From Candidatus Hydrogenedentota bacterium (GTDB taxonomy: Bacteria; Hydrogenedentota; Hydrogenedentia; Hydrogenedentales; CAITNO01), in assembly GCA_903893795.1 (NCBI GenBank), contig CAITNO010000146.1, positions 1 to 64,000 of the forward strand: a stretch of 64,000 nucleotides of DNA, written 5' to 3'. The position numbers were made by a program, and so were the translations under genes. Below, piece by piece: positions 1 to 64,000 of the stretch. Every line of letters begins with the position of its first letter. Positions within the stretch are counted from its first letter, which is position 1. Under the pieces are notes generated by a model that made no database searches, had not been told where the DNA came from, and saw only the letters and a program-made list of their open reading frames with translations.

Positions 1-42
1 ACTTGACACGAATCATTGAATGTCGTATTATATCCACGTCGT

Positions 43-118
<76 letters not shown>

Positions 119-136
119 TTCTTTTTGTCTATGCGA

Positions 137-212
137 GCCGGGATAGCTCAGTCGGTAGAGCGCGTCACTCGTAATGACGAGGTCCGGGGTTCGATTCCCC
201 GTCCCGGCTCCA
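137..212 (+). tRNA. tRNA-Thr (CGT)
   Basis: The acceptor stem GCCGGGA pairs with TCCCGGC. The anticodon stem CGTCA/TGACG encloses the loop CTCGTAA, giving anticodon CGT, which reads ACG threonine codons. The T-arm GGGGTTCGATTCCCC is intact, the discriminator is T as usual for tRNA-Thr, and CCA is encoded. Confidence 0.95.
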
Positions 213-224
213 GTTTTAGCGCGC

Positions 225-272
225 GGCGCGAAGCAGTTCCTCTGGAACCTGTTTCGCGCCGTTTGTTTTTTT
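225..272 (+). terminator. Rho-independent terminator after the tRNA pair
   Basis: A 12-bp stem, GGCGCGAAGCAG with CTGTTTCGCGCC (one G-T pair), continues into a small inner GTTCC/GGAAC hairpin. It is followed immediately by the T-rich run GTTTGTTTTTTT. It sits 12 bases after the tRNA-Thr CCA end and would end the tRNA transcript. Confidence 0.88.
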
Positions 273-430
273 GGGGAGAGTTGCTGTGCTTCCGCGCAAA
301 TTACGCGGGGAAACTCGGTGGCGGGAAGTGGTTCAACCGAAGCTATACAAAGTTGAAAATCAAGTTGCCGCCGGGTATTATATGCCGTGAGATTCAAGAA
401 AACCCAGTAATCCAAGCAAGGTGTAAGAAT

Positions 431-1009
431 ATGGAATCGAAGCAGTCATTCAGCACGTCCCAGGTGGCCAAATATTGCCACGTCACCGCCGACACCATCC
501 GTAAATGGGCCGAAGCGGGGCGCATTCGCGTGTTCAAGACGCCCGGCGGGCACCGTCGTATACGGCGTGAAGATCTGGTCCGCTTTCTGCGCGAGAACAG
601 CATTCCTATGCACGAGGACCTGGACAACTCGGGGGTGAAGATTCTTGTGGTGGACGATGAAAAGGCGGTGCTGTCCGTCATTCGCCGCTTTCTTGAACGC
701 GCCACGACGCCGTTTCAGATTGAGGTGGCCATGGACGGTTTTGACGCGGGCCATCAGGTGGCCACGTTCCGGCCCGACATCATCTTCCTTGACCTGCGCC
801 TCCCCGGCATTGACGGCTTTGAAGTATGCCGCCGCATCAAGACCAACGCCGACTCCTCCTCTTCGCACGTCATTGCCATGACCGGTTACTACGAGGGCGA
901 CGTTGCCCAGCGCGTGATCGAATTGGGCGCTGTCATGCTCGTTCAGAAGCCCTTTACCCCCGACGACCTCCGGCGCGCCTTGGCCAAGGTTGGCGTCGAG
1001 GTCAATTAG
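431..1009 (+). CDS. MerR/excisionase-type HTH fused to a response-regulator receiver domain
   Basis: This is a 192-residue regulator. Residues 7-56 form a MerR/excisionase-like winged helix (SQVAKYCHVTADTIRKW, then a TPGGHRRI wing). Residues 68-190 form a CheY-like receiver with acidic residues D75/D76, phospho-acceptor D121 in FLDLRLPG, switch residue T151 and conserved K173 in QKPF. The order is inverted relative to usual response regulators, with DNA binding first and receiver second. The start at ATG 431 is preferred because AAGG lies upstream and the HTH begins at once; a longer open frame to the left would read through both tRNAs. No sensor kinase is adjacent. The Fur-family gene begins 7 bases after the stop, so the two are probably co-transcribed. 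Targets are unknown. Confidence 0.9.
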   Translation: MESKQSFSTSQVAKYCHVTADTIRKWAEAGRIRVFKTPGGHRRIRREDLVRFLRENSIPMHEDLDNSGVKILVVDDEKAVLSVIRRFLERATTPFQIEVAMDGFDAGHQVATFRPDIIFLDLRLPGIDGFEVCRRIKTNADSSSSHVIAMTGYYEGDVAQRVIELGAVMLVQKPFTPDDLRRALAKVGVEVN

Positions 1010-1015
1010 TTTTCG

Positions 1016-1429
1016 GTGGACGCCTCGTCCAAATCTCGGGCCCCATCGGGCCCGGTTCCCATTCGCAGGACTGTGCAGGGCGAGATCATTCGCACCGTCT
1101 TTGAGGATGCGCAGCGTCCCCTGTCCTCCCGCGAGGCGCATGAACTGGCGCTCAAGATTCAACCGCGCATCGGCATAGCCACGGTTTACCGCGCCATCAA
1201 CCGTTTTATCGAGGAGGGCCTTGTCACTCCGGTGGACATTCCGGGCGTGGGCACCCACTACGAGGCGGCCGGCGGTTCGCACCACCATTATTTCTACTGC
1301 GGCGGCTGCGGACGGGTATATGTGATCCCCGGCTGCCCGGGACAGATCAGCGCGATGCTGCCGCCCGGTTTTCGCATGGAGCGGCATGACATCGTGCTGC
1401 ATGGCCGCTGCCGCGATTGCGCGGTATAG
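1016..1429 (+). CDS. Fur-family metal/peroxide-responsive repressor
   Basis: This is a 137-residue protein with the Fur fold. An N-terminal winged helix (residues 17-75, containing ATVYRAINRFIEEGLV) is followed by the metal-binding dimerisation half. The HHH cluster at 89-91, C95/C98 and C132/C135 make a structural zinc site, and H81 and H124 are candidate regulatory ligands. The GTG start at 1016 has only a weak ribosome site. An in-frame GTG at 1073 would remove part of the first helix, so the longer form is preferred. The length is typical of the family. The sequence alone does not decide between Fur, PerR and Zur. It follows the HTH-receiver gene by 6 bases. Confidence 0.9.
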   Translation: MDASSKSRAPSGPVPIRRTVQGEIIRTVFEDAQRPLSSREAHELALKIQPRIGIATVYRAINRFIEEGLVTPVDIPGVGTHYEAAGGSHHHYFYCGGCGRVYVIPGCPGQISAMLPPGFRMERHDIVLHGRCRDCAV

Positions 1430-1449
1430 CCTGTTGCAAGAAGGTCATT

Positions 1450-2085
1450 GTGAAACTTCCTTTCGACAACAACCCCAGCCAACCTTCCGCGCGGGCGCTG
1501 GAAGAGGCCCTGCATGCAGCCCGCGCGTGCGAGCACTGCATAGACGTGCTGCCGCTCGGTCCGCGCCCTGTCGCGCGCGCCTCCCTGACGGCACGTCTGT
1601 TGATTGTCGGCCAGGCGCCGGGCACGCGGGTGCATGAAACCGGCATTCCCTGGAACGACCCCAGCGGTGACCGGTTGCGCCAGTGGATGGGCCTGGACCG
1701 CGACACTTTCTATGATGAATCGCGCATCGCCATCATACCCATGGGCCTGTGCTATCCCGGCCGCGACGCCCACGGCGGCGATGCGCCGCCCCGTTCCTGC
1801 TGCGCACCTTTGTGGCATGCCCGCTTGGTCCCGCTGCTTCCCCGTCTGGAATTGATTCTGCTTGTGGGTGGATATGCCCAGGCCTATTACCTCGGCGACA
1901 GTGTCGGCGCCTCTCTCACGGAGACGGTGCGCCACTGGCGCGACTTCCAGCCCGACTTCCTTCCGTTGCCCCATCCTTCCTTCCGCAACAACGCCTGGCT
2001 CAAACGCAATCCCTGGTTTGACGCGGAGGTGCTGCCCCACCTGCGCGAACGGGTGGCGGAACTGGTGAAACAAGACGGGGAGTAA
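1450..2085 (+). CDS. Uracil-DNA glycosylase family protein
   Basis: This is a 211-residue single-domain protein of the UDG superfamily, which excises uracil or related bases from DNA. The active-site loop appears as GQAPG at residues 54-58, followed by TGIPWNDPSGDRLRQW. The C-terminal LPHPSFRNN loop corresponds to the HPSP-type DNA-intercalating motif. C27-x2-C30 could belong to an iron-sulfur site, but a complete four-cysteine set like that of UDG families 4 and 5 is not obvious. The start is GTG 1450, with AAGAAGG 7 bases upstream; a TTG at 1417 would overlap the Fur gene without a better ribosome site. Substrate range cannot be told from sequence. Confidence 0.85.
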   Translation: MKLPFDNNPSQPSARALEEALHAARACEHCIDVLPLGPRPVARASLTARLLIVGQAPGTRVHETGIPWNDPSGDRLRQWMGLDRDTFYDESRIAIIPMGLCYPGRDAHGGDAPPRSCCAPLWHARLVPLLPRLELILLVGGYAQAYYLGDSVGASLTETVRHWRDFQPDFLPLPHPSFRNNAWLKRNPWFDAEVLPHLRERVAELVKQDGE

Positions 2086-2239
2086 GGGCAACCGGGGCAG
2101 AGGACCAAATTACCTTGCAATTTGATACCAGCGGTTCAAAACTGCAAGGGAATTCTTGGAAATGACCTATTGAAACGAAGCATCGCCTGGTAGTCCAGCC
2201 GTTCTTCCAGTAGTCCAAGTTCTCGTTTTAGGCCAATGA

Positions 2240-4888
2240 CTACTCCGCCAGATTCCACCCGGTGAGCGATACCTTGGGCAGGCCACCAGCAAGGGCGTAC
2301 ATGGGGACGGTGGCCGTCAGGTTGCGTGTTTCGCCGGGGAGCAGGGCAAAATAGTTGTCACTCCAGAAGGTAGGTCCCGCCTCGCGGTCGGTGGCGGTGT
2401 TGACCACTGCCAACTGAACGAGAAAGGCGATGGTGTCACCTGTGTTGTGCACGGTGACGGCCAGTTTCTTCTCGTCGTCGGCCGAGGGCAGTGACGCAAG
2501 CGTCATTTCCAGGTGCGCCGGTTTGAGGCTCTGGAGCCCGGTGAAGACGGCACGGCTCTTGGGCAGCGTGGCGTAGATGTCGCCGCGCTCAGTGTCGCGG
2601 CCGGGGATGTCAAGCGTCTTGGAGAGCCAGTAGAAGTTGTCGGACAGGGCGTTGCCGTCTTTGTCGGACAGGTCGAGGCGCAGGAACCAGGGGTCGGAAA
2701 TATTTGCCGGCACCTCTACGGCAAAGGCCTTTTCCCCGCCGTCCTCGCCGATATTCAGCCTCATGTCTTTGGCCCACACCTGCTTGCTGTCCATGTCATA
2801 CACCGCGGCGTGGAGGCTGAGTCCGGAGACGGCCTGGCGCAGGCTGTTGGTGACGTAAACGGAGTTGTCGTTGTAGGCGTAGAGCGCATGCACCGGTGTG
2901 CAGGCTTTCTTGGCGCCGTAATAGGCGGCCGTCCCGCGCAGATACCAGTCCACGTACTGCCAGGTCATGGCGGCAGGCCATGCCGCGTCGTACTTCCAGG
3001 TGGTGATGCCGGTGGCGGTATATTTGTTCTTCGCATAGGCCTCAAACATGCCGCGGGCGCTGTTGTAGTTCATCGCGTAGGCCTTGCTGCAGAAGTCGTC
3101 GAAGTTGGCCGCCTCCCCGTATTGGAGATTCATGGACTTTACCACCGCGTCAAAGTAATCGGCGCCCTGCGTGACCGTGTGGAACGACCACGCATCGGTT
3201 TTCATGGCGGGCCAAAGCTGGTCTTCGGGCATCATCTGGCGGATGCTGTCGCGGACGGCCACGATGCCGCCAATGCCGCCAGACTGGGCAAAACCCCAGG
3301 CCACGTCATGCTTGCGCTCAGTGTAATGGTAGTGAGCCGGACTGGCGTAGGTCCACAGTTCGCGCGTGCCCGTGCGGGTGCCGCCTGTCTTGAGCCGTGT
3401 GGCGATGTTGAAGGTGCCCGAGTGGGGCTGATAGGTGCGGTCCACGCGGTATTTCTCTATGAGGCCGCGGTACGCCGTGTCCAGTTTGTCCGTGGGGAAG
3501 GTCTCGTCGTGGGCGAGAAAATGGGCCAGGCAGGGATGGGTGCGCACGCGCAGCATCATGTCGTCGATGCAGGCGATGGCCAGGTCCTCGTCCAGTATGC
3601 TGCGGCCGAAGATCTGCTGCGTGACCATGACGCCCATCTCGTCGCAGAGGTTGTAGAAATCCTCCGTCTCGCGGATGGAGAAGCCCTCGGAGCGGAGCAT
3701 GTTCAGATTGGCCTCGCGGGCGTAGCGGATGAGGGCGGCGTAGCGGTCGTGGGACAGGTTGAGCATCATGTCCGAGGTCATCCAGGCCCCGCCGCGGATG
3801 AGGATGGGCTTGCCGTTGACCTGGTACTCGCGCCAGTGCTCCTTGTTGATGGACGAGGTGATTTCGCGTATGCCGAAGCGGACATGGGCCGTGTCGGACA
3901 CCTGTTTTCCGACCTTGAACTCCATGTTCATGTCATAGAGTGCCTGCGGTCCCAGGGGATGGGGCCACCACACGCGCGGGTTGGCGATGGTGAGTTCCTT
4001 GCAGGTTTCGGGATTGAAGAAGACTTCTCTGTTTTCCCCTGGTTGCAGGGTGAGTTCCTGCGCCAGCCGGATATTCTCAATGGTGGCGGACAGGGCTCCG
4101 GTGACGGGCTTGTCGGTGTTGTTGCGCGCGTAGACAGAAAGGGTCAGTTGGGCCGACACCAGGCCGGGCACGTCGAGTTTGGAGGCGGCATAGGCATGTC
4201 GCAGCGAGACGGGACCCTGCTCGCGCAGGTGCACCCCCTGCCAGATGCCCATGTTCATGTCGGGCGGCTGGGGGTTGTGGTCGTCCCAACCCGTGGTGGC
4301 CTCCACCTGCTTGGTGTGGGGCAGTTTGTCCGTGCGCAGTCCGGGCGGGATGATTTCGACGGCCAAAGCGTTGGTCTTGCCGGGCTGCAGCAGCGCGGTC
4401 ACGGGGAATTCAAAGCTGCGGAACATGCCGCGGACGGTTTCAGCGCCTGCCACGAGTTTGCCGTTCAGCCAGATATTGGCCTCGTAATTGATGCCGTCGA
4501 AGTGCAGTGTGAAGACACGGTCTCTGGCGGCGGCCGGCGCGGTGAATTCGGTGCGGTACCACCAGTGACTGCGGAAGGGGCTGTCCTCCTTCATCACCAG
4601 CCACAGGTCGGGCTGATACCCCGGAATGTTCTTGAGATTTGTGCCGTAATACGGGTCCGGATAGACCTTGTTGTCCACCAGTGCCGCGAGCACGGTTTTG
4701 GGCACGCTGGTGGGATACCAGGCGCCCGCGTCAAAACCCGGCAGGGAAATGGAGGTGCCGTCGGCCGTGATTTGTGCGGCGGACTGCAGCCGCCAGTTGT
4801 CTTTGAGGGCCAATGAAGTATCATCGGCTGTGCTCAGCGCAGTGGCCGCCAGGATGCTTGCAAACAGGCCCAAGTGTGACGTCTTCAT
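2240..4888 (-). CDS. Secreted glycoside hydrolase family 2 protein, exo-beta-glucosaminidase-like, probably altered catalytic site
   Basis: This is an 882-residue exported protein with a signal peptide (MKTSH, then a hydrophobic run, likely cut near residue 20). The architecture is that of GH2 exo-beta-D-glucosaminidases: a jelly-roll sugar-binding domain (about 50-225), an Ig-like domain (230-340), a TIM barrel (345-640) and C-terminal beta domains. In the barrel, RGGAWMTSDMMLNL and FYNLCDEMGV match the family. The general acid position reads HDE (E462). The nucleophile loop (WGFAQSGGIGG, 531-541), where relatives have F-N-x-E-T-S-x-G, contains no Glu. The ribosome site AGGAGA lies about 6 bases before the ATG. 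It is the last gene of a minus-strand glycosidase group. Family placement is confident; activity is doubtful. Confidence 0.85.
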   Translation of the reverse strand: MKTSHLGLFASILAATALSTADDTSLALKDNWRLQSAAQITADGTSISLPGFDAGAWYPTSVPKTVLAALVDNKVYPDPYYGTNLKNIPGYQPDLWLVMKEDSPFRSHWWYRTEFTAPAAARDRVFTLHFDGINYEANIWLNGKLVAGAETVRGMFRSFEFPVTALLQPGKTNALAVEIIPPGLRTDKLPHTKQVEATTGWDDHNPQPPDMNMGIWQGVHLREQGPVSLRHAYAASKLDVPGLVSAQLTLSVYARNNTDKPVTGALSATIENIRLAQELTLQPGENREVFFNPETCKELTIANPRVWWPHPLGPQALYDMNMEFKVGKQVSDTAHVRFGIREITSSINKEHWREYQVNGKPILIRGGAWMTSDMMLNLSHDRYAALIRYAREANLNMLRSEGFSIRETEDFYNLCDEMGVMVTQQIFGRSILDEDLAIACIDDMMLRVRTHPCLAHFLAHDETFPTDKLDTAYRGLIEKYRVDRTYQPHSGTFNIATRLKTGGTRTGTRELWTYASPAHYHYTERKHDVAWGFAQSGGIGGIVAVRDSIRQMMPEDQLWPAMKTDAWSFHTVTQGADYFDAVVKSMNLQYGEAANFDDFCSKAYAMNYNSARGMFEAYAKNKYTATGITTWKYDAAWPAAMTWQYVDWYLRGTAAYYGAKKACTPVHALYAYNDNSVYVTNSLRQAVSGLSLHAAVYDMDSKQVWAKDMRLNIGEDGGEKAFAVEVPANISDPWFLRLDLSDKDGNALSDNFYWLSKTLDIPGRDTERGDIYATLPKSRAVFTGLQSLKPAHLEMTLASLPSADDEKKLAVTVHNTGDTIAFLVQLAVVNTATDREAGPTFWSDNYFALLPGETRNLTATVPMYALAGGLPKVSLTGWNLAE

Positions 4889-4936
4889 GTCGCTCTCCTA
4901 GTATTCGCCCATGGTGGATGGCGCGAAGGGCGCCCT

Positions 4937-4964
4937 GTCATTGCTTCGCTTCGCTCGCAATGAC
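4937..4964. repeat. Short palindromic relative of the 96-bp inverted-repeat element
   Basis: A GTCATTGC ... CGCAATGAC inverted repeat shares the end sequence of the two full 96-bp elements at 6284 and 8668. It lies in the 86-base gap between the GH2 and GH5-like genes and looks like a shortened copy. Confidence 0.7.
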
Positions 4965-4974
4965 GGATGCTCTC

Positions 4975-6201
4975 TCATTGATACCCTTTTTCCTTCAGCC
5001 GCTGGTTGGCCTGTTCCAGCTCACCCAACTGCCAACTGCGGGCGTTGGTGGTTGAAACATTCACGTAGGATTCCTGAAAGGGCAGGTCGAACACCCACAG
5101 CGCGGAGAGGGGCACACCGGCCTCCTCAATGGCCGCCAGCAGCTTGTCGAACTCCTGGTGCGCCTTTTCCGGTCCGCCGTTCTTCTCATCGTCCGCCGCG
5201 CCGAATTCGCCCACAAAGAGGCCTTTGCCGGTCTGTTCGGACGCTTTCATGCACAGTTGCAGGACTTCGAGATAACTCGTTTCTTCCTGATTGAAGCGTT
5301 TTTCCGCGCCGAAGGGATAGACGTGGATGCTGAACAGGTTGATGGGGTCGGGCGTCATTTCGATGAGGTTCTTCACCAGTTCCTCGCGCGTGTCCTGCAC
5401 CCAGGCATCCTTGCGGCGCAGGTGCTCGGCGGCGTTCCGGGGCAGACTGTGCCCGGTGGTGATGGGGTGGACCTTGTCAATCTTCCGGATGGCGTCGCTG
5501 AATTCGCGGCAGGCCGTCAGGACCATGTCGGATGTCAGGTCATCTGCCGGGCCGCGTTCGGCCCGTGAGCCCAGATAAGGCACCACCGGGGGACGGAGTT
5601 GCGCCGCATTGGGAAGGTCCACGCCCAAACTGTACTCGTTGCCCAACTCCCACGCCCAGAGGACCGGGGAATTCACATAGCGGCCGACCACATCGGAAAT
5701 GTACTTGCGCATGAACGCGATGGTCTTGCTGTTCGGGTCGCCCCAGGCGCTGCGCGGTTCATCCACCACGTCGGGCACGGCCGTGTCGTACCAGAACAGG
5801 CTCGGGATCAGACCGATCTTGCGCTGTTCCGCGGCCTTCACAAAGGCATCCATCAACCGGAAATAGCTGTCCGGATCATTCTTGTACAGGTCATACTCTT
5901 TGGGCCAGAAGGGACAGGCGGAGAAACGGATGAAGGGGATGCCGCGCTTCGCCAGTTCGTCCAGCCCCGCCTCGTAGCTGGTGTCCTCCGCTTTGGCAAT
6001 GGTGCGGCTGAACGCGCTGAAATAGTTGATGCCGACGGCGCGGTAGGGCTTGCCGTCGCGCAGCACGACACCCTTCTCGCCGATGCTGATGGGCGGCGGC
6101 GCGGGCGCTGCCGGTGTGGCGCTCTTCTCTTCGGCGAAGGCCATCGCCGCGCAGCCGAGAACAAGCGCCACGCCAAGAACGGATTTTGCATTAATACGCA
6201 T
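4975..6201 (-). CDS. Secreted GH5-like (cellulase/mannanase superfamily) glycoside hydrolase
   Basis: This is a 408-residue protein with a clear Sec signal peptide (MRINAK, hydrophobic stretch to residue 23, cleavage after AFA). An Ala/Pro linker (29-37) leads into a TIM barrel. The acid/base is E189 in AWELGNEYS, the nucleophile is E332 in FVGEFGA, and H293 and Y295 in SIHVYPF fit the substrate-site positions of clan GH-A. An upstream in-frame ATG at 6243 adds 14 residues without a ribosome site. ATG 6201 has GGAGT 6 bases upstream and starts the signal peptide, so it is used. Substrate is unknown. It probably acts outside the cytoplasm on a beta-linked polysaccharide with its neighbours. 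Confidence 0.87.
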   Translation of the reverse strand: MRINAKSVLGVALVLGCAAMAFAEEKSATPAAPAPPPISIGEKGVVLRDGKPYRAVGINYFSAFSRTIAKAEDTSYEAGLDELAKRGIPFIRFSACPFWPKEYDLYKNDPDSYFRLMDAFVKAAEQRKIGLIPSLFWYDTAVPDVVDEPRSAWGDPNSKTIAFMRKYISDVVGRYVNSPVLWAWELGNEYSLGVDLPNAAQLRPPVVPYLGSRAERGPADDLTSDMVLTACREFSDAIRKIDKVHPITTGHSLPRNAAEHLRRKDAWVQDTREELVKNLIEMTPDPINLFSIHVYPFGAEKRFNQEETSYLEVLQLCMKASEQTGKGLFVGEFGAADDEKNGGPEKAHQEFDKLLAAIEEAGVPLSALWVFDLPFQESYVNVSTTNARSWQLGELEQANQRLKEKGYQ

Positions 6202-6230
6202 ATCTGACTCCATACTCCAGACCGCAGCCG

Positions 6231-6256
6231 TCATTGCGAGCAAGGCGCGGCAATCT
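6231..6256. repeat. Single arm of the 96-bp inverted-repeat element
   Basis: TCATTGCGAGCAAGGCGCGG and the following bases match one 27-bp arm of the element at 6284, with one base changed and one inserted. It lies just upstream of the full copy, in the leader region of the GH5-like gene. Confidence 0.75.
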
Positions 6257-6283
6257 CATATCCGCCAAGGCCTAAACCACGCG

Positions 6284-6379
6284 CGTCATTGCGAGCGAAG
6301 CGCGGCAATCACTTGGAACCAAAGCCCAGGGTCCAGGCCATTGCGAGAACGAGATTGCCGCGCTTCGCTCGCAATGACG
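6284..6379. repeat. 96-bp MITE-like element, copy 1
   Basis: Perfect 27-bp terminal inverted repeats (6284-6310 and 6353-6379; arm begins CGTCATTGCGAGCGAAG) enclose a 42-base core. The core is closely similar, in reverse orientation, to that of the copy at 8668-8763, and both copies are exactly 96 bp long. No coding capacity. It lies between the fucosidase-like and GH5-like genes. Confidence 0.9.
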
Positions 6380-6389
6380 GTGATGACGT

Positions 6390-8408
6390 TTACTCGATAA
6401 CCAGAACGTTGTGGATTTGCAGGCCGCCGATTTTCGCCTTCAGCACGCCGTTGCTCCAGGACCAGTCCAGTCCCGCCTCGTCGGGGGCCAGGAAGCAGCG
6501 CTTCGGTTTTTCGGGCATGGGGACGGTGACCGTGAAAGTACCGGCGTCGGGCACCTGCTCCACCATGTGGCGGCTGGGGGAGAGGTAGCCGCCGGTGGAG
6601 CGGTTGACGAACTGAATGAGCGTTTTGCCGTCTTTCTTGCGCGCGGCCATCTCGACCCACCACGGTCCGTCGACGTGGATGAGCGGCGTCACGTCAAGTG
6701 CGTTGAGCATGTCGCCGATGAACCTGCGCAGACCGGGATAGTGCCCGGCGAGGTAGGCGTCGAAGATGTCGCCGTAGGCGGCGGTCACCATGCCCTTGCC
6801 CACGCGGTTGCGCGTGGCGGCGGGGAAGTCGCGCTTGTCCAACTGCGGGTCGCGCTCGGAGAGCATCACGGCCAGGGTCTCGGCGGTGGTGGGCTTGGTC
6901 GGCTGGAACGGTCCGCAGGCATTGACTGACTCGCCCTGCACGGGAAGCCACCCGCCCTGGGGTGCTTCGGCGCGCTTTTCCACACCAGCGATGTCAGCGT
7001 ACTGGTCGGCCACAAAGGTGCCGCTTAGGACCAGTTTGCCGCCGTTGGTGACGTATTCCTTCAGTTTGGCCTTCAGGCTGTCGGGCACATTCTTGGCCTC
7101 GGGCACGATCACCACCGGATATTCGGACAGATGGGCCGACAGGGTTTCCTCGTTGAGAATGTCGGCGCTGTAGCCGTTTTCGAGCACGGCGTGCAGCGCG
7201 CCTTCCATGGCGCGGTTGGCGCGGCCGAAGTTGTACAGCGGGTCGTTGAACTCATAGTAGGAGCTTTCGCTGTGCAGAATCGCCACCTGGGGGATGGTCT
7301 GCGTCTTGTGGCAGAACTGCTGGCGCTTGCGGCAGAACTGGGCCACCTGTGCCAGCACGTCCTGGTGCCATTCCAGGAGGCGGCCGGAGCGCACCGGTGT
7401 GTCGTAGATGAAAATGGACCCGCCCTGCGCCAGCACGGTGGCCAGTTCCTGGCACATGTGCGGCACGGTCTTGAAAGTCCAGCCCTGTTCGCCAGTCTGC
7501 AGGAAGCTCCAGGCCATCAGGTCCCAGGGCTTGCCGCGGCTGCCCATGAACCGCGCCTCGGCCATGGCCCGTTCCGCGCCGAAGGAGGGGTCAAAATCGC
7601 CGCTGAGATAGTCGATCGGCGCCTGCATTTGTTCCGGCTGGCGCACGCTGTACATCCAGTTGCTGGTGACCATGCAGGTCGGTTTCGCCTGGTGAACTGC
7701 TTCGACGTAGCGCGTCACGTGCTGGACAAACAGCTCGCGGTTGAATTGGAGCCACTCCTGCCAGTGCGCGTCACTGGATTTCTTCGGGATTTCGGCGATG
7801 CCTGTCTTCTCGGTGAATGCCTTCTGGCAGGCGTCGCTCCAGTCGGGTTTGCAGGCCCAGTTCTCTCCATCAATCCACATGCCGTCGATGTCATACTCCT
7901 TGACGACCTCCAACAACTGCGGAATGAGCAGTTCCTCGTCGTACTTGCTCATACGGCTTGTGTTGTTGGGGTCGGGCTTGCCGTTGGCATTGATGCGCGC
8001 CCATTCGGGGTGCAGTTCAATCGCGCGCGTGTCCCACACGCCGGAATAATGGATGGACAGCGGGATGCCCATGTCCTTCGTCACCTTGCGCCAGACCTTG
8101 AGCGCGTCGTTGACGATGCCCGGCGAGGGCGAGCCCACCTTGGTGGGATACCCGGCATAGCCGGGATGCCCCTTGCAGTCGTACTGCACAAAGTCGGGCT
8201 TCACGAGGTCCAGCATCGCGCGGATGTGCTCTTCGGTCGTTTCCCGTCCCAGTTCCGTGTCCTTGGCACCGGCGTGCAGGTCGTAGTGCAGGCCGAAAAA
8301 GGCATTCTCGTGCCAGTTCGGCGGTGCGGCCTTCTCCTCCGCAGCGCAAACGCCGCCAGCCACAGCGACCATCGCCCAAACACCCAGCATTGCCGTAATA
8401 CGATTCAT
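6390..8408 (-). CDS. Secreted alpha-L-fucosidase-like glycosidase with beta-galactosidase-trimerisation-like domain
   Basis: This is a 672-residue exported protein. The signal peptide covers residues 1-22 (cleavage after VCA). The catalytic barrel (about 30-400) begins with WHENAFFGLHYDLHA and contains DGMWIDGENW, whose D180 occupies the usual nucleophile position of GH29-type fucosidases. Residues about 410-530 resemble the GATase-like trimerisation domain of GH42 enzymes (VVIVPEAKNVPDSLKAKLKE). A beta domain closes the protein. The start at 8408 is chosen over an upstream ATG because AAAGGAA precedes it and the signal peptide starts there. It is the first of three minus-strand glycosidases. 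Specificity is uncertain: GH29, GH42-like or another GH-A-related family. Confidence 0.78.
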   Translation of the reverse strand: MNRITAMLGVWAMVAVAGGVCAAEEKAAPPNWHENAFFGLHYDLHAGAKDTELGRETTEEHIRAMLDLVKPDFVQYDCKGHPGYAGYPTKVGSPSPGIVNDALKVWRKVTKDMGIPLSIHYSGVWDTRAIELHPEWARINANGKPDPNNTSRMSKYDEELLIPQLLEVVKEYDIDGMWIDGENWACKPDWSDACQKAFTEKTGIAEIPKKSSDAHWQEWLQFNRELFVQHVTRYVEAVHQAKPTCMVTSNWMYSVRQPEQMQAPIDYLSGDFDPSFGAERAMAEARFMGSRGKPWDLMAWSFLQTGEQGWTFKTVPHMCQELATVLAQGGSIFIYDTPVRSGRLLEWHQDVLAQVAQFCRKRQQFCHKTQTIPQVAILHSESSYYEFNDPLYNFGRANRAMEGALHAVLENGYSADILNEETLSAHLSEYPVVIVPEAKNVPDSLKAKLKEYVTNGGKLVLSGTFVADQYADIAGVEKRAEAPQGGWLPVQGESVNACGPFQPTKPTTAETLAVMLSERDPQLDKRDFPAATRNRVGKGMVTAAYGDIFDAYLAGHYPGLRRFIGDMLNALDVTPLIHVDGPWWVEMAARKKDGKTLIQFVNRSTGGYLSPSRHMVEQVPDAGTFTVTVPMPEKPKRCFLAPDEAGLDWSWSNGVLKAKIGGLQIHNVLVIE

Positions 8409-8585
8409 GTGGATTCCTTTCCATGCGGGAAATGCCCTTTCCCGTCGTGCCGAGCAGAAAGCATACCGAAACCCGCCTCGCGCTTCCAGCGGCGGAAAAG
8501 AGCCGCCGTTTGATTCCGCCAAAGCGGCCCGTTATCCTTTTGCCCGTAGTGGCAGTTGCGGGGAAAGTTGAAGGAGTGGTTTTGT

Positions 8586-8606
8586 GGAAGCGGCATCCTG
8601 CCGCTT
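8586..8606. repeat. Short GC palindrome upstream of the glycosidase group
   Basis: AAGCGGCATCCTGCCGCTT is a perfect 8-bp stem with a 3-base loop. Together with a CGGCGG/GCCGCCG hairpin about 100 bases earlier, it fills the leader region of the fucosidase-like gene. No function can be assigned. Confidence 0.5.
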
Positions 8607-8667
8607 TCTTCCCCACGCCCGGGTCGCAGAAGAACGCGTCGGGATGACGCGCCGCGGACTGCACTAC

Positions 8668-8763
8668 CGTCATTGCGAGCGAAGCGCGGCAATCTCGTCC
8701 TCGCAATGGCCCGGACCCTGGGCCGTAGTTCCAAGAGATTGCCGCGCTTCGCTCGCAATGACG
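8668..8763. repeat. 96-bp MITE-like element, copy 2
   Basis: Terminal inverted repeats at 8668-8694 and 8737-8763 are identical to those of copy 1. The core is related to the reverse complement of the copy-1 core, so the two elements sit in opposite orientation about 2.3 kb apart and bracket the fucosidase-like gene. Confidence 0.9.
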
Positions 8764-8912
8764 GTGGCGGTTTTGCTCGCCAAAGCCCAGGGGACTCGGG
8801 TACAGGCACCCGTTTCCGATACGCGCCGGTGTTGACCTCCTCTGGCCATGGGCGGAAACGGGAGCCAGTCCCCTGGCGGCTTTCTGCCGCGAATCGCCGC
8901 CGTGGGTAGAGG

Positions 8913-9101
8913 TTGCCGGGGTGTCGGCATGGCTTGCCGAAGTCTCGGTAGGACTTGCCGGGGTATCGGCAGGGCTTTCCGGGGCGTCGGTGGGGTTTTC
9001 CGGGGTATAGGTAGAGTCTGCCGGAGTGTCGGTAGGTGCTACCGGAGTTTCGGCAGGTGCTGCCGGGGTGTTGTTACGAACTACCAGGGTGTCGGCACGG
9101 G
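8913..9101. repeat. Degenerate 21-bp tandem repeat, 9 units plus a partial
   Basis: Nine units of exactly 21 bases run head to tail (starts at 8913, 8934, 8955 and so on), with consensus near YTGCCGGGGTGTCGGYAGGNN. The period is a multiple of three. Read on plus, it gives heptads like CRGVGRA; read on minus, heptads like TPASPTE. Neither reading has a convincing gene around it: a plus frame from ATG 8848 to 9174 is open, while the minus frame lacks a start codon. The array lies just upstream of the FN3 protein gene. It may be a coding remnant or a structural repeat. Confidence 0.85.
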
Positions 9102-9178
9102 CTTCCGAAAGGGCCTTTTCGGCGGTATGGACCGCCGCAAGGGTGACTTAAGTCATTTAGCAAAAGGGAGATAGGGCC

Positions 9179-9787
9179 ATGGCAAGGTTTCCAGAGGGTG
9201 AGGCGGAGATTGTGAGCCTCGCACAGAGCATCGCAAGCGGTCTGGCGGTCAACATCGCGCTGTACAACACCTCGCCGGTGAGTCCGGCAGCCCTCCAGGC
9301 GGATTTGGACGGGTTTATCAGCGCCCGGAGCGCGGTCACGAACGGTCGGGCATCGCTCAAGCAGTCCGTGACCTCCAAGAATGACGCCCTCAAGCTGCTG
9401 GTGGACGACATGAAATCGATCCTGCGCTACGCCGAGAACACCGCCCACTACGACGATGCCAAACTGAAACTGCTGGGCTGGGGCGGACCCGCCGCGGCCA
9501 GGGCGCTGGTGCCGCCCGGACAGTGCCGCATCCTCGAAGCACCCCGGCAGGGCGAGGGATGGGTCTTCCTGGACTGGAAACAGCCGGCCGACGGCGGCGC
9601 CGTCGCCAGCTACAAGATACAGCGGCGGCTGCGCGCCGGGGGAACCTGGCACGACGTCGGGCTGGCCATGGAAAGCGAAACCACGCTCCATGATCAGGAG
9701 CGCGGCAAGGAATGGGAATACCAGGTCATCGCGGTGAACAAGGCGGGGGAGGGCCCGCCGAGCAACACCGTCATGGCGGTATTGTGA
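9179..9787 (+). CDS. Fibronectin type III domain protein
   Basis: This is a 202-residue protein without a signal peptide. Residues 1-105 are mostly helical, with no family recognised. Residues about 113-202 form one FN3 domain, with VFLDWKQPADGG, SYKIQRR and YQVIAVNKAGEGPPSN as characteristic strands. FN3 domains are usual in extracellular or adhesion proteins, yet no export signal is visible here, so the location is open. The ribosome site GGGAGATAGGG lies just before the ATG. It stands alone between the tandem array and minus-strand genes. Confidence 0.75.
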   Translation: MARFPEGEAEIVSLAQSIASGLAVNIALYNTSPVSPAALQADLDGFISARSAVTNGRASLKQSVTSKNDALKLLVDDMKSILRYAENTAHYDDAKLKLLGWGGPAAARALVPPGQCRILEAPRQGEGWVFLDWKQPADGGAVASYKIQRRLRAGGTWHDVGLAMESETTLHDQERGKEWEYQVIAVNKAGEGPPSNTVMAVL

Positions 9788-9799
9788 AAGGATGAAGGC

Positions 9800-9905
9800 T
9801 GAAGGGCAAGGGCTAAAGAGCGAAGAGTGAAGTATCGTCCGTCCTTGTTCTCCTTGCCCTTCGCCCTTCGCCCTTTGCACTTCGTACTTCGTACTTCTTT
9901 GCACC
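9800..9905. repeat. Low-complexity imperfect inverted repeat of AAGGGC/GCCCTT units
   Basis: GAAGGGCAAGGGCTAAAGAG is mirrored by TTGCCCTTCGCCCTTCGCCC, followed by CACTTCGTACTTCGTACTTC. The spacing allows a large, loose hairpin after the FN3 gene. It may act as a transcription end or be an interspersed repeat; neither can be proved here. Confidence 0.5.
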
Positions 9906-10009
9906 GTCGTGGCCGTGCTGTAACTCCGTCGTCACCGCCCCCATTTAACACAACCCCGGCCCCCCTCGCGTGTGCCAGGGGTCTTGTCATATTTTGTCTG
10001 ACAGCCGGA

Positions 10010-10384
10010 TTAGCGCAGTCTGTACATCGACAAATTAGAAGCCGATGATTCGATTATGTCTCCGTCCACTTCATATTCGAGTTTGCGCAGATTCTCTCCA
10101 TACAGGAAACGGCCCTCTATTATGTCGTCAATGCGGTGATCCTTGATTCCCCTGGAAAGTTCAAGGGCAATATATTGGGCAAGTGAATCGTGTCGCCCTG
10201 TTCCTTTCCCGCCCTTAAGCTTGTCTATATACGCAAAGTCCTCAGGAAACTGCTGCTCGAAACGGATGGCTATTTGATAGGGCGTCAAGAATGGCCTTTC
10301 AAAATGATGGCCGGGGTCATGAGACTGCACGTTTAGTACTTGTACGATCTTCGCGTCCATATCCAAGTCATTCCACATTGACAT
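10010..10384 (-). CDS. Hypothetical protein, 124 residues
   Basis: This is a small soluble protein with mixed charge, no signal peptide and no membrane segment. Recognisable stretches are LTPYQIAIRFEQQFPEDFAY and LAQYIALELSRGIKD, both predicted helical, and a C-terminal half ending NLSMYRLR. I do not recognise the family. ATG 10384 is preferred to an upstream in-frame ATG because AAAGGGA sits at good spacing. It begins 86 bases after the stop of the zinc-ribbon membrane protein, so the two may share a transcript. Confidence 0.55.
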   Translation of the reverse strand: MSMWNDLDMDAKIVQVLNVQSHDPGHHFERPFLTPYQIAIRFEQQFPEDFAYIDKLKGGKGTGRHDSLAQYIALELSRGIKDHRIDDIIEGRFLYGENLRKLEYEVDGDIIESSASNLSMYRLR

Positions 10385-10469
10385 CGTATTCCCTTTCTGT
10401 TCGCCGTGCTGGCATCCTGTCGGTGGACGGAGGTTCCTCGACCCCAAGCGGGACCTTGAGACCACCTGT

Positions 10470-12167
10470 CTAGAACTTTTCGAGGTTGTTCTTCTTTTCA
10501 TCCTGCTTTTGTCGTTCTGCTGCCTGTGCCTTCTCCTTCAGTTCCTCAAAAGCCCGGATATTCACGTAGTATTGGACCCTCTTGATTCGATCATAATGAA
10601 GTTCCTCCGTCTTGCCGAGCCACTCTGCCCTCTCCGACGTTAGGCTCGTTGGCGCGCCGTACTTGCTAACCAATTTTGCGTAGAGCGGGTCTTCGTCACC
10701 AAGCTTGTCAGCGCTGTAAGCAGCGGCAATGGATATCGCCATTGGTTCTCCGCTGTCCACGCCGAAGAAAAAAGACGCTTCACTGAAGGGTTCCTTTAGT
10801 GATACCGAGAAACCTCTTTCATAAGGCCTGCCGGCAATGGTAGTCCTGACAACCCACTGCGGCACATCAAAAATGACGTTTTTGTTGAAGTCCCTCACAC
10901 CATTTAGGAGGCCACTTGCGCCCAGTTTTTGCTCAACAGACTCAGGTGTTTCCCTAAAGGTAATGCCCAATGGATTGAACGTGATATCAGTCCGCACCGG
11001 CTCAACAGCCGTGGCCTCTGGTCCTTTTTCCTCGGCAGCCCCCACCTTGTTCGCTTCTGATCCTTCCGCGCCAGGGCCGACCCCAGAGTCATTAGACGGA
11101 TTCAATGAAGTTGACAGCAGCAGCTGGAAAGTCACGGGCTCTGGCTTGTTCGCATAAACATGCTGAAGCATTACCGAATTCTCATCGGGCTGAGCGTTCG
11201 TTTCACTCACACCCGTGTCTTTGTTTATGCCCTTGACTTCAATCCCGCTGTATTTGACCTCAAACGTGTCCCCGCCGGTGCTTATTGCGAACTGCACGAT
11301 GAAGGTCAACTCAACCTTGCCTTGACTAAATATGGCTTTTGCCTTCTTGACCAAATCCTCCGTCAGTGTCATTCCTTCCAGTTCCGCACCCACAAATTTG
11401 TCGTAATCAAGGTGCCCCCTGAACTGGACTGTCTTTCTATTCTGCGAATCCTTGATCATTGACCACTCACGGTTAGCGAAGTATCCGTAACCGTCGAGCG
11501 CATCGCCGACCGTTACCGACTTGTCAATTGCCAAGGTTCCACTCTTGACAGCTTTCACCGATGGATCCTTGGAGTCTTTGGCCGTGGTGACCCTACTTTT
11601 GGCCACTTTGGCTTCCGCTCGGGAGGATCCGGGACGCGGTGGCGCAGTGTTCTCGAAATACGGCTGGAACAGGATAAATCCGACAAGTACAGCCAAGACC
11701 ATGCTCACGGGTATGGCAATCAGTTTTCGGGTTCCCTGCCGTAACAAGAGGTAGAGCGGAAAAATCCAATAGTACAGAAGCCCACCTCCAACGACCCAGA
11801 GTATCACCTTGTTGCGCGGTATCTGGCGCTTAATCGCGTCCATGAGAAGAAAAGTTAAGCATGCGATCATCAGGAGGAGGCTAGACTGCCAGCCGATGAT
11901 CGCGAATCGAGCCAGAACGCCCGTGGTCGCTGTGGCAAGAAATAGAGTCCAACCGACAGTAGTTACAATTCGGAATCCCGGCGACGGCGCTGCTTGCTGC
12001 GTTGATTGAACCGGGGGAGGTGGTGCCGCCGGTTCCTCGGCCGGGGTATCAGGCAGTCTTTGAATAACGACAGCCGCACCACATTTGTTACAGCGCCCCG
12101 TTGTGCCCGCATACTCATCCGGTATTGACAACTGCTGTCCGCACTTCTCACATACTTGACAAATCAT
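10470..12167 (-). CDS. Zinc-ribbon membrane protein of unknown function
   Basis: This is a 565-residue protein. The N-terminus is a zinc ribbon (C6-x2-C9 and C26-x2-C29, with an extra C3), then a Pro/Ala-rich linker to about residue 60. Around five membrane helices follow between about 65 and 185. The remaining 380 residues are polar, probably facing one side, with a Glu/Lys-rich coiled C-terminal end. The ribosome site GGAGGGAA lies 8 bases before ATG 12167. Zinc-ribbon plus membrane plus long unknown domain is a common layout for uncharacterised proteins in planctomycete-like genomes. No enzyme motif is visible. Confidence 0.65.
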   Translation of the reverse strand: MICQVCEKCGQQLSIPDEYAGTTGRCNKCGAAVVIQRLPDTPAEEPAAPPPPVQSTQQAAPSPGFRIVTTVGWTLFLATATTGVLARFAIIGWQSSLLLMIACLTFLLMDAIKRQIPRNKVILWVVGGGLLYYWIFPLYLLLRQGTRKLIAIPVSMVLAVLVGFILFQPYFENTAPPRPGSSRAEAKVAKSRVTTAKDSKDPSVKAVKSGTLAIDKSVTVGDALDGYGYFANREWSMIKDSQNRKTVQFRGHLDYDKFVGAELEGMTLTEDLVKKAKAIFSQGKVELTFIVQFAISTGGDTFEVKYSGIEVKGINKDTGVSETNAQPDENSVMLQHVYANKPEPVTFQLLLSTSLNPSNDSGVGPGAEGSEANKVGAAEEKGPEATAVEPVRTDITFNPLGITFRETPESVEQKLGASGLLNGVRDFNKNVIFDVPQWVVRTTIAGRPYERGFSVSLKEPFSEASFFFGVDSGEPMAISIAAAYSADKLGDEDPLYAKLVSKYGAPTSLTSERAEWLGKTEELHYDRIKRVQYYVNIRAFEELKEKAQAAERQKQDEKKNNLEKF

Positions 12168-12241
12168 CGCATGTTCCCTCCGTTTGACTCTGGCGTGGCA
12201 AAGAGGCGGGAAAACAGAGGAGCGCGGCAACTGACCACGCT

Positions 12242-12355
12242 CCACGCAGGGACTTCCACATCCCACCGGAAAACGCAGTGTCGACCGCGCTCCAAACGGA
12301 GCGCGTCGAGCACTTGCGCGGTATTCCGGTCATGCAATGTGGAAGTTTTGCGTGG
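12242..12355. repeat. 114-bp imperfect hairpin element
   Basis: The whole segment folds on itself. Outer arms CCACGCA...ACTTCCACAT...CCGGAA pair with their mirrored partners at 12324-12355. The inner part ends in a perfect GCGCTCC-AAAC-GGAGCGC hairpin. It lies in the gap between the divergent zinc-ribbon membrane gene and leuC. It could be a MITE-like unit or a structured RNA; no ORF is present. Confidence 0.7.
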
Positions 12356-12762
12356 ACCCGCTCAAGGCTTAACGCCTAAAATCTGTTGTTCTGAATGCTT
12401 CTGCGAATCTCCTTGTTACTCTCCCTACTTCGCTGGCCTACAAATCCCCGTTTTCCAAACCAAGGTAATCATGCAATCCTCAATTCTCCAGCGAACAAGG
12501 CCATTCTAAGGAGCGCCCTTCCCGTAAATCAAACCCATGGCTTGTGACGGTGGCGCGTGTCGGAGGGTCGCGGCGTGGCAGCTTTAGGGGACACCCCCTG
12601 TTGTGGCGCGGTCCGGAGACCATGCCACAACTGGGGACCAGCCAAAGCGGTGTCGCCGTTGCGCTTTGCCGCCGCACTCCAAAAAAAGCCGGACATGCAT
12701 TCGGTCTTATCGGCGCTGGGCGGGTGAAACGGGAAACCCGGCGGCGGCTTCTGTTAAAATGC
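12356..12762 (+). other. Upstream region of leuC, no gene seen
   Basis: About 400 bases without a convincing coding frame. An open frame runs into leuC from 12544 but lacks any protein-like character before 12808. A motif AGCCAAAGCGG...GCCGCCGCACTC at 12640-12680 recurs in shorter form at 34851-34872. TTAAAAT near 12753 may be a -10 box, but no good -35 accompanies it. Confidence 0.45.
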
Positions 12763-12787
12763 GTTTCCGCCCGTTCGGCGCGGAAAC
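12763..12787 (+). promoter_or_regulatory. Hairpin in the leuC leader
   Basis: GTTTCCGC (12763-12770) pairs perfectly with GCGGAAAC (12780-12787) just ahead of the AAAGGAAAG ribosome site. The hairpin could affect leuC translation or mRNA stability. No leucine-rich leader peptide or T-box signature was found. Confidence 0.45.
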
Positions 12788-12807
12788 ACCAAAGGAAAGA
12801 CAGCATC

Positions 12808-14220
12808 ATGGCCAAGAACATTTATCAAAAGATATGGGAAGCCCATCTGGTCCACACGCCGACGGGGCAGGACGCGATTCTGTACATCGACCGGCATTAT
12901 GTGCATGAGGTGACCTCGGCGCAGGCCTTCGAGGGATTGCGGCTGGCGGGACGCAAGGTGCGCCATCCGGAGATGACCTTTGCGACGATGGACCACAACA
13001 TCCCGACGACGGACCGGTCCATCCCGATTTCGGACCCGCTGTCGAAGGCGCAGATTGAGGCGCTGAAGAGCAACTGCGCCGAGTTCGGCATCACCTGCTT
13101 TGACATGAATGATCCGCGCAACGGCGTGGTACACATCATCGGCCCGGAACTGGGTTTGACGCTGCCCGGTATGACGATTGTGTGCGGCGATTCGCACACC
13201 TCGACCCACGGCGCGCTCGGCGCGCTGGCGCACGGTATCGGCACCAGCGAGGTGGAGCATGTGCTGGCGACGCAGACGTTGCTGCAGAAGCCGTCGAAGA
13301 CGATGGAAGTGCGCATCAACGGCCCGCTTCCGGCGGGCGTCACCGCGAAGGACCTGGTGCTGGCGGTCATCGGCAAGATCGGCACGGCCGGCGGCACGGG
13401 TTATGTGATTGAATACACCGGCGAGGCCATTCGCGACCTGAGCATGGAAGGACGCATGACGGTCTGCAACATGACCATCGAGGCGGGCGCACGGGCCGGG
13501 CTGATTTCACCGGATGCCAAGACGGTCGAGTATTTGAAAGACCGCCCCTACCTGCCCAAGGACAAGTCCTTCGACGAACTGGCGCAGGGCTGGCTGTCTT
13601 GGGCGTCCGATGCGGGCTGCAGCTATGACACGCTGGTCGAGCTGAACGGGCTGGACATCGAGCCGCAGGTGACCTGGGGCACGTCGCCGGGCATGGTGAC
13701 GGCAGTCAGCGGCAGGACGCCCGTGATCGCCGAACTGGCCGACGCCAATGCGAAACTGTCCGCCGAGAAGGCGCTCGAGTACATGGGGCTCGCCGAGGGC
13801 ATGCCGATCACGGAGATCGCCATCGACAAGATGTTCATCGGTTCCTGCACCAACGGCCGCATCGAGGACCTGCGCGCGGCGGCCGCCGTGGCCAAGGGCT
13901 ACAAGAAGGCCGACTCGGTGAAGCTGGCCATGGTCGTGCCCGGTTCATACGAGGTCAAGAAACAGGCCGAAGCCGAGGGATTGGACAAGGTCTTTACGGC
14001 GGCGGGTTTTGAATGGCGCGAGCCGGGCTGCTCGATGTGCCTGGCGATGAACGACGACCGGCTGGAGCCGGGCGAACGCTGCGCGGCCACCTCGAACCGC
14101 AATTTCGAAGGACGGCAGGGCAAGGGCGGGCGCACCCATCTGGTGAGTCCGGCCATGGCGGCGGCCGCGGCCATTGCGGGCACCTTTGTTGACATTCGCG
14201 CGTGGGCGTACAAGGACTAA
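12808..14220 (+). CDS. leuC: 3-isopropylmalate dehydratase large subunit
   Basis: This 470-residue subunit of isopropylmalate isomerase interconverts 2- and 3-isopropylmalate in leucine synthesis. Family motifs include [20 protein letters not shown] near the start, [35 protein letters not shown] and [11 protein letters not shown]. The cysteines in the last two ligate the 4Fe-4S cluster. The length is normal. ATG 12808 follows AAAGGAAAG. leuD lies 162 bases downstream with an inverted-repeat element between them. Confidence 0.97.
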
Positions 14221-14245
14221 ACCAAGAATAGATGTCTCGGCGCTC

Positions 14246-14336
14246 CGTCATTCCCGCGAAAGCGGGAATCCAGGAGGCGGGGCAACGACAGACTGACGAT
14301 ATGGCGTTCTGGATTCCCGCCTTCGCGGGAATGACG
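14246..14336. repeat. 91-bp inverted-repeat element between leuC and leuD
   Basis: 28-bp arms (14246-14273 and 14309-14336) match with one mismatch. The arm starts CGTCATTCCCGCGAAAGCGG. Each arm is itself palindromic (CCCGCGAAAGCGGG). This arm sequence belongs to a type of small repeat seen in many bacteria. It splits the leuCD operon without interrupting a gene. Confidence 0.9.
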
Positions 14337-14382
14337 AATCAAACAGCATCCCGGGCGCAGCCCGGAAGAAGGAATAAAGACT

Positions 14383-14979
14383 ATGGAACCCTTCAAGAAA
14401 CTGACCGGAATTGTCGCCCCGCTGGAGGCGCTGAACGTCGACACGGACCAGATCATTCCGAAGCAATTCCTCAAGCGCATCGAGCGCACCGGCTACGGCG
14501 ATGTGCTGTTCTTCGACTGGCGTTATCTGGACGACGGCAAGACGCCGAACCCCGACTTTGAGATGAACGCGGCGCGCTACGCTGGCGCCAGCATCCTCCT
14601 GTCGAAGGACAACTTCGGCTGCGGCTCTTCCCGCGAGCACGCCCCCTGGGCGATCAACGACTACGGCATCCGATGCATCATCGCCACGTCCTACGCGGAC
14701 ATTTTCTACAACAACTGCTTCAACAACGGCATGCTGCCAATTACGCTGGCAGGCGATGTGGTCGAACAGCTCTTCCAGGAGATTCGTTCGGCGGACAGTT
14801 ATGAACTGACCGTTGATCTGGAGGCGTTGCAGATTGTGAAACCCTGCGGCGGCACGATTGCCTTTGAACTGCATCCCTTCCTGCGCGAGCGCCTGCTCAA
14901 CGGCTGGGACCAGATTGGCCTCACGCTGCTCAATGAGGACAAGATTTCAGCCTACGAAAAGGCGAACGGCATCGCCTGA
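14383..14979 (+). CDS. leuD: 3-isopropylmalate dehydratase small subunit
   Basis: This 198-residue small (swivel-domain) subunit partners LeuC. Characteristic motifs are LNVDTDQIIPKQFLKRIERTG near the start and GCGSSREHAPWAINDYGIR, which forms the substrate-binding loop. Length and composition are normal. The ribosome site AAGAAGGAA lies about 9 bases before the ATG. Separation from leuC by a palindromic element may reduce or tune its expression. Confidence 0.97.
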   Translation: MEPFKKLTGIVAPLEALNVDTDQIIPKQFLKRIERTGYGDVLFFDWRYLDDGKTPNPDFEMNAARYAGASILLSKDNFGCGSSREHAPWAINDYGIRCIIATSYADIFYNNCFNNGMLPITLAGDVVEQLFQEIRSADSYELTVDLEALQIVKPCGGTIAFELHPFLRERLLNGWDQIGLTLLNEDKISAYEKANGIA

Positions 14980-14989
14980 GGGCAACACG

Positions 14990-15099
14990 TAGGGTGCGTG
15001 GAATTTTGCAGCGCAAAATGGAACGCACCATCTTCGGTCATGTCGTGCGCCGGGGGATGGTGCGTTACGTGCCGCTTTGCGGCACTCCACGGCACCCTA
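14990..15099. repeat. 110-bp inverted-repeat element (TAGGGTGC ends)
   Basis: TAGGGTGCGTGGA at 14990 is mirrored by TCCACGGCACCCTA ending at 15099. Inner repeats GAACGCACCATC and GATGGTGCGTT pair as well, and each arm has a small hairpin (TTTTGC/GCAAAA and GTGCCGC/GCGGCAC). It fills the gap between convergent leuD and the SEC-C gene, so it may also serve as a terminator. A related copy ends pyrD near 60231. Confidence 0.85.
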
Positions 15100-16047
15100 C
15101 TAAAATGCGGTCGGATTGCCGTCCATGCGGCCGCAGCATTTCTTGTGCTTTTTTCCACTGCCGCAGGGGCAGGGATCATTGGGACCCACCTTGATTTCCT
15201 CACGTCGGTAGGGGGTGTCGTCCCGATGAAGGCCCATCTCATACCCTCGCATTTCGTCCAGCACGGTGACCGGCGGGCCATCTTCCCAGTCCTCATCCCC
15301 CCAGTCATCGGTGGTGCGCTGCCATTCGGGCGCTTCGGCGGCCGCGTCGAAAACAAGTCCCTTGTGAAAGCGGTTGGCTCGCTGTCGGCAGAGTTCCACG
15401 CCGTCGTCCAGTATCTTTTCCACTTCCTGTAAAGAAATGAAACAGTCATCCAGCAGTTCCTCCCGGTATGCCTCCCGAATCTCCTCCATCACCTCGGCGG
15501 GATACAGGTCGACCGCCTCACAAACAAGTCCTGCCCTGATCATGGAACCCTTCTCCCGTTCCAGGCGGGAAACGAAGAGTTCCTTGAAATAGGCCATGAC
15601 CTCGTCGCGGGGGAGAAGTTCCTCCAAGACCATGATCTTCAGCGCTTCGATACCTGCGTCACGGGCATACTCGTTGGCTTTGGTATCTTCTATGAGCGCC
15701 CGAATGGGGGTGGTGTCGCCACCACAAACCGCAGCAAGCATTCTTCCCAAGTCCTGGGTCACCAGGTCGCCGAGAAATTCCTCCAGCAAGTCCGGCTCGA
15801 TGCGGCTGAAGGCGGCCACCGCCGCGCAGGCGCTGGATTCCCGAAACTGTGCCAGCAGAAACAGTGCGCAAAGATGGCCTTCGTAACCGGTGTCATATGC
15901 GTAGTGCTCGGGGTCGGCGGCCACCCGCTCAAGAATCGCTATGAGATGCGGGGTTATCTCTTCCTGAAGGGCCACCGCCTGCTGGAGCGTTTCCTTGGAG
16001 AGGGGTGCTTCGCTGTTCCATTCATCGAGGATTTCCTGAACCGTCAT
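15100..16047 (-). CDS. DUF1186-like protein with C-terminal SEC-C zinc motif
   Basis: This is a 315-residue, mainly helical, acidic protein. The C-terminus has the SEC-C motif: [20 protein letters not shown], with CxC...CC zinc ligands, as at the end of SecA. The helical body (about 1-230) resembles HEAT-like repeats of DUF1186 proteins. The role is unknown: SEC-C domains bind zinc and often ribosomal or SecB-like partners, so a link to protein quality control is possible but unproved. The ribosome site AGGGAA lies 8 bases before ATG. It is 40 bases downstream of the membrane/TPR gene on the same strand. Confidence 0.8.
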
Positions 16048-16087
16048 GTTGTCGTTCCCTGTTTTGTTGGCCGGGGCGGGCGGGCGC

Positions 16088-18253
16088 TTACCGGCTCATG
16101 GCTGCATCTATTCTACGCATGCCCTCCGTCGCTTCGCGGTTTCCCGGCTCTACGCGGAGCGCGGCCTCAAAGTGCGGCCGGGCCTCCGCGAGCTTTCCGC
16201 GGCGGGCCAGCAGATTGCCAAGATTGATCTGCGGTTCCGGATAGTCTGCATCGCAGTGGATGGCTTCCTGCAATTGCTTCACCGCGCCCTCATAGTCGCC
16301 CTGTCCGGCGAGCACCGCGCCGAGGTTGTTGTGCGCAAGCGCATAATCCGGGTCCAGTTCGAGCGCCCGGCGGAACTGGGCCAGCGCTCCGGAGGGGTTC
16401 TGCTGATCGCCTAAGGCCAGTCCCAGGTTGTTGTGGGCTTCGGGGAAGTCGGGGCAGGCGGCAATCGACATGTTGAGCACGCTGACCGCCTCGGCAATCT
16501 GTCCGCGTTTTAGAAGCCGGTAGCCCTGGCTGTTGAGCGCGCGGGCGTGGCCGGGGTTGATGCCAAGGGATTCACCCGCGTACTCGGTTGCGCCGGGATG
16601 CCATGTCTTCCTGGCAAGCACCATGAAGCCCGTGTCTATGTTGGGGCTGCGGAACACCGGGTCATTCTTGTCGTAGGGCACTTCAAAAGAGGCGATGATG
16701 CGGTAGTTTTCATCGATCCAGGTGTGGGAGAGCGAGTTCTGGTATTCGGCATGGCGCAGGGCGATGAATTCTGGCTGGCAGCACTTCAGCATGTCGAGCA
16801 GGGAACGCTGTTCCCGGGGATGGGTCCGGCTGAATTCGACCACCTTGCGGCTGCACAGTCCGGGCCAGTCGTAAACAATACGGCGGGAATAGTAACTGAT
16901 GTAGCCGAGCGGTTCGGTGCCCACCACCTCGTTCTTTCCCATCACGTGACCGAGGAACAGGCCAACCTGCTTGCGCACCTGGCTCTCGATCCGTTCCTGA
17001 ATGGTCTTCTCGGTGGCAAAGGTCTTGGGGAGCAGGGCGACAAAGAGCGCAAGATAAGCCGCCGCGAAGAGGCTCCACGCGGTTGGTCGGAGTTTTGGCG
17101 ACAGAAGAAGGGTACCTGCAGCCTGCACGCCCCGTGCCGACAGGAAGATGGCCGCAGCAACAAAGGGGGAAAGGTACCAGCCGAAAACGTAGGGAACGCA
17201 GAAGATGAAGTAGGCGGCGTAGGCCAGCACAAAGAGCATCACGGAAATCCATGCCCATTGCCGGCGGCGCAGCGCCGCCACGCTTCCCAGCGCCGCCAAG
17301 ACGGCCATGATGTTGCACACCATACCGTGGTCGTTGATGAGCCGCTGATAACCGGCGCCATGTCCCGCAAAGGAGGGGCCGAGCGGTTGAAAAACGGCCC
17401 CGTTCACGTAGGAACCGGTGATGCCGTCCCAGACCGCTTTGAGCACGAAAGAGGGTGTGCGGTGAAACTGGGGCCAGGTGGTCCACAGCGGATAACCCAG
17501 GTCTTTTGCGACAATGGTGTTGGGTATGGGCGAACCGTAATACCACGTGGCAAACAGGACCCAGGGCAGGTAGACCGCGAGGGCCGCGGCGACCACGACC
17601 GGCAGGCGCCGTGGATAGACAAACAGCACATAGCCCCCGGCGATAACCGTCCAGAAGGCAAAATCGGGCCGCGCAAGCATGCAGAGACCCAGGGTAACGC
17701 CCAGTGCGCCCGGCTTTTCGGCAAGGGCGAAATAGAGGGACATGAGCAGCACCAGCGTGGCCACCTGCGTTTCCATGCCCGCCATGCCCCAGAGGATCTG
17801 GTGGTGTTCGACGGCCAGGTAGCCCATCACCATGACCGCCAGCGGTGTCGGCAGTTTCATTTTCGGATGGATCGCCACGGCCATGGCATAGAGCACGGTC
17901 AAGCCGCCGGCCAGTGCCGACACAATCTTGATGAACGACAGGCCAAATCCGACATGTACAAGGTCGCCCACTAGCGGGACCAGCACGCTTAAAGGGCTGG
18001 TGAAACCGTGCAGCGGCGGTTCTCCCTCGCCCAGCCAGTGGGTCAGGCCCAGACCGTTGACAAAGTTCTCCGAGTGGAGCACGGTGATGAGCGCGTCTTC
18101 CCAGACACGTCCCGTGTAGGCCCAGAAGAAGAGGCGAAGCACCACTGCAACAAAGGCGAGTATCAGCCCAAAACGCACCGCCGTGTCATTCTCGGGCGCA
18201 TCCAGTCCGTCGATGCGCAACCACCGCCTCAATATGTGCCTATTCTCAGTCAT
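16088..18253 (-). CDS. Polytopic membrane protein with C-terminal TPR repeats, glycosyltransferase-like
   Basis: This is a 721-residue protein. About ten to twelve membrane helices span roughly residues 25-420. The first periplasmic loop carries [19 protein letters not shown], the acidic pattern of lipid-linked-sugar glycosyltransferases of the GT-C class. A periplasmic domain (about 425-570) and three to four TPR units (about 575-715, for example [20 protein letters not shown]) follow. TPR-ended GT-C proteins are common in this type of genome. The substrate is unknown. It precedes the SEC-C gene and follows the FAD oxidoreductase on the same strand. Confidence 0.75.
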
Positions 18254-18351
18254 AATCTCCGTTTCTTTCTTGCGAGGGGGGATTGTAAGCCATGGCGCAT
18301 CCAGAAATCAGTACTGTCGGCAAAGGGCCGTGCGGAATTCAGGCGGACCGC

Positions 18352-20247
18352 CTACGCGTAGCAGCGCAGTTCAAAGACCCGCGCGAGGGGATCCCCCTGG
18401 GTCTTGAGGACGCGCAGGCGCAGCGCTGAAACGGGAGCAGGCTCAAACGCGTGGACAACGCGCCGCAGGCAGTTGTCCGCGTTGCGCGCCACTTCTCGCC
18501 ATGCCCCGTTCACGAGGATTTCCACAACATATTCGGCGACGATTTCAGGCTGGGGGCCGCGGGTCTGGGCGTTGTAGGCGCCGTCTTCGCCGCTCAGAAA
18601 AAGTCTTCGGTGGAGGGCTGAGTCAAAGGTGAGTTGCACTTGGCGCAGTGTTTGGGGTTGGTCCCAGTCGAGACGCAGCCAGGGCTCGCCGTTGGTCATG
18701 GCCGCCTGCCACTGGTGCGAATGACCGTCGCCGATGTCGCGGTTCCAGCCGTCGATTACCTGGGCTGCCGTGCCGCTTTCGGTTTGGTGGGAACAGCTCA
18801 CGCGGGCCTTGCGCGCCAGGTCGTCCGGATCTTCATTGGCAATGCCCAGCAGGGACTGGTCGTTACGCAGCAGCAATTGTTGCAGTTGGATCATAAGCTC
18901 CGGGGTGACGGTCACTGCTTTTGGCAGTACCCCCTGCTTGGCGCAGAAAGCCGCGGCCGTGCCTGCGGCCTGGCCCAAGGTGGAGCAACTGGCCATGACG
19001 CGGGTGGAGGTCAGCGCCACATGGGAGGCGCTCAGGTTTCGTCCGGCCATGAACAGGTTGGCGCGGTCCGCACTGTACAGGGAGCGCAGGGGAACGGAGT
19101 AGGGCTGTTTGAAGTGAATCTGCTGGCAGGGCGGCAGGTCGCGGCAGTCCATGCCGCCCGGCGGATGGTCGTCCATGGGCCAGCCGCCATAGGCGACGCG
19201 GTCGGGGAACAATTCGGCCCGCTCCAATTCCTGCTGGATGAGGATATGCTCGCCGACGATGCGGCGGCTTTCCCGCTTGCCGGGCAGCATACCCACCCAT
19301 TCCAGTGCCCAGTTTTCCGATTCGGGATATTTGCCGCCGTTCTTGATGAAATCCCACACGCCCATGAGGATGCGCAACAATTCATGGCGAATGCGGCGGT
19401 TGTCCTTGATCGTGTCGAGTTCACCGCCCCATTCGATCCACCAGTAGCCGTATTCCCAAGAGTGGATGGAGCGGTGCTTGAAATCCTCCTCGGTGAACTT
19501 GCGCGCCCATGCGGGCGGATGAAAGGGCATGGGCTTGTCATGTTTGCGTGCCTGGAAGAGCAGGCTGTTGCCCATGGTCTTCAGGTCCGCCGTTTCCGGG
19601 GCGAGCGATTCACCGTACTGCTCGCGGGCCTCGCGGCCGCGCATGCAGTGCGCCCCGGCCACCGCGGCCAGCGCCGCATCACCGGTGCAGTCGATGAAGC
19701 ACAGCGCCTCGATGGTGTAGTGTTCGGCCAGCAGGAAACTGGACGCAGCGACCTGTGTGAGCTTCCCGTTTGCCACCTCGGCACCTACCACGGCGGTGTC
19801 GAGCAGCAGGGTGATATTGGGCTCGCTGACAATCTTGTCGTAGAGGATGAAATCCCAAATCTCGAACGAGCGTTGCCGGTTCACCGCCGATTCGGTGAGT
19901 TTCAGTTCCTCAATGATGCCCGTCTCGCGCCAGAGGGTGAGTTCCTTCGTTTGGTTCGCGCCACAGACGTGCATGCGGATCTCGCCGCTCGAATTGCCGC
20001 CCAACCGGGACCGGTCCTGCACCAGAATGACCGACGCCCCATTGCGCGCCACCGCCAGTGCCGCGCACACCCCCGCCAGTCCGCCGCCCGCCACCAGCAC
20101 TTCCGCTTTCAGTTCCCGCGTGGTCCACGAATCCGGCGGGGGAGGGGGGCCCGATTCGGGTGGGATGCAGGCACCGTCGGCGCTCCACAGACCGGCGGCC
20201 ATCAGGCCGCCGGAAGCGGCAAAGAATTCTCTGCGTGAATGGGTCAT
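18352..20247 (-). CDS. Tat-exported FAD-dependent oxidoreductase with C-terminal beta domain
   Basis: This is a 631-residue protein. The N-terminus has a twin-arginine signal (SRREFF at 4-9, hydrophobic to about 21). The FAD-binding Rossmann motif VLVAGGGLAGVCAA lies at about 50-63. The domain resembles the FAD_oxidored family (PF12831), found in many glycan-degrading bacteria. The last 150 residues look like an F5/8-type (discoidin) beta domain (LRLDWDQPQTLRQVQLTF). The start is ATG 20247 with GGAG 8 bases upstream; GTG 20256 lies inside that ribosome region. The substrate is unknown, probably a sugar derivative. Confidence 0.82.
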   Translation of the reverse strand: MTHSRREFFAASGGLMAAGLWSADGACIPPESGPPPPPDSWTTRELKAEVLVAGGGLAGVCAALAVARNGASVILVQDRSRLGGNSSGEIRMHVCGANQTKELTLWRETGIIEELKLTESAVNRQRSFEIWDFILYDKIVSEPNITLLLDTAVVGAEVANGKLTQVAASSFLLAEHYTIEALCFIDCTGDAALAAVAGAHCMRGREAREQYGESLAPETADLKTMGNSLLFQARKHDKPMPFHPPAWARKFTEEDFKHRSIHSWEYGYWWIEWGGELDTIKDNRRIRHELLRILMGVWDFIKNGGKYPESENWALEWVGMLPGKRESRRIVGEHILIQQELERAELFPDRVAYGGWPMDDHPPGGMDCRDLPPCQQIHFKQPYSVPLRSLYSADRANLFMAGRNLSASHVALTSTRVMASCSTLGQAAGTAAAFCAKQGVLPKAVTVTPELMIQLQQLLLRNDQSLLGIANEDPDDLARKARVSCSHQTESGTAAQVIDGWNRDIGDGHSHQWQAAMTNGEPWLRLDWDQPQTLRQVQLTFDSALHRRLFLSGEDGAYNAQTRGPQPEIVAEYVVEILVNGAWREVARNADNCLRRVVHAFEPAPVSALRLRVLKTQGDPLARVFELRCYA

Positions 20248-20313
20248 GGCAAACACTCCATGGGAACTATGGGAAGCATGGGAGTGATGGGAGTCTCAAG
20301 AGACGGCGTCCTG

Positions 20314-21366
20314 TCACACGCCTTCCCACTGCCGAAGGCCGAAGCGGGACAGGTAGATCGGGATGGACTGAAAGGCGGGATTGAGGGGAGCCAACCCCGC
20401 AATGAACGCGCGCTTGCGCTCGCTTTCGGGACCGAAAAGGAGCGTGACCGAACCGCCCTCGCCGCCGGCGCCGTTGACTTTCCAGCCCACGGCCCCGTGC
20501 TCTTTGGCCAGCGCGATGATGCTGTCCGCCTCGGCGGAGACCAGGGCGGGGTGCAAGGCCCGCTGGGCGTCGGTGTTTGCGGCCATGGCCCGGCCGAGCC
20601 CGTCGAAATCGCCGCTGTAGAGCGCGTTCTTTCCGTCGCGGGCGGCGCTGCGCAGGGGGGCCAGCGCGGATTTATCCGCACCCTGCCGCTCGAAATTCGC
20701 AATCACCTTGCCATGCACCTCACTGGACGAGTGCGACTTGCCCACAAAGACCAGCGCCAGGCGGCGCTCCAGTTCCCACCAGACACTGTTGGGAACCTGC
20801 ACCTGCGACACGGAGGCATGGGGGTACTGGTGCATTTCGATGAAGCAGATGCCGCCGTAGGCCGAGCACAACTGGTCCTGAATGCCGCATTGCAGGCCCA
20901 GTTTCTCCGTTTCCACACGGTGTGCCATCGAGGCAACCTCGTGCGGGGTCATGCGCCGCCCCGGCGTGAGCAGGTCGAGCGCGCCCAGCAGCGCCACACT
21001 CACGGCCGCCGAGGTGCCGGTGGAACAGCCGGCCGGTGCGTTTGAGTAGAGGTTGACCTCGAAGGAAAGGTCGGTCGGCAGTTCCATGATGTCGACACAG
21101 GCCTCGATCAGCGGATGCTTGTCGTACTCTATGGGAAGCCGGTGAATGACATAGCGGTCACCGAAATTCTCCGCGTTGATCGTGATGCGGCCCCCGTCTT
21201 CGCCCCGTCCGTGAGAAACACGAATCTGCACCTCCGCATAGGGGTACACGCCGATGTTGAAAACCAGCCCCTGTTCGGCGAACCAAGTGTCGGTCCATCC
21301 GCCCAGATCGCAGATGCGAATGGGCGCTGTCGCGTTGATAACCCGCGTTGTTCCTCTGGCAATCAT
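20314..21366 (-). CDS. GHMP-family sugar kinase, heptose/fucose kinase-like
   Basis: This is a 350-residue cytosolic kinase. The N-terminal motif APIRICDLGGWTDT and ATP loop NAPAGCSTGTSAAVS (residues 109-123) are those of the GHMP superfamily, closest in form to D-glycero-D-manno-heptose 7-phosphate kinases (HddA type). The C-terminal GHMP motif GAVGWKVNGAGGEGGSV is intact. It follows the flippase by 12 bases, so they are one operon. That supports a role in making activated heptose or a related sugar for a surface polysaccharide. Confidence 0.85.
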   Translation of the reverse strand: MIARGTTRVINATAPIRICDLGGWTDTWFAEQGLVFNIGVYPYAEVQIRVSHGRGEDGGRITINAENFGDRYVIHRLPIEYDKHPLIEACVDIMELPTDLSFEVNLYSNAPAGCSTGTSAAVSVALLGALDLLTPGRRMTPHEVASMAHRVETEKLGLQCGIQDQLCSAYGGICFIEMHQYPHASVSQVQVPNSVWWELERRLALVFVGKSHSSSEVHGKVIANFERQGADKSALAPLRSAARDGKNALYSGDFDGLGRAMAANTDAQRALHPALVSAEADSIIALAKEHGAVGWKVNGAGGEGGSVTLLFGPESERKRAFIAGLAPLNPAFQSIPIYLSRFGLRQWEGV

Positions 21367-21378
21367 CGCAGCCTCTCC

Positions 21379-22845
21379 TTACCGGGCATCGGCCTCCGGG
21401 CTGGCCGCCCTCCAAACAGTCACCAAGTCGTCCATTCGGATTACGCGCAACACGGCGCAACCCGCCACAAACAGTAGCACTGAAAGCACCCTGATTTCCC
21501 ATCCATCCCCGAAACATGACAACGCCGCGAAAGGCGCCGCGGCGAGATGGGGGAAAAAGGCGCTGCCCCGGGGCACGGGCAGGCCGCATCGCCGGGCCCA
21601 GAAGGTTTGCGCCGCAAGGCTGCACAGATTTCCCGTCAGGGCAGCGGCGCCTGTGCCGGCCAGGCCCCAGCGGGGCGCCAGAATGACAGTGCCGAGCACG
21701 GTGACAGCGATGACGCCGATGTTCACGACCAGGATCATGCGGTTCCGGCCCAGCGCAATCAGCGCCTGGGTCATGATTCCCGCCTGCAGCGCCGGCACGG
21801 CGGTGATGAGCATCAGGCACAGCACGGTGGCACCGCTCACATAGGATTCAGCAAACAGCAGCCGGATAAGCGGTTCCCGCACCACCATGGCGGAGAGCGC
21901 AATGCAATAGCCGAGAAAGCCCACTGTCCGGGCCGCCTTGCCCGCGAGAGCTCCGGCGGTTGCCAGATCCGGCACGGCGAGGCACCGGGACATGCTCGGG
22001 AGATAGGGGGTTAGTGCCGCGCCCATCACGCGGGTTAGCACCATCGGCAACCGTTTCACCATTTCCAGGACGGCGGCCGCCTCGAGACCGATCAGGCCGC
22101 TGATGAGCAGCGTGTCGGTCCGCTGGTACAGAAAAACGAGCAGACTGTTTAAATAGAGGGGACTGCTGAATCGGACGGCCTCCCAGGCGCGGCCCATATC
22201 CGCCTTGAGATTGGCACCGCGCAGCACAATTCGCGCGCAGAGGGCCACGCCCGCCCCGTATCCCAGCGCCAGGCAGAGGAGCATCGCGGGAACCCCACCG
22301 CCAAAGGACCAGACCGCCAGATAGACCGCCGCCACCTGCACCAGCGAGGCCACAGCCATCGCCGTGGCGCGCGAGGCGTAGCGGTCCATGCCGGCCAGGA
22401 TGGCCAGCAGCAGGTCCCGAAATATGCCCACCCCCGACAGGAGCACGACCGCCCAAAGCAGTTGTGCCACACTCTGACTGGTTGCGGGAAGCCCGTCGAG
22501 CAGGCCCAGCCGCGCAAGGAGCCATCCGCCCAGGCCCAGTGCGCTGCCCGCCGCCACCACCCTGAACTGCCAGCGTAGCACGGAACCGATCAGGGCCGGG
22601 CGTTCCCCCGCGGAGGCGGCCGCCGCCAGTTTGGGCATGGTAATCCACAGTCCGCCGCTGAAAAGCATATTGAGAAAGTCGGCGCAGATAAGAATAAGTG
22701 AAAAAAGGCCCACCGCCTGCGAGGGGAGGGCATTGGTCGCCATTTTGCCCACCACCAGCAGGGCCAGCGTGGTCCACAGCACACTGGCGGCGGACCAGAG
22801 AGATCCCCGAAGGAATTGTCGTGTCCGAGCAAGGTCTGCGGTCAT
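21379..22845 (-). CDS. Polysaccharide flippase (Wzx/MATE-like)
   Basis: This is a 488-residue integral membrane protein with 12-14 predicted helices and small loops, typical of the MOP/Wzx superfamily that moves lipid-linked oligosaccharides across the inner membrane. The N-terminus ARTRQFLRGSLWSAASVLWT and the Gly-rich periodic helices fit the polysaccharide-biosynthesis-protein family. It is the first gene of the minus-strand flippase-kinase-oxidoreductase run. The gap to groEL on the other strand holds the divergent promoters. Confidence 0.82.
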   Translation of the reverse strand: MTADLARTRQFLRGSLWSAASVLWTTLALLVVGKMATNALPSQAVGLFSLILICADFLNMLFSGGLWITMPKLAAAASAGERPALIGSVLRWQFRVVAAGSALGLGGWLLARLGLLDGLPATSQSVAQLLWAVVLLSGVGIFRDLLLAILAGMDRYASRATAMAVASLVQVAAVYLAVWSFGGGVPAMLLCLALGYGAGVALCARIVLRGANLKADMGRAWEAVRFSSPLYLNSLLVFLYQRTDTLLISGLIGLEAAAVLEMVKRLPMVLTRVMGAALTPYLPSMSRCLAVPDLATAGALAGKAARTVGFLGYCIALSAMVVREPLIRLLFAESYVSGATVLCLMLITAVPALQAGIMTQALIALGRNRMILVVNIGVIAVTVLGTVILAPRWGLAGTGAAALTGNLCSLAAQTFWARRCGLPVPRGSAFFPHLAAAPFAALSCFGDGWEIRVLSVLLFVAGCAVLRVIRMDDLVTVWRAASPEADAR

Positions 22846-22996
22846 AGGGAATTCCAGGTTGTGCCATGCCTGTCAATAGAGATTACAGGGATTCTACCGG
22901 CACAGACCCTGCGAGGCAAGAAACCGAGTCTTCATCGGGCCGGTCTGTGTATACCCCATGGGTCGAAACAAGCGCTTATCTGTCACGCCACATGAC

Positions 22997-23025
22997 TTGA
23001 CACGCACCGTCTTGTATGCTACTCT
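22997..23025 (+). promoter_or_regulatory. Sigma-70-type promoter of groEL
   Basis: The -35 box TTGACA (22997-23002) and the -10 box TACTCT (23020-23025) are separated by exactly 17 bases. The predicted start falls inside the CIRCE element just downstream, which is the usual arrangement for HrcA repression. Confidence 0.85.
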
Positions 23026-23029
23026 ACTG

Positions 23030-23056
23030 TTAGCACTCAACCGCAATGAGTGCTAA
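23030..23056. promoter_or_regulatory. CIRCE operator (HrcA binding site)
   Basis: A perfect TTAGCACTC-N9-GAGTGCTAA inverted repeat matches the CIRCE consensus exactly. It is placed 4 bases after the -10 box and 63 bases before groEL, so HrcA is predicted to repress transcription until heat or protein stress. hrcA is not in this window. Confidence 0.97.
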
Positions 23057-23068
23057 CATCCCAAATAA

Positions 23069-24727
<1,659 letters not shown>

Positions 24728-24763
24728 TCACAGACGCACGCTGACAGCACAGTCAAACTTACG

Positions 24764-24795
24764 CGCCGGCCGGTTCCGCAGGGGACCGGTCGGCG
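24764..24795 (+). terminator. Hairpin after groEL
   Basis: CGCCGGCCGGTTCC and its mirrored partner form a 14-bp GC-rich stem with one mismatch and one wobble pair and a very short loop, 36 bases after the groEL stop. The following T-run is weak, so termination is likely but not certain. Confidence 0.65.
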
Positions 24796-24893
24796 TTGCT
24801 GTTGAGGCCAATCTTCCGGGAAACTACCAGCCATCCTGCGGGGCCATATTCTGAATCACCCGGCAAAAGAGAAACGGCACTGAAGAAAAGAAA

Positions 24894-24930
24894 ATCCGCC
24901 CCGGAGTGTCGCAGTTTCTCCGGGGCGGAT
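24894..24930 (-). terminator. Rho-independent terminator of aceBA
   Basis: A perfect 13-bp stem (ATCCGCCCCGGAG with CTCCGGGGCGGAT, 11-base loop) is followed on the minus strand by the T-rich stretch TTTTCTTTTCTT. It starts 30 bases after the aceA stop. Confidence 0.92.
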
Positions 24931-24960
24931 GATACTTGATTGTTCAGCACGCAACCGGTA

Positions 24961-26337
24961 TCAGTGCTTAAACTGGGCCTCCTCGGTGGAGCCGGAGAGG
25001 GCCGCCAGCGCGGAGGTTCCCTGCGAGGTAATGTTGTTGACCTCGTCGAAGAAGCCGGTTCCGACAAAACGCTGGTGCTTCGTTGCCATGTAGCCCAGTT
25101 TCTCCTCGGCAAACTCATCTTCCTGCAGTTCGCTGTAGGCCGCCATTTGGCGGTCTTTGTAGCCCCGCGCGAGTTTCCACATGGAGAGGTTCAGCGCATG
25201 GAAGCCCGCCAGCGTGACGAACTGGAATTTGTACCCCATGGCCCCCAGCTCGTTCTGGAACTTGGCGATGGTGTCGAGGTCCAGTTTGGCGCGCCAGTTG
25301 AAGGAGGGCGAGCAGTTGTAGGCCAGCAGCACATCGGGGTGCTCCGAGAGCACACCCTCTGCAAACTGGCGGGCCTGCTTCAGGTCGGGGGTGCTGGTTT
25401 CGCACCACACCACGTCGGCGTGGGGGGCGTAGGCGCGGCCCCGTGCGATGGCGGTCTCCACGCCGGGACGCATTTCGAAGAAGCCCTCTTCGGTTCGCTC
25501 GCCAGTGCAGAAGGGCTTGTCGCGGTCGTCAATGTCGCTGGTGAGCAGCCCGGCGGCGTCCGCATCGGTGCGCGCCACGATGACGGTGGGGGCGCCGGCC
25601 ACGTCGGATGCGAGCCGCGCGGCGATAAGCTTTTGCACAAACTCCCGGGTGGGCACCAGCACCTTGCCGCCCAGATGGCCGCACTTCTTGGCCGAGGCGA
25701 GCTGGTCCTCAAAATGGACCCCCGCCGCGCCCGCATCAATCATGGCGAGCATGAGCTCATAGGCGTTAAGCGCGCCGCCGAAGCCGGCCTCGGCATCGGC
25801 CACAATGGGCGTCCAGGGGTCAAAGTCTTTCTTTCCTCCGAGCGTCTGAATCTGGTCGGCGCGCATGAGCGCATTGTTTATGCGGCGCACCACCGTGGGC
25901 ACGCTGTTCGCCGGATACAGGCTCTGGTCGGGGTACATCGATTCCCCAAGATTGGCGTCGGCCGCCACCTGCCACCCGCTCAGGTAAATGGCCTTGAGTC
26001 CGGCCATGGCCATTTGCACGGCCTGGTTGCCGGTGAGGGCGCCCAGGGCATTTACATAAGCCTCCGTATGCAGCAGGCCCCACAGCTTCTTTGCCATTTC
26101 CGTGGCGATGGTGTGCTGCACGCGCATCGAGCCCCGAAGGGTGATAACCTTTTCCGCGGAATAGGTTCGGTCGATGCGCGCCCAGCGCGGGTCATTTTTC
26201 CAGTGCTCCTTCAGGGCGGCCACCTCGTTGGGGCAGACCAGCACCTGAGGGTCGCACTGGTCTTCCCAGCCGCAGAGACCGCAGTGTTTTCCACGCGTTT
26301 GCGCCGGTTTGTTGGCGTCTTTTCCGTTGGTGTTCAC
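24961..26337 (-). CDS. aceA: Isocitrate lyase with cysteine-rich N-terminal extension
   Basis: This 458-residue enzyme cleaves isocitrate to succinate and glyoxylate, the first step of the glyoxylate shunt. The catalytic signature KKCGH is at 217-221, and [10 protein letters not shown] and the WCETSTPD loop are conserved. The first 35 residues precede the normal family start and contain C19, C22, C28 and C35 ([12 protein letters not shown]), a possible metal-binding extension. The gene follows aceB by 21 bases and ends before a strong terminator, so aceBA form one operon. Confidence 0.96.
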
Positions 26338-26358
26338 CTCATGCTCCTTTCGCTGTTC

Positions 26359-27960
26359 CTAGTCCAGCATTCCGTAGGCTTCAAGGGTCAAGAATTCAGC
26401 CGGTTTGTCCGCCGCGACCAAGCTGTCGAAAAGATCGCGCGCCTCGGCGAAACGTCCATTTTTTAAGCGCTCCGGGCCCAAATCCCGCGCCAGTTTTTCC
26501 ATCTCCTCATCGGTGACAGCCCGCGCCAGTTCCAGTGTGACTTTGCGCCCGTCGGCCAGAGAGGCCTCCGGGTGATGTGTCCACTGCCACACCTGTGTCC
26601 GGGAAATCTCCGCCGTGGCCGCGTCCTCCATCAGGTTGTACAGCGGCACGCAGCCGTTTCCGCAAAGCCACGAGGCAATGTACTGGATGCCCACACTGAT
26701 GTTCTGGCGCAGTCCCGCCTCGGTGATGGTGCCCTGTGGCGCTTCGATAAAGTCCGCCGCGCCAAAGGGCGCCTCGGGCATTTTCTCCCGTTGGTTGGGG
26801 CGGTCGCCCAAAACCTTGTCAAACTCGGCCAGGGCGATGGGAACCAGTCCGGGATGGGCCACCCAGGTGCCGTCGTGTCCGTCGTTTGCCTCGCGCTCCT
26901 TGTCGCAGCGCACCTTTTCGAGCGCCGCCGCGTTGGCCGTCTCATCGCCCTTGATGGGTATCTGCGCGGCCATGCCGCCCATGGCGTGGGCGCCGCGCTT
27001 GTGGCAGGCCCGGATGCAGGAGAGGGTGTAGGCGCGCATGAACGGCACGGTCATGGTGACCTGGCCCCGGTCCGGCAGCAGAAAGCGCGGGTTTGAGTGC
27101 AGTTTCTTGATGTAGCTGAAGATATAGTCCCACCGTCCGCAGTTCAGCCCCGCGCTGTGGTGGCGCAGTTCATAGAGAATCTCCTCCATCTGGAAGGACG
27201 CCAGGATCGTCTCAATGAGCACGGTTGCCTTGATGGTGCCTTCAGGCACGCCCAGCAGTGTCTCGGCGCGGGTGAACACGTCATTCCACAGGCGCGCCTC
27301 CAGGTGGTGCTCCATCTTGGGCAGGTAGAAGTAGGTGCCCGAGCCCCTTTCCAGCCGCAACCGCGCGTTATGGAAGAAATAGAGCGCGAAATCAAAGAGG
27401 GAGCCTGAAACCGGCTCTCCATCGACCGTGACATGCCTCTCGTTCAGGTGCCATCCCCTGGGACGCACCATCAGAGTGGCGGTCTTTTCTTTGAGGGCGT
27501 AACTCTTGCCTCCGGGAACGGTGAAATCAATCTGCCCGCGCTCCGCGTCAAAGAGGTTCACCTGACCGTCCAAAGTTCCCTGCCAGGTGGGCGCGTGGGA
27601 GTCCTCGAAATCGGCCATGAAAGTGCGGGCACCGGAATTGAGCGCGTTCACGACCATTTTTCGGTCCGTCGGTCCGGTAATTTCCACCCGCCGGTCCTGC
27701 ATGTCCTGCGGAACCGGGTCCACCCGCCAGTCACCCTCGCGGATACTCTTGGTTTCTGGAAGAAAATCTGGAAGCGCCCCCGCGTCGAGCGTCCTTTGGC
27801 GCTCCACCCGCGCCTTCAGCAGTTCCAAGCGCCGTGGATTGAATTCCCTGTGAAGCACCTTCAAGAATTCAAGCGTCTCGGGCGTCAGAATATGCTCATG
27901 CTCGCTTGCAATGGGCCGCAGGATTTCAACTTCTTTCCCGGCCTTAAGGCTGGTTGTCAT
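26359..27960 (-). CDS. aceB: Malate synthase A
   Basis: This 533-residue enzyme condenses glyoxylate with acetyl-CoA to malate, the second step of the glyoxylate shunt. Form-A signature regions include FMADFEDSHAPTW, VMVRPRGWH-type TLMVRPRGWHLNE, and GRWDYIFSYIKK, with the catalytic Arg and acidic residues in place. The length is typical of the A isoform. It is the first gene of aceBA and is divergent from pckG, so carbon from acetate or fatty acids would be shared with gluconeogenesis. Confidence 0.97.
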   Translation of the reverse strand: MTTSLKAGKEVEILRPIASEHEHILTPETLEFLKVLHREFNPRRLELLKARVERQRTLDAGALPDFLPETKSIREGDWRVDPVPQDMQDRRVEITGPTDRKMVVNALNSGARTFMADFEDSHAPTWQGTLDGQVNLFDAERGQIDFTVPGGKSYALKEKTATLMVRPRGWHLNERHVTVDGEPVSGSLFDFALYFFHNARLRLERGSGTYFYLPKMEHHLEARLWNDVFTRAETLLGVPEGTIKATVLIETILASFQMEEILYELRHHSAGLNCGRWDYIFSYIKKLHSNPRFLLPDRGQVTMTVPFMRAYTLSCIRACHKRGAHAMGGMAAQIPIKGDETANAAALEKVRCDKEREANDGHDGTWVAHPGLVPIALAEFDKVLGDRPNQREKMPEAPFGAADFIEAPQGTITEAGLRQNISVGIQYIASWLCGNGCVPLYNLMEDAATAEISRTQVWQWTHHPEASLADGRKVTLELARAVTDEEMEKLARDLGPERLKNGRFAEARDLFDSLVAADKPAEFLTLEAYGMLD

Positions 27961-28281
27961 ATGCTGTATTCCTTATGCAGTTTATTGCCCCTGCCCCCGT
28001 ATGATTCGGCGCAGGAGGCGTTCCTTTGTCACTATGCGCATTTGCCCGCCACGTGCTGAAACATTGCCTCCGGCAAGCCCTATTCCCCCCATCCTTGGAA
28101 AATTCCAAGTGGTCGCTGTTTCGCTAAAGAATGGGCTGAACGCGGCCCAGACTTGGCTTCAGCACCCGGAAAGGGGACGATTAAGGGATTTTCTCATGTG
28201 CAGGTCTGTCACGGGTGCCCGCCGGAAAATGGCGGGACTAATGACGGGCAGCCGGATGTTTCCAAGACCAACAAGGAGAAC
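27961..28281. other. Divergent intergenic region between aceB and pckG
   Basis: About 320 bases without a gene. It contains the near-perfect operator-like palindrome at 28094-28109 and a CCCGCC/GGCGGG hairpin at 28218-28236 in the pckG leader. Promoter boxes are not clear. Confidence 0.6.
28094..28109. promoter_or_regulatory. Operator-like palindrome between aceBA and pckG
   Basis: CTTGGAA-AA-TTCCAAG is a perfect 7-bp inverted repeat with a 2-base spacer, lying between two divergent operons of acetate and gluconeogenic metabolism. It has the size and symmetry of a dimeric-repressor site. The binding protein is unknown. Confidence 0.5.
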
Positions 28282-28287
28282 ATGAGC

Positions 28288-30087
28288 ATGCCCAATCTAT
28301 CTATAAATGGAGCGCTTTCCACCAACCGTCTCGTGACCGCCTGGGTGGATGAAATGGCGGCCTTATGCCTGCCTGACAGGGTGCAATGGATTGATGGGAG
28401 CGAGGAGCAGCGCAGGGCGCTCACTGAGGAGGCATGCGCCACCGGCGAAATTGTCGCGCTCAACCAGGAAAAGCACCCCGGATGCTACTACCATCGGTCA
28501 GACCCGCAGGACGTGGCCCGGGTGGAGGACAAGACGTTCATCTGCTGCCCTGACCCGAAGGACGCCGGGGCGACCAACAACTGGAAGGAACCCGGTGAGG
28601 CCTACGCCGAGGCGGCGGAGTTCTTCCGGGCCTCCATGCGCGGCCGCACGATGTACGTGGTGCCGTTCTCCATGGGGCCCGTCGGCTCCCCCTTCAGCAA
28701 GATCGGCATAGAGCTGACCGACAGTATTTATGTGGTGCTCAACATGCAGGTCATGTGCCACGTGGGACAGGCGGTGCTCGACGCGCTGGGTGAGAGCAAT
28801 GATTTCACCCGCTGTCTGCACAGCAAAGGCACTCTCGACCCCGACAAGCGCCGCATTCTGCATTTCCCCCAGGACAACACCGTCTGGTCGGTGAACTCCG
28901 CCTACGGCGGCAACGTGCTGCTGGGCAAGAAGTGCCTGGCACTGCGCATTGCGAGCTGGATGGGGCGGAATGAGGGGTGGCTCGCCGAGCACATGCTCCT
29001 TCTTGGCGTCGAGGCGCCCAACGGGACCATAGAATATGTCGCGGCGGCATTCCCCAGCGCCTGCGGAAAGACCAATCTTGCCATGCTCATTCCGCCCGAG
29101 GGGCTGCGCAGCAAGGGTTACCGGATCTGGACGGTGGGCGACGACATCGCTTGGATTCGTCCTGGTGATGACGGCAGACTTTGGGCGGTGAATCCTGAGG
29201 CGGGCTTCTTCTGCGTCGCGCCGGGCACAAACTCAAAGACCAACCCGAACGGCGTGAAGACGTCAAGAAAGAACACCATCTTCACCAATGTGGTGCTGGG
29301 CGGTGACGGAACGGTGTGGTGGGAGGACGGCGACGGGGAAGCGCCTGCGGACGCGTTGGATTGGATGGGGCGTCCCTGGAAGCCAGGCATTACAGACAAT
29401 AACGGCAAGGCTGTCGTTGGCGCGCACCCCAATAGCCGGTTCACCGCGCCCTTCAGCCAGTGTCCCACCGCTCTCCCCAGCATGGACCGCCACCAGGGCG
29501 TGCCCCTTTCGGCCATCATCTTCGGCGGCCGCCGTGAGTCTCTGGTGCCGCTGGTGTATGAGTCCACATCGTGGAACCACGGAGTGTTTGTCGGCGCGAG
29601 CGTGGCGTCCGAGCGCACCTCGGCCCAAAACGGCAAACAGGGCGAAGTGCGCCGCGACCCCTTCGCGATGCTGCCCTTCTGCGGCTATAATATGGCGGAC
29701 TATTTCCAGCACTGGATCAACATCGGCGGGACAACGGCCAAGGCCCCCAAGATCTTCCACGTCAATTGGTTTCGCAAGGACGAGAACGGCAGGTTCCTGT
29801 GGCCGGGCTACGGCGAGAACCTTCGTGTGCTGGAATGGATACTCCAGCGCGCGCGCGGCGAGGGCAGTTTCCAGGAGACGTCCATTGGAAAAGTGCCCAC
29901 GCCCGATGCCCTCGACCTGACCGGGCTGGACCTGGCGCCGGGGGTCATGGAAGAGCTGCTGAAGGTGAACTCCGCGGATTGGAAGGCCGAGGCCGACGAC
30001 ATTGAGACCTTCTTTGACGGCCTTGGTCCGAACATACCCTCCGAACTGCGCAAGGAACTGGAAGCCCTCCGCCAGCGCCTGCGTTAG
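28288..30087 (+). CDS. pckG: Phosphoenolpyruvate carboxykinase (GTP)
   Basis: This 599-residue enzyme converts oxaloacetate plus GTP to phosphoenolpyruvate, the first step of gluconeogenesis from TCA intermediates. The GTP-type P-loop FPSACGKTN is at 255-263, with the hyper-reactive C259 of this class, and GDDIAWI follows as the metal-binding kinase-2 motif. Two ATGs compete: 28282 lies 3 bases and 28288 lies 9 bases after AAGGAG. The second has better spacing and is used. It is divergent from aceBA, which supplies C4 acids for it. Confidence 0.97.
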   Translation: MPNLSINGALSTNRLVTAWVDEMAALCLPDRVQWIDGSEEQRRALTEEACATGEIVALNQEKHPGCYYHRSDPQDVARVEDKTFICCPDPKDAGATNNWKEPGEAYAEAAEFFRASMRGRTMYVVPFSMGPVGSPFSKIGIELTDSIYVVLNMQVMCHVGQAVLDALGESNDFTRCLHSKGTLDPDKRRILHFPQDNTVWSVNSAYGGNVLLGKKCLALRIASWMGRNEGWLAEHMLLLGVEAPNGTIEYVAAAFPSACGKTNLAMLIPPEGLRSKGYRIWTVGDDIAWIRPGDDGRLWAVNPEAGFFCVAPGTNSKTNPNGVKTSRKNTIFTNVVLGGDGTVWWEDGDGEAPADALDWMGRPWKPGITDNNGKAVVGAHPNSRFTAPFSQCPTALPSMDRHQGVPLSAIIFGGRRESLVPLVYESTSWNHGVFVGASVASERTSAQNGKQGEVRRDPFAMLPFCGYNMADYFQHWINIGGTTAKAPKIFHVNWFRKDENGRFLWPGYGENLRVLEWILQRARGEGSFQETSIGKVPTPDALDLTGLDLAPGVMEELLKVNSADWKAEADDIETFFDGLGPNIPSELRKELEALRQRLR

Positions 30088-30232
30088 CGATGCTGTCTGG
30101 GTGTGGGGGGGGCAGTGCCTGGTTCTGCTCCGTGCGGCGCGCTTAATCCTGCTTGACTGGCCCCGGCCCGGATGCTACGCTCGATGCCGGTCCGGCGGAA
30201 GAAATGCCGCCAAACAAGGAGGCTCGGGCACG

Positions 30233-31507
30233 ATGCAGGCTGACACAGGCACAACACGCAGGGACTTTCTGAGGACGGCTTCGGCGGCCACGGCCGCGCT
30301 GGGCTCCTTTGCCATTATCGGCCGGGCGCAGGGGGCGGATGCGGAACCGTTGCGCGCGGGGCTGATCGGCTGCGGCCGGCGCGGCACGGGCGCGGCGCGC
30401 AACTTTCTCGACGCCGACCCTGCCGTGAAAATTGTCGCCATGGGCGATCTTTTCCCGGACCAGATGGAAACGGCCCGCAAGAAGATGGCCGATTGGGGCG
30501 ACCGGACCGCCGTCACCGACGACACCTGCTTTACCGGGTTTGACGCCGCCGAGAAGGTGCTCAAGTGCGACATCGACCTGGTGTTGCTTTGCGCGCCTCC
30601 GGGATTCCGCCCCACCCATCTGCGCGCCGCCGTTGAGGCGGGCAAGCACGTGTTCATGGAAAAGCCCGCGGCCACCTGCCCGGCGGGGGTGCGCTCCATC
30701 ATTGAGTCCGGCGAAATGGCGGTGAAGAAGGGGCTTTCCATCGCGGCCGGCACGCAGCGCCGCCACGCGCCGAACTACCGCGACATGATCCACCGCATTC
30801 ACGACGACGCCATCGGCGACATCGTCGCCGGTTCCTGCTACTGGGTGGGGGACTTCGGCTACTATCCGGCCGTGATTCGCGAGGACGGCTGGACCGACGT
30901 GGAGGCGCAGATTCGCAACTGGAACTATTTCACCTGGCTGTCGGGTGACCATATCGTCGAGCAGCACGTGCACAACCTTGATGTCATGAACTGGGCCCTC
31001 CGGGCCCATCCGTTGTCCTGCTTCGCCATCGGCGGCCGCCAGCAGCGCACCGGGTCCGAGTTTGGCCACATTTACGATCACTTCGCCGTGGAGTTCGAAT
31101 ATCCCGGCGGCGTGCGCGTGCAGAGCCTGTGCCGCCAGAACGCCGACACCTTCTCGCGCGTCGGGGAACACCTCGTGGGAACGAAGGGCACGGCCAATCC
31201 CGGCAAGGACATTTGCACGGACAAGATCTACAAGTTCAAGGGCGAGGACGCCGACCCCTATGTGCAGGAGCACGTCCATCTTATCGCGAGCATCCGCGAC
31301 GGCAAGCCGATCAACGAGGCCCGCAATGTGGCCGAGAGCACTCTGGCCGCCATCATGGGCCGCATGTCCGCCTACACCGGCCGCGAAGTGACCTGGAAAT
31401 GGGCGATGGAAGAGTCCAAGCTGGACCTCATGCCCAAGCCGGACATCGCCTTTGGCGCCATGGCCGTGCCCGATGTTGCCATTCCGGGTGTTACCAAGCT
31501 GGTGTAG
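30233..31507 (+). CDS. Gfo/Idh/MocA-family oxidoreductase with Tat signal
   Basis: This is a 424-residue NAD(P)-dependent sugar-type oxidoreductase. The twin-arginine signal TTRRDFLRT (residues 7-15) with a hydrophobic stretch to about 32 predicts folded export. The Rossmann motif GLIGCGRRGTGAARNF follows. EKPAAT, with the conserved Lys, and the C-terminal alpha/beta domain (HNLDVMNWAL) are present. AGGAGG lies 9 bases before ATG 30233. Tat-exported members of this family are abundant in planctomycete-like genomes, where their substrates are mostly unknown. Confidence 0.92.
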   Translation: MQADTGTTRRDFLRTASAATAALGSFAIIGRAQGADAEPLRAGLIGCGRRGTGAARNFLDADPAVKIVAMGDLFPDQMETARKKMADWGDRTAVTDDTCFTGFDAAEKVLKCDIDLVLLCAPPGFRPTHLRAAVEAGKHVFMEKPAATCPAGVRSIIESGEMAVKKGLSIAAGTQRRHAPNYRDMIHRIHDDAIGDIVAGSCYWVGDFGYYPAVIREDGWTDVEAQIRNWNYFTWLSGDHIVEQHVHNLDVMNWALRAHPLSCFAIGGRQQRTGSEFGHIYDHFAVEFEYPGGVRVQSLCRQNADTFSRVGEHLVGTKGTANPGKDICTDKIYKFKGEDADPYVQEHVHLIASIRDGKPINEARNVAESTLAAIMGRMSAYTGREVTWKWAMEESKLDLMPKPDIAFGAMAVPDVAIPGVTKLV

Positions 31508-31532
31508 CCGCGGGACTCATGTTTTCCGCAGG

Positions 31533-31570
31533 TCAGACGGATCGGACCGATCGGGCGGATCGGACTGATC
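31533..31570. repeat. Short GGATCGGACNGATC repeats
   Basis: ACGGATCGGACCGATC and GCGGATCGGACTGATC are two near-identical palindrome-like units placed back to back in the gap between the Gfo/Idh gene and the convergent TPR gene. They may form a bidirectional hairpin. Confidence 0.55.
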
Positions 31571-31592
31571 CAATGTCCCCCGTTATCCGCCC

Positions 31593-34394
31593 CTATTTCC
31601 CCGCGCGGGCCTGTTCCAATTCCGCTGCCTTCTTGGCGTAGCTGTCCGCCTCCTCCTGCCGTCCCAGTTTGGCCAGCGCGGCCGACAGCGCCTTCATGGA
31701 CCGCAGGTACTGCGGATCCAGCTCAAGCGTCTTTCGGAAACTGGCCTGGGCCTCCTCGTACTGTTCCTGGTTCATGAGGCACAACCCCAGGTTGTACAGC
31801 GCGGGGACGCTTTTGGGGTCCAGTTCCAGAGCCTTCTTCAGATAGGTCTTGGCTTCGTCGAAATTCTTCTGGTCCATGGACAGTTTGCCCAGATTGCTGA
31901 GTGCGTTCACATGGTCCGGCTTTAGTTCCAAGGCCTTCTTCAGATAGGTCATGGCCTCGTCGTTATGGCCCTGTTCCATGGCCAGGACACCGAGGTTGTT
32001 CACTGCTTTCACGTAGGCCGGGTCGATTTCCAGCACCTTGGTGAAGTAACTCTTGGCCTCGTCATAGCGCTTCGCACCCTTGGTGGCCACCCCCAGGTTG
32101 TACAGGATCTCCACGTTCTTCGGCTCTAGTTCGAGCGCCTTCATCAGATTGCCGATGGCCTCGTCAAAGTGTCCGCGGGCCACGGCGGCCGTGCCGAGTT
32201 CATTGAGCGCCTGGGCATTCTTGGGGTCCTTGCCCACGGCCTTCGTCAGCCATTCCCGGGCCTCGTCCTCGTGCCCCTGGTCCTTGGCGAGTTTGCTCAG
32301 GTTTTGGAATGCGATGACATATCCCGGGTCCAGTTCCAGCGTCTTCAGCAGGTAGTTCTTGGCTTCGTCCAGTTGTCCCCGGGCCACCGAGAGGCCGCTT
32401 AGGTTGGTCAGGGTTTTCAGGTCTTTCGGGTCCGCGTCCAGCGCTCTTGTCAGGCAGGCCAGGGCCTCGTCATTGTGTCCCTGGTTCATTTCGAGCAGAC
32501 CGAGGGTGTTGAGCGCGGAAATGCACTTGGGGTCCACCTCCAGCGCTTTGTTCAGATAGCCCCGCGCCTCGTCGTCGTGCCCCTGGCCCATGGCGATGTT
32601 GGCCAGGTTGTTGAGCGCGCTGATATGGCCCGGCTTCAGTTCGAGTGCCTTCTTGAGATAGCCAACCGCCTCGTCCGTTTGCCCTTGGTCCATGGCCACC
32701 GAACCCAGGCTGCTCAGGGCGCTGACATATCCGGGGTCCACGTCCAGCGCCTTTTTCAAATACACCCGGGCTTCGTCATACCGATTCTCGTCCTTGGCGA
32801 CCACCCCCATGTTGTACAGGGCGGCCACCTGCTTCGGGTTGAGGTCCAGTGCCTTTTGCAGATAGGTCTTGGCCTCGTCGTAGCGCTTCAGGTCCATCGC
32901 CAGCACGCCCAGATCATTGATGGCGTTTACATAGCCCGGGTTCAGGTCCAGCGCCCGTTTGAAATAGGCCAGTGCCTCCTCGTGGTGCCCCTGGTCTTTG
33001 GCGACCAGCCCCATGTTCGTGAGCGCGAGACTGCTCTCCTGTCCCACGGCCAGCGCGTGGCCGAACAGCATTTCGTCATTGCGCCAGTGGGCCGTCTGGA
33101 CGATCGCGCAGACCGTTAGTGCGGCCAGCACGAGGCCTGATACGGCGGCCAGGGCTCTCCGGGGCACCCCCCATGCGGCGGCGAGGTCGGCCGCACCCCA
33201 GGCGATCATAATGTACACGCCAATGGAGGGGAGATAGGTGTAGCGGTCTGCATGGGAAAACTCACCCGCCTGCACCAGCTCCATGACCGGCACCAGTGCG
33301 CCCAGATACCACAGCCACCCGACCATAAGATAAGGGCGGCGGCGCAACTCTCGCAGGCAGTACACCGTGATGGCGCACAGTATCAGGGCGGACCCGGCCA
33401 CCTGCCAGGCGGGCCGTGTGATGGGATGGGGGTAAAAGGGCGCCAAACCGGAGGGCCACACCGTTTTGACCAGGTAGAGCACATAAACCACAATGGCGTT
33501 CGCGCACCGCGCCAGCGGGGGGACCCGGTTGCCAAAGGAGAGATTCTCTCCCGCGGACTGCATCCACATGGTGCTCATGGCAGAGAGCACGGTGATCAGG
33601 AAGAGCGGAATCTTCTCGACAGCCAGTTTTGTTGCCGCGCGGGCCATTCCTTCCAGGGGCCCGTTGCCGTCCACCCGGTTCAGCGGCCAGTAGTCCAGCA
33701 GCAGCAGCACACAGGGCAGCGTCACCACCATCGGCTTTGACATCAGCCCCAGAATGAAGGCCGCCGCCACTGCCGCATAGCGCGCCGCGCCGCCGCGCCG
33801 GGCATACAGGCCGTAGGCCCACAGCGCCGCCATCCAGAAGAATGCGCTCAGGACGTCTTTGCGCTCGGCCACCCAGGCCACCGACTCCACATGGAGCGGA
33901 TGCACCGCAAACAGTGCAGCCACGGCCGCGCTCGGCCAAAGTGCCCCCGTCAGCAGCCGCAGCGCCAGAAAGAGGAGCACCGAGGCGGCGGTGTGAAAGA
34001 GCAGGTTGGTGAGATGGTGGCCCCAGGCGTTCAGGCCGTAGACCGTGCAGTCGAGCATGTGCGACATCCACGTCAGCGGGTGAAGATAGAGGGCGGTGTC
34101 GGTGTAAAAGGCCCAGCCGAGGGATTTCAGGTGCAGTCCCGCCTGGACAAAGGGATTTTCCGTGACGTAGATGTTGTCGTCGAAGTTGATGAATCCATGC
34201 GACAGCGTCTGGCCATAAATGGAGACGCAGGCAATGATGAGCCCGGCACAGACGAGCGGCACCATGAGCTTCTGCCGGTCCGGAGAAGGGGGGCAGGTCC
34301 GCAACGCAGCATTGACAGAGGGGAAAACCGCCGAAGTGGTTGCTGATTCCCTGCCGCTGTTCTTCTTTTTCTTGGTTGACTTAGGGTTTGCCAT
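31593..34394 (-). CDS. Membrane protein with TPR array (TMTC/PMT-like)
   Basis: This is a 933-residue protein. After a basic, Ser/Lys-rich start, about eleven membrane helices (45-450) carry the motif GFINFDDNIYVTENP, the acidic loop of GT-C/TMTC-type proteins, and HPLHVESVAWVAERKDVLS, conserved in this bacterial family. From about residue 460 to 925 there are roughly 13 consecutive 34-residue TPR units with strong identity between them, seen in the DNA as a 102-base periodicity. Possible roles are protein O-glycosylation or an assembly scaffold. No ribosome site is clear. Confidence 0.78.
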   Translation of the reverse strand: MANPKSTKKKKNSGRESATTSAVFPSVNAALRTCPPSPDRQKLMVPLVCAGLIIACVSIYGQTLSHGFINFDDNIYVTENPFVQAGLHLKSLGWAFYTDTALYLHPLTWMSHMLDCTVYGLNAWGHHLTNLLFHTAASVLLFLALRLLTGALWPSAAVAALFAVHPLHVESVAWVAERKDVLSAFFWMAALWAYGLYARRGGAARYAAVAAAFILGLMSKPMVVTLPCVLLLLDYWPLNRVDGNGPLEGMARAATKLAVEKIPLFLITVLSAMSTMWMQSAGENLSFGNRVPPLARCANAIVVYVLYLVKTVWPSGLAPFYPHPITRPAWQVAGSALILCAITVYCLRELRRRPYLMVGWLWYLGALVPVMELVQAGEFSHADRYTYLPSIGVYIMIAWGAADLAAAWGVPRRALAAVSGLVLAALTVCAIVQTAHWRNDEMLFGHALAVGQESSLALTNMGLVAKDQGHHEEALAYFKRALDLNPGYVNAINDLGVLAMDLKRYDEAKTYLQKALDLNPKQVAALYNMGVVAKDENRYDEARVYLKKALDVDPGYVSALSSLGSVAMDQGQTDEAVGYLKKALELKPGHISALNNLANIAMGQGHDDEARGYLNKALEVDPKCISALNTLGLLEMNQGHNDEALACLTRALDADPKDLKTLTNLSGLSVARGQLDEAKNYLLKTLELDPGYVIAFQNLSKLAKDQGHEDEAREWLTKAVGKDPKNAQALNELGTAAVARGHFDEAIGNLMKALELEPKNVEILYNLGVATKGAKRYDEAKSYFTKVLEIDPAYVKAVNNLGVLAMEQGHNDEAMTYLKKALELKPDHVNALSNLGKLSMDQKNFDEAKTYLKKALELDPKSVPALYNLGLCLMNQEQYEEAQASFRKTLELDPQYLRSMKALSAALAKLGRQEEADSYAKKAAELEQARAGK

Positions 34395-35151
34395 TGAGTT
34401 TCAGTGGTTCATAGGTTGCGCTGGAAACGCAATCCGTGCCTGGTTTTAGGGACGCCTTTCCCGTAGTGGCTTTCAGGAAGAGGCTGTTACACCGGCCATT
34501 TCCGACCTTTGGGTACTGGCCCAATCCAGAAATGGCCCAATGTAATCCCATGTTGAGCCCCATATTGTTCTAATTGTATGGCAGAGGTGCGATTTTGTCA
34601 ATATTTTCATTGTGCAGTTGTAAATTGGTTGTCAGAATTGCCCAGGCAGCGCCGGTGCGCACAAGAAAGACCGTTCTTACGGGTTCGAGCCTCCCTGCGC
34701 CGGGCTGTGGGGCAAGAGATTGCCGTTGCGGAGGTCGAGTATTCGGACAGGTCACAGTTTTATGGCACCGACGTTTTCCAATTTGGACTGTTGTGACAGA
34801 GCGTAGCGGCTACACCACCTTGGTTGACTTAATGGGCCTATTAGCCAAAGCGGCGTCGTTGCCGCCGCACTCTATAAAGGTTAGCCATGCGCCGCAGGGG
34901 GCTGTACCCCTGTAGCGTTCGTAATTCCCTTGGCAACACTCTGGAGGATCGAGTACTGAAAGCAGTCGGCATTGGAACGCCACTTTCAGTCGGTTATGAA
35001 GTTATCTCAGGGTATGTGGCATAATTAACTGGGTAAGGGTGATTGTTAGCCCTGATAGTGGAAGTTGACGTTTTGTGTCTGAAAAGGCCCCCGCGCCAAC
35101 TGTAAATACAGCTAAAGAACAGGTAAAATGTCAACAAATCGAAGGTTTTCG
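34395..35151. other. Long intergenic region upstream of the giant-protein locus
   Basis: About 760 bases with no convincing gene; an open frame of 113 codons at 34574 has no protein-like features. It contains the shared motif AGCCAAAGCGG...GCCGCCGCACTC (34851-34872) also found before leuC, and an ACTGAAAG/CTTTCAGT inverted repeat (34955-34990). The AT content is higher than around it. Confidence 0.6.
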
Positions 35152-35180
35152 TTGACAGCACAGGGCGCTAGTGCTACACT
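35152..35180 (+). promoter_or_regulatory. Strong sigma-70-type promoter of the giant-protein locus
   Basis: TTGACA (35152-35157), 17 bases, then TACACT (35175-35180). The -10 pattern TAC-N-CT is the same as that of groEL. Predicted transcription begins near 35187, leaving a leader of about 47 bases with the GGAGG ribosome site at 35224-35228. Confidence 0.82.
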
Positions 35181-35233
35181 GCGATGAGTGATTGTGAAAC
35201 TTTCGGCAGAGCCAGGTTTTCTTGGAGGCAGAT

Positions 35234-38200
35234 ATGCGCGTTCATAAATACATTTGTCTTGCGGCAATGAAGGCACCCCACGTCATGTATTCAAATCGAT
35301 CCATTTTCAAGAGCCGTCCTGTTTCGTCGAGCCAACTGAGAACAGGAAGTCTTACGGGCCTGAACCTTGCGTTCAAGTGCGCAGTGCTCATGGCGTTCAT
35401 CGGTGCGGCAGCAACGTCTCCCGCTTGGGCGGCGCCGGTGGGTGAGAAAGCGATTTCAACGGCGTTCGTCGTGAATCTGCCGTTGACTGGCGGTGTGCCC
35501 ACGGTCCAAGTGGAGTTCGAGTCGGCAATGGATCTGAGCACAGTTATACCGGCCAACTTCTTCGTAAGCGACAGGACGAATGCCAGCCTGCCCCTGGGGA
35601 CGCTCACCATTCATCCTGATATGGTTGCCGGCAAGACAGGGCCTGACCCAAGCCGCCCAGGTTTGGATTTCTCGCCCAACACCTACTGGCTGACTTGGAA
35701 TTCGGGAGAAATGCTTCAGGGCCAGTTGGGAAAAGTCATTGTCAACAGCATGAAAGAGCTCTCGGGCACGCCTGTTCCTGATGGAACCCTTTATTGGGTC
35801 ACAGGCAAGGGCATAGCACCAACGGCGAATTCACTTGTGCTGAACACCCCATCCAATCCGACGGGTGCCACCTTGGTTCCTCTTACGGTGGTGTTCAGTG
35901 AACCGGTCCAGAATTTCGACATCAGTGACCTGGTGTTCTCGCCCTCCACGGGAGTGTCGTACAACGGTCCGTTCATTACCGGTGGACCCACCACCTATTC
36001 GATTGAATTTCGCTCCGTGACAGTAAGCGGCAATGGCACGGGTACAATTTCATGTGCTTTCGCCTCCTCACCGGCCATACAGGACCTTGCGGGCAACCCG
36101 CTGGTGACGCCGGTCACACTGCCCACCGTGGTTGTCCAGTTGGACCGTGTTCAACCCTATGTGGTCTCGGTCACCTGTCCCAGCCCAACGAACAACCCCC
36201 AGTTCACGATTACCTTCAACAAGGATGTGCTGGCCTTTAATGACCCTGCAACCGACCTGACGATTACCAAGGGGGTGAGTTCCACGCTGGACTGGACCGG
36301 CGTGACCTTGACCGGCGGTCCCCGTGTGTACACGGTGGGTTTCCAAGGCATAGTGGGGTCGGGCGCCCTCTCGCTGAAGGTCAATGCCTCCGACATTCAT
36401 GATTCGGCCCTCAGCGCACTATCCTCCACCGGGAGCCAGGTTACGGTAACGGTGGACACGGTGCAGCCCAGGGCGGTGGCCATCAGCCCGACCAACGGCA
36501 ACGGTCCCACCAGCGCCACGTCGATTGGCTTTACGGTGCAGTTCGACAAGCCCGTCTATGGATTCGTACCCGCTGACCTTGCGGTGAGCGGAGCCGGTGT
36601 CAATTACACCGGTGCGCAGATTTACGGCAACGACGGCGACACCACCTGGAGTGTCCAGGTCACCGGGGTGTCTGGTGATGGCACCATGGTGTTGCGGGTC
36701 AAGACAGGGGACCAGGGCGGCGTCGCGCACGACCAGGCGGGCAACAAGCTCTATTCGAGCGTGAGCAGTTCGGGCGTCATTATCGACAACACGGGGCCCC
36801 GTGTCACCGACATCACCAGTCAGAGCGGCAATTATGTCCAGGGCGGCGCGGTTCCCTTCACGGTCACCTTTAATGAGGCGGTGAAACAGTTTGACGCCGC
36901 CAACGACTTGGTGATCACGACGACGGGTTCGGTCAGTTATGCCGGCATCGCCATCCAGGGCGGCCCGCAGACGTGGACCGTGTTCGTGGCCGGCATGTCC
37001 GGCGAAGGGACGATCACGCTGGCGGTAAACATTCATTCCAACGTGTGCGACCTGAGCAACAACCAGATCCTGTCCAGCGTGACGAGCGCTCCGGTCAACG
37101 TCGACATCACCCGGCCCCGCGCCACGGCCATTACACCGGTGACGGCCAACCCCACGCACAGCACCTCGGTGAGTTTCTCCGTGCATTTCAGTGAGAGCGT
37201 GAAAAACTTTACGGATGCGACCGACCTCGTGATTGCCGAAACGCAGACCGTAGGCCATACCGGCGCGACGATCTCGGGCGGACCGCAGGACTACACCGTG
37301 AGTCTCACGGGTGTGCATGGAACAGGCACGATTTCCCTGGCGGCAAACACGGTTGCGGACATTAAAGACCAGGCGGGCAACCAGCTCGATTCGAGTGTTT
37401 TCAGTGTTCCGCTGACCGTCGACAACACCCTTCCCACCGTGACCGTGAACTCGCTCGTAACGAAGAGCCAGACTCCCACACTGGGCGGCTCCGCGGGCGA
37501 CAACTTCGGGGTGGCCTCTGTCAGTGTCACCGTAAACGGCACCACCCATGCCGCTTCGTTCGATATCGGTTCCGGCACGTGGAGCATAGCGTGGCCCGAC
37601 ACCCTGCCGCAGGGCGTTTATGATGTTGCGGCCACGGTGACCGACACGGCCGGAAACACGGCGGGGGACAGCACCAGCGGCGAATTGACGGTGGACCTCA
37701 CCCCGCCGACGGTGACCGTGACTTCGCAGTTGACGGGCGACAGGACCCCCTTCATCTCGGGCACCGTGAGCGACAATGTCGGGGTGAGTTCGGTGACCTT
37801 CACCGTCAACGGTGTCACCTACAATGCAACTCTGTCGGGCGGTGCCTGGAACGGCCAGGTGACGAACCAACTGCCGGCCGTGGACCAGCAGTATGACGTG
37901 GTGGTCACGGCCACGGACACTGCCGGAAATGTGGGCCATGACGCCACCACCAACGAACTCACTTTCAGCACCAGTGTGCCGACGGTTTACGTCAACAACC
38001 TGTTCACCAGCAACACCTCGCCGACCATCACCGGTTCCGTGGTGTTCACCCCCCCGGCGACGGGCGTTTCCAGCGTGAGTGTCGTCGTTCACGGGCAGAC
38101 CTACAGCGCGGTGCTGGCACCGCCCTCAGGCAGCACGGTGGCGTGGACGGCGCATGTGACTGAAGTGCTGCCGGAGGGGATTTATGACGTTGCGGCGCAT

Positions 38201-39196
38201 ACGGTGGACAATGTGACCCGTCCGGGAACGGACGGTTCGACCAATGAACTGACCGTCGACACGCACGGACCTGCGGCCACATTCTCCCTGCTCGAAGGCT
38301 CTCCCACCAACGAGGACGTTCTTCATGTTACGGTCACCTTCAACGAAGCGCTGGCCTCGCCCCTGGACGGCAGCGGTGTGACGCTTACCGGCACACTGAA
38401 GGATGCGGTGAGCTTTGATGTCAGCGGCGCCGCCCCGGCGTACACCGTGACCATTACCATGAACGACCCGAATGCCGACGGCACCCTTGGCGTGCAGATT
38501 AACCCGACGGTCACCGACAGGGCGCTCAACGCTTATGCCGGTGCCGCCTCACCGGACTGGTCGGTCAGCAATTGGATGGGCTTTACGGTCCATCCGCAGA
38601 CTGCGGGCGCCTACGATGGGAGCCCGCACAGCTTCCACGTGGAGGCCAGTTTTGGCACCAGCACCCCAGTGTATGCGTGGAAATGGAACGACGGAGCGAA
38701 GTCCATCCTTGATGTGGGCACCGATTCCCCGGACTTGGTCATTCCCGACGTGACCGGCAAGGCCGGCTCTTATTGGTGCGATGTCACCTACGACGGCGTC
38801 ATCTACTCATCCAACAAGGCCACGCTCTTTGTTGCGGCCCGTCCTTCCATCGCGCAGGAACCGCAGGATGAAACAAGGATGGTCGGCGAGCGTTGCGACT
38901 TCTCCGTCGTGGCGGAGGGAGGTTTCCCGCCGCTCGCCTATGAATGGTGGAAGGACGGCGCGCGGATTAGCAATGCCACCGGCAACTCGCTGAGCATAGC
39001 GAAGGTGGAGCATAAGGACGCTGGAAGCTATCAGGTAATTGTGTCGGATGTGCTGGGCACCTCGGCCTCGTCCACCCTTGCCACCCTGGTGGTGAGCGGA
39101 CAGCCCGTGCCTGTCGCCGGCCTGGGCGGATTGGCGGTGCTCGCGGGCCTGTGCGCGTTGATGGGATGCCGCCCGGGTTCGGGTCGCAAGAAATAG
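35234..39196 (+). CDS. Giant secreted Ig-like surface protein A with C-terminal sorting tail
   Basis: This is a 1320-residue protein. An extended signal peptide of about 66 residues ends AWA|AP. The body holds an SbsA-type Ig-like domain (about 80-160), then about five bacterial Ig-like repeats of roughly 100 residues, each ending in a VDxxxP linker (190-740). Three further Ig-like units follow (VTVNGVTYNATL type, 740-1030). The last are two Ig domains, including WWKDGARISNATG (1110-1285). The tail at 1292-1320 is VPVAGLGGLAVLAGLCALMG plus a basic end. GGAGG sits 5 bases before ATG 35234; a TTG 12 bases earlier is also open. It is first of three giant genes behind a strong promoter. A cell-surface adhesin or structural layer role is inferred. 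Confidence 0.85.
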   Translation: MRVHKYICLAAMKAPHVMYSNRSIFKSRPVSSSQLRTGSLTGLNLAFKCAVLMAFIGAAATSPAWAAPVGEKAISTAFVVNLPLTGGVPTVQVEFESAMDLSTVIPANFFVSDRTNASLPLGTLTIHPDMVAGKTGPDPSRPGLDFSPNTYWLTWNSGEMLQGQLGKVIVNSMKELSGTPVPDGTLYWVTGKGIAPTANSLVLNTPSNPTGATLVPLTVVFSEPVQNFDISDLVFSPSTGVSYNGPFITGGPTTYSIEFRSVTVSGNGTGTISCAFASSPAIQDLAGNPLVTPVTLPTVVVQLDRVQPYVVSVTCPSPTNNPQFTITFNKDVLAFNDPATDLTITKGVSSTLDWTGVTLTGGPRVYTVGFQGIVGSGALSLKVNASDIHDSALSALSSTGSQVTVTVDTVQPRAVAISPTNGNGPTSATSIGFTVQFDKPVYGFVPADLAVSGAGVNYTGAQIYGNDGDTTWSVQVTGVSGDGTMVLRVKTGDQGGVAHDQAGNKLYSSVSSSGVIIDNTGPRVTDITSQSGNYVQGGAVPFTVTFNEAVKQFDAANDLVITTTGSVSYAGIAIQGGPQTWTVFVAGMSGEGTITLAVNIHSNVCDLSNNQILSSVTSAPVNVDITRPRATAITPVTANPTHSTSVSFSVHFSESVKNFTDATDLVIAETQTVGHTGATISGGPQDYTVSLTGVHGTGTISLAANTVADIKDQAGNQLDSSVFSVPLTVDNTLPTVTVNSLVTKSQTPTLGGSAGDNFGVASVSVTVNGTTHAASFDIGSGTWSIAWPDTLPQGVYDVAATVTDTAGNTAGDSTSGELTVDLTPPTVTVTSQLTGDRTPFISGTVSDNVGVSSVTFTVNGVTYNATLSGGAWNGQVTNQLPAVDQQYDVVVTATDTAGNVGHDATTNELTFSTSVPTVYVNNLFTSNTSPTITGSVVFTPPATGVSSVSVVVHGQTYSAVLAPPSGSTVAWTAHVTEVLPEGIYDVAAHTVDNVTRPGTDGSTNELTVDTHGPAATFSLLEGSPTNEDVLHVTVTFNEALASPLDGSGVTLTGTLKDAVSFDVSGAAPAYTVTITMNDPNADGTLGVQINPTVTDRALNAYAGAASPDWSVSNWMGFTVHPQTAGAYDGSPHSFHVEASFGTSTPVYAWKWNDGAKSILDVGTDSPDLVIPDVTGKAGSYWCDVTYDGVIYSSNKATLFVAARPSIAQEPQDETRMVGERCDFSVVAEGGFPPLAYEWWKDGARISNATGNSLSIAKVEHKDAGSYQVIVSDVLGTSASSTLATLVVSGQPVPVAGLGGLAVLAGLCALMGCRPGSGRKK

Positions 39197-39274
39197 CGCA
39201 AACATAAAACGGCAAACAAAATGAGTCTCCCGAAAGCGTCCCCTGAGATGGCGCGGGAGACAGGGACGCATGGC

Positions 39275-42200
39275 ATGAATCTTGGCAAACGGTTTGGCGG
39301 AGGGTGGAGTGTGAATGGGATTGCACGCGCGGCATGCGCGGTGCTGCTGTTGGGAGGCGCCGTTTCCGCGGCGGCAAGCATATACGACAGTGACGGTTAT
39401 CTGGGCAACCTGATTCTGGACGGAGTGAACATCAGCTCCGTCACCATAGACACGGACCAACCGTCCATTTTCGACACCACGGCCGGCAGACATGTCGGCC
39501 TGTTCTTCGGAACGCACGAAGGCGGTGTGGCCGTGTTCCGGTTTGCGGACGTGGTTGTGGCGCCTTCGGTTGTGATTACGACGGTAGGTTCCGCTCCCTG
39601 TTCCATCGTGTCCAGTACAGACATGTATTGGGGGGCCTCGCTTGACGCGTCGGCGCCTGCCGCGGGCGCCCTTTCACGGCTTGGCGGCGGCAACGGCGGC
39701 AAGGGCGGCAATGGCGGAAAAGGCGGCGACGGCGGCAAGGGCGGAAAAGGCGGCGACGGCGGTATTGGCGGCGCGGGCGGCGCGGGCGGCACGAAGCTTG
39801 GGGGCGGCGCCGGTAATGGCGAAAACGGCGGCATCGGCGGAGCGGGCCTTGGCGGCGGCACCGGTGACAGCGCGGCCGGCGCGGGCACACTCGGCGCCGA
39901 CGGTACTGCGGGTGCCGCGGGCACACTCGGCTTTGGCGGCAATAGTGCCGCCGGTGCGGGTGCGGGCGGTGCAAAAGGCAACAACAGCAACGGCGTTGCA
40001 GGCGGCGCGGGCGGCGGTGGAGGCACGGCAGGGGCCGGTGGCACCGCCCAGAACAGCGTGGGCCTTGGCGGCAATTACGGAACCCCCAGCGGCAACAACG
40101 GCCTGAACGGATATGTGGGCAAACCGGGCGTCAACGGCGGCAATGGCGGCGTGTCGGCAAAGGCCGCCGGCAAAGTCGGCGGAAACGGCGGCAATGCCGT
40201 GTACGCCAGCATCGCCGGTGCGGCCAATTCACTCACGCTGGTGGCCGGCAATGGCGGTGGTGGTGGCGGTGGTGGCGGCGGTGGTGGTGGCGGTGGTGGT
40301 GGTGGCGGCGGTGGCGGCGGCGGCGGATCTTCCGGCGGCGGCGGTGGCGGTGCGGGCGAGAGTGGCACTTCCGTTTCCACGGGTGGCGGCGGCGGCGGCG
40401 GTGCGGGCGGCGGCGGTGCCGGTGGTGGCAGCGCGGGTACCGCGGCGGGTGGCGGTGGCGCAGGCGGCAGTGGAACGCAAATTGGTGAAAACGGCGGTGC
40501 GGGCGGCTTGGAAGTTTTGGTGCCCAGTGCGGGCACCGCTCCCATCGGTGTTGCCGGTGACGGCGTGGGCGGCGTTTCAAGCACCGTTGCCTGGCCTGCG
40601 GCCCCCTTGGGCGGCGCGGGCGCGGCGGGCGGTGCGGGTGGCGCGGGCGGCACGGGCGGCACGGGCGGTATCGGCGGCACGGGTTCCACGGGCGCATCAG
40701 GCGGTGGATCTTTTGTGCTGGCAGCCAAGGGATTGCTCAAGATAACCGGCCCGGCACTGTTTAACGTGTCCGCCGGTGTTCCGGTTACAGGCAGTACGGG
40801 CGGTGCTGGCATACTTCCCTCTGCGGGCGCGGCGGGCGCCAAGGGCGGTTTGCGCGGCGCCAAGGGTGCCGGTGGCACTGACGGCGTCAGTGCAGGTGGT
40901 ACCGGTGGATTTTCAGCGCAGTCGCCCGACGGCACATCGGGCGGTTTGGGCGGCAGCGGCGGCACCGGTGGTGTAGGCGGCACGGGCGGCACGGGCGGCA
41001 CAGCCGGCTGCGGCACGCCCGGCATGGTCAAACTGCAGGGTTCTGTAGTGCTTGCAGGACAGGCCACAGTGACCGGCCAGAATGCCCTGAGTGCGGCGCC
41101 AAACCAAAACGGCGCATGCACCATCATTTCAAACATGACCGACGCGGCGCGCAACGCGAACAAACCCACCCTGGGTTCCGGCGCGGCATTTGACGTCCCG
41201 GTGCTTGGCGCAGCGCGCAATGACGCTTTCCTGACCGTATCGAACAACGCACCCTATCAGTCCTCGGGCGGTGTCGCCTATCCCCTCATTCCCATGCTTG
41301 TTGGCGGACCGGCCGTGCATGGGTGGTGCGTGGATCAGTATTGGAACAAGAGCGACGTGGACTTGGCCATTCCCACCACAGGGAATGTCGAATACACCGT
41401 GCTGACATCCTCCACGACACCGGCCAGCGCATTTGCGGGCTTTGACCAGCTTGTCATAAAGAACACGGGCGCCACGACGGCCTCCGATGTCCGGGTGCGG
41501 GTGGATTCGGGCAACAGCAATTTCATCGACGGCAGCGGCGGCACCGTGGGCGAACTGGGTCCCGGTCAGGTGTGGACAACCACCGTTGTGGCCGGCACGA
41601 CGGTCGGCGCAGGCGTGCTTTCGATAGTGGGCCAGCCCCTGTCGCAAACGGCGAATCCTGATGACCCCGTCACGTTCACTGTAACGGCGCTGGGAAACAG
41701 TATCCAGTACCAGTGGTACAAGGACAGCGTTCTGATTCCGGGCGCCACCGCGTCCACGCTCAGCTTTGCAGCAAAGAAGGCCGACCAGGGCTCCTACCAG
41801 TGCTTCCTGTCCAATCCGGCAGGAACGGTGAAGACGAACATTGTCACGCTCATCGTCAACAATCCGCTGCGCTTTGTGGTTCAGCCGCCGTCTACTGTCG
41901 TTGTTCCCTACCATGGGACATTGAATCTTTCCGTTGTTGCGGCGGGAACGCCGCCGATCACCTACCAGTGGCGCCAGGGAACGGTGGACATCCCGGGCGA
42001 AACATTGTCGTCCTATTCACGTCCGACGATGGAGGCCCGCGATGCGGCGGACTATTTCTGCCAGGTGACCAATGTGACAGGCCATCTTGATTCGCAGGCC
42101 ATCCATGTGACGGTGGCAGACCCGGCCATCACCCAGGACCCCGCCAATCAGTCTCGCCTGGGTGGTCTGGGATGGAAGGCAACTTTCTCTGTGACGGCCA

Positions 42201-43330
42201 GCGGCTCCGGCTTCCTCACCTACCACTGGCTGAAGAACGGCGTGAACTTTAATCTTCCGCTGGACCCGCGCGTCAGCGGCGTGGACACGCCAAACCTGAC
42301 GATATCCGATGTCACCACGGCGGATGATGACCAGACCAACTACAGTTGCATTGTCGGCGGTTCGGGACCCGACGCGGAGTCAAAACCCGCGACGCTTTCG
42401 GTGAACGACCATCTGGCCATCCTGGTGCAGCCGATTTCCACCGCAGTGGCTCCAGGCACTGTGACGGCCGACCCCGACTGGACTTTCGAGTGCATTGGCG
42501 CTGGAGCGGGCGACATCAACCTGAACTACCAGTGGAGAAAAGACGGCCAGGACATTCTCGGCGCCAATGGCATCCACTTTATCGTTCCCTATGCCCGGTA
42601 TGAAGACCAGGGCACCTACACCTGCGCGGTGTCGAACAGTTACGGCACCGTCGTTTCCAATCCTGTTCTGTTCGGGGTGAACGGCGCGATCATCACGTTC
42701 GTCGCACAGCCCGTGAGTGTCATGCGCTATGTCGGTGAATTCGCGGCATTCTCCGTTGAGGGTGTGGTCGGCGGTTACGGCGACCCCGTGTACCATTGGA
42801 AATTCGACAATGGCCAGAAATCCATCACCGACATCGGCGGCAATGTGCCCGAGCTGTTTGTCCAGAATCTGACACTGGACAATGCCGGGACCTATTATTG
42901 TGAAGTGACGGACCTTTCGCCCTTTACCTACAGGTCGGACAGCGCCACACTGGCCATTGGCGATCCGCTCGTCATGGAGACACAACCGCAGGGCGGCACG
43001 CGGGACGAGTTTGACTCCTTCACCTTTACGGTCGGCGTCACCGGCGGCGTGGGCCGGCTTTCCTATCAGTGGGAAAAGGAAAATGTTGTGATACCGGGCG
43101 CCACGGCGGCCTTCTACCGAATCGCGAAGTTGTCGGCCAAGGACGAGGGTTCGTACACGGTGTCCGTGGTGGACGAGCATACGGGCAATCTTCAGTCGGT
43201 CCCGGCCGTGCTCCATGTGACGATACTCTGGCGGACGCCTTTGTTTGGCGGTGCGGTGGGCCTTGCGGGCGCCGCGTCGCTGGTGGCAGTGGCGGCGATT
43301 GCCCGCCTTCGAAAGAGACACGCAAAATAG
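39275..43330 (+). CDS. Giant secreted Gly-rich/Ig-like surface protein B
   Basis: This is a protein of about 1351 residues. The signal peptide MNLGKRFGGGWSVNGIARA continues through a hydrophobic run cut after VSA. A short beta domain (30-130) precedes a glycine-rich PGRS-like region (about 137-582), with tracts of GGNGGKGG type and a run of over 20 glycines. Around residue 480 the pattern is interrupted by GGGSFVLAAKGLLKITG, and it ends with TPGMVKLQGSVV. Six Ig-like domains follow (about 779-1315, for example IQYQWYKDSVLIPGATASTL). The tail TPLFGGAVGLAGAASLVAVA ends RLRKRHAK. The start at ATG 39275 is chosen for AGGGA spacing; ATG 39221 lacks a ribosome site. It is paralogous to the first half of protein C. 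Confidence 0.83.
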   Translation: MNLGKRFGGGWSVNGIARAACAVLLLGGAVSAAASIYDSDGYLGNLILDGVNISSVTIDTDQPSIFDTTAGRHVGLFFGTHEGGVAVFRFADVVVAPSVVITTVGSAPCSIVSSTDMYWGASLDASAPAAGALSRLGGGNGGKGGNGGKGGDGGKGGKGGDGGIGGAGGAGGTKLGGGAGNGENGGIGGAGLGGGTGDSAAGAGTLGADGTAGAAGTLGFGGNSAAGAGAGGAKGNNSNGVAGGAGGGGGTAGAGGTAQNSVGLGGNYGTPSGNNGLNGYVGKPGVNGGNGGVSAKAAGKVGGNGGNAVYASIAGAANSLTLVAGNGGGGGGGGGGGGGGGGGGGGGGGGGSSGGGGGGAGESGTSVSTGGGGGGGAGGGGAGGGSAGTAAGGGGAGGSGTQIGENGGAGGLEVLVPSAGTAPIGVAGDGVGGVSSTVAWPAAPLGGAGAAGGAGGAGGTGGTGGIGGTGSTGASGGGSFVLAAKGLLKITGPALFNVSAGVPVTGSTGGAGILPSAGAAGAKGGLRGAKGAGGTDGVSAGGTGGFSAQSPDGTSGGLGGSGGTGGVGGTGGTGGTAGCGTPGMVKLQGSVVLAGQATVTGQNALSAAPNQNGACTIISNMTDAARNANKPTLGSGAAFDVPVLGAARNDAFLTVSNNAPYQSSGGVAYPLIPMLVGGPAVHGWCVDQYWNKSDVDLAIPTTGNVEYTVLTSSTTPASAFAGFDQLVIKNTGATTASDVRVRVDSGNSNFIDGSGGTVGELGPGQVWTTTVVAGTTVGAGVLSIVGQPLSQTANPDDPVTFTVTALGNSIQYQWYKDSVLIPGATASTLSFAAKKADQGSYQCFLSNPAGTVKTNIVTLIVNNPLRFVVQPPSTVVVPYHGTLNLSVVAAGTPPITYQWRQGTVDIPGETLSSYSRPTMEARDAADYFCQVTNVTGHLDSQAIHVTVADPAITQDPANQSRLGGLGWKATFSVTASGSGFLTYHWLKNGVNFNLPLDPRVSGVDTPNLTISDVTTADDDQTNYSCIVGGSGPDAESKPATLSVNDHLAILVQPISTAVAPGTVTADPDWTFECIGAGAGDINLNYQWRKDGQDILGANGIHFIVPYARYEDQGTYTCAVSNSYGTVVSNPVLFGVNGAIITFVAQPVSVMRYVGEFAAFSVEGVVGGYGDPVYHWKFDNGQKSITDIGGNVPELFVQNLTLDNAGTYYCEVTDLSPFTYRSDSATLAIGDPLVMETQPQGGTRDEFDSFTFTVGVTGGVGRLSYQWEKENVVIPGATAAFYRIAKLSAKDEGSYTVSVVDEHTGNLQSVPAVLHVTILWRTPLFGGAVGLAGAASLVAVAAIARLRKRHAK

Positions 43331-43392
43331 GACGACCGCCCTCGGACGCCCCCTTTTGTCGAGATAGTATCTGATGAATGATCGAGTATCTG

Positions 43393-43411
43393 CCGGGAGT
43401 GTGACTCCCGG
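43393..43411 (+). promoter_or_regulatory. Perfect leader hairpin before protein C
   Basis: CCGGGAGT-GTG-ACTCCCGG is an 8-bp perfect stem with a 3-base loop in the 155-base gap after protein B, with no T-run after it. It could be an mRNA stability element or processing site between the second and third giant genes. Confidence 0.5.
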
Positions 43412-43485
43412 TGGACTCGCTGGAACCCGAACCAGCCCGGGAGCCTTTCGCCGGAGATCTTCAACATTTCGGGAGAGATGAGGAT

Positions 43486-46400
43486 ATGCTTATGTTGATC
43501 GCCAAGTCATGCACAGCGTGCGGTGCCGTTTCGCGCAGAGGCCTTGGTCTGGGCGTCACCATGGCGCTGGTATTCACTGTTGCCGCCTGCGCAGGAATCG
43601 CCGGCGCAGACTCCCTCAATTCGGTCTACCGGAACCTGGGTTCACCGAGTCTGGGGACGCTGAGCCTCCACACCGGCGACACGGCGGTTATCAACACAGG
43701 GAGTACGGGCAACCCGACCCTGGTCGTCAATGGAACAACGACCTATACGGGCACGACCATCAACTATGGCGACGGTCCGGTGGCGGTGTTTTACTTTGAT
43801 TACGTCAAAGTGCCCCAGGGGGTCACACTTTCCGTATCGGGAGCGCGTCCCCTGTCCATCGTGTCCGACAACGACATGTCGTGGGGGGCTTCCGTGACAG
43901 TGCCCCCCGGAAGTCTTGGCGGTGGCGCTGGCGGCAGTGCTGGTACCGGCAGCGCGGGCGGCGCTTTTGGAATAGGCGGCATGGGCGGCCAGGGCGGCTC
44001 TGGCGGTGGCGGCGGCGGTGGCGGCGAGAACGACGGCGGTGGAAACACCGCGGGTGGTGCGGGCGGCAATGGAACGGCGGGCCTGGACGGAGTTCAGGGA
44101 GGCTCGGGCCAGCCTGGTTCGGTTGGCGGCGTTGGCGGTGATGGCATTGCCGGGTTTGGCAAGGCTGCCGGCGGTGCCGGCGGTGCAGGCGGCGCCAAAG
44201 GCGCCGGATTGTCCGGCGGCACACGCGGCGCCGGCAGCGCCATTGGTGTCGGCGGTGCGGGGGGCATCCGTTCCGAATCCATCGTTGTCATTCCCGTGAA
44301 TGTTAATCTGTACGTGACCAATCTGACCATCAACATTCAAATAAAGCTTGGACTGGGAGGGTCGAATGGCACCAACAGTGCGGGCAATTCGGGTCTAATC
44401 GGAAACGACGGTGGTGCGGGCGGAGCCGGTTCTCAGGGCGGCACCGCCGAATTTGCACTGACTGACTGGGCGGATACACTGAGCCTCGTGGCGGGAGCCG
44501 GTGGCGGTGGTGGTGGCGGTGGCGGCGGCGGCGGCGGCGGTGCGGGTGGCGGCGGCGGCGGCGGCGGTTCGGGCGGCGGCGGTGGCGGCGGCGGTGCGGG
44601 TTCATGGCTTTCAGCCGGTGGATATGACTGGGTCATAGACACCTTCTTGGGCGGCAGGGAGATATCCGGTTCGGGCGGCGGCGGTGGCGGTTGCGGCGGT
44701 GGCGGCGGCGCTGCGGTGGCGGGCATTACAGACTGCCCGATCGGAGCTCAAGGTGGCTCGGGTGTGCTGAACAGCAACGCAACACCCGGCACCGGCGGCA
44801 CTGGCGCAGGCAGCTATGGTGGCGCAGGCGGTCCCGGCAGCGGCGGCGCACATGCGGGCTATGCCGCCAGCCAGGGTGGCGGTGGCGGCACTGGTGTCAA
44901 GGGGGGCGACGGGACTGCAGGCGGTGTGGGCGCATCGGGCGGAATCGGCGGAGCTGGCGGCGGTTCCTTTGTGCTGGCCTCAAGGGGTGTGCTGAGCATT
45001 GTGGGCGCCCCCACGTTCAATGTTTCCGCAGGTGGACCGTCAAACGGCGGTACGGGAAGTGGCGCGGTGTTTCCGGCGGGAGCTTCCGGCGGCCGCGGTG
45101 GAAATGCGGGGGGCGCTGGACCGTCAATTACCATTTCCAACAGCACCCTTAGCGGCGCATTGGGTTCCAATGCAAGCGTCATGGGCAAGGGCGGCGCCGG
45201 CGCCTCCGGTGGTACCGGCGGCGACGGCGGCCGGGGCGGCATGGGTGGCAAGGGGGGCGACGGCGCGCCCGGCGGTGTGGCCCTTCCCGGCATGGTGAAG
45301 ATGCAGGGTTCGATTATTCTGATGAACGGCGCCGCCAGTGTGGTGGCAAACAATGTCAACGGTTCGGCAGCGGCACGGCGCAACGGCTTCTTCAGCCGCA
45401 TCACCAACATGTCGCAGCAGTTGTTGCTGGACAACCTCCCCGTTCTGAATCCGATCACCCTGAACCTGGGCACGACGACCAACTGGAACGCCATACGCGG
45501 GGTGAATTCGTTTGATTCAGACAATGGCCATCCGTATATAGGTGAATTGCTTCAGCCACTGGTTCTCCCCTACTACAAGGCGGCCACTCAGGGCTTCCTC
45601 GACCCCTCCGGCGGTTACTGGAACCAGGATCAGGTGGAGGGCCTGTTCACCGGCGACCACCGTCTCGAATTGGTGCGGGTGCCGGGCGTGTACACCGGTT
45701 ATGACCAGATATTCGTGCGCAACAACCACTACCAGGCGCTTAATGGCGTCACGCTCAACGTGGATGGCGGAGCCGATGTGCTGCTTCCGGCAGCACCGGG
45801 CGGCGGCGCGGCCGGGACCATGTCGCCCGGGAGCGTCTTCACGACAACCGTGGTGACCGGGACCCCTGTTGTGGTCGGCAAGACCATGGTGGTATCGCCG
45901 ATTGAGAACCAGGTGGTGTATCCTAACGGCAATGTGGATCTTTCGGTCCTGGTGGAGCCGAACACCTATACCGGACCTCTTGCCTATCAATGGCAGGTAT
46001 TCAGCACCGCCTCAAACGTGTGGACAAACTACACCGGGGCGGGTGCCGACACGTCCGCCATTTCCTATCATGTGGACTGCGCACTGCCGGATTCGGACCG
46101 GTACCGTTGCCTGATCGATGACGACACCCAGCAGGTGATTGCCGGTCCGGTGACCGTAACCTACGCGAGCATTCCCATCATCATCACCTCCCCGGTCACC
46201 TCCCGTGACATTTTCTCCGGTGCCGGCATCTCCTTTACCGTGATCGCGGAGGGCGGAAACGCCTCGGCGTACGGTGCGCCGTCATTCCTGTATCAATGGC
46301 AGCGCCTTAACACGCTCAGCTCGGACTGGGAGGATTTCGGGGGAGGCGGAGGTTACAGCGTCAGCGGGAATGTGTTGACGCTCGACAATGCCCAGCTTTC

Positions 46401-49400
46401 CGACAGTGGAAGCTTCCGCTGCATCGTCAGCGATGCTGTGGATCCCGCCTGCACACCGGCTCCCAGCGCCGTGACGGCAGCCTATCAGATCAATGTGTTC
46501 GGTCAGTTGCAGATTACGAAACAGCCCGAAGACGTGCTGGCCCGCACCGGTGAACAGTGCTTGTTCGCCGTGGATGCGCCGGCCAGTCTGACCAATTTGC
46601 AGTATGTCTGGCAGCGATTTGCCGGAACAGCGGGTCCGGACTGCCCCGCAGCGGACTCGACCGACTGGGTTGCGGTGCCGACGGCGCCCAGCGCTGCCAA
46701 ACTCCTTTTCACTGCGACTGCGGAAACGGCCGGCTATTACCGTGTAATGCTTACGGAACCGCTTGGCAGTCATCTTACGTCGAACTGTGCCCGGCTGTCG
46801 ATGGTGCCCTTTGCGATAACCCGTCAACCTGAAGACTTGTGCATGTATGCCGCGGACGACGGCAGGCAGATCGAAGCGCTCGCCGAAGAGGCGCAGGGCA
46901 TTCTTGAGTACCAGTGGTTGAGTGTGGGCGGTGCCAAGGCGAGCGTGGAGGTGCCCGGCGCCACACAGAGCACGCTAAGTTTCCCGGGACCGACCCAGGG
47001 TGAAGAGAGCTTTGTGTGCCGCATCCGCGACGTGCAGGGCGGAACGGTGCTGCAGGAGATCCTGACCCGTGAGGCCAAGGTGCGCATCGCCAAGCCGTTT
47101 GCCATCAAGTATGCGCTGCAAGATGATTTGCAGGCTGAAATTGGGTCGGTGAAGACATTCACCCTGCTGACTGAAGGAGGTTTGGACGTGCATTATGCGT
47201 GGCAGAAAGACGGTGTCACGATTTCCGGCGCGCCCGACGAAGCCACCTATGTCATCGGTTCGGTCTCGGCGGTAGACAACGGCAAGTACACCGTCGTGGT
47301 AACCTATCGCGGCGGCACGACCTCGTCCTCCGCAACACTGAAGGCCGCCGTCACGCCCCCGGTGGCAAAAGTGCCTGCCGCCTCGCACTGGGGCATGGGC
47401 CTTATTGCGGCGCTGCTTTCCGGCGCGGCGGTCTGGCGCCTTCGTCGGCGCATCGCCCGGAAGGGTTTGGCGGCAATGCTTGCTGTCATCGCGGCAGTGT
47501 TGGTGGCGGCGCCGGCACAGGCGCAAACCGCGCCTGATTTCGACAAGATTCTGCTCGACCTGAAGGCCGATCTGAGCGCGCTGTTCACCGTGAACGGCGT
47601 GGATACCTGGAGCGGCGGTGCCTCACCCCTCTATCAGCATGTTCAGGGTCAGCCAGGGTTTACAGGATACGACCTGAGCGCGGCCCTCTACGGCGGCGAT
47701 GGAATTGTTGACCAGGACCATTTTGCACTGGTCAGAACCCTTGTCAACACCGCTTCGGGCTGTGCCGCGCCGCTGGATACGGTCAATCCGAGTATCATCC
47801 CCACCGTTCGGTCGTCATTTACCACATCCCGAAACACCATTCGGAATCTGGAACTGACCTTGCAGAACCTGCATGTTCACATTGCCCATCTGCATTATGC
47901 GGGAAGCACGTCCATCGACCTGAACAATGTTGACCTTCTGGTTTCGAGTGTTACCACCGGGCAGACCAACACGCTGCTGGGTTATCCGGTGGACATTCCC
48001 AGTCTATGGTCCAACAAGTTCCCTGTTGGGAGTGAGGGGTTGCTTCGGTCGGCTCTTAATCCCACCAGTCCGCAGATTTATGCGGCCGACGGTTCGCCGG
48101 TCACGTATGACATCGAAGACTGCCTGCAGAATCTCGCCGGTGCGGTGATGACCACCGGCGATGAGCCGACCATTAACTGGTACCGCGGTCTGGTTGGCAA
48201 CCTCTGCCTGGGTGTCATTCAGAACCTCGTGCCAAAGCTGCTTGCGGGAATTGGCGGGAAGTCCATTGAAAAGGGCATCACCCAGGAGGATATGCTGTCG
48301 CTTATTCAGAAGTCCGCCGCAGTCGAAATGCCTCCCCTGCCGGAAGAGAAATCGCTGTACAACATGAGCGGCTGTTCCGATCAGGTTATCAACATCAATC
48401 TCAACACGTCCAACGTTCAGGCAACAGGGACGGTCACCATTTACGGCGCTGATGTTTGCAACTCGCTGAATGTGGCCATCGCCCCGCTTTCCTGCTCCAC
48501 CTATCCTTGCCAGGCCGCATGGCTGGCCTCCTACGGGGATTTGAACGGCGACGGCACAACGCTCAGAAACTCCTACGCGGCCAGCGCGGGCAACCGCGCC
48601 GGGTGGTTTGTGAGGGAAGCTGCCGATTTCCCGGAAATCGTCGTGCAGAACTGGCCCACGGTCCCGGCCACAGCCAGCTTTGGCGATGTGATCCCCTTTG
48701 TGGTCGATGTGGACCACACCGTCGCCGGTGCCGCCAACTACCAGTTCCAACTGTTTGCCGGAACGGCACCGGACACGTTTGTCCAAGTGGACACCTCTTC
48801 CGGAACTTACAACCCTGCCAATGGAAAGTTTTCATTCAATCTGGATGTGGATTTTCTGGGAAGCACCCACTATTACAAGTGGTCCGTGCTGACCGGCTGC
48901 GGCACGGGCCTGAAGAATTCCCCGGTCTATCAAGTCTATGTGCCCGCGCCTCCGATCGACCTGAGCACCCAACCCGCCGACCACTGCGTGCGCCGCGGCG
49001 ATTCCTTTGCCTTCAGCGTGAACGGCGCGAGTTCTGTGGGAACGCTCAGTTATCAGTGGCAGATAAACAATGGCGGTGGGTGGTCCGATATTGTCGGCGC
49101 GATCGGACTGAGCTATGGCAAGCTTGTGGCGGATCCCGTGTCCGACCCGGGGCAGTACCGATGCCGGATTACCAACACGATCACGCTGCCGGGCGCCGGG
49201 TCGGTGTCCTATTCTGTCAACTCCAACATAGGCAAACTGACCGTACTGTATCTCTTCAGCAAGCCCAGCCAGTTCGTTGCGGTGTTGTTGGGCGGAACCC
49301 TGAACCTCTCTGTGGTGCCTGCGGGCGGAAACGTGACCAATCCCGTGCCGCCCACCGGCAGCGACCCGGCCTTCTTCGGCCAGTATAGCTACCAGTGGTT

Positions 49401-50874
49401 CAAGGGGGGCGTGCAGATCACGGGCAACGCCAGCGCGCTCACCGAGCATTTGATTATCCCAAATGCCCAGATTGGCACCGATGACGGAGATTACTACTGC
49501 GTGGTGGGCGACGGTTGTGTCGCGTCCGGGTACGCTTTCGCCCCGCCGACCACGGTGACCGTCACGAACAACCCCATCCTGATTGCGCCGACGGGCCAAC
49601 CGGTGGGCGGTGGCAGACTGATCAACGGCAACCCCAAGGCCTTCCAGGTCGTGGTCACCGGCGGAGAGCCGGGCAACCAGTTGAGCTGCGGATGGTTCTT
49701 CTCCCAGAACGCCGAGGGCAGCGGCGCGGTTTCCCTGGGCATAGCCACGCCGATGACAGACATGGGCGGTGGGTCTTTCAAGTCTATCTATACGATCAGC
49801 AGTCCGCAACTCGTGAATGCGGGCTACTACTTCGCGCAAATAAGCGACGGTGTGCAGTCCATTACCTCGAATCTGGCACAGCTCTTCGTCGGCACGAAGC
49901 TGGATGTGGTTGCCGCGCCCCAGGGCGGATTCTTCCACACGGGCGACGCGCACGTGCCGCCGCTCTCCGTGACGATGACGGGCGGTGTCGGGGCACTCAG
50001 CTACAAGTGGTTCCGTGATGGTGAGCCGTTGCAGGCAAATGGTCCGGTCTACAATCTCAGCCCGCTGGCGGGGGTGGATGCCGGTATATACACCGTTCAG
50101 GTTCGCGACATAGGCACGGGTGACGGGCGCTATTTTGAACTGACACCCACCTATGGCACAGGCACGGTGTATGAGTCGCCTGCCGTTGGTCTCAACATTT
50201 CCAGGGCGCCGTTGCTGTTGCCTGCGGGACAACCGCAGCACCAGAAAGGCCCTGCGGGCGCCAATTACACCTTTAGCGTGAATGTCATTGGCGGTGCGGG
50301 CAATCTTGCGTACGCCTGGTTCAAGAAAAGCGTCACGCCGCCTGACCTTGAGGTTGGAAACGCGGCGTCTCTGACGGTCACCAATGCGCAGCCGACAGAC
50401 CAGGGTCTGTACTACTGCGTGGTGAAAGACCGGCTGGCGCAACCCACCACCCCAGACCCCGGCACGGTGACTTCCGCCACGGCGCGTCTGACTCTGACTG
50501 CTTCAGATGTTACGGCCAGTCCCCTGCGCATCGTGCGGCAGCCGGCCGGCGTTGTGGTGCAGTTGAACCGTCCGTTTACGCTCGAGGTGCTGGCGTTTGG
50601 CGGCAGTACGACGAATTACCAGTATTCTTGGACCAAGGATGGCGTTCCGATTGCCGATGCCACCCTGGGCACACTTACGGTTGACGGTGCCACCCTGGAA
50701 GACCAGGGCAACTATCAGGCAACGGTGCAGTCGGGTGCAACCGAAACTGTGACGAGCGACGTGGCACGGGTGACCATTGGCGCCGGCATGCCGCTTGCGG
50801 GCGGGCTCGGATTGGCCGCACTGGCATCCTTCAGCGCTTTGGCGGGTGCCATGAGGCTGCGTCGGCGTAAATAG
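43486..50874 (+). CDS. Giant polyprotein-like surface protein C with internal sorting signal and internal signal peptide
   Basis: This is a protein of about 2462 residues. First half: signal peptide, a beta domain like that of protein B, a Gly-rich region (about 143-601) and five Ig-like domains (about 799-1285). An IPTL-CTERM-like tail follows at 1296-1322 (VPAASHWGMGLIAALLSGAA, then WRLRRR). Without a stop, IARKGLAAMLAVIAAVLVAA leads to a signal-peptidase site APAQA|QT at residue 1346. Second half: an unrecognised domain (1347-1820), several Ig-like domains (about 1824-2428), and a final tail MPLAGGLGLAALASFSALAG with RLRRRK. ATG 43486 follows GGAGAG by 8 bases. The frame is unbroken throughout. 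Confidence 0.82.
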   Translation: MLMLIAKSCTACGAVSRRGLGLGVTMALVFTVAACAGIAGADSLNSVYRNLGSPSLGTLSLHTGDTAVINTGSTGNPTLVVNGTTTYTGTTINYGDGPVAVFYFDYVKVPQGVTLSVSGARPLSIVSDNDMSWGASVTVPPGSLGGGAGGSAGTGSAGGAFGIGGMGGQGGSGGGGGGGGENDGGGNTAGGAGGNGTAGLDGVQGGSGQPGSVGGVGGDGIAGFGKAAGGAGGAGGAKGAGLSGGTRGAGSAIGVGGAGGIRSESIVVIPVNVNLYVTNLTINIQIKLGLGGSNGTNSAGNSGLIGNDGGAGGAGSQGGTAEFALTDWADTLSLVAGAGGGGGGGGGGGGGGAGGGGGGGGSGGGGGGGGAGSWLSAGGYDWVIDTFLGGREISGSGGGGGGCGGGGGAAVAGITDCPIGAQGGSGVLNSNATPGTGGTGAGSYGGAGGPGSGGAHAGYAASQGGGGGTGVKGGDGTAGGVGASGGIGGAGGGSFVLASRGVLSIVGAPTFNVSAGGPSNGGTGSGAVFPAGASGGRGGNAGGAGPSITISNSTLSGALGSNASVMGKGGAGASGGTGGDGGRGGMGGKGGDGAPGGVALPGMVKMQGSIILMNGAASVVANNVNGSAAARRNGFFSRITNMSQQLLLDNLPVLNPITLNLGTTTNWNAIRGVNSFDSDNGHPYIGELLQPLVLPYYKAATQGFLDPSGGYWNQDQVEGLFTGDHRLELVRVPGVYTGYDQIFVRNNHYQALNGVTLNVDGGADVLLPAAPGGGAAGTMSPGSVFTTTVVTGTPVVVGKTMVVSPIENQVVYPNGNVDLSVLVEPNTYTGPLAYQWQVFSTASNVWTNYTGAGADTSAISYHVDCALPDSDRYRCLIDDDTQQVIAGPVTVTYASIPIIITSPVTSRDIFSGAGISFTVIAEGGNASAYGAPSFLYQWQRLNTLSSDWEDFGGGGGYSVSGNVLTLDNAQLSDSGSFRCIVSDAVDPACTPAPSAVTAAYQINVFGQLQITKQPEDVLARTGEQCLFAVDAPASLTNLQYVWQRFAGTAGPDCPAADSTDWVAVPTAPSAAKLLFTATAETAGYYRVMLTEPLGSHLTSNCARLSMVPFAITRQPEDLCMYAADDGRQIEALAEEAQGILEYQWLSVGGAKASVEVPGATQSTLSFPGPTQGEESFVCRIRDVQGGTVLQEILTREAKVRIAKPFAIKYALQDDLQAEIGSVKTFTLLTEGGLDVHYAWQKDGVTISGAPDEATYVIGSVSAVDNGKYTVVVTYRGGTTSSSATLKAAVTPPVAKVPAASHWGMGLIAALLSGAAVWRLRRRIARKGLAAMLAVIAAVLVAAPAQAQTAPDFDKILLDLKADLSALFTVNGVDTWSGGASPLYQHVQGQPGFTGYDLSAALYGGDGIVDQDHFALVRTLVNTASGCAAPLDTVNPSIIPTVRSSFTTSRNTIRNLELTLQNLHVHIAHLHYAGSTSIDLNNVDLLVSSVTTGQTNTLLGYPVDIPSLWSNKFPVGSEGLLRSALNPTSPQIYAADGSPVTYDIEDCLQNLAGAVMTTGDEPTINWYRGLVGNLCLGVIQNLVPKLLAGIGGKSIEKGITQEDMLSLIQKSAAVEMPPLPEEKSLYNMSGCSDQVININLNTSNVQATGTVTIYGADVCNSLNVAIAPLSCSTYPCQAAWLASYGDLNGDGTTLRNSYAASAGNRAGWFVREAADFPEIVVQNWPTVPATASFGDVIPFVVDVDHTVAGAANYQFQLFAGTAPDTFVQVDTSSGTYNPANGKFSFNLDVDFLGSTHYYKWSVLTGCGTGLKNSPVYQVYVPAPPIDLSTQPADHCVRRGDSFAFSVNGASSVGTLSYQWQINNGGGWSDIVGAIGLSYGKLVADPVSDPGQYRCRITNTITLPGAGSVSYSVNSNIGKLTVLYLFSKPSQFVAVLLGGTLNLSVVPAGGNVTNPVPPTGSDPAFFGQYSYQWFKGGVQITGNASALTEHLIIPNAQIGTDDGDYYCVVGDGCVASGYAFAPPTTVTVTNNPILIAPTGQPVGGGRLINGNPKAFQVVVTGGEPGNQLSCGWFFSQNAEGSGAVSLGIATPMTDMGGGSFKSIYTISSPQLVNAGYYFAQISDGVQSITSNLAQLFVGTKLDVVAAPQGGFFHTGDAHVPPLSVTMTGGVGALSYKWFRDGEPLQANGPVYNLSPLAGVDAGIYTVQVRDIGTGDGRYFELTPTYGTGTVYESPAVGLNISRAPLLLPAGQPQHQKGPAGANYTFSVNVIGGAGNLAYAWFKKSVTPPDLEVGNAASLTVTNAQPTDQGLYYCVVKDRLAQPTTPDPGTVTSATARLTLTASDVTASPLRIVRQPAGVVVQLNRPFTLEVLAFGGSTTNYQYSWTKDGVPIADATLGTLTVDGATLEDQGNYQATVQSGATETVTSDVARVTIGAGMPLAGGLGLAALASFSALAGAMRLRRRK

Positions 50875-50907
50875 TCGATGTTCTAAGGCGTAAGCTCTGT
50901 TAATCAA

Positions 50908-50950
50908 GCGGACACGGGCGGCAAGTTGAACTTGCACCCGTGTCCGCGTT
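50908..50950 (+). terminator. Terminator of the giant-protein locus
   Basis: A perfect 11-bp stem (GCGGACACGGG with CCCGTGTCCGC) encloses an inner GCAAGT-TGA-ACTTGC hairpin and is followed by GTTGTTT. It starts 33 bases after the stop of protein C, closing the three-gene transcript. Confidence 0.85.
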
Positions 50951-51157
50951 GTTTATGATTGTCCATGAGCCTCTTCAGCAGGTCTCGGCTCAACGGGATA
51001 TCAGCCGCACAATCTGCGGTTTTCTGTCTGCCAATTGTGATAATTCCTCGGGGTCTGTGACGGAGGTTTATGCACCCAAATTGCATCCCCTGCCGCAGAC
51101 AGGGTATCCTATTCCCGAATTTGTTCGGTGCTTTTTCCAACCTGTGAGGATCATACC

Positions 51158-52675
51158 GTGTCCCAGAATCCATTGGTTTCCTATCTTCAGCAGACCCCGG
51201 CCGACCAGGTCGATGCCGGTTTTGTGGCCTATTTGGCCCAAATGACTGAGGTTTCCAAGGTCGCGCCCACGGTGGCCAAGTCGATAGTGCAGGAACTGGC
51301 CGACCAGCGGCGCTACCTGAAACTGATTGCCAGCGAAAACTACTGCTCGCTGTCCACCCAGTTGGCCATGGGCAACCTGCTTACGGACAAGTATGCCGAG
51401 GGCATTCCCCATCAGCGCTTTTACGAAGGCTGCGACAACGTGGACAACGTCGAGGCCTACGCGGCCGAGCAGGCCGAAAAGCTGTTTGGGGCCGATCACG
51501 CCTATGTGCAGCCGCACAGCGGCGCCGATGCGAACATGGTGGCCTACTGGGCCATTTTGACGGCCAAAGTCGAGGTGCCCTGCCTGGAGAAATTCAACAC
51601 AACCAATCCCGCCGCACTTTCGGCCGAGGACTGGAACAAAGTCCGCCAGGAGATAAACGGCAAGCGCCTGATCGGCATGGACTACTATTCGGGCGGCCAC
51701 CTGACCCATGGTTACCGGCGCAATCTCTCCGCCAAGATGTTCGAGTCATTCAGCTACGCCGTGAACCGCGAGACGGGCTACATCGACTACGACGAGATCG
51801 AGAAGATGGCGTTGGAACTGAAGCCGCTGGTGCTGCTGGCGGGCTACAGTGCCTATCCCCGCCTGATAAACTTCGCGCGCATGCGCGAGATTGCGGACAA
51901 GGTCGGCGCGGTGTTTATGGTGGACATGGCCCATTTCGCCGGGCTGGTGGCGGGAGGCGTGTTCACCGGCGACGCCAATCCCGTGCCCCACGCGCATGTT
52001 GTCACCTCCACCACCCACAAGACGCTGCGCGGGCCCCGCGGCGGCGTGGTGCTCTGCAAGAAGGAATTTGCCGAATTTGTGGACAAGGGCTGCCCGCTGG
52101 TGCTTGGCGGTCCGCTGTCACATGTCATCGCCGCCAAGGCGGTGGCCTTTACCGAGGCGAACAAGCCCGAATTCAAGGCCTACGCCGCGAAGATCGTGGA
52201 GAATGCCCGCACCCTGGCCGAGACCTTCATCAAGAGCGGACTCACCCTGGCGACCGGCGGCACGGACAATCATCTGATGCTGATCAACGTGGCCAAAAGC
52301 TGCGGACTCACGGGCACGCAGGCCGCCTCCGCACTGCGCGAGTGCGGCGTCACGCTCAACTACAACTCGCTGCCCTTCGACCCGAACGGCCCCATGATCA
52401 CCAGCGGTTTGCGCATCGGCACACCGGCCGTCACCACGCTCGGCATGGGCGCGGACGAAATGGTCGAGATTGCCGGCATTATCAAGTCCGTTCTGGACGG
52501 CACACAGGCGGCTGTGCTGACCACGGGCGAGAATGCGGGCAAGCCGAGCAAGAAGAAATACGTCCTTGACCCGAAAGTGCGCGACGCGGCATTTTCCCGC
52601 GTCAAGACCCTGCTGGACCGCTATCCGGTTTATCCGCAGCTTGACCTGGGTTATCTGCAGGAACATTTTGGATGA
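51158..52675 (+). CDS. glyA: Serine hydroxymethyltransferase, long form
   Basis: This 505-residue PLP enzyme interconverts serine and glycine and supplies one-carbon units to tetrahydrofolate. The PLP lysine is K288 in STTHKTLRGPRGG. RYYGG-type positions appear as QRFYEGCDNVD and PHSGADANMVAYWA. The protein is about 85 residues longer than the E. coli form, with an insertion between the substrate loop and DYYSGGHLTHG, as known for chlamydial GlyA. The start is GTG 51158 with GAGGA 7 bases upstream. It overlaps crcB by ATGA. Confidence 0.96.
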   Translation: MSQNPLVSYLQQTPADQVDAGFVAYLAQMTEVSKVAPTVAKSIVQELADQRRYLKLIASENYCSLSTQLAMGNLLTDKYAEGIPHQRFYEGCDNVDNVEAYAAEQAEKLFGADHAYVQPHSGADANMVAYWAILTAKVEVPCLEKFNTTNPAALSAEDWNKVRQEINGKRLIGMDYYSGGHLTHGYRRNLSAKMFESFSYAVNRETGYIDYDEIEKMALELKPLVLLAGYSAYPRLINFARMREIADKVGAVFMVDMAHFAGLVAGGVFTGDANPVPHAHVVTSTTHKTLRGPRGGVVLCKKEFAEFVDKGCPLVLGGPLSHVIAAKAVAFTEANKPEFKAYAAKIVENARTLAETFIKSGLTLATGGTDNHLMLINVAKSCGLTGTQAASALRECGVTLNYNSLPFDPNGPMITSGLRIGTPAVTTLGMGADEMVEIAGIIKSVLDGTQAAVLTTGENAGKPSKKKYVLDPKVRDAAFSRVKTLLDRYPVYPQLDLGYLQEHFG

Positions 52676-53079
52676 ACAATCCAGCCACCATGACCGCAGT
52701 CTTCAAGGCTGTGTTCCTGGTCGGCACGGGCGGCGCGCTGGGTTCTTTGGCCCGGTATGGCACGTCAGTCGGCTTTGCAAGGCTCTTGGGACCGCAGTTT
52801 CCCTGGGGAACACTGGTGGTCAATCTCTTGGGCTGTTTCATCTACGGGTTTGCCTTTGCGCTGATTGTGCGCAACATGGTGCCCTTTGGCCCCGAAGTGC
52901 GCATGTTTCTGCTGGCGGGATTTCTGGGCGGGTTCACCACCTTCTCCAGCTACGGCATGGAGACGGTGCTCTTCGCAGCCGAGGGCGGGGCGGGTCTTGC
53001 CGTGGTCAACATTCTGGCGAACAATGTGGCGGGGCTGGGGCTGTGCGCTTTGGGCCTCTGGGCGGGACGCTTGCTCTGA
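52672..53079 (+). CDS. crcB: Fluoride ion channel CrcB (Fluc)
   Basis: This is a 135-residue, four-helix membrane protein that exports fluoride as an antiparallel dimer. Family motifs are GGALGSLARYG near the start, TLVVNLLGCFIYGF and GGFTTFSSYGMET with the phenylalanine box. Its ATG overlaps the glyA stop (ATGA), so it is translationally coupled. No fluoride riboswitch precedes it, as expected inside an operon. Confidence 0.93.
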   Translation: MNNPATMTAVFKAVFLVGTGGALGSLARYGTSVGFARLLGPQFPWGTLVVNLLGCFIYGFAFALIVRNMVPFGPEVRMFLLAGFLGGFTTFSSYGMETVLFAAEGGAGLAVVNILANNVAGLGLCALGLWAGRLL

Positions 53080-53115
53080 CCCCTTTGCCTTCCGATTGAG
53101 CAGGAGGACACACCA

Positions 53116-53487
53116 ATGATTGGAATGTTCTTTCCGACGGGCGGGCTTGACCCGCTGAATCCGCCCGATGCGCTGGCGCGAAAAACGGCCAATGCCGCCA
53201 TGCAGGTGGCCAATTCCCAGAAAAGCGAGATAGAACTGCTTCGGGAACAGGTTGAGCGGATTGCGCTGTTAAATCAGGCATTGTGGGAACTGGTGCGGGA
53301 ACGGCTGCAGCTAAGCGATGCCGACTTGGAAAGAATCGCCCAGGAAGTGGACCTGCGCGACGGCAAACAGGACGGACGGCTGTCCGAGCATCCGCTCCAG
53401 TGCCCCCAATGCGGACGGGTGTCCAATTCGCGCCATAAGAAGTGTTTGTACTGCGGCCTGTTGTTTGAAGGAGACGCCTTCGGCTGA
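53116..53487 (+). CDS. Zinc-ribbon protein with coiled coil
   Basis: This is a 123-residue small protein. Residues about 30-75 form a Leu/Glu-rich coiled coil. The C-terminal C-x2-C...C-x2-C zinc ribbon (CPQCGRVSNSRHKKCLYCG) is at about 96-114. AGGAGG lies 8 bases before ATG. It follows crcB by 36 bases in the same direction. Function unknown; possibly a nucleic-acid or protein adaptor. Confidence 0.7.
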   Translation: MIGMFFPTGGLDPLNPPDALARKTANAAMQVANSQKSEIELLREQVERIALLNQALWELVRERLQLSDADLERIAQEVDLRDGKQDGRLSEHPLQCPQCGRVSNSRHKKCLYCGLLFEGDAFG

Positions 53488-53769
53488 GGCGCTTGTTTCG
53501 CGCTTTCAGCGCTTGTGCTTGGAGATAACCGGTTTCCCGGGGCGTTGCCCCGGGCTGTCTTGTCTTGCGCCTTTGGCGCGGAGGACGCCGCGGCCGCAAA
53601 GGTCCAGAAAGTGTTCATGTTCCAACGCGCCGAAGGCGCATAAGGTTGCAGCCTGGGGCACCGCCCCAGGAAAGTATGCGCCCCGATTTCAACGCCCTGA
53701 AAGGGCGAAACAGACCTTTCGCCTTCAAAACAAACATGCGGCACCGAAAGGTGCCGTGAGGAGTCTGCA
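53488..53769. repeat. Cluster of short palindromes
   Basis: About 280 bases packed with small hairpins: GCGCTTTCAGCGC, CCCGGGGC..GCCCCGGG, GCGCCTTTGGCGC, GCGCCGAAGGCGC, CCTGGGGC..GCCCCAGG, CGCCCTGAAAGGGCG and GGCACCGAAAGGTGCC. No coding frame of interest. It looks like a composite of REP-type units and may attenuate or stabilise mRNA between the zinc-ribbon gene and mrp. Confidence 0.7.
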
Positions 53770-55110
53770 ATGGTTACGGAAACGGCAATTCTCGATGCAC
53801 TGCGGAGCATCATCGATCCCGACCTGCACCGCGACATCGTCTCGCTCGGCTTTGTGAAGAATGTGAAGATTAACGGTGGCGCCGTGTCTTTCACCATTGA
53901 ACTGACCACGCCCGCCTGTCCCGTGCGCGAACGCTTTCGTTCCCAGGCGATGGAGGTGGTACAGGCGCTGCCCGGCGTGACCGGTGTGGATGTGGAAATC
54001 ACCGCGCAGCAGCGGCATGGGGCGGCGCCCTCGGTGGCGCTCGACAATATCGGCACCATCATTGCCGTTTCATCCTGCAAGGGCGGCGTGGGCAAATCCA
54101 CCGTGGCCGCGCTGCTGGCGCGGGCGCTGCAGCGCGAGGGGCTTGCGGTGGGCCTGCTGGATGCCGACATTCACGGCCCGTCCATTCCGACGCTGTTCAA
54201 CACGCACCATCCCGACGTTGTCACCATGGACGAGACCTTCCTCCCGGTGGTGGTGGACGGGTTGGCCACCATGAGCCTGGGCTATTTTCTGGGCGAGAAG
54301 CCCGCTGTCATGCGCGGGCCGATGGTGTCGAACTACGTGATGCAACTGCTGTCCAACACCGACTGGGGAAAGCTCGACTACCTGCTGATCGACCTGCCTC
54401 CGGGCACCGGTGACATTCAGCTCACGCTGACCCAGCGGGTGTCCTTTGATGGCGCAATCATCGTCACCACGCCGCAGGCGCTGTCGCTGGTGGATGTGGC
54501 GCGCGGCATACTCATGTTTGAGAAGCTGGAAGTGCCCGTGCTCGGCGTGGTCGAAAACATGGCCTTCTTTACCTGCGACGGATGTGGCAAGGCGCATCAT
54601 CCCTTCGGCGACAGTTCAGGCACACTGCACGACCGCTTCGGGCTCGACACGCTCGCGCGGTTGCCCATACTGCCGAATGTGCACAACGCCGAATCGCGCG
54701 ATGCGGGCGCGGATATCCCCGAGTTTGCCCAACTGGCCGAACGGCTGCACCGTGCCGTGGGCATGCGCCGGGGCGACCATGCGGGTCACCCGGAAATCAG
54801 TGCCGATAAGAACTTCATCACCGTGAAATGGCCGGACGGCTCGGAGAGTCGTGTGGCAAACCGCGTCCTGCGGCTGTCCTGTCGCTGTGCCCTGTGCGTC
54901 AATGAGATGAGCGGAGCGCCCATGCTCGATCCGGCCTCCGTGCCGGAGAACATCGAAGCGGTGGAGATTGTCCCGCTCGGCAACTACGCCGTCAGCATTG
55001 CCTGGAGCGACGGCCACTCCTCCGGCATATTCTCCTGGGAACATATTCGCCGCATTGCGGATGAATCTTCCGCGGCCCAGTGCGGTTGCGGGTGCGTTCA
55101 CACGGAGTAG
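53770..55110 (+). CDS. mrp: Mrp/NBP35-family Fe-S carrier with C-terminal DUF971
   Basis: This 446-residue ATPase is proposed to carry and insert iron-sulfur clusters. The N-terminal MIP18/DUF59 domain (about 1-80) is followed by the P-loop CKGGVGKST (103-111), then GTGDIQLTLTQ and a C269-x2-C272 cluster site. A DUF971 domain (about 340-436), often fused in Mrp-like proteins, follows, and the end AQCGCGCVHTE adds three more cysteines. The start is at ATG 53770 with GAGGAG upstream. The extra C-terminal cysteines are unusual and could bind a second cluster. Confidence 0.92.
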   Translation: MVTETAILDALRSIIDPDLHRDIVSLGFVKNVKINGGAVSFTIELTTPACPVRERFRSQAMEVVQALPGVTGVDVEITAQQRHGAAPSVALDNIGTIIAVSSCKGGVGKSTVAALLARALQREGLAVGLLDADIHGPSIPTLFNTHHPDVVTMDETFLPVVVDGLATMSLGYFLGEKPAVMRGPMVSNYVMQLLSNTDWGKLDYLLIDLPPGTGDIQLTLTQRVSFDGAIIVTTPQALSLVDVARGILMFEKLEVPVLGVVENMAFFTCDGCGKAHHPFGDSSGTLHDRFGLDTLARLPILPNVHNAESRDAGADIPEFAQLAERLHRAVGMRRGDHAGHPEISADKNFITVKWPDGSESRVANRVLRLSCRCALCVNEMSGAPMLDPASVPENIEAVEIVPLGNYAVSIAWSDGHSSGIFSWEHIRRIADESSAAQCGCGCVHTE

Positions 55111-55234
55111 AAGTTCCGAAGAAGCCCGCCGATGCCGACAACTACGCGGGTTTTGTGCGTCAGCCATACCTGTGTTACGATGGCCCAACACTACGGGAAT
55201 AATCGCACTCAACGTTTGGAAAACGCGTGCAAAC

Positions 55235-56044
55235 ATGGCAAATCGGCTGATTAGGGTATATTTGTTTGGGTTCCTGCTGATGCTGTGTCTGCTGGTCCAT
55301 GCGGGAGAAAGCGCGCGGGGCACGGTGCCGGGGCTTTCCATCGAAAAGCGCGAACAGGGCGGCATTTCCTACATAGTGGCCCATGTGCAAATGGACAAAG
55401 CCCCCCTGCGTCTCCATTGGAAGAACGATGCGGGGATTCCCTACCGCAATTTCACGGCACTGCGCGGGGCGCTGGACGAGAAGGGGGATCGGTTGGTGTT
55501 CGCCACCAATGCCGGTATTTACGCCCGGGACTACACCCCTCTTGGTCTGCATGTGCAGGATGGCCATGAATTGGCGCCGCTCAATCTGAAGAACGGCGGC
55601 GGCAACTTCTTTCTGAAGCCCAACGGCGTGTTCTATACGGCCGGGGGACATGCCGGTGTGCTCAGTACCGATGATTATGCCGCAGCCGGGCTGCGGCCCG
55701 ATGTGGCGGTGCAGTCCGGGCCCATGCTGCTGCGGCATGGCGCTGTTCACCCAAGCTTTTCCCCCGGTTCAGACAGCCGCCACAGGCGCAACGGCGTGGG
55801 CGTCGTTTCGGACACGGAAGCGGTGTTTGTGCTTTCAGAACAGGAAGTAAACCTCTACGATTTTGCCCTCTTCTTCCGCGATGAGCTGGGCTGCACGGAT
55901 GCGATTTATCTGGACGGCGCCATTTCGGGCATGTATGCCCCGGCCGTTCACCGGGACGACCCGGGCATGGAGTACGTGGGCATGTTCGGAATTTCCGATC
56001 CCAAGTGCGCGGACAACACCAATACGGACAAGGGGGGGCACTGA
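55235..56044 (+). CDS. Exported phosphodiester-glycosidase-like protein (DUF2233)
   Basis: This is a 269-residue protein with a signal peptide (MANRLIRV, hydrophobic to about 22, likely cleavage near HAGES). The NAGPA/DUF2233 fold shows VFATNAGIYARDYTPLGLHV, NGVFYTAGG, QSGPMLLR and AIYLDGAISGMY, motifs conserved in phosphodiester glycosidases that cut GlcNAc-1-phosphodiester links. It probably acts on a cell-envelope glycan. radA starts 2 bases after its stop, so they are co-transcribed. Confidence 0.85.
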   Translation: MANRLIRVYLFGFLLMLCLLVHAGESARGTVPGLSIEKREQGGISYIVAHVQMDKAPLRLHWKNDAGIPYRNFTALRGALDEKGDRLVFATNAGIYARDYTPLGLHVQDGHELAPLNLKNGGGNFFLKPNGVFYTAGGHAGVLSTDDYAAAGLRPDVAVQSGPMLLRHGAVHPSFSPGSDSRHRRNGVGVVSDTEAVFVLSEQEVNLYDFALFFRDELGCTDAIYLDGAISGMYAPAVHRDDPGMEYVGMFGISDPKCADNTNTDKGGH

Positions 56045-56045
56045 C

Positions 56046-57428
56046 ATGGTTCGTGGACGGGTTAGGTATGTCTGCAACGAGTGCGGCACCGTGCATCCGG
56101 GCTGGATGGGCCGCTGCCCCGAGTGCGGCGCATGGAACACGATAGAGGAGGAGAGCGCCACCGCAGAGGACAGCCGCTCGATGGCGTCGGTGACCGGGGT
56201 CGCCAGCGTGCCGCGTCCCGTGACCGAGGGCGCGGGTGAAACGCCCGAGCGCCTGGCGACGGGGCTGGTCGAGTTTGACCGGGTGTTGGGCGGAGGCATT
56301 GTGCCGGGCTCCATCACGCTGGTGGGCGGCGATCCGGGCATAGGCAAGTCGACCCTCATGCTCCAGGTGTCCCACCGGGTCGCCCGCGAGGGCGGCCGCG
56401 TGCTCTATGTAAGCGGTGAGGAATCCTTCTCCCAGGCGCGCATGCGCGCCGACCGGCTGGGCGCGCTCAATGAGAACCTGCTGCTCTACACCGAGACTTC
56501 CATGGACGCGGTGGCCGGGCAGATTGAGAAGGGCGGCTGGCGGCTTGTCGTGGCCGATTCGATTCAGTCCATGCACACGTCCGCGATGCCGTCGGCGCCG
56601 GGCAGCGTGGGCCAGGTGCGCGAGTGCGCGGCCGAATACATGCGGCTGGCCAAGGGCATGCAGGCGCCGGTGATGCTGGTGGGGCATGTGACCAAGGACG
56701 GGGTCATTGCCGGTCCGCGGCTCTTGGAACACATGGTGGACACTGTTCTATACTTTGAAGGTGAAGGTCGCCAGTCATTGCGCATACTGCGCGCCGTAAA
56801 GAACCGCTTCGGCTCGACGAACGAGATTGGCGTGTTTGAGATGCGCGAGACGGGACTGCACGAGGTGGCCGACCCGAGCGCGCTGTTCCTGGGCGAGCGC
56901 CCGAAGGGCGTGAGCGGTTCGGCGGTCTTGCCGGGCATGGAAGGCACCCGCCCGGTGCTGGTGGAGGTGCAGGCGCTGGTGGGCGAGCCCCATGCCGGTT
57001 CGCCACGGCGGGCCGTGTCCGGGGTCAACCCGGGCCGCGTGTCGCTGCTGCTGGCCGTGCTCGAAAAACGGGCCGGATTGCGGTTGTGCGACCGGGATGT
57101 CTTCATTAATGTCGCGGGCGGCGTTAAAGTGGACGAGCCCGCAGCCGATTTGGCTGTGGCGCTGGCCGTTGCGTCGAGCTGCCTGGAGCGACCCGTGCGC
57201 GAGGGCCTGGCGGTTTTTGGCGAGGTGGGCCTTGCCGGAGAAGTTCGGGCCGTGGACGCGGCGCGGCAGCGCGCGGCGGAGGCGGCCAAATTTGGGTTTG
57301 AATCCTGCATGCTGCCGCGCGGTTGCGCAGCCGATGCGCCTCCGGGCGCGGGAGTGGTGGCCGTCGCCCGGCTGACCGAGGCCATACGGCTTGGATTGGA
57401 GGGACAACATGCCGAAAAAGATCATTAG
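56046..57428 (+). CDS. radA: DNA repair protein RadA
   Basis: This 460-residue branch-migration helicase is related to RecA and acts in recombination and repair. The N-terminal zinc finger has C10, C13, C24 and C27. A Walker A motif (GGDPGIGKST), the RadA-specific KNRFGSTNEIGVFEM and a Lon-like C-terminal domain are all present. AGGGGGG precedes ATG 56046. The gene overlaps disA by 20 bases, the same pairing seen in many bacteria where RadA limits DisA activity. Confidence 0.97.
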   Translation: MVRGRVRYVCNECGTVHPGWMGRCPECGAWNTIEEESATAEDSRSMASVTGVASVPRPVTEGAGETPERLATGLVEFDRVLGGGIVPGSITLVGGDPGIGKSTLMLQVSHRVAREGGRVLYVSGEESFSQARMRADRLGALNENLLLYTETSMDAVAGQIEKGGWRLVVADSIQSMHTSAMPSAPGSVGQVRECAAEYMRLAKGMQAPVMLVGHVTKDGVIAGPRLLEHMVDTVLYFEGEGRQSLRILRAVKNRFGSTNEIGVFEMRETGLHEVADPSALFLGERPKGVSGSAVLPGMEGTRPVLVEVQALVGEPHAGSPRRAVSGVNPGRVSLLLAVLEKRAGLRLCDRDVFINVAGGVKVDEPAADLAVALAVASSCLERPVREGLAVFGEVGLAGEVRAVDAARQRAAEAAKFGFESCMLPRGCAADAPPGAGVVAVARLTEAIRLGLEGQHAEKDH

Positions 57429-58485
57429 CGATGAAGAGGCGCTTCACTCGGCCATCCGCATGGTGGCCCCGGGAACGCACATTCGCGAGGCGCTGTCCAT
57501 GGTGCTTCAGGCGGGCACGGGCGCGCTCCTGTGCTTTGGAGACGTGGGCAAGCTTGCCCGCCTGTCGGAAGGCGGCGTTCAACTGAGCGCCGAGGCGACA
57601 CCGCAGCTCATTTATGAGCTTTCCAAAATGGACGGTGCGATTATCCTGGACGAAAAAGGCACCCGCATCCACTATGCGAATCGGTTCCTCCGGCCGGCGA
57701 CGGGTTTCCCCTCCGGCGAGACCGGCACGCGCCACCGTGTCGCCCAGCGCATGTCCTTCCGGGCCAAGTGCACCGTGGTGACCGTCTCGCAGCGCCGCGC
57801 CTCGGTGACGGTGTTCTGCCATGGGCGCCGCCACCTGGTGAAGACGGTGCAGGCCTCGGTCAACAAAGCCACCCAGGCCATCCAGACGCTGGAAAAGTAT
57901 GTGGCCATTCTGCAGCAGACGCTCAAGGATCTGACCATCCGCGAATTGGGGGGCTGGGTCACGGTGATGGATGTGTGCCGCGTGCTGCAGCGCCGCGAAA
58001 TGGCCGAGCGCATTATGCGCCGCGAGGTCATCCCTCTTGTGGAGGAACTGGGCGAGGAGGGGCGTCTTATGATGCTCCAGGTGAGCGAACTGCGCAAGCC
58101 CTTTGAGGAGGCCCGGCTCGTGGTGCGCGACTATGCGCGGGACCGGACCGAGGATGCGGTTATCGAGCGCATCCGCACCATGGACAGCGACGACATGCTC
58201 AATTCCGGGCTGATTGCCCAGGCACTGGGTTGCGGGTCGGGCGCACGCGTGCTCGAAACCCAGCTTTCACCGCGGGGATACCGGGTGCTGATCATTATCG
58301 GAGCCCGTTTCTCGGACACTGTCATCCACAACCTGATCGAGGAATTCGGCTCGTTGCCGGGCATCCTCAAGGCCACCAAGGAGCAACTGGTGGAGGTGGA
58401 CGGGGTTGGCGAGGCAATGGCTGAACGGTTGCGCACGGGCGTTGAAATGCTGCGCACCCAGCTCAACATGGACACCAGGAAATAA
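57409..58485 (+). CDS. disA: DNA-integrity scanning diadenylate cyclase DisA
   Basis: This 358-residue enzyme makes cyclic di-AMP from two ATP and scans DNA for branched structures. The catalytic motifs are intact: DGA at 75-77 and TRHR at 107-110. The middle helical spine and the C-terminal helix-hairpin-helix pair (LPGILKATKEQLVEVDGVGE) bind DNA. The start is ATG 57409 with GGAGGG 5 bases upstream; a TTG 18 bases earlier is less likely. The overlap with radA implies coupled synthesis. c-di-AMP signalling is therefore expected in this organism. Confidence 0.96.
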   Translation: MPKKIISDEEALHSAIRMVAPGTHIREALSMVLQAGTGALLCFGDVGKLARLSEGGVQLSAEATPQLIYELSKMDGAIILDEKGTRIHYANRFLRPATGFPSGETGTRHRVAQRMSFRAKCTVVTVSQRRASVTVFCHGRRHLVKTVQASVNKATQAIQTLEKYVAILQQTLKDLTIRELGGWVTVMDVCRVLQRREMAERIMRREVIPLVEELGEEGRLMMLQVSELRKPFEEARLVVRDYARDRTEDAVIERIRTMDSDDMLNSGLIAQALGCGSGARVLETQLSPRGYRVLIIIGARFSDTVIHNLIEEFGSLPGILKATKEQLVEVDGVGEAMAERLRTGVEMLRTQLNMDTRK

Positions 58486-58488
58486 GCA

Positions 58489-59304
58489 ATGCCCCACGTG
58501 GTTGACTGCAAGATAACAGCGCACCAGGAGGCGGGCAGGGGCCATTACCGAATGGCTCTGCGCGCGCCGAAAATCGCGGCGGAGGCCTCGCCGGGCCAGT
58601 TCTGCATGATCGAGGTGAGGCCGGGTTACCATCCTTTCCTGCGGCGGCCGATGTCGATAGAGCGCATTTTCGCCGACGGCATCTCGCTGCTCTACAAGGT
58701 GGAGGGCGAGGGCACACGGCTCCTGTCGACGGTCGCCGTGGGCCAGTCGGTCAGTGTGCAGGGGCCGCTTGGAAAGCCCTTTCCCATAAATCCGGCCTGG
58801 GAGCGGCCCATCCTCGTGGCGGGCGGCATCGGCGTGGCGCCCTTTCCGGGCTTGGCTGAGGCCATCATCAGCAAAACCGGGCGCGCGCCCGAGGTGGTGA
58901 TTGCCGCGCGCAACGATTCGCTGATTCTGTGCGAGAAAGACTTCAAGCGCATGGGGTGCCGGGTGACGCTGGCCACCGATGACGGTTCGGCCGGGCGGAA
59001 AGGTTTTGCCTCCGAAGCCCTTGCCGACCTGGAACCCGGGCCGGGGGCCGTGGTGTATGCCTGCGGCCCGCTGGCCATGATGTACGCCGTGCATGAGGTG
59101 TGCGTTGCCCGCGGGGTGACCTGCTACGCGTCGCTGGAGGCATTCATGGCCTGCGGCGACGGCGTGTGCATGGGATGCGTGATTGAGGCCAATGTGGAGA
59201 TAGAGGCGGAACGCATGGTTCGCGTCTGTGCCGACGGGCCGGTGTTCGACACCACCATTATCGACTGGACGGCGCAGCGTGCCCGCACGGGAGGCCGGTC
59301 ATGA
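58489..59304 (+). CDS. pyrK: Dihydroorotate dehydrogenase B electron-transfer subunit
   Basis: This 271-residue FAD/2Fe-2S subunit passes electrons from dihydroorotate oxidation to NAD+. The N-terminal FAD domain has RRPMSIERI. The NAD domain has LVAGGIGVAPFPGLAE. The cluster cysteines are C222, C227, C230 and C247. The gene follows disA by 3 bases and overlaps pyrD by ATGA. Confidence 0.94.
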   Translation: MPHVVDCKITAHQEAGRGHYRMALRAPKIAAEASPGQFCMIEVRPGYHPFLRRPMSIERIFADGISLLYKVEGEGTRLLSTVAVGQSVSVQGPLGKPFPINPAWERPILVAGGIGVAPFPGLAEAIISKTGRAPEVVIAARNDSLILCEKDFKRMGCRVTLATDDGSAGRKGFASEALADLEPGPGAVVYACGPLAMMYAVHEVCVARGVTCYASLEAFMACGDGVCMGCVIEANVEIEAERMVRVCADGPVFDTTIIDWTAQRARTGGRS

Positions 59305-60233
59305 GCGTCAACCTTCAGGTTAACATCGGCGGACTGGTGATGAAGAACCCTGTGACCGTTGGGTCGGGGACCTTCGGTTACGGCCAGGAATACAACAACT
59401 ATTTCGACGTGTCGCAATTGGGCGCAATCACGGTAAAGAGCCTCTCCCTCAAGCCGCGGGCGGGCAATCCGCCGCCGCGCCTGGTGGAAACGCCCGCAGG
59501 CATGCTCAATGCCATCGGCCTGCAAAATGTGGGTATTGACGCCTACCTGTCCGAAAAGCTGCCCTGGTTGCGCAAGCACGGATGCACGATTATCGCCAAT
59601 ATTTACGGGCACACGCCGGATGAATACGGGCAGCTCGCCGAAAGGCTGGAACGCGAGGGCGGCGCCGACGCCATCGAGGCGAACCTTTCCTGTCCGAATG
59701 TGCACAATGCGCGCGACGCGGGGGGCTGCAAACTGGTGGCCCAGTCGCCGGAACGGGTGGCGGAATACACCCGCATCGTCAAATCGGCCACCAAGTTGCC
59801 GGTGTTTGTGAAGCTGTCGCCCAACGTGATGGACATTACCCAGCCCGCGCTGGCCGCGGAAGAGGCGGGCGCCGATGCGATCTCGCTGATTAACACGCTT
59901 ATCGGCATGGGCATCAACCCCGAAACGCGGCGCTCGATTTTGAGCAACATGGTGGGAGGGTTGAGCGGCCCGGCGATCCGGCCCGTGGCCGTGAAAATGG
60001 TCTGGGAGGCGGCCAGCGTGGTCAAGATTCCGATTATCGGCATGGGCGGCATCTGCACGGCGGGCGACGCCATGCAGTTCATTCTGGCCGGTGCGCGCGC
60101 AGTGGCAGTGGGCTGCGCCTCCTTCCGGCAGCCGGACACGGCGTTGCAGGTCGTAAATGGTCTCGAAGACTACTGCAAGCGCCACGGCGTGGTCGACATT
60201 AATGAACTGGTCGGCGGGGTGCTGACACGGTAG
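59301..60233 (+). CDS. pyrD: Dihydroorotate dehydrogenase B catalytic subunit
   Basis: This 310-residue class 1B enzyme oxidises dihydroorotate to orotate in pyrimidine synthesis with FMN. The active-site base is C131 in NLSCPNVH; VGSGTFGYG near the start and IIGMGGICTAGDAMQFILAGA near the end are FMN-binding. Its ATG overlaps the pyrK stop. The stop codon falls in an inverted-repeat element (60231-60290). Confidence 0.96.
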   Translation: MSVNLQVNIGGLVMKNPVTVGSGTFGYGQEYNNYFDVSQLGAITVKSLSLKPRAGNPPPRLVETPAGMLNAIGLQNVGIDAYLSEKLPWLRKHGCTIIANIYGHTPDEYGQLAERLEREGGADAIEANLSCPNVHNARDAGGCKLVAQSPERVAEYTRIVKSATKLPVFVKLSPNVMDITQPALAAEEAGADAISLINTLIGMGINPETRRSILSNMVGGLSGPAIRPVAVKMVWEAASVVKIPIIGMGGICTAGDAMQFILAGARAVAVGCASFRQPDTALQVVNGLEDYCKRHGVVDINELVGGVLTR

Positions 60234-60290
60234 GCTGCGTGGAGTTGCGCGAAGCGCCATGGAACGCATCGTGGTTATACGATGGTGCGT
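60231..60290. repeat. Shortened copy of the 110-bp TAGGGTGC element
   Basis: TAGGCTGCGTGGAGTTGCGC and the following GGAACGCATCGTG...ACGATGGTGCGTC match the left half and core of the element at 14990. The first three bases supply the TAG stop of pyrD. Confidence 0.7.
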
Positions 60291-60449
60291 CTCGCTTTCC
60301 CGCCGACACCCTGAACATATCCGGCATATTCCCCCTGTCACTTCCATATTCTCAACAGGTATAATTGCGGACCGCGCCCGGCCGGGAATAGGATTGCCTG
60401 TCCCGGCATGTTTATTGGGTGCGCCAATTAAGCAAGGAACTGGACAACC

Positions 60450-61139
60450 ATGCCCAACACAGACCTGATTGTCGTGCTTGACGTGGACACCCGCGCCGAG
60501 GCGCTGGACATCGTGGACCGCTGCGGCGCGTGCCGCTGGTTCAAGATCGGCTCGCAGTTGTACACCCGCGAAGGGCCCGACATTGTGCGCGAGGTGATTG
60601 CGCGGGGCAAGCAGGTGATGCTGGACCTCAAGTTTCACGACATTCCCAACACGGTGGCCCATGCGGCGGCGGCGGGCGCGGCGCTGGGCGCGGGACTGAT
60701 GACGCTGCACGCCTTTGGCGGACGCAAAATGATTGCCGCGGCGCGCGGGGCGGTCGAGGGGACGGGTTCCCGTCTCCTTGCCGTTACGGTGCTGACCAGC
60801 CTGAGCGACGCCATGCTGCGCGACGAACTGGGCGTGCCGGAGACGGCCGCGCAGACCGTGCCGCGCTTGGCGAAGATGGCGGTGGAATCGGGCGCCCACG
60901 GCATTGTCTGTTCCCCCCACGAGATTGCGCAGGTGCGCGCGGCGGTCGGTCCGGACGCGCTGGTGGTTACGCCGGGCATCCGGCCCGCCTGGGCGGGCGC
61001 GGACGACCAGCAGCGCATTATGACGCCCGGCGAGGCGGCTGCGGCGGGCGCCAGCATGATTGTGGTGGGCAGACCCATTCTGAAACATCCAAACCCTGCA
61101 GAAGCGGTGGACCTAATACTGAAGGAGATGCAAGCATGA
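60450..61139 (+). CDS. pyrF: Orotidine 5'-phosphate decarboxylase
   Basis: This 229-residue enzyme makes UMP from OMP, the last step of the pathway. The catalytic Lys-Asp set is in LDLKFHDIPNT, and the phosphate loop TPGIRPAWAG is conserved. It lies about 215 bases after pyrD, separated by the repeat element, and overlaps pyrE by ATGA. Confidence 0.96.
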   Translation: MPNTDLIVVLDVDTRAEALDIVDRCGACRWFKIGSQLYTREGPDIVREVIARGKQVMLDLKFHDIPNTVAHAAAAGAALGAGLMTLHAFGGRKMIAAARGAVEGTGSRLLAVTVLTSLSDAMLRDELGVPETAAQTVPRLAKMAVESGAHGIVCSPHEIAQVRAAVGPDALVVTPGIRPAWAGADDQQRIMTPGEAAAAGASMIVVGRPILKHPNPAEAVDLILKEMQA

Positions 61140-61711
61140 CATCGAAGGAAGTCATAGACATTTTCAAAGCGACCGGCGCTTTGCTGGACGGCCATTTCAT
61201 CTACACCAGCGGCCGGCACGGACGCCAGTTCCTGCAGGCGGCGCGGGTGATGCAGTGCCCGGAGCACACCGAGACGCTGTGCCGGGGCATGGCGGAAAAG
61301 TTCAAGGATGACGGGGTGGAACTGGTGGTCGGTCCGGCGACCGGTGGCATCATGCTCGCCTATGAAACGGCCCGCCACCTCAACTGCCGCTGCGCCTATT
61401 CCGAGAAGGACGGCAAGGGGGGGATGGCCGTCAAACGCGGCTTTGCGATCACGCCCGGCATGCGCGTGCTGGTGGTCGAGGACATCGTGACCACCGGCGG
61501 CTCGGTCAAGAAAACGATTGAGCACCTGCGGGAGCGTGGCGCCGAGGTGGTCGGCGTGTCGGTGCTTATCGACCGCAGCAGCGGCGAGGCCTCCTTCGAC
61601 TGCACCTACCGGCCGCTGGCCGAACTGCCTATGCAGAGTTTCGCGCCCGACGCGCTGCCCTATGACCTGGTCACCACACCGGCCGTGGAACCAGATGACC
61701 TCATTGTATGA
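61136..61711 (+). CDS. pyrE: Orotate phosphoribosyltransferase
   Basis: This 191-residue enzyme joins orotate to PRPP to give OMP. The PRPP-binding motif VLVVEDIVTTGGSV and the catalytic loop GMAVKRGF are in place. AAGGAGATGC lies just before ATG 61136, which overlaps the pyrF stop. With pyrK, pyrD and pyrF, four of the later pyrimidine genes are grouped here. Confidence 0.96.
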   Translation: MTSKEVIDIFKATGALLDGHFIYTSGRHGRQFLQAARVMQCPEHTETLCRGMAEKFKDDGVELVVGPATGGIMLAYETARHLNCRCAYSEKDGKGGMAVKRGFAITPGMRVLVVEDIVTTGGSVKKTIEHLRERGAEVVGVSVLIDRSSGEASFDCTYRPLAELPMQSFAPDALPYDLVTTPAVEPDDLIV

Positions 61712-61746
61712 CCGGGGGGAACAAAGGGAAAACAAGACAGAATTAA

Positions 61747-61829
61747 ACATGGATAGACAGGATATACAGGATGAAAGGCATGCGAATATTCTCGTCCTAC
61801 CCTGTTCACCCGGTCCATTCATATTAATG
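61747..61829. repeat. Inverted-repeat element left of the GxxExxY gene
   Basis: ACATGGATAGACAGGATATA and bases after it are mirrored by TCCTACCCTGTTCACCCGGT further on. A related element lies to the right of the gene. The ACAGGAT-type arms are of a class repeated widely in planctomycete-like genomes. Confidence 0.6.
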
Positions 61830-61933
61830 AAAGTGTTTTGTTCGGAAGGAAATGAACAGCAGGATGCTTAGGATGACTGGCTGCTTCCTGTCGGCGCCTG
61901 CGAACAGGCTGTATTCCATAGGAGGGATTGGGC

Positions 61934-62338
61934 ATGGATGAGAAGCACGATGCACTGCTGCACGAGAAACTGACGGAGAAGATCATTGGAAGCGCATTTG
62001 AGGTGATCAATGAGATGGGTTCCGGATTCAATGAGAAGGTGTATGAGAACTCGCTTGTTGTGGCAGCAAGCCAAAATGGGCTGTCGGTCTCGGCGCAGCA
62101 CCCAATAAAAGTTATGTTCCGAGGCGTGTGCGTGGGTGAGTTCTTCGCTGACGTGCTTATCGAGGAGAAGGTTATTGTTGAATTGCAGGCGGTTAAGGCA
62201 CTCCTGCCTGAACATGAAGCGCAAGTGATCAACTACTTGAACGCCACGGGATATGAAGTTGGCCTGCTCATTAATTTCGGCAACCCGAGACTTGAGTTCA
62301 AGCGTCTCACTCGCAGGAAAGACTTCAGACAGGATTAA
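61934..62338 (+). CDS. GxxExxY protein (PDDEXK_3-like), altered catalytic residue
   Basis: This is a 134-residue small protein. The family signature GFNEKVY lies at 31-37 (G31, E34, Y37). The core resembles PD-(D/E)xK nucleases: D73 and then VELQAVKALLPEHEAQVINY, where relatives normally have E-L-K. Here the expected Lys is Q85, so nuclease activity is doubtful. GGAGGG lies 7 bases before ATG 61934. The gene is bracketed by inverted-repeat elements, which is unusual for a normal housekeeping neighbour. Confidence 0.88.
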   Translation: MDEKHDALLHEKLTEKIIGSAFEVINEMGSGFNEKVYENSLVVAASQNGLSVSAQHPIKVMFRGVCVGEFFADVLIEEKVIVELQAVKALLPEHEAQVINYLNATGYEVGLLINFGNPRLEFKRLTRRKDFRQD

Positions 62339-62380
62339 CCGGACCTCGGCTCGTTAGACGATCTTTCAAAAGAAAATAAG

Positions 62381-62459
62381 AATGTGGACAGACAGGATAA
62401 CAGGGCGGATGACGTACAGATCACTCTATCTTATCCTGTCCATCCTGTTCATCCATGTC
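62381..62459. repeat. Inverted-repeat element right of the GxxExxY gene
   Basis: GTGGACAGACAGGATAACAGG and the mirrored ATCCTGTCCATCCTGTTCATCC pattern (read in short pieces) form imperfect arms. The right arm also matches the reverse complement of the left element at 61747. It lies between the GxxExxY gene and the helicase. Confidence 0.6.
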
Positions 62460-62500
62460 AATAAATGCCTTTCTGGCAAATGTGAGTGAATGGTGGTTCT

Positions 62501-64000
62501 ATGATTGCATTGAACAAAGCGCAACAGGCGGCGGTGGAGGCGGCGGAGGGTCCGACGCTGGTGCTTGCGGGCGCCGGCAGCGGCAAGACCCGCGTCATCA
62601 TCGAGCGCATGGCCTGGCTCGTGGAGGAGCGCGGCGTGGACCCTGCGCGCCTGCTGGCGCTTACCTTCACGAACAAGGCGGCGGCGGAAATGCGGTCGCG
62701 CCTGGTCGCGCGCCTTTCAGGGCGCATGGACCCGAGCCGTCCGGGCTCCTTTCTGGGGACCTTTCACTCCTTCGGTCTGCATGTGCTGCGCCGTGACATC
62801 GACCGGCTTGGCCGGAACAAGAACTTCACGGTGTGCGATGACCAGGACCAGAATTCACTCATAAAGCGGCTGGTCAAGGAATTGCCGCAGAGCTTCGAGC
62901 CCGTCACGCCGCGCGCGGCACTGTCGTGGATCAGCCGGCTCAAGCAGAACGTCGAAGTGCCGGACTGGGGGCACGACGCCAAGTATCCCGCCGAGGAGAG
63001 CTACCGCGAGCTGTGGAAACGCTATCACGCGGCGCTGGAGGCCTCTTCCACGCTCGACTTTGACGATCTGCTGGTGCTGCTGGTGCGTCTCTTTGACACG
63101 GACGACGACGCGCGCACCAAGTGGCAGCGTCGCTACACGCACATCCACGTGGACGAGTATCAGGACACGAACCGCGCCCAGTATCTCATCACGCGCTATC
63201 TGGGCGGTGAGCAGGGCAATATCTTCGCCGTCGGCGACGAGGACCAGAGCATCTACTCCTGGCGCGGCGCGGACATCAACAACATCCTCGACTTTGGCAA
63301 CGACTTTCCCCAGGCGGCGGTGTTTCGCTTGGAACAAAACTACCGCAGCACGCGCCCCATCCTGGACGCGGCAAACAGAGTGGTTTCGAACAACATCAAC
63401 CGGCTGGGCAAGTCGCTCTGGACGGACCGGGCCGAGGGAGCGCAGGTGCGCTATTACCTCGCGGAGCACGGCGACGAAGAGGGACGCTTTATCGTCGAGG
63501 ATATGGTCAAGCGCGGCCTTGCGCCGCGCGACACGGCCGTGCTCTACCGCACCAACGCGCAGGCGCGTTTGCTGGAAGAATCGCTGCTGCGACGCGGCAT
63601 CAACTACATCGTGGTCGGCGGCATCCGCTTTTACAGCCGCAAAGAAATCAAGGATATCGTCGCCTACCTGCGTTTGCTGGTGAACCCCCGCGACGACGAG
63701 TCGCTGCGGCGCATCATCAACGTGCCCACGCGTGGCATCGGCGGCATCACCCGCGACCGGTTTACCGAATATGCGGCCGCCCGGGGTTGTCCGCTCATAG
63801 AGGTGCTGCGCGAAACCGAAAGCGACGAGACACTGGCGGCGCGCGCGCGCCAGTCCGCCACCGAATTGGTCGCGCTGATTGACGACCTGTCCATCGAGGC
63901 GATCAAAGGACCTGTGGCGCCGCTGGTGGAAAACCTGCTGGAGCGCATCGGATACCGCGAATACGTCCGCCAGAGCGATGAAAAGGACTTCCGCTCCCGC
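62501..64000 (+). CDS. UvrD/PcrA/Rep-family DNA helicase, cut by the window edge
   Basis: The first 500 residues of a superfamily-1A 3'-5' DNA helicase are present, and the frame is open to the last base. Motifs in order are Q-motif LNKAQQAAV, Walker A AGAGSGKT (23-30), LTFTNKAAAEM (Ia), DEYQDTN (Walker B, D218-D222) and GDEDQSIYSWRGADI (III), then QNYRSTRPIL (IV). Such enzymes unwind DNA in repair or during replication restart. ATG 62501 has a weak ribosome site; a GTG at 62486 is possible. The family is certain; the choice among UvrD, PcrA and Rep is not. Confidence 0.93.
   Translation, partial: MIALNKAQQAAVEAAEGPTLVLAGAGSGKTRVIIERMAWLVEERGVDPARLLALTFTNKAAAEMRSRLVARLSGRMDPSRPGSFLGTFHSFGLHVLRRDIDRLGRNKNFTVCDDQDQNSLIKRLVKELPQSFEPVTPRAALSWISRLKQNVEVPDWGHDAKYPAEESYRELWKRYHAALEASSTLDFDDLLVLLVRLFDTDDDARTKWQRRYTHIHVDEYQDTNRAQYLITRYLGGEQGNIFAVGDEDQSIYSWRGADINNILDFGNDFPQAAVFRLEQNYRSTRPILDAANRVVSNNINRLGKSLWTDRAEGAQVRYYLAEHGDEEGRFIVEDMVKRGLAPRDTAVLYRTNAQARLLEESLLRRGINYIVVGGIRFYSRKEIKDIVAYLRLLVNPRDDESLRRIINVPTRGIGGITRDRFTEYAAARGCPLIEVLRETESDETLAARARQSATELVALIDDLSIEAIKGPVAPLVENLLERIGYREYVRQSDEKDFRSR

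Follow-up and report, generated by a model that had tools for sequence, protein, structure and literature searches.

A GH2-like clade, sister to GH2_16, in which the loop-7 nucleophile glutamate is replaced by serine and an Asp-Glu pair occupies the acid/base site

In glycoside hydrolase family 2 (GH2), the Glu in loop 7 that acts as the nucleophile is invariant across the subfamilies of a 2025 survey, and replaced acid/base residues have been described in GH2_19 and GH2_21 (PMC12243196). The residue that precedes the acid/base is close to the C2 substituent of the sugar in the −1 subsite; its identity tracks the chemistry at C2, and the GH2 clades whose substrates are modified at C2 have it altered (PMC12243196). 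The beta-N-acetylhexosaminidases of GH20 work without an enzyme nucleophile: within the motif His/Asn-X-Gly-X-Asp-Glu (PMC11308363), the Asp holds the acetamido NH, the Glu is the acid/base and the carbonyl of the substrate is the nucleophile (PMC9016705). In the GH112 galacto-N-biose phosphorylase, whose barrel is related to those of retaining hydrolases, phosphate is bound where, on superposition, the related GH42 hydrolases have their nucleophile (PMC8106489). Among open-licence papers, we found neither a nucleophile-less GH2 clade nor a substrate-assisted enzyme of clan GH-A.

The window, by which we mean the whole 64,000-nucleotide stretch of DNA that was analysed, encodes a GH2-like protein of 882 amino acids that belongs to a nucleophile-less sister clade of GH2_16. 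Its gene (2240..4888, on the (−) strand, as are all of its features given below) is an undamaged ORF with an ATG start and a GGAG-like sequence immediately 5' of it. Pfam assigned GH2 sugar-binding, GH2 sandwich, Mannosidase_ig and Ig_GlcNase domains. A predicted Sec signal peptide with a hydrophobic core (residues 1–22; 4823..4888) is followed by a galactose-binding-like domain (PF22666, residues 32–217; 4238..4795), the (beta/alpha)8 catalytic barrel (residues ~341–665, approximate limits from the secondary structure; 2894..3868) and the Ig-like C-terminal domain Ig_GlcNase (PF18368, residues 772–880; 2249..2575). A signal-peptide-like hydrophobic N-terminus was present in all 42 clade sequences checked with a simple hydropathy rule.

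The best solved relatives are the entries of CsxA, the GH2_16 exo-beta-D-glucosaminidase of Amycolatopsis orientalis (PDB 2vzs and others), which phmmer aligned with residues 31–880 at 1e-104. CsxA structures were also the top Foldseek matches (TM 0.85, ~28% identity), followed by GH2 beta-mannosidases. The protein shares the full-length multidomain layout of CsxA, including Ig_GlcNase; it is related to the exo-glucosaminidases over its full length, as had been claimed in the preliminary description. Glu541 and Asp469 are the established catalytic pair of CsxA, whose PDB entries include E541A and D469A mutants. In the nucleophile region, CsxA GGAWSFNSETSAG stands opposite VAWGFAQSGGIGG of the window protein, with AWSFNSETSAG aligned to AWGFAQSGGIG and Glu541 opposite Ser536 (codon TCT, 3281..3283). 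In the acid/base region, CsxA HPSVISFHIGSDFAP stands opposite HPCLAHFLAHDETFP, and Asp469 is opposite Glu462 of an HDE motif. The preliminary description was therefore right, in its residue numbering as well, that the nucleophile Glu is missing and that the acid/base position keeps an acidic residue; it had left the site to Ser536 or Gln535, of which Ser536 stands and Gln535 does not.

The strand beta7/loop 7 segment AWGFAQSGGIGG (residues 530–541; 3266..3301), which forms the nucleophile loop, contains no acidic residue in the window protein or in any other clade member of the alignment (n = 44). A first AlphaFold model, built with 15 close orthologues, reached a pLDDT of 75.8, with the active-site loops below 50; a second, built with 65 diverse homologues, had a mean pLDDT of 92.7 and a pTM of 0.93. 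In the second model, with residues placed by strand and alignment, the barrel strands bear the key residues at the positions that GH2 requires: beta2 (397–400, then E401), beta4 (454–460, then D461-E462), beta7 (533–537, which contains S536) and beta8 (627–630, then W631). Neither the alignment nor the model offers an invariant acidic residue in place of the nucleophile; another Glu or Asp at that position in a structural alignment is what the preliminary description had named as speaking against it.

A scan of the window protein against ~85,000 genomes yielded 14 orthologues (52–85% identity), mostly from Hydrogenedentota or Hydrogenedentes. Within the phylum of the window, a match was present in 41 of 68 genomes, 27 of the 38 of good quality and 24 of 44 genera, with effectively one gene per genome; the gene was present throughout f1, the family to which the window belongs (17 of 17 genomes), and missing from family f4. 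An orthologue also occurred in a small phylum (three genomes). In Planctomycetota, the phylum of the sequence L021, a sample of 392 genomes contained a true orthologue only in L021's own genome.

Position 536 was Ser in 44/44 distinct clade sequences versus Glu in 26/26 other GH2 homologues and in 12/12 GH2_16-type sequences, CsxA included, the latter set being defined by CsxA and the SD/Glu signature, not by a CAZy classifier. This distribution rules out chance or sequencing error, and we regard the loss of the nucleophile throughout the clade as close to certain. Since the assembly behind the window is a draft in 159 contigs, an artefact of sequencing, assembly or gene decay in a single genome could be suspected; it is ruled out by the recurrence of the motif in 44 distinct orthologues and by pairwise dN/dS values of 0.10–0.26 in the clade, well below 1. 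The only internal stop in the clade sequences was a single TAG in G053, a partial copy.

Purifying selection on the clade is strong. Ser536 is among the slowest sites of the whole protein (site rates on a tree of 12.6 substitutions/site), and the catalytic loops have mean site rates of 0.08–0.20 versus a whole-protein mean of 1.14. Ser536 is encoded by all four TCN codons across the clade, showing that the codon varies while the residue is fixed. In the IQ-TREE phylogeny, the clade is monophyletic and lies outside the GH2_16-type set, likewise monophyletic, as its sister (UFBoot 100 for each and for their union); the FastTree topology agrees on the clade and on this sisterhood. The most likely history is a single loss of the beta7 nucleophile on the clade stem, with a rebuilding of the −1 pocket. 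In two genomes (G859 and G860), a clade member coexists with a canonical GH2_16-type paralogue carrying GSD and FNTETSPG (L106 and L105, respectively), indicating that the protein without the nucleophile does more than stand in for the normal enzyme.

We compared the pocket of the clade with that of GH2_16. The equivalents of CsxA Arg399, Glu401, His570 and Trp631 are kept (R399, E401, H570 and W631). Strand beta2/loop 2 (R399-S400-E401; 3686..3694) retains both the Arg, which at this position assists the nucleophile in other GH2s (PMC12243196), and the Glu that replaces the loop-2 His in GH2_16, E401 being found in 44/44 members. Unlike CsxA, the clade has DE instead of SD at the acid/base site, a shorter loop 3 (TQQIFGR, T423–R429; 3602..3622) in which the GH2_16 Trp has become Thr, and a loop 6 that reads GTRTGTRELWT in place of GVKMxGPYD. 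The D461-E462 pair in loop 4 (3503..3508) is present in 44/44 members, whereas all 12 GH2_16-type sequences have SD and most GH2s have NE; the general GH2 feature of a loop-4 Glu or Asp is hence kept, and the strict SD motif of GH2_16 and the loop-7 Glu of GH2 are not. The context of the pair is G-H-D-E in the clade and A-H-D-E in the window's genus. L062 shows an intermediate-looking combination, the nucleophile Glu together with MDE at the acid/base site.

The clade-invariant changes comprise S to D461, D to E462 and G to H460 on the acid/base side, and W to T423, K to G507, Y to W512 and M to K632 in loops 3, 6 and 8, in addition to N to A534, T/S to Q535, E to S536 and G537 from a residue that is mostly T, in the nucleophile loop. 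R406, R429, R505 and H489 are also invariant in the clade; R505, K632, H460 and H489 are new relative to CsxA, and K632 is common in other GH2s as well. H489 is the clade-specific residue of the conserved loop 5 (YQPHSGTF, 486–493; 3410..3433), R505 and W512 are invariant residues of loop 6 (TGGTRTGTRELWTYASP, 501–517; 3338..3388), and K632 adjoins the −1 subsite Trp631 in strand beta8/loop 8 (GITTWKYDAAWP, 627–638; 2975..3010). Three of the replacements, W423T, E536S and T537G, empty the pocket. Judged by this conservation, the pocket is functional and rebuilt, not decayed, and the protein probably carries out its chemistry or binding in a new way.

We tentatively favour, at rather less than an even chance, a retaining glycosidase with substrate-assisted catalysis that would act on a terminal beta-linked 2-acetamido sugar. 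The putative substrate would be GlcNAc- or GalNAc-like and might bear an anionic decoration. The leaving group would receive its proton from Glu462, and the residue preceding it, Asp461, would position and polarise the NH of the 2-acetamido group. C1 would be attacked by the acetamide carbonyl, coming from the room that the Glu-to-Ser536 replacement and the Gly-rich loop have made, and an oxazoline would form, as it does in GH20. The invariant Y520, W512, W531 and W631 are candidates for the acetamide Tyr and aromatic cage. An Asp at position 461, the removal of the nucleophile and the emptied space below C1 together would reproduce the GH20 arrangement, in which an Asp adjoins the acid/base Glu and the enzyme supplies no nucleophile; at the sequence level this combination is present. 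Consistent with such a mechanism, the pair is invariant, G-H-D-E resembles the GH20 G-x-D-E, the pocket is emptied and the nearest relatives act on 2-amino sugars. In addition, the gene goes with the presence of GH20 genes, which were found in 35 of 41 gene-bearing genomes versus 8 of 27 others (Fisher 6e-6, a test that ignores phylogeny and is confounded), although this association may merely mirror a carbohydrate-rich lifestyle.

GH20 is nevertheless a separate family (the Pfam search of the 882-amino-acid protein gave no match to PF00728), and the likeness is confined to a local motif, for which we propose convergence. A motif this short can arise by chance, L062 combines a DE pair with a retained nucleophile Glu, and R406, R429, R505 and K632 hint at an anionic ligand and would be needless for plain GlcNAc. 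A further-reaching form of the substrate-assisted reading seems to us somewhat unlikely: that the clade would be the first clan GH-A lineage to have dropped its protein nucleophile for 2-acetamido substrate assistance, a GH2 glucosaminidase having been converted naturally, on the same scaffold, into a GH20-like hexosaminidase by the Glu-to-Ser and SD-to-DE changes.

The same conserved pocket would be kept by a binder, and the barrel may have turned into a secreted protein that binds glycans or has a regulatory role and cleaves no bond, much as the Klotho proteins derive from GH1. The nucleophile is gone in all members with no invariant acidic substitute, and the operon partner is not conserved, both of which fit a pseudoenzyme. 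However, the acid/base residue of a binder would be expected to drift, whereas Glu462 and Asp461 match structural residues in their invariance, and all catalytic loops evolve 5–15 times more slowly than the mean. The invariant pair thus favours, without proving, another mechanism over a pure binder, and we consider a pseudoenzyme somewhat unlikely.

The vacated site could instead hold a water molecule for a one-step displacement with Glu462 as the acid, as in an inverting hydrolase; the carboxylate of Glu401 or Asp461, or Gln535/Ser536, would then activate the water. E401, the GH2_16 residue near C2/C3, is invariant, and the nucleophile-to-Ser/Gly variants of retaining enzymes known as glycosynthases accommodate a ligand on the alpha face (PMC8950772). 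We regard this possibility as unlikely, as E401 was inherited from enzymes that use it for C2/C3-side binding and the alpha face bears no new invariant carboxylate: three members have Q or L in place of E510, and D528 is variable; both were rejected as substitute nucleophiles. A third candidate, E407, was rejected because it is common to half of the canonical GH2_16-type sequences, which keep the normal Glu.

These residues also bear on a possible retaining mechanism in which the nucleophile would be a carboxylate moved in from another position; Glu401, Glu407, Asp461 or Glu510 might serve as such on the alpha face. GH2_21 is thought to have moved its acid/base role to another Glu (PMC12243196), a precedent indicating that relocation occurs in GH2. 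Given the distribution of E510 and E407, the lack of acidic residues in 530–541 and the confident placement of S536 on beta7, such a relocation appears very improbable. Scarcely more probable is an inverting glycoside phosphorylase, in which phosphate would occupy the vacated site through R399, R505, K632, H489 and S536, with Glu462 as the acid. GH112 reuses its nucleophile site in this way (PMC8106489), and the clade offers new invariant Arg, Lys and His residues together with a Gly/Ser-rich beta7 loop. GH112 is, however, a different family of phosphorylases, and the window protein has a predicted signal peptide. Known phosphorylases are cytoplasmic, where the sugar phosphate is retained; the signal-peptide-like N-termini of the clade point elsewhere and disfavour this alternative.

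Taken together, the sequence observation is solid and the mechanism is offered as a hypothesis. GH2_15, which includes beta-N-acetyl-hexosaminidases, and the mannosidases of GH2_13 and GH2_17 are, like the clade, part of GH2 group II (PMC12243196), but all of them retain the beta7 Glu nucleophile. With a large clade lacking the loop-7 Glu, labels such as beta-glucosaminidase, mannosidase or galactosidase cannot safely be assigned by automatic annotation. The clade is a natural experiment in the change of mechanism of a retaining glycosidase, and its Ser-bearing site resembles those of engineered glycosynthases. If active, its members would show in what way nucleophile-dependent and substrate-assisted (or other) catalysis are interconverted; if inactive, they would constitute a widespread secreted pseudoenzyme with mostly vertical inheritance and a putative ligand.

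In the window's genus, a GH29/GHL6-like gene with a GH42-type trimerisation domain (6390..8522, (−)), a GH5-like gene (PF00150; 4975..6243, (−)) and then the nucleophile-less gene lie in this order on one strand, and these glycosidase neighbours suggest polysaccharide degradation. The GH29/GHL6-like gene stands beside the gene only in this genus, and the GH5-like gene, immediately upstream, adjoins it only there and at L028. As the neighbours are conserved only within or near the genus and differ elsewhere, the context cannot name the substrate of the clade. The gaps flanking the three glycosidase genes contain five copies of a REP-like repeat, CGTCATTGCGAGCGAAGCG(AA/CG)GC (4943–4965, 6284–6379 and 8668–8763), with none expected by chance; two of the sites are inverted pairs with equal spacing. 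Three further ORFs of the window had no Pfam match at 1e-4 (9074–9904, 276 amino acids; 10470–12266, 598 amino acids; 23075–24724, 549 amino acids; all (−)). On the (+) strand, 86–1009 encodes a MerR/HTH_17 DNA-binding domain fused with a response-regulator receiver domain, and 35222–50874 contains three consecutive very long ORFs of 1324, 1369 and 2487 amino acids.

Follow-up and report, generated by a model that had tools for sequence, protein, structure and literature searches.

The window analysed here, meaning the whole stretch of 64,000 nucleotides, carries on its forward strand a 134-aa open reading frame at 61934–62338 (ATG at 61934, last base of the stop codon at 62338), with a ribosome-binding site rated good (AGGAGG, 61920–61925, +) 8 bases 5' of the ATG. 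The encoded protein matched PF13366 (PDDEXK_3) with 131.6 bits against a cut-off of 22, over profile positions 2–116 of 117, and TIGR04256 (GxxExxY) with 135.1 bits against a cut-off of 35, over positions 2–115 of 116; the gene is a full-length member of the GxxExxY / PDDEXK_3 family. Upstream, a phosphoribosyltransferase gene that we read as pyrE ends at 61711; downstream, the next gene encodes a UvrD helicase and starts near 62501. In one relative (G004), the locus L031 shares at least 2.8 kb of identical sequence with L249, a record named as Candidatus Hydrogenedentota, which very probably places the window in this phylum.

The word ACAGGAT occurs 12 times in the 64-kb window against 5.0 expected (12 was reached in 1 of 100 shuffles), and six of these occurrences fall within 61757–62448. 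The initial annotation had described ACAGGAT-type repeats flanking the gene in opposite orientation, and this was borne out: the word stands forward on the left side, and the outer right arm carries it in reverse. The outer left arm (61747–61772, +) reads ACATGGAT-NN-ACAGGAT-NN-ACAGGAT, with two ACAGGAT units at 9-nt spacing, and begins at exactly the base at which the annotation had placed the start of its stretch, 61747; the outer right arm (ATCCTGTCCATCCTGTTCATCCATGT; 62433–62458, −) is its inverted match, with an alignment score of 32. Each side of the gene carries a worn hairpin, not one simple arm, of which the outer arm is the better half. Upstream, the outer arm is closed into a hairpin by a degenerate opposing arm (61795–61826, −), and a faint further array (ACAGCAGGATGCTTAGGATG; 61850–61876, +) lies just 5' of the gene, both read by eye; downstream, a degenerate left arm (GGACAGACAGGATAACAGGGCGGAT; 62382–62411, +) pairs with the outer right arm. 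A word search also located ACAGGAT within the last codons of the gene (62329–62335, +). Folded as single-stranded DNA, both hairpins are weak (z −0.33 upstream and −1.86 downstream).

The active-site strand of the window protein reads VELQ, in which E83-L84-Q85 is encoded at 62180–62188 (+) and the Gln85 codon is CAG at 62186–62188, confirming the earlier reading of ELQ in place of the expected ELK. The catalytic Lys of the PD-(D/E)XK ExK motif is thus absent from this copy, and the catalytic Asp and Glu of the core (D73 and E83) are both kept. Across 71 aligned genes from the window genome and its order, the window copy included, Lys occupies this position in 69, with Gln in the window copy only and Thr in one other; every one of the 77 genes aligned from named organisms has Lys here. 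Gln is therefore not common in the family (1/71, the window copy itself, and 0/77), and of the initial claim the missing Lys stands as a property of the window copy and forms no part of the system. Asp73 is invariant in both alignments. The QxxxY motif, which marks the RecB/Cas4 branch of nucleases, corresponds to Gln97 and Tyr101 and is retained in 76/77 named-organism genes.

An AlphaFold2 model of the window protein (pLDDT 92.3, pTM 0.85) had Cas4 SSO0001 as its best fold match (Z 10.0 over 102 residues, rmsd 3.4), and its top Foldseek matches include exonucleases, with LHK-Exo and lambda exonuclease among the matches. As modelled, the GxxExxY family has a nuclease fold of the Cas4/RecB type, and it shares with Cas4, RecB and lambda exonuclease both this fold and the D, ExK and QxxxY residues. 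Cas4 carries four Cys for an Fe-S cluster, whereas the window protein is a stand-alone protein of 134 aa with one Cys; its gene also differs from cas4 in its immediate neighbours, which are of PyrE and UvrD type, with no cas1 or cas2 there. When solved structures were searched by sequence at E up to 1, the sole match was to residues 460–491 of Crov588 (681 residues, PDB 6nyr; E 6.2e-6).

Strong purifying selection was observed in four of six GxxExxY gene pairs (dN/dS 0.035–0.075; undefined for the other two), and together with the conserved catalytic residues it argues that the family enzyme is in use. With these residues kept in the family and Lys lost in the window copy, the family has the look of active nucleases, and this one copy that of a damaged enzyme. 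Because its arms are also worn, the window copy is probably a decaying, inactive member of its system.

Inverted arrays around GxxExxY genes

Three GxxExxY genes were found in the window genome and all three are bracketed by inverted arrays, whose unit type differs from gene to gene: the second gene is flanked by inverted CACGAAGNN arrays and the third by CACGGAANN arrays. To place these flanks in context, the GxxExxY genes of the order were scored for inverted matches, of which 63/70 reached at least 24 and 56/70 at least 30. By contrast, genes for ribosomal protein L20 reached 24 in 2/30 cases and 30 in 0/30, PIN-domain genes did so in 1/26 and 0/26, and a Markov null for the order set gave 35/700 at 24 or above. 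The order set was made up of 30 profile-match loci, 40 fetched regions and the window genome's L001–L003; most contig-end, truncated or weak entries were left out, as were L047 (which repeats L002), L058 and L098 (no protein match) and, for the flanks, L082 (flank too short), and L078 contains two genes. The L20 control comprised 30 loci and the PIN control 26 loci from a longer table. A first null, in which flanks of different genes were paired, placed 28/70 above its 99% point of 44; it was judged contaminated because arm types are common to different genes, and was dropped in favour of the Markov shuffles and control families.

The same pattern was seen in named organisms, where 58/77 GxxExxY genes with usable flanks scored at least 26 versus 16/770 shuffles. 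This set, drawn from bacteria and archaea, consists of the best 80 of 574 loci found (three had short flanks; 77 genes were long enough for the Lys count) and spans Planctomycetes, Proteobacteria, Chloroflexi, Acidobacteria, Bacteroidetes and Methanosarcinales, among others. A 40-protein alignment was too diverse as a query and a closer ten-protein alignment was used in its place, so that the set leans to the CACAGAG/CACGAAG clade.

The arrays usually comprise about three units per arm at a period of 8–10 nt. The best self-match spacing was 9 nt in 30, 10 nt in 14 and 8 nt in 12 of 62 order arms, and 9 nt in 25, 8 nt in 17 and 10 nt in 6 of 58 named-organism arms. At least two CRCRRA units were present in 52/62 GxxExxY arms; the ten arms lacking them include those of the window gene and of its ACAGGAT-armed relatives L061 and L066. 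In the order and named-organism sets, arms often lie less than 100 nt from the gene and up to ~370 nt away. The best-scoring arm pair pointed inward, with the purine-rich strand towards the gene, in 47/62 genes and outward in 15/62; such a mixture is expected if some genes have whole hairpins, not single arms, beside them. A few of the inverted matches counted here are not array-like by eye (e.g. L083 in the order; L250, L269, L309 and L311 in named organisms).

These data bear on whether ordinary intergenic repeats might flank such genes by chance. For the window gene, the worn arms score no higher than the maximum of 700 Markov-shuffled flank pairs (32, with a 99% point of 26), which makes chance unlikely there, although the arms are degenerate. 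For the GxxExxY family as a whole, the control families refute chance (63/70 versus 2/30 and 1/26), and the association recurs in other phyla, so that we give this reading almost no weight. The repeats are not placed at random relative to GxxExxY genes: bracketing by inverted arrays is a trait of the family. The initial suggestion of a small mobile cargo unit or a repeat-linked protein is thus supported, its repeat-linked half strongly, by an association that holds across the order and other phyla with controls.

Array type, protein clade and gene-free copies

Arm similarity was compared with protein identity for the 62 genes with arms scoring at least 26, giving a Mantel correlation of r 0.447 against a maximum of 0.122 in 2000 permutations. 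The correlation persisted when only different genomes were compared (r 0.45) and when only different families were (r 0.349; permutation maximum 0.136). Arms were common to both genes (score at least 30) in 60% of pairs at 60% protein identity or more and in 1–2.4% of pairs below 40%, and within single genomes none of 62 gene pairs below 45% identity had common arms at this score. For pairs from different genomes at 50–80% protein identity, the arms reached at least 20 in 47% (n=200) and the DNA just outside them did so in 0% (n=206 upstream, 195 downstream). Within the set, the window protein is closest to that of L061 (66% identity), which belongs to another genus and likewise has ACAGGAT arms. 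Unit type therefore follows the protein clade and not the host genome. Recognition of the array by the protein would predict such a match, as would tight co-inheritance under selection; inheritance as one tight unit could also give rise to it without recognition. The near-identical gene pairs L003/L067, L044/L059 and L063/L065 are orthologous loci on at least one side and not jumps. Two loci of one genome, L091 and L093, look like an element copied inside that genome.

Insertion sites were compared at the pyrE-uvrD junction in 17 relatives. The two genes are adjacent without a GxxExxY gene in six (G001, G002, G003, G006, G007 and G011) and were not found side by side in the other 11. Among the genomes compared, a GxxExxY gene was found at this site in the window genome only. 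The gene-free junctions are short in G006, G007 and G011, and that of G003 bears repeats. At the same spot in G001 and G002, two species of one genus, sits a ~200-nt gene-free element with CACAGAG-type arms (L220, L221). No target-site duplication was evident by eye against the relatives' junctions, whose flanks are highly diverged. The CACAGAG-type element suggests that this site may not record a clean insertion, and that here elements may land beside or replace one another or the unit type may have switched.

Arrays are also dispersed through these genomes apart from the genes. A strict three-unit pattern matched 867 arrays in 48 genomes versus 40 matches for a backward control, some of the 867 being overlapping matches in long tandem runs (e.g. 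G003 contig 64). Strict arrays were present in 36/39 genomes with a GxxExxY gene versus 3/9 without (Fisher p 0.0005, a test that overstates independence because four of the nine gene-lacking genomes belong to one genus and two to another), and across the 48 genomes array number rises with gene number (rho 0.54). The exceptions are G013, G017 and G051, which have the gene and no strict array, and G009, G025 and G048, which have strict arrays and no gene. From the listed arrays, 129 were entered for comparison with gene arms, leaving aside those of G009, G014 and G025, overlapping ones in G003 and further ones next to the gene on G001 contig 301; 20 are no more than 2 kb from a GxxExxY gene, and the other 109, in 11 genomes, lie away from one. 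These 109 fit the gene arms of their own genome (label permutation p 0.0018), in a test that replaced an earlier version with 75 hand-chosen arrays from eight genomes (p 0.001).

For the ACAGGAT type, ACAGGATNNACAGGAT occurs 25 times in the window genome (7.0 Mb) and 0 times for the backward control, and ACAGGAT pairs number 198 in 40 genomes versus 2 for controls. The three genomes with an ACAGGAT-armed gene have 25, 18 and 42 such pairs (p 0.002). Against strict pairing, G001, G019 and G032 have 26, 18 and 16 ACAGGAT arrays and no ACAGGAT-armed copy among the flanks read (seven copies in G001, two in G019 and none usable in G032, some contig-end copies being excluded). Array type thus matches the types of a genome's own genes, but loosely. 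The gene-free inverted doublets are dispersed and mostly intergenic, as judged by one ORF-based proxy in the window genome, in which 11 of the 25 ACAGGAT pairs lie inside an ORF of at least 150 aa although such ORFs cover 93% of the loci. Nine ACAGGAT hairpins fetched from G019 (L319–L327) have near-identical cores and largely common edges, and are apparently the product of a recent burst of amplification. At the locus L016/L017 (G000 contig 74), an ACAGGAT hairpin has 7-nt repeats resembling ATTCTGAATTCTGGATTCT in its loop, which gives the impression that a repeat of one class had landed inside a repeat of another.

It is conceivable that the arrays belong to a mobile or recombining element driven by an unlinked enzyme, with the GxxExxY gene merely riding inside. 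No transposase was found among the ORFs between the window arms, the window gene is still bracketed while seemingly catalytically dead, and some genomes, as above, hold many arrays with no matching gene found there. We nonetheless consider a passenger role for the gene unlikely, given that the array class is specific to GxxExxY (at least two CRCRRA units in 52/62 arms, versus 0/19 arms of four-helix-bundle genes and 0/9 of GIY-YIG genes), that the protein clade predicts the unit type, and that the tested pairs are under purifying selection with catalytic residues kept in most copies.

A function in place would be another explanation, in which the arms, as RNA or DNA structures, keep down the expression of a toxic nuclease or label self DNA for it, and the dispersed copies are remnants. 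Cas4/RecB-type nucleases are potentially toxic, and both the closeness of many arms to the gene and the scarcity of ACAGGAT pairs inside long ORFs would fit regulation or immunity. Taken alone, however, such a function leaves the hundreds of arrays in 48 genomes unexplained, most of those checked (109/129) being away from a gene; G019 holds near-identical repeated copies, and Rfam returned no family match for the stretch. We regard this explanation as improbable.

Other repeat-flanked gene families in the same genomes

Inverted flanks were also found around two further gene families. Stand-alone GIY-YIG genes had them in 9/11 cases (11 stand-alone loci out of 30, after exclusion of 19 long uvrC-like frames). 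By eye, eight of these nine (L130–L133, L135–L137 and L141) are palindromes of the CGTC or TGTC type, examples being CGTCATTGCGAGCGAAGCG and GGATTCCCGC...GCGGGAATGACG. They look like the CGTC REPs and dRS3 repeats, which are reported to be without a transposase dedicated to them. At L330 (G032, contig 143) an ACAGGAT-type array, of the class otherwise found with GxxExxY, lies directly 3' of a GIY-YIG gene, and no matching upstream array was present in the stretch of sequence inspected.

Genes for four-helix-bundle proteins (23S_rRNA_IVP; L099–L121) had inverted flanks in 19/21 cases, with a 7-nt period in 18/19 arms. This set held 23 of the 24 above-cut-off loci among 30 fetched, the marginal L122 being left out, and two of the 23 had short flanks. 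The 7-nt units, for example GGGTCTA and AGGCTTT, form a class distinct from the GxxExxY arrays, and we presume that they may relate to the cyanobacterial heptanucleotide STRR repeats.

A proposed repeat–enzyme pair and its relation to known systems

Taken together, the explanation we favour, and hold to be reasonably probable, is that GxxExxY serves a class of interspersed hairpin repeats as their cognate enzyme, that the gene-free arrays are its dependants, and that the window copy is a dying member. Each element would consist of a Cas4/RecB-type PD-(D/E)XK gene between inverted arrays of about three units at a period of 8–10 nt, and gene-free inverted arrays of the same type would be non-autonomous dependants of the gene-bearing element. 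Most likely, the enzyme would recognise its own element's array once this has folded into a hairpin, in DNA that is single-stranded or cruciform, and would then nick or trim it. Host replication or repair may in turn place copies of the repeat, or of the gene-bearing element, at further intergenic sites, since nuclease-made ends at the enzyme's own hairpin could serve these processes in copying the hairpin elsewhere. Recognition, cleavage, the route of copying and movement by GxxExxY are what we infer from the genomic patterns described above.

The closest parallel is the RAYT/REPIN system (REPtron). As described in PMC3116915 and PMC3733652, this comprises an enzyme gene between short inverted repeats together with dispersed, gene-free inverted pairs, and several flavours may occur in one genome, each beside its own enzyme gene. 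In the GxxExxY system, likewise, inverted cognate repeats bracket the enzyme gene (63/70), gene-free inverted doublets are dispersed, and several array flavours come with matching enzymes. RAYTs are thought to spread REPINs, and the same role is proposed here for GxxExxY by way of an unrelated fold. The two differ in both partners: RAYTs are HUH tyrosine transposases and REPs are GTAG-tagged stem-loops, whereas GxxExxY proteins are PD-(D/E)XK proteins of Cas4/RecB type and their arrays consist of about three units spaced 8–10 nt. An HUH motif and a Y1 transposase match were absent from the window protein, which at E 0.001 matched nuclease families and nothing else in Pfam and NCBIfam; GxxExxY is not a RAYT, because it is not an HUH transposase. 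The TIRYT/TIRtron, in which the inverted repeats around the enzyme gene are longer and in some cases make up dispersed families (PMC3733652), also differs in its protein fold, again that of an HUH tyrosine transposase.

A homing endonuclease gene is comparable to the GxxExxY gene in being small, in encoding a nuclease and in possibly spreading by way of cuts that the host repairs. The partner of a homing endonuclease is one allelic target site, whereas the conserved partner of GxxExxY would be its own flanking repeat with many gene-free copies. Among the matches listed in a search of the open-licence literature, none described such repeats around GxxExxY genes.

More broadly, many prokaryotic palindromic repeats might each have a dedicated partner gene: RAYT for REPINs, GxxExxY for ~9-nt arrays, GIY-YIG for CGTC REPs and four-helix-bundle genes for 7-nt arrays. 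Three unrelated folds would then spread or maintain hairpins alike in the same genomes, a tentative generalisation to which we give slightly less than an even chance.

The reading put forward here proposes a role for a protein family that is widely annotated without function, and equally for interspersed repeats found in many phyla. It suggests that repeat–enzyme pairs like REPIN/RAYT may have had more than one origin, from different enzymes, and the clade-specific arrays supply ready matched and mismatched substrates for assays of the GxxExxY enzymes.
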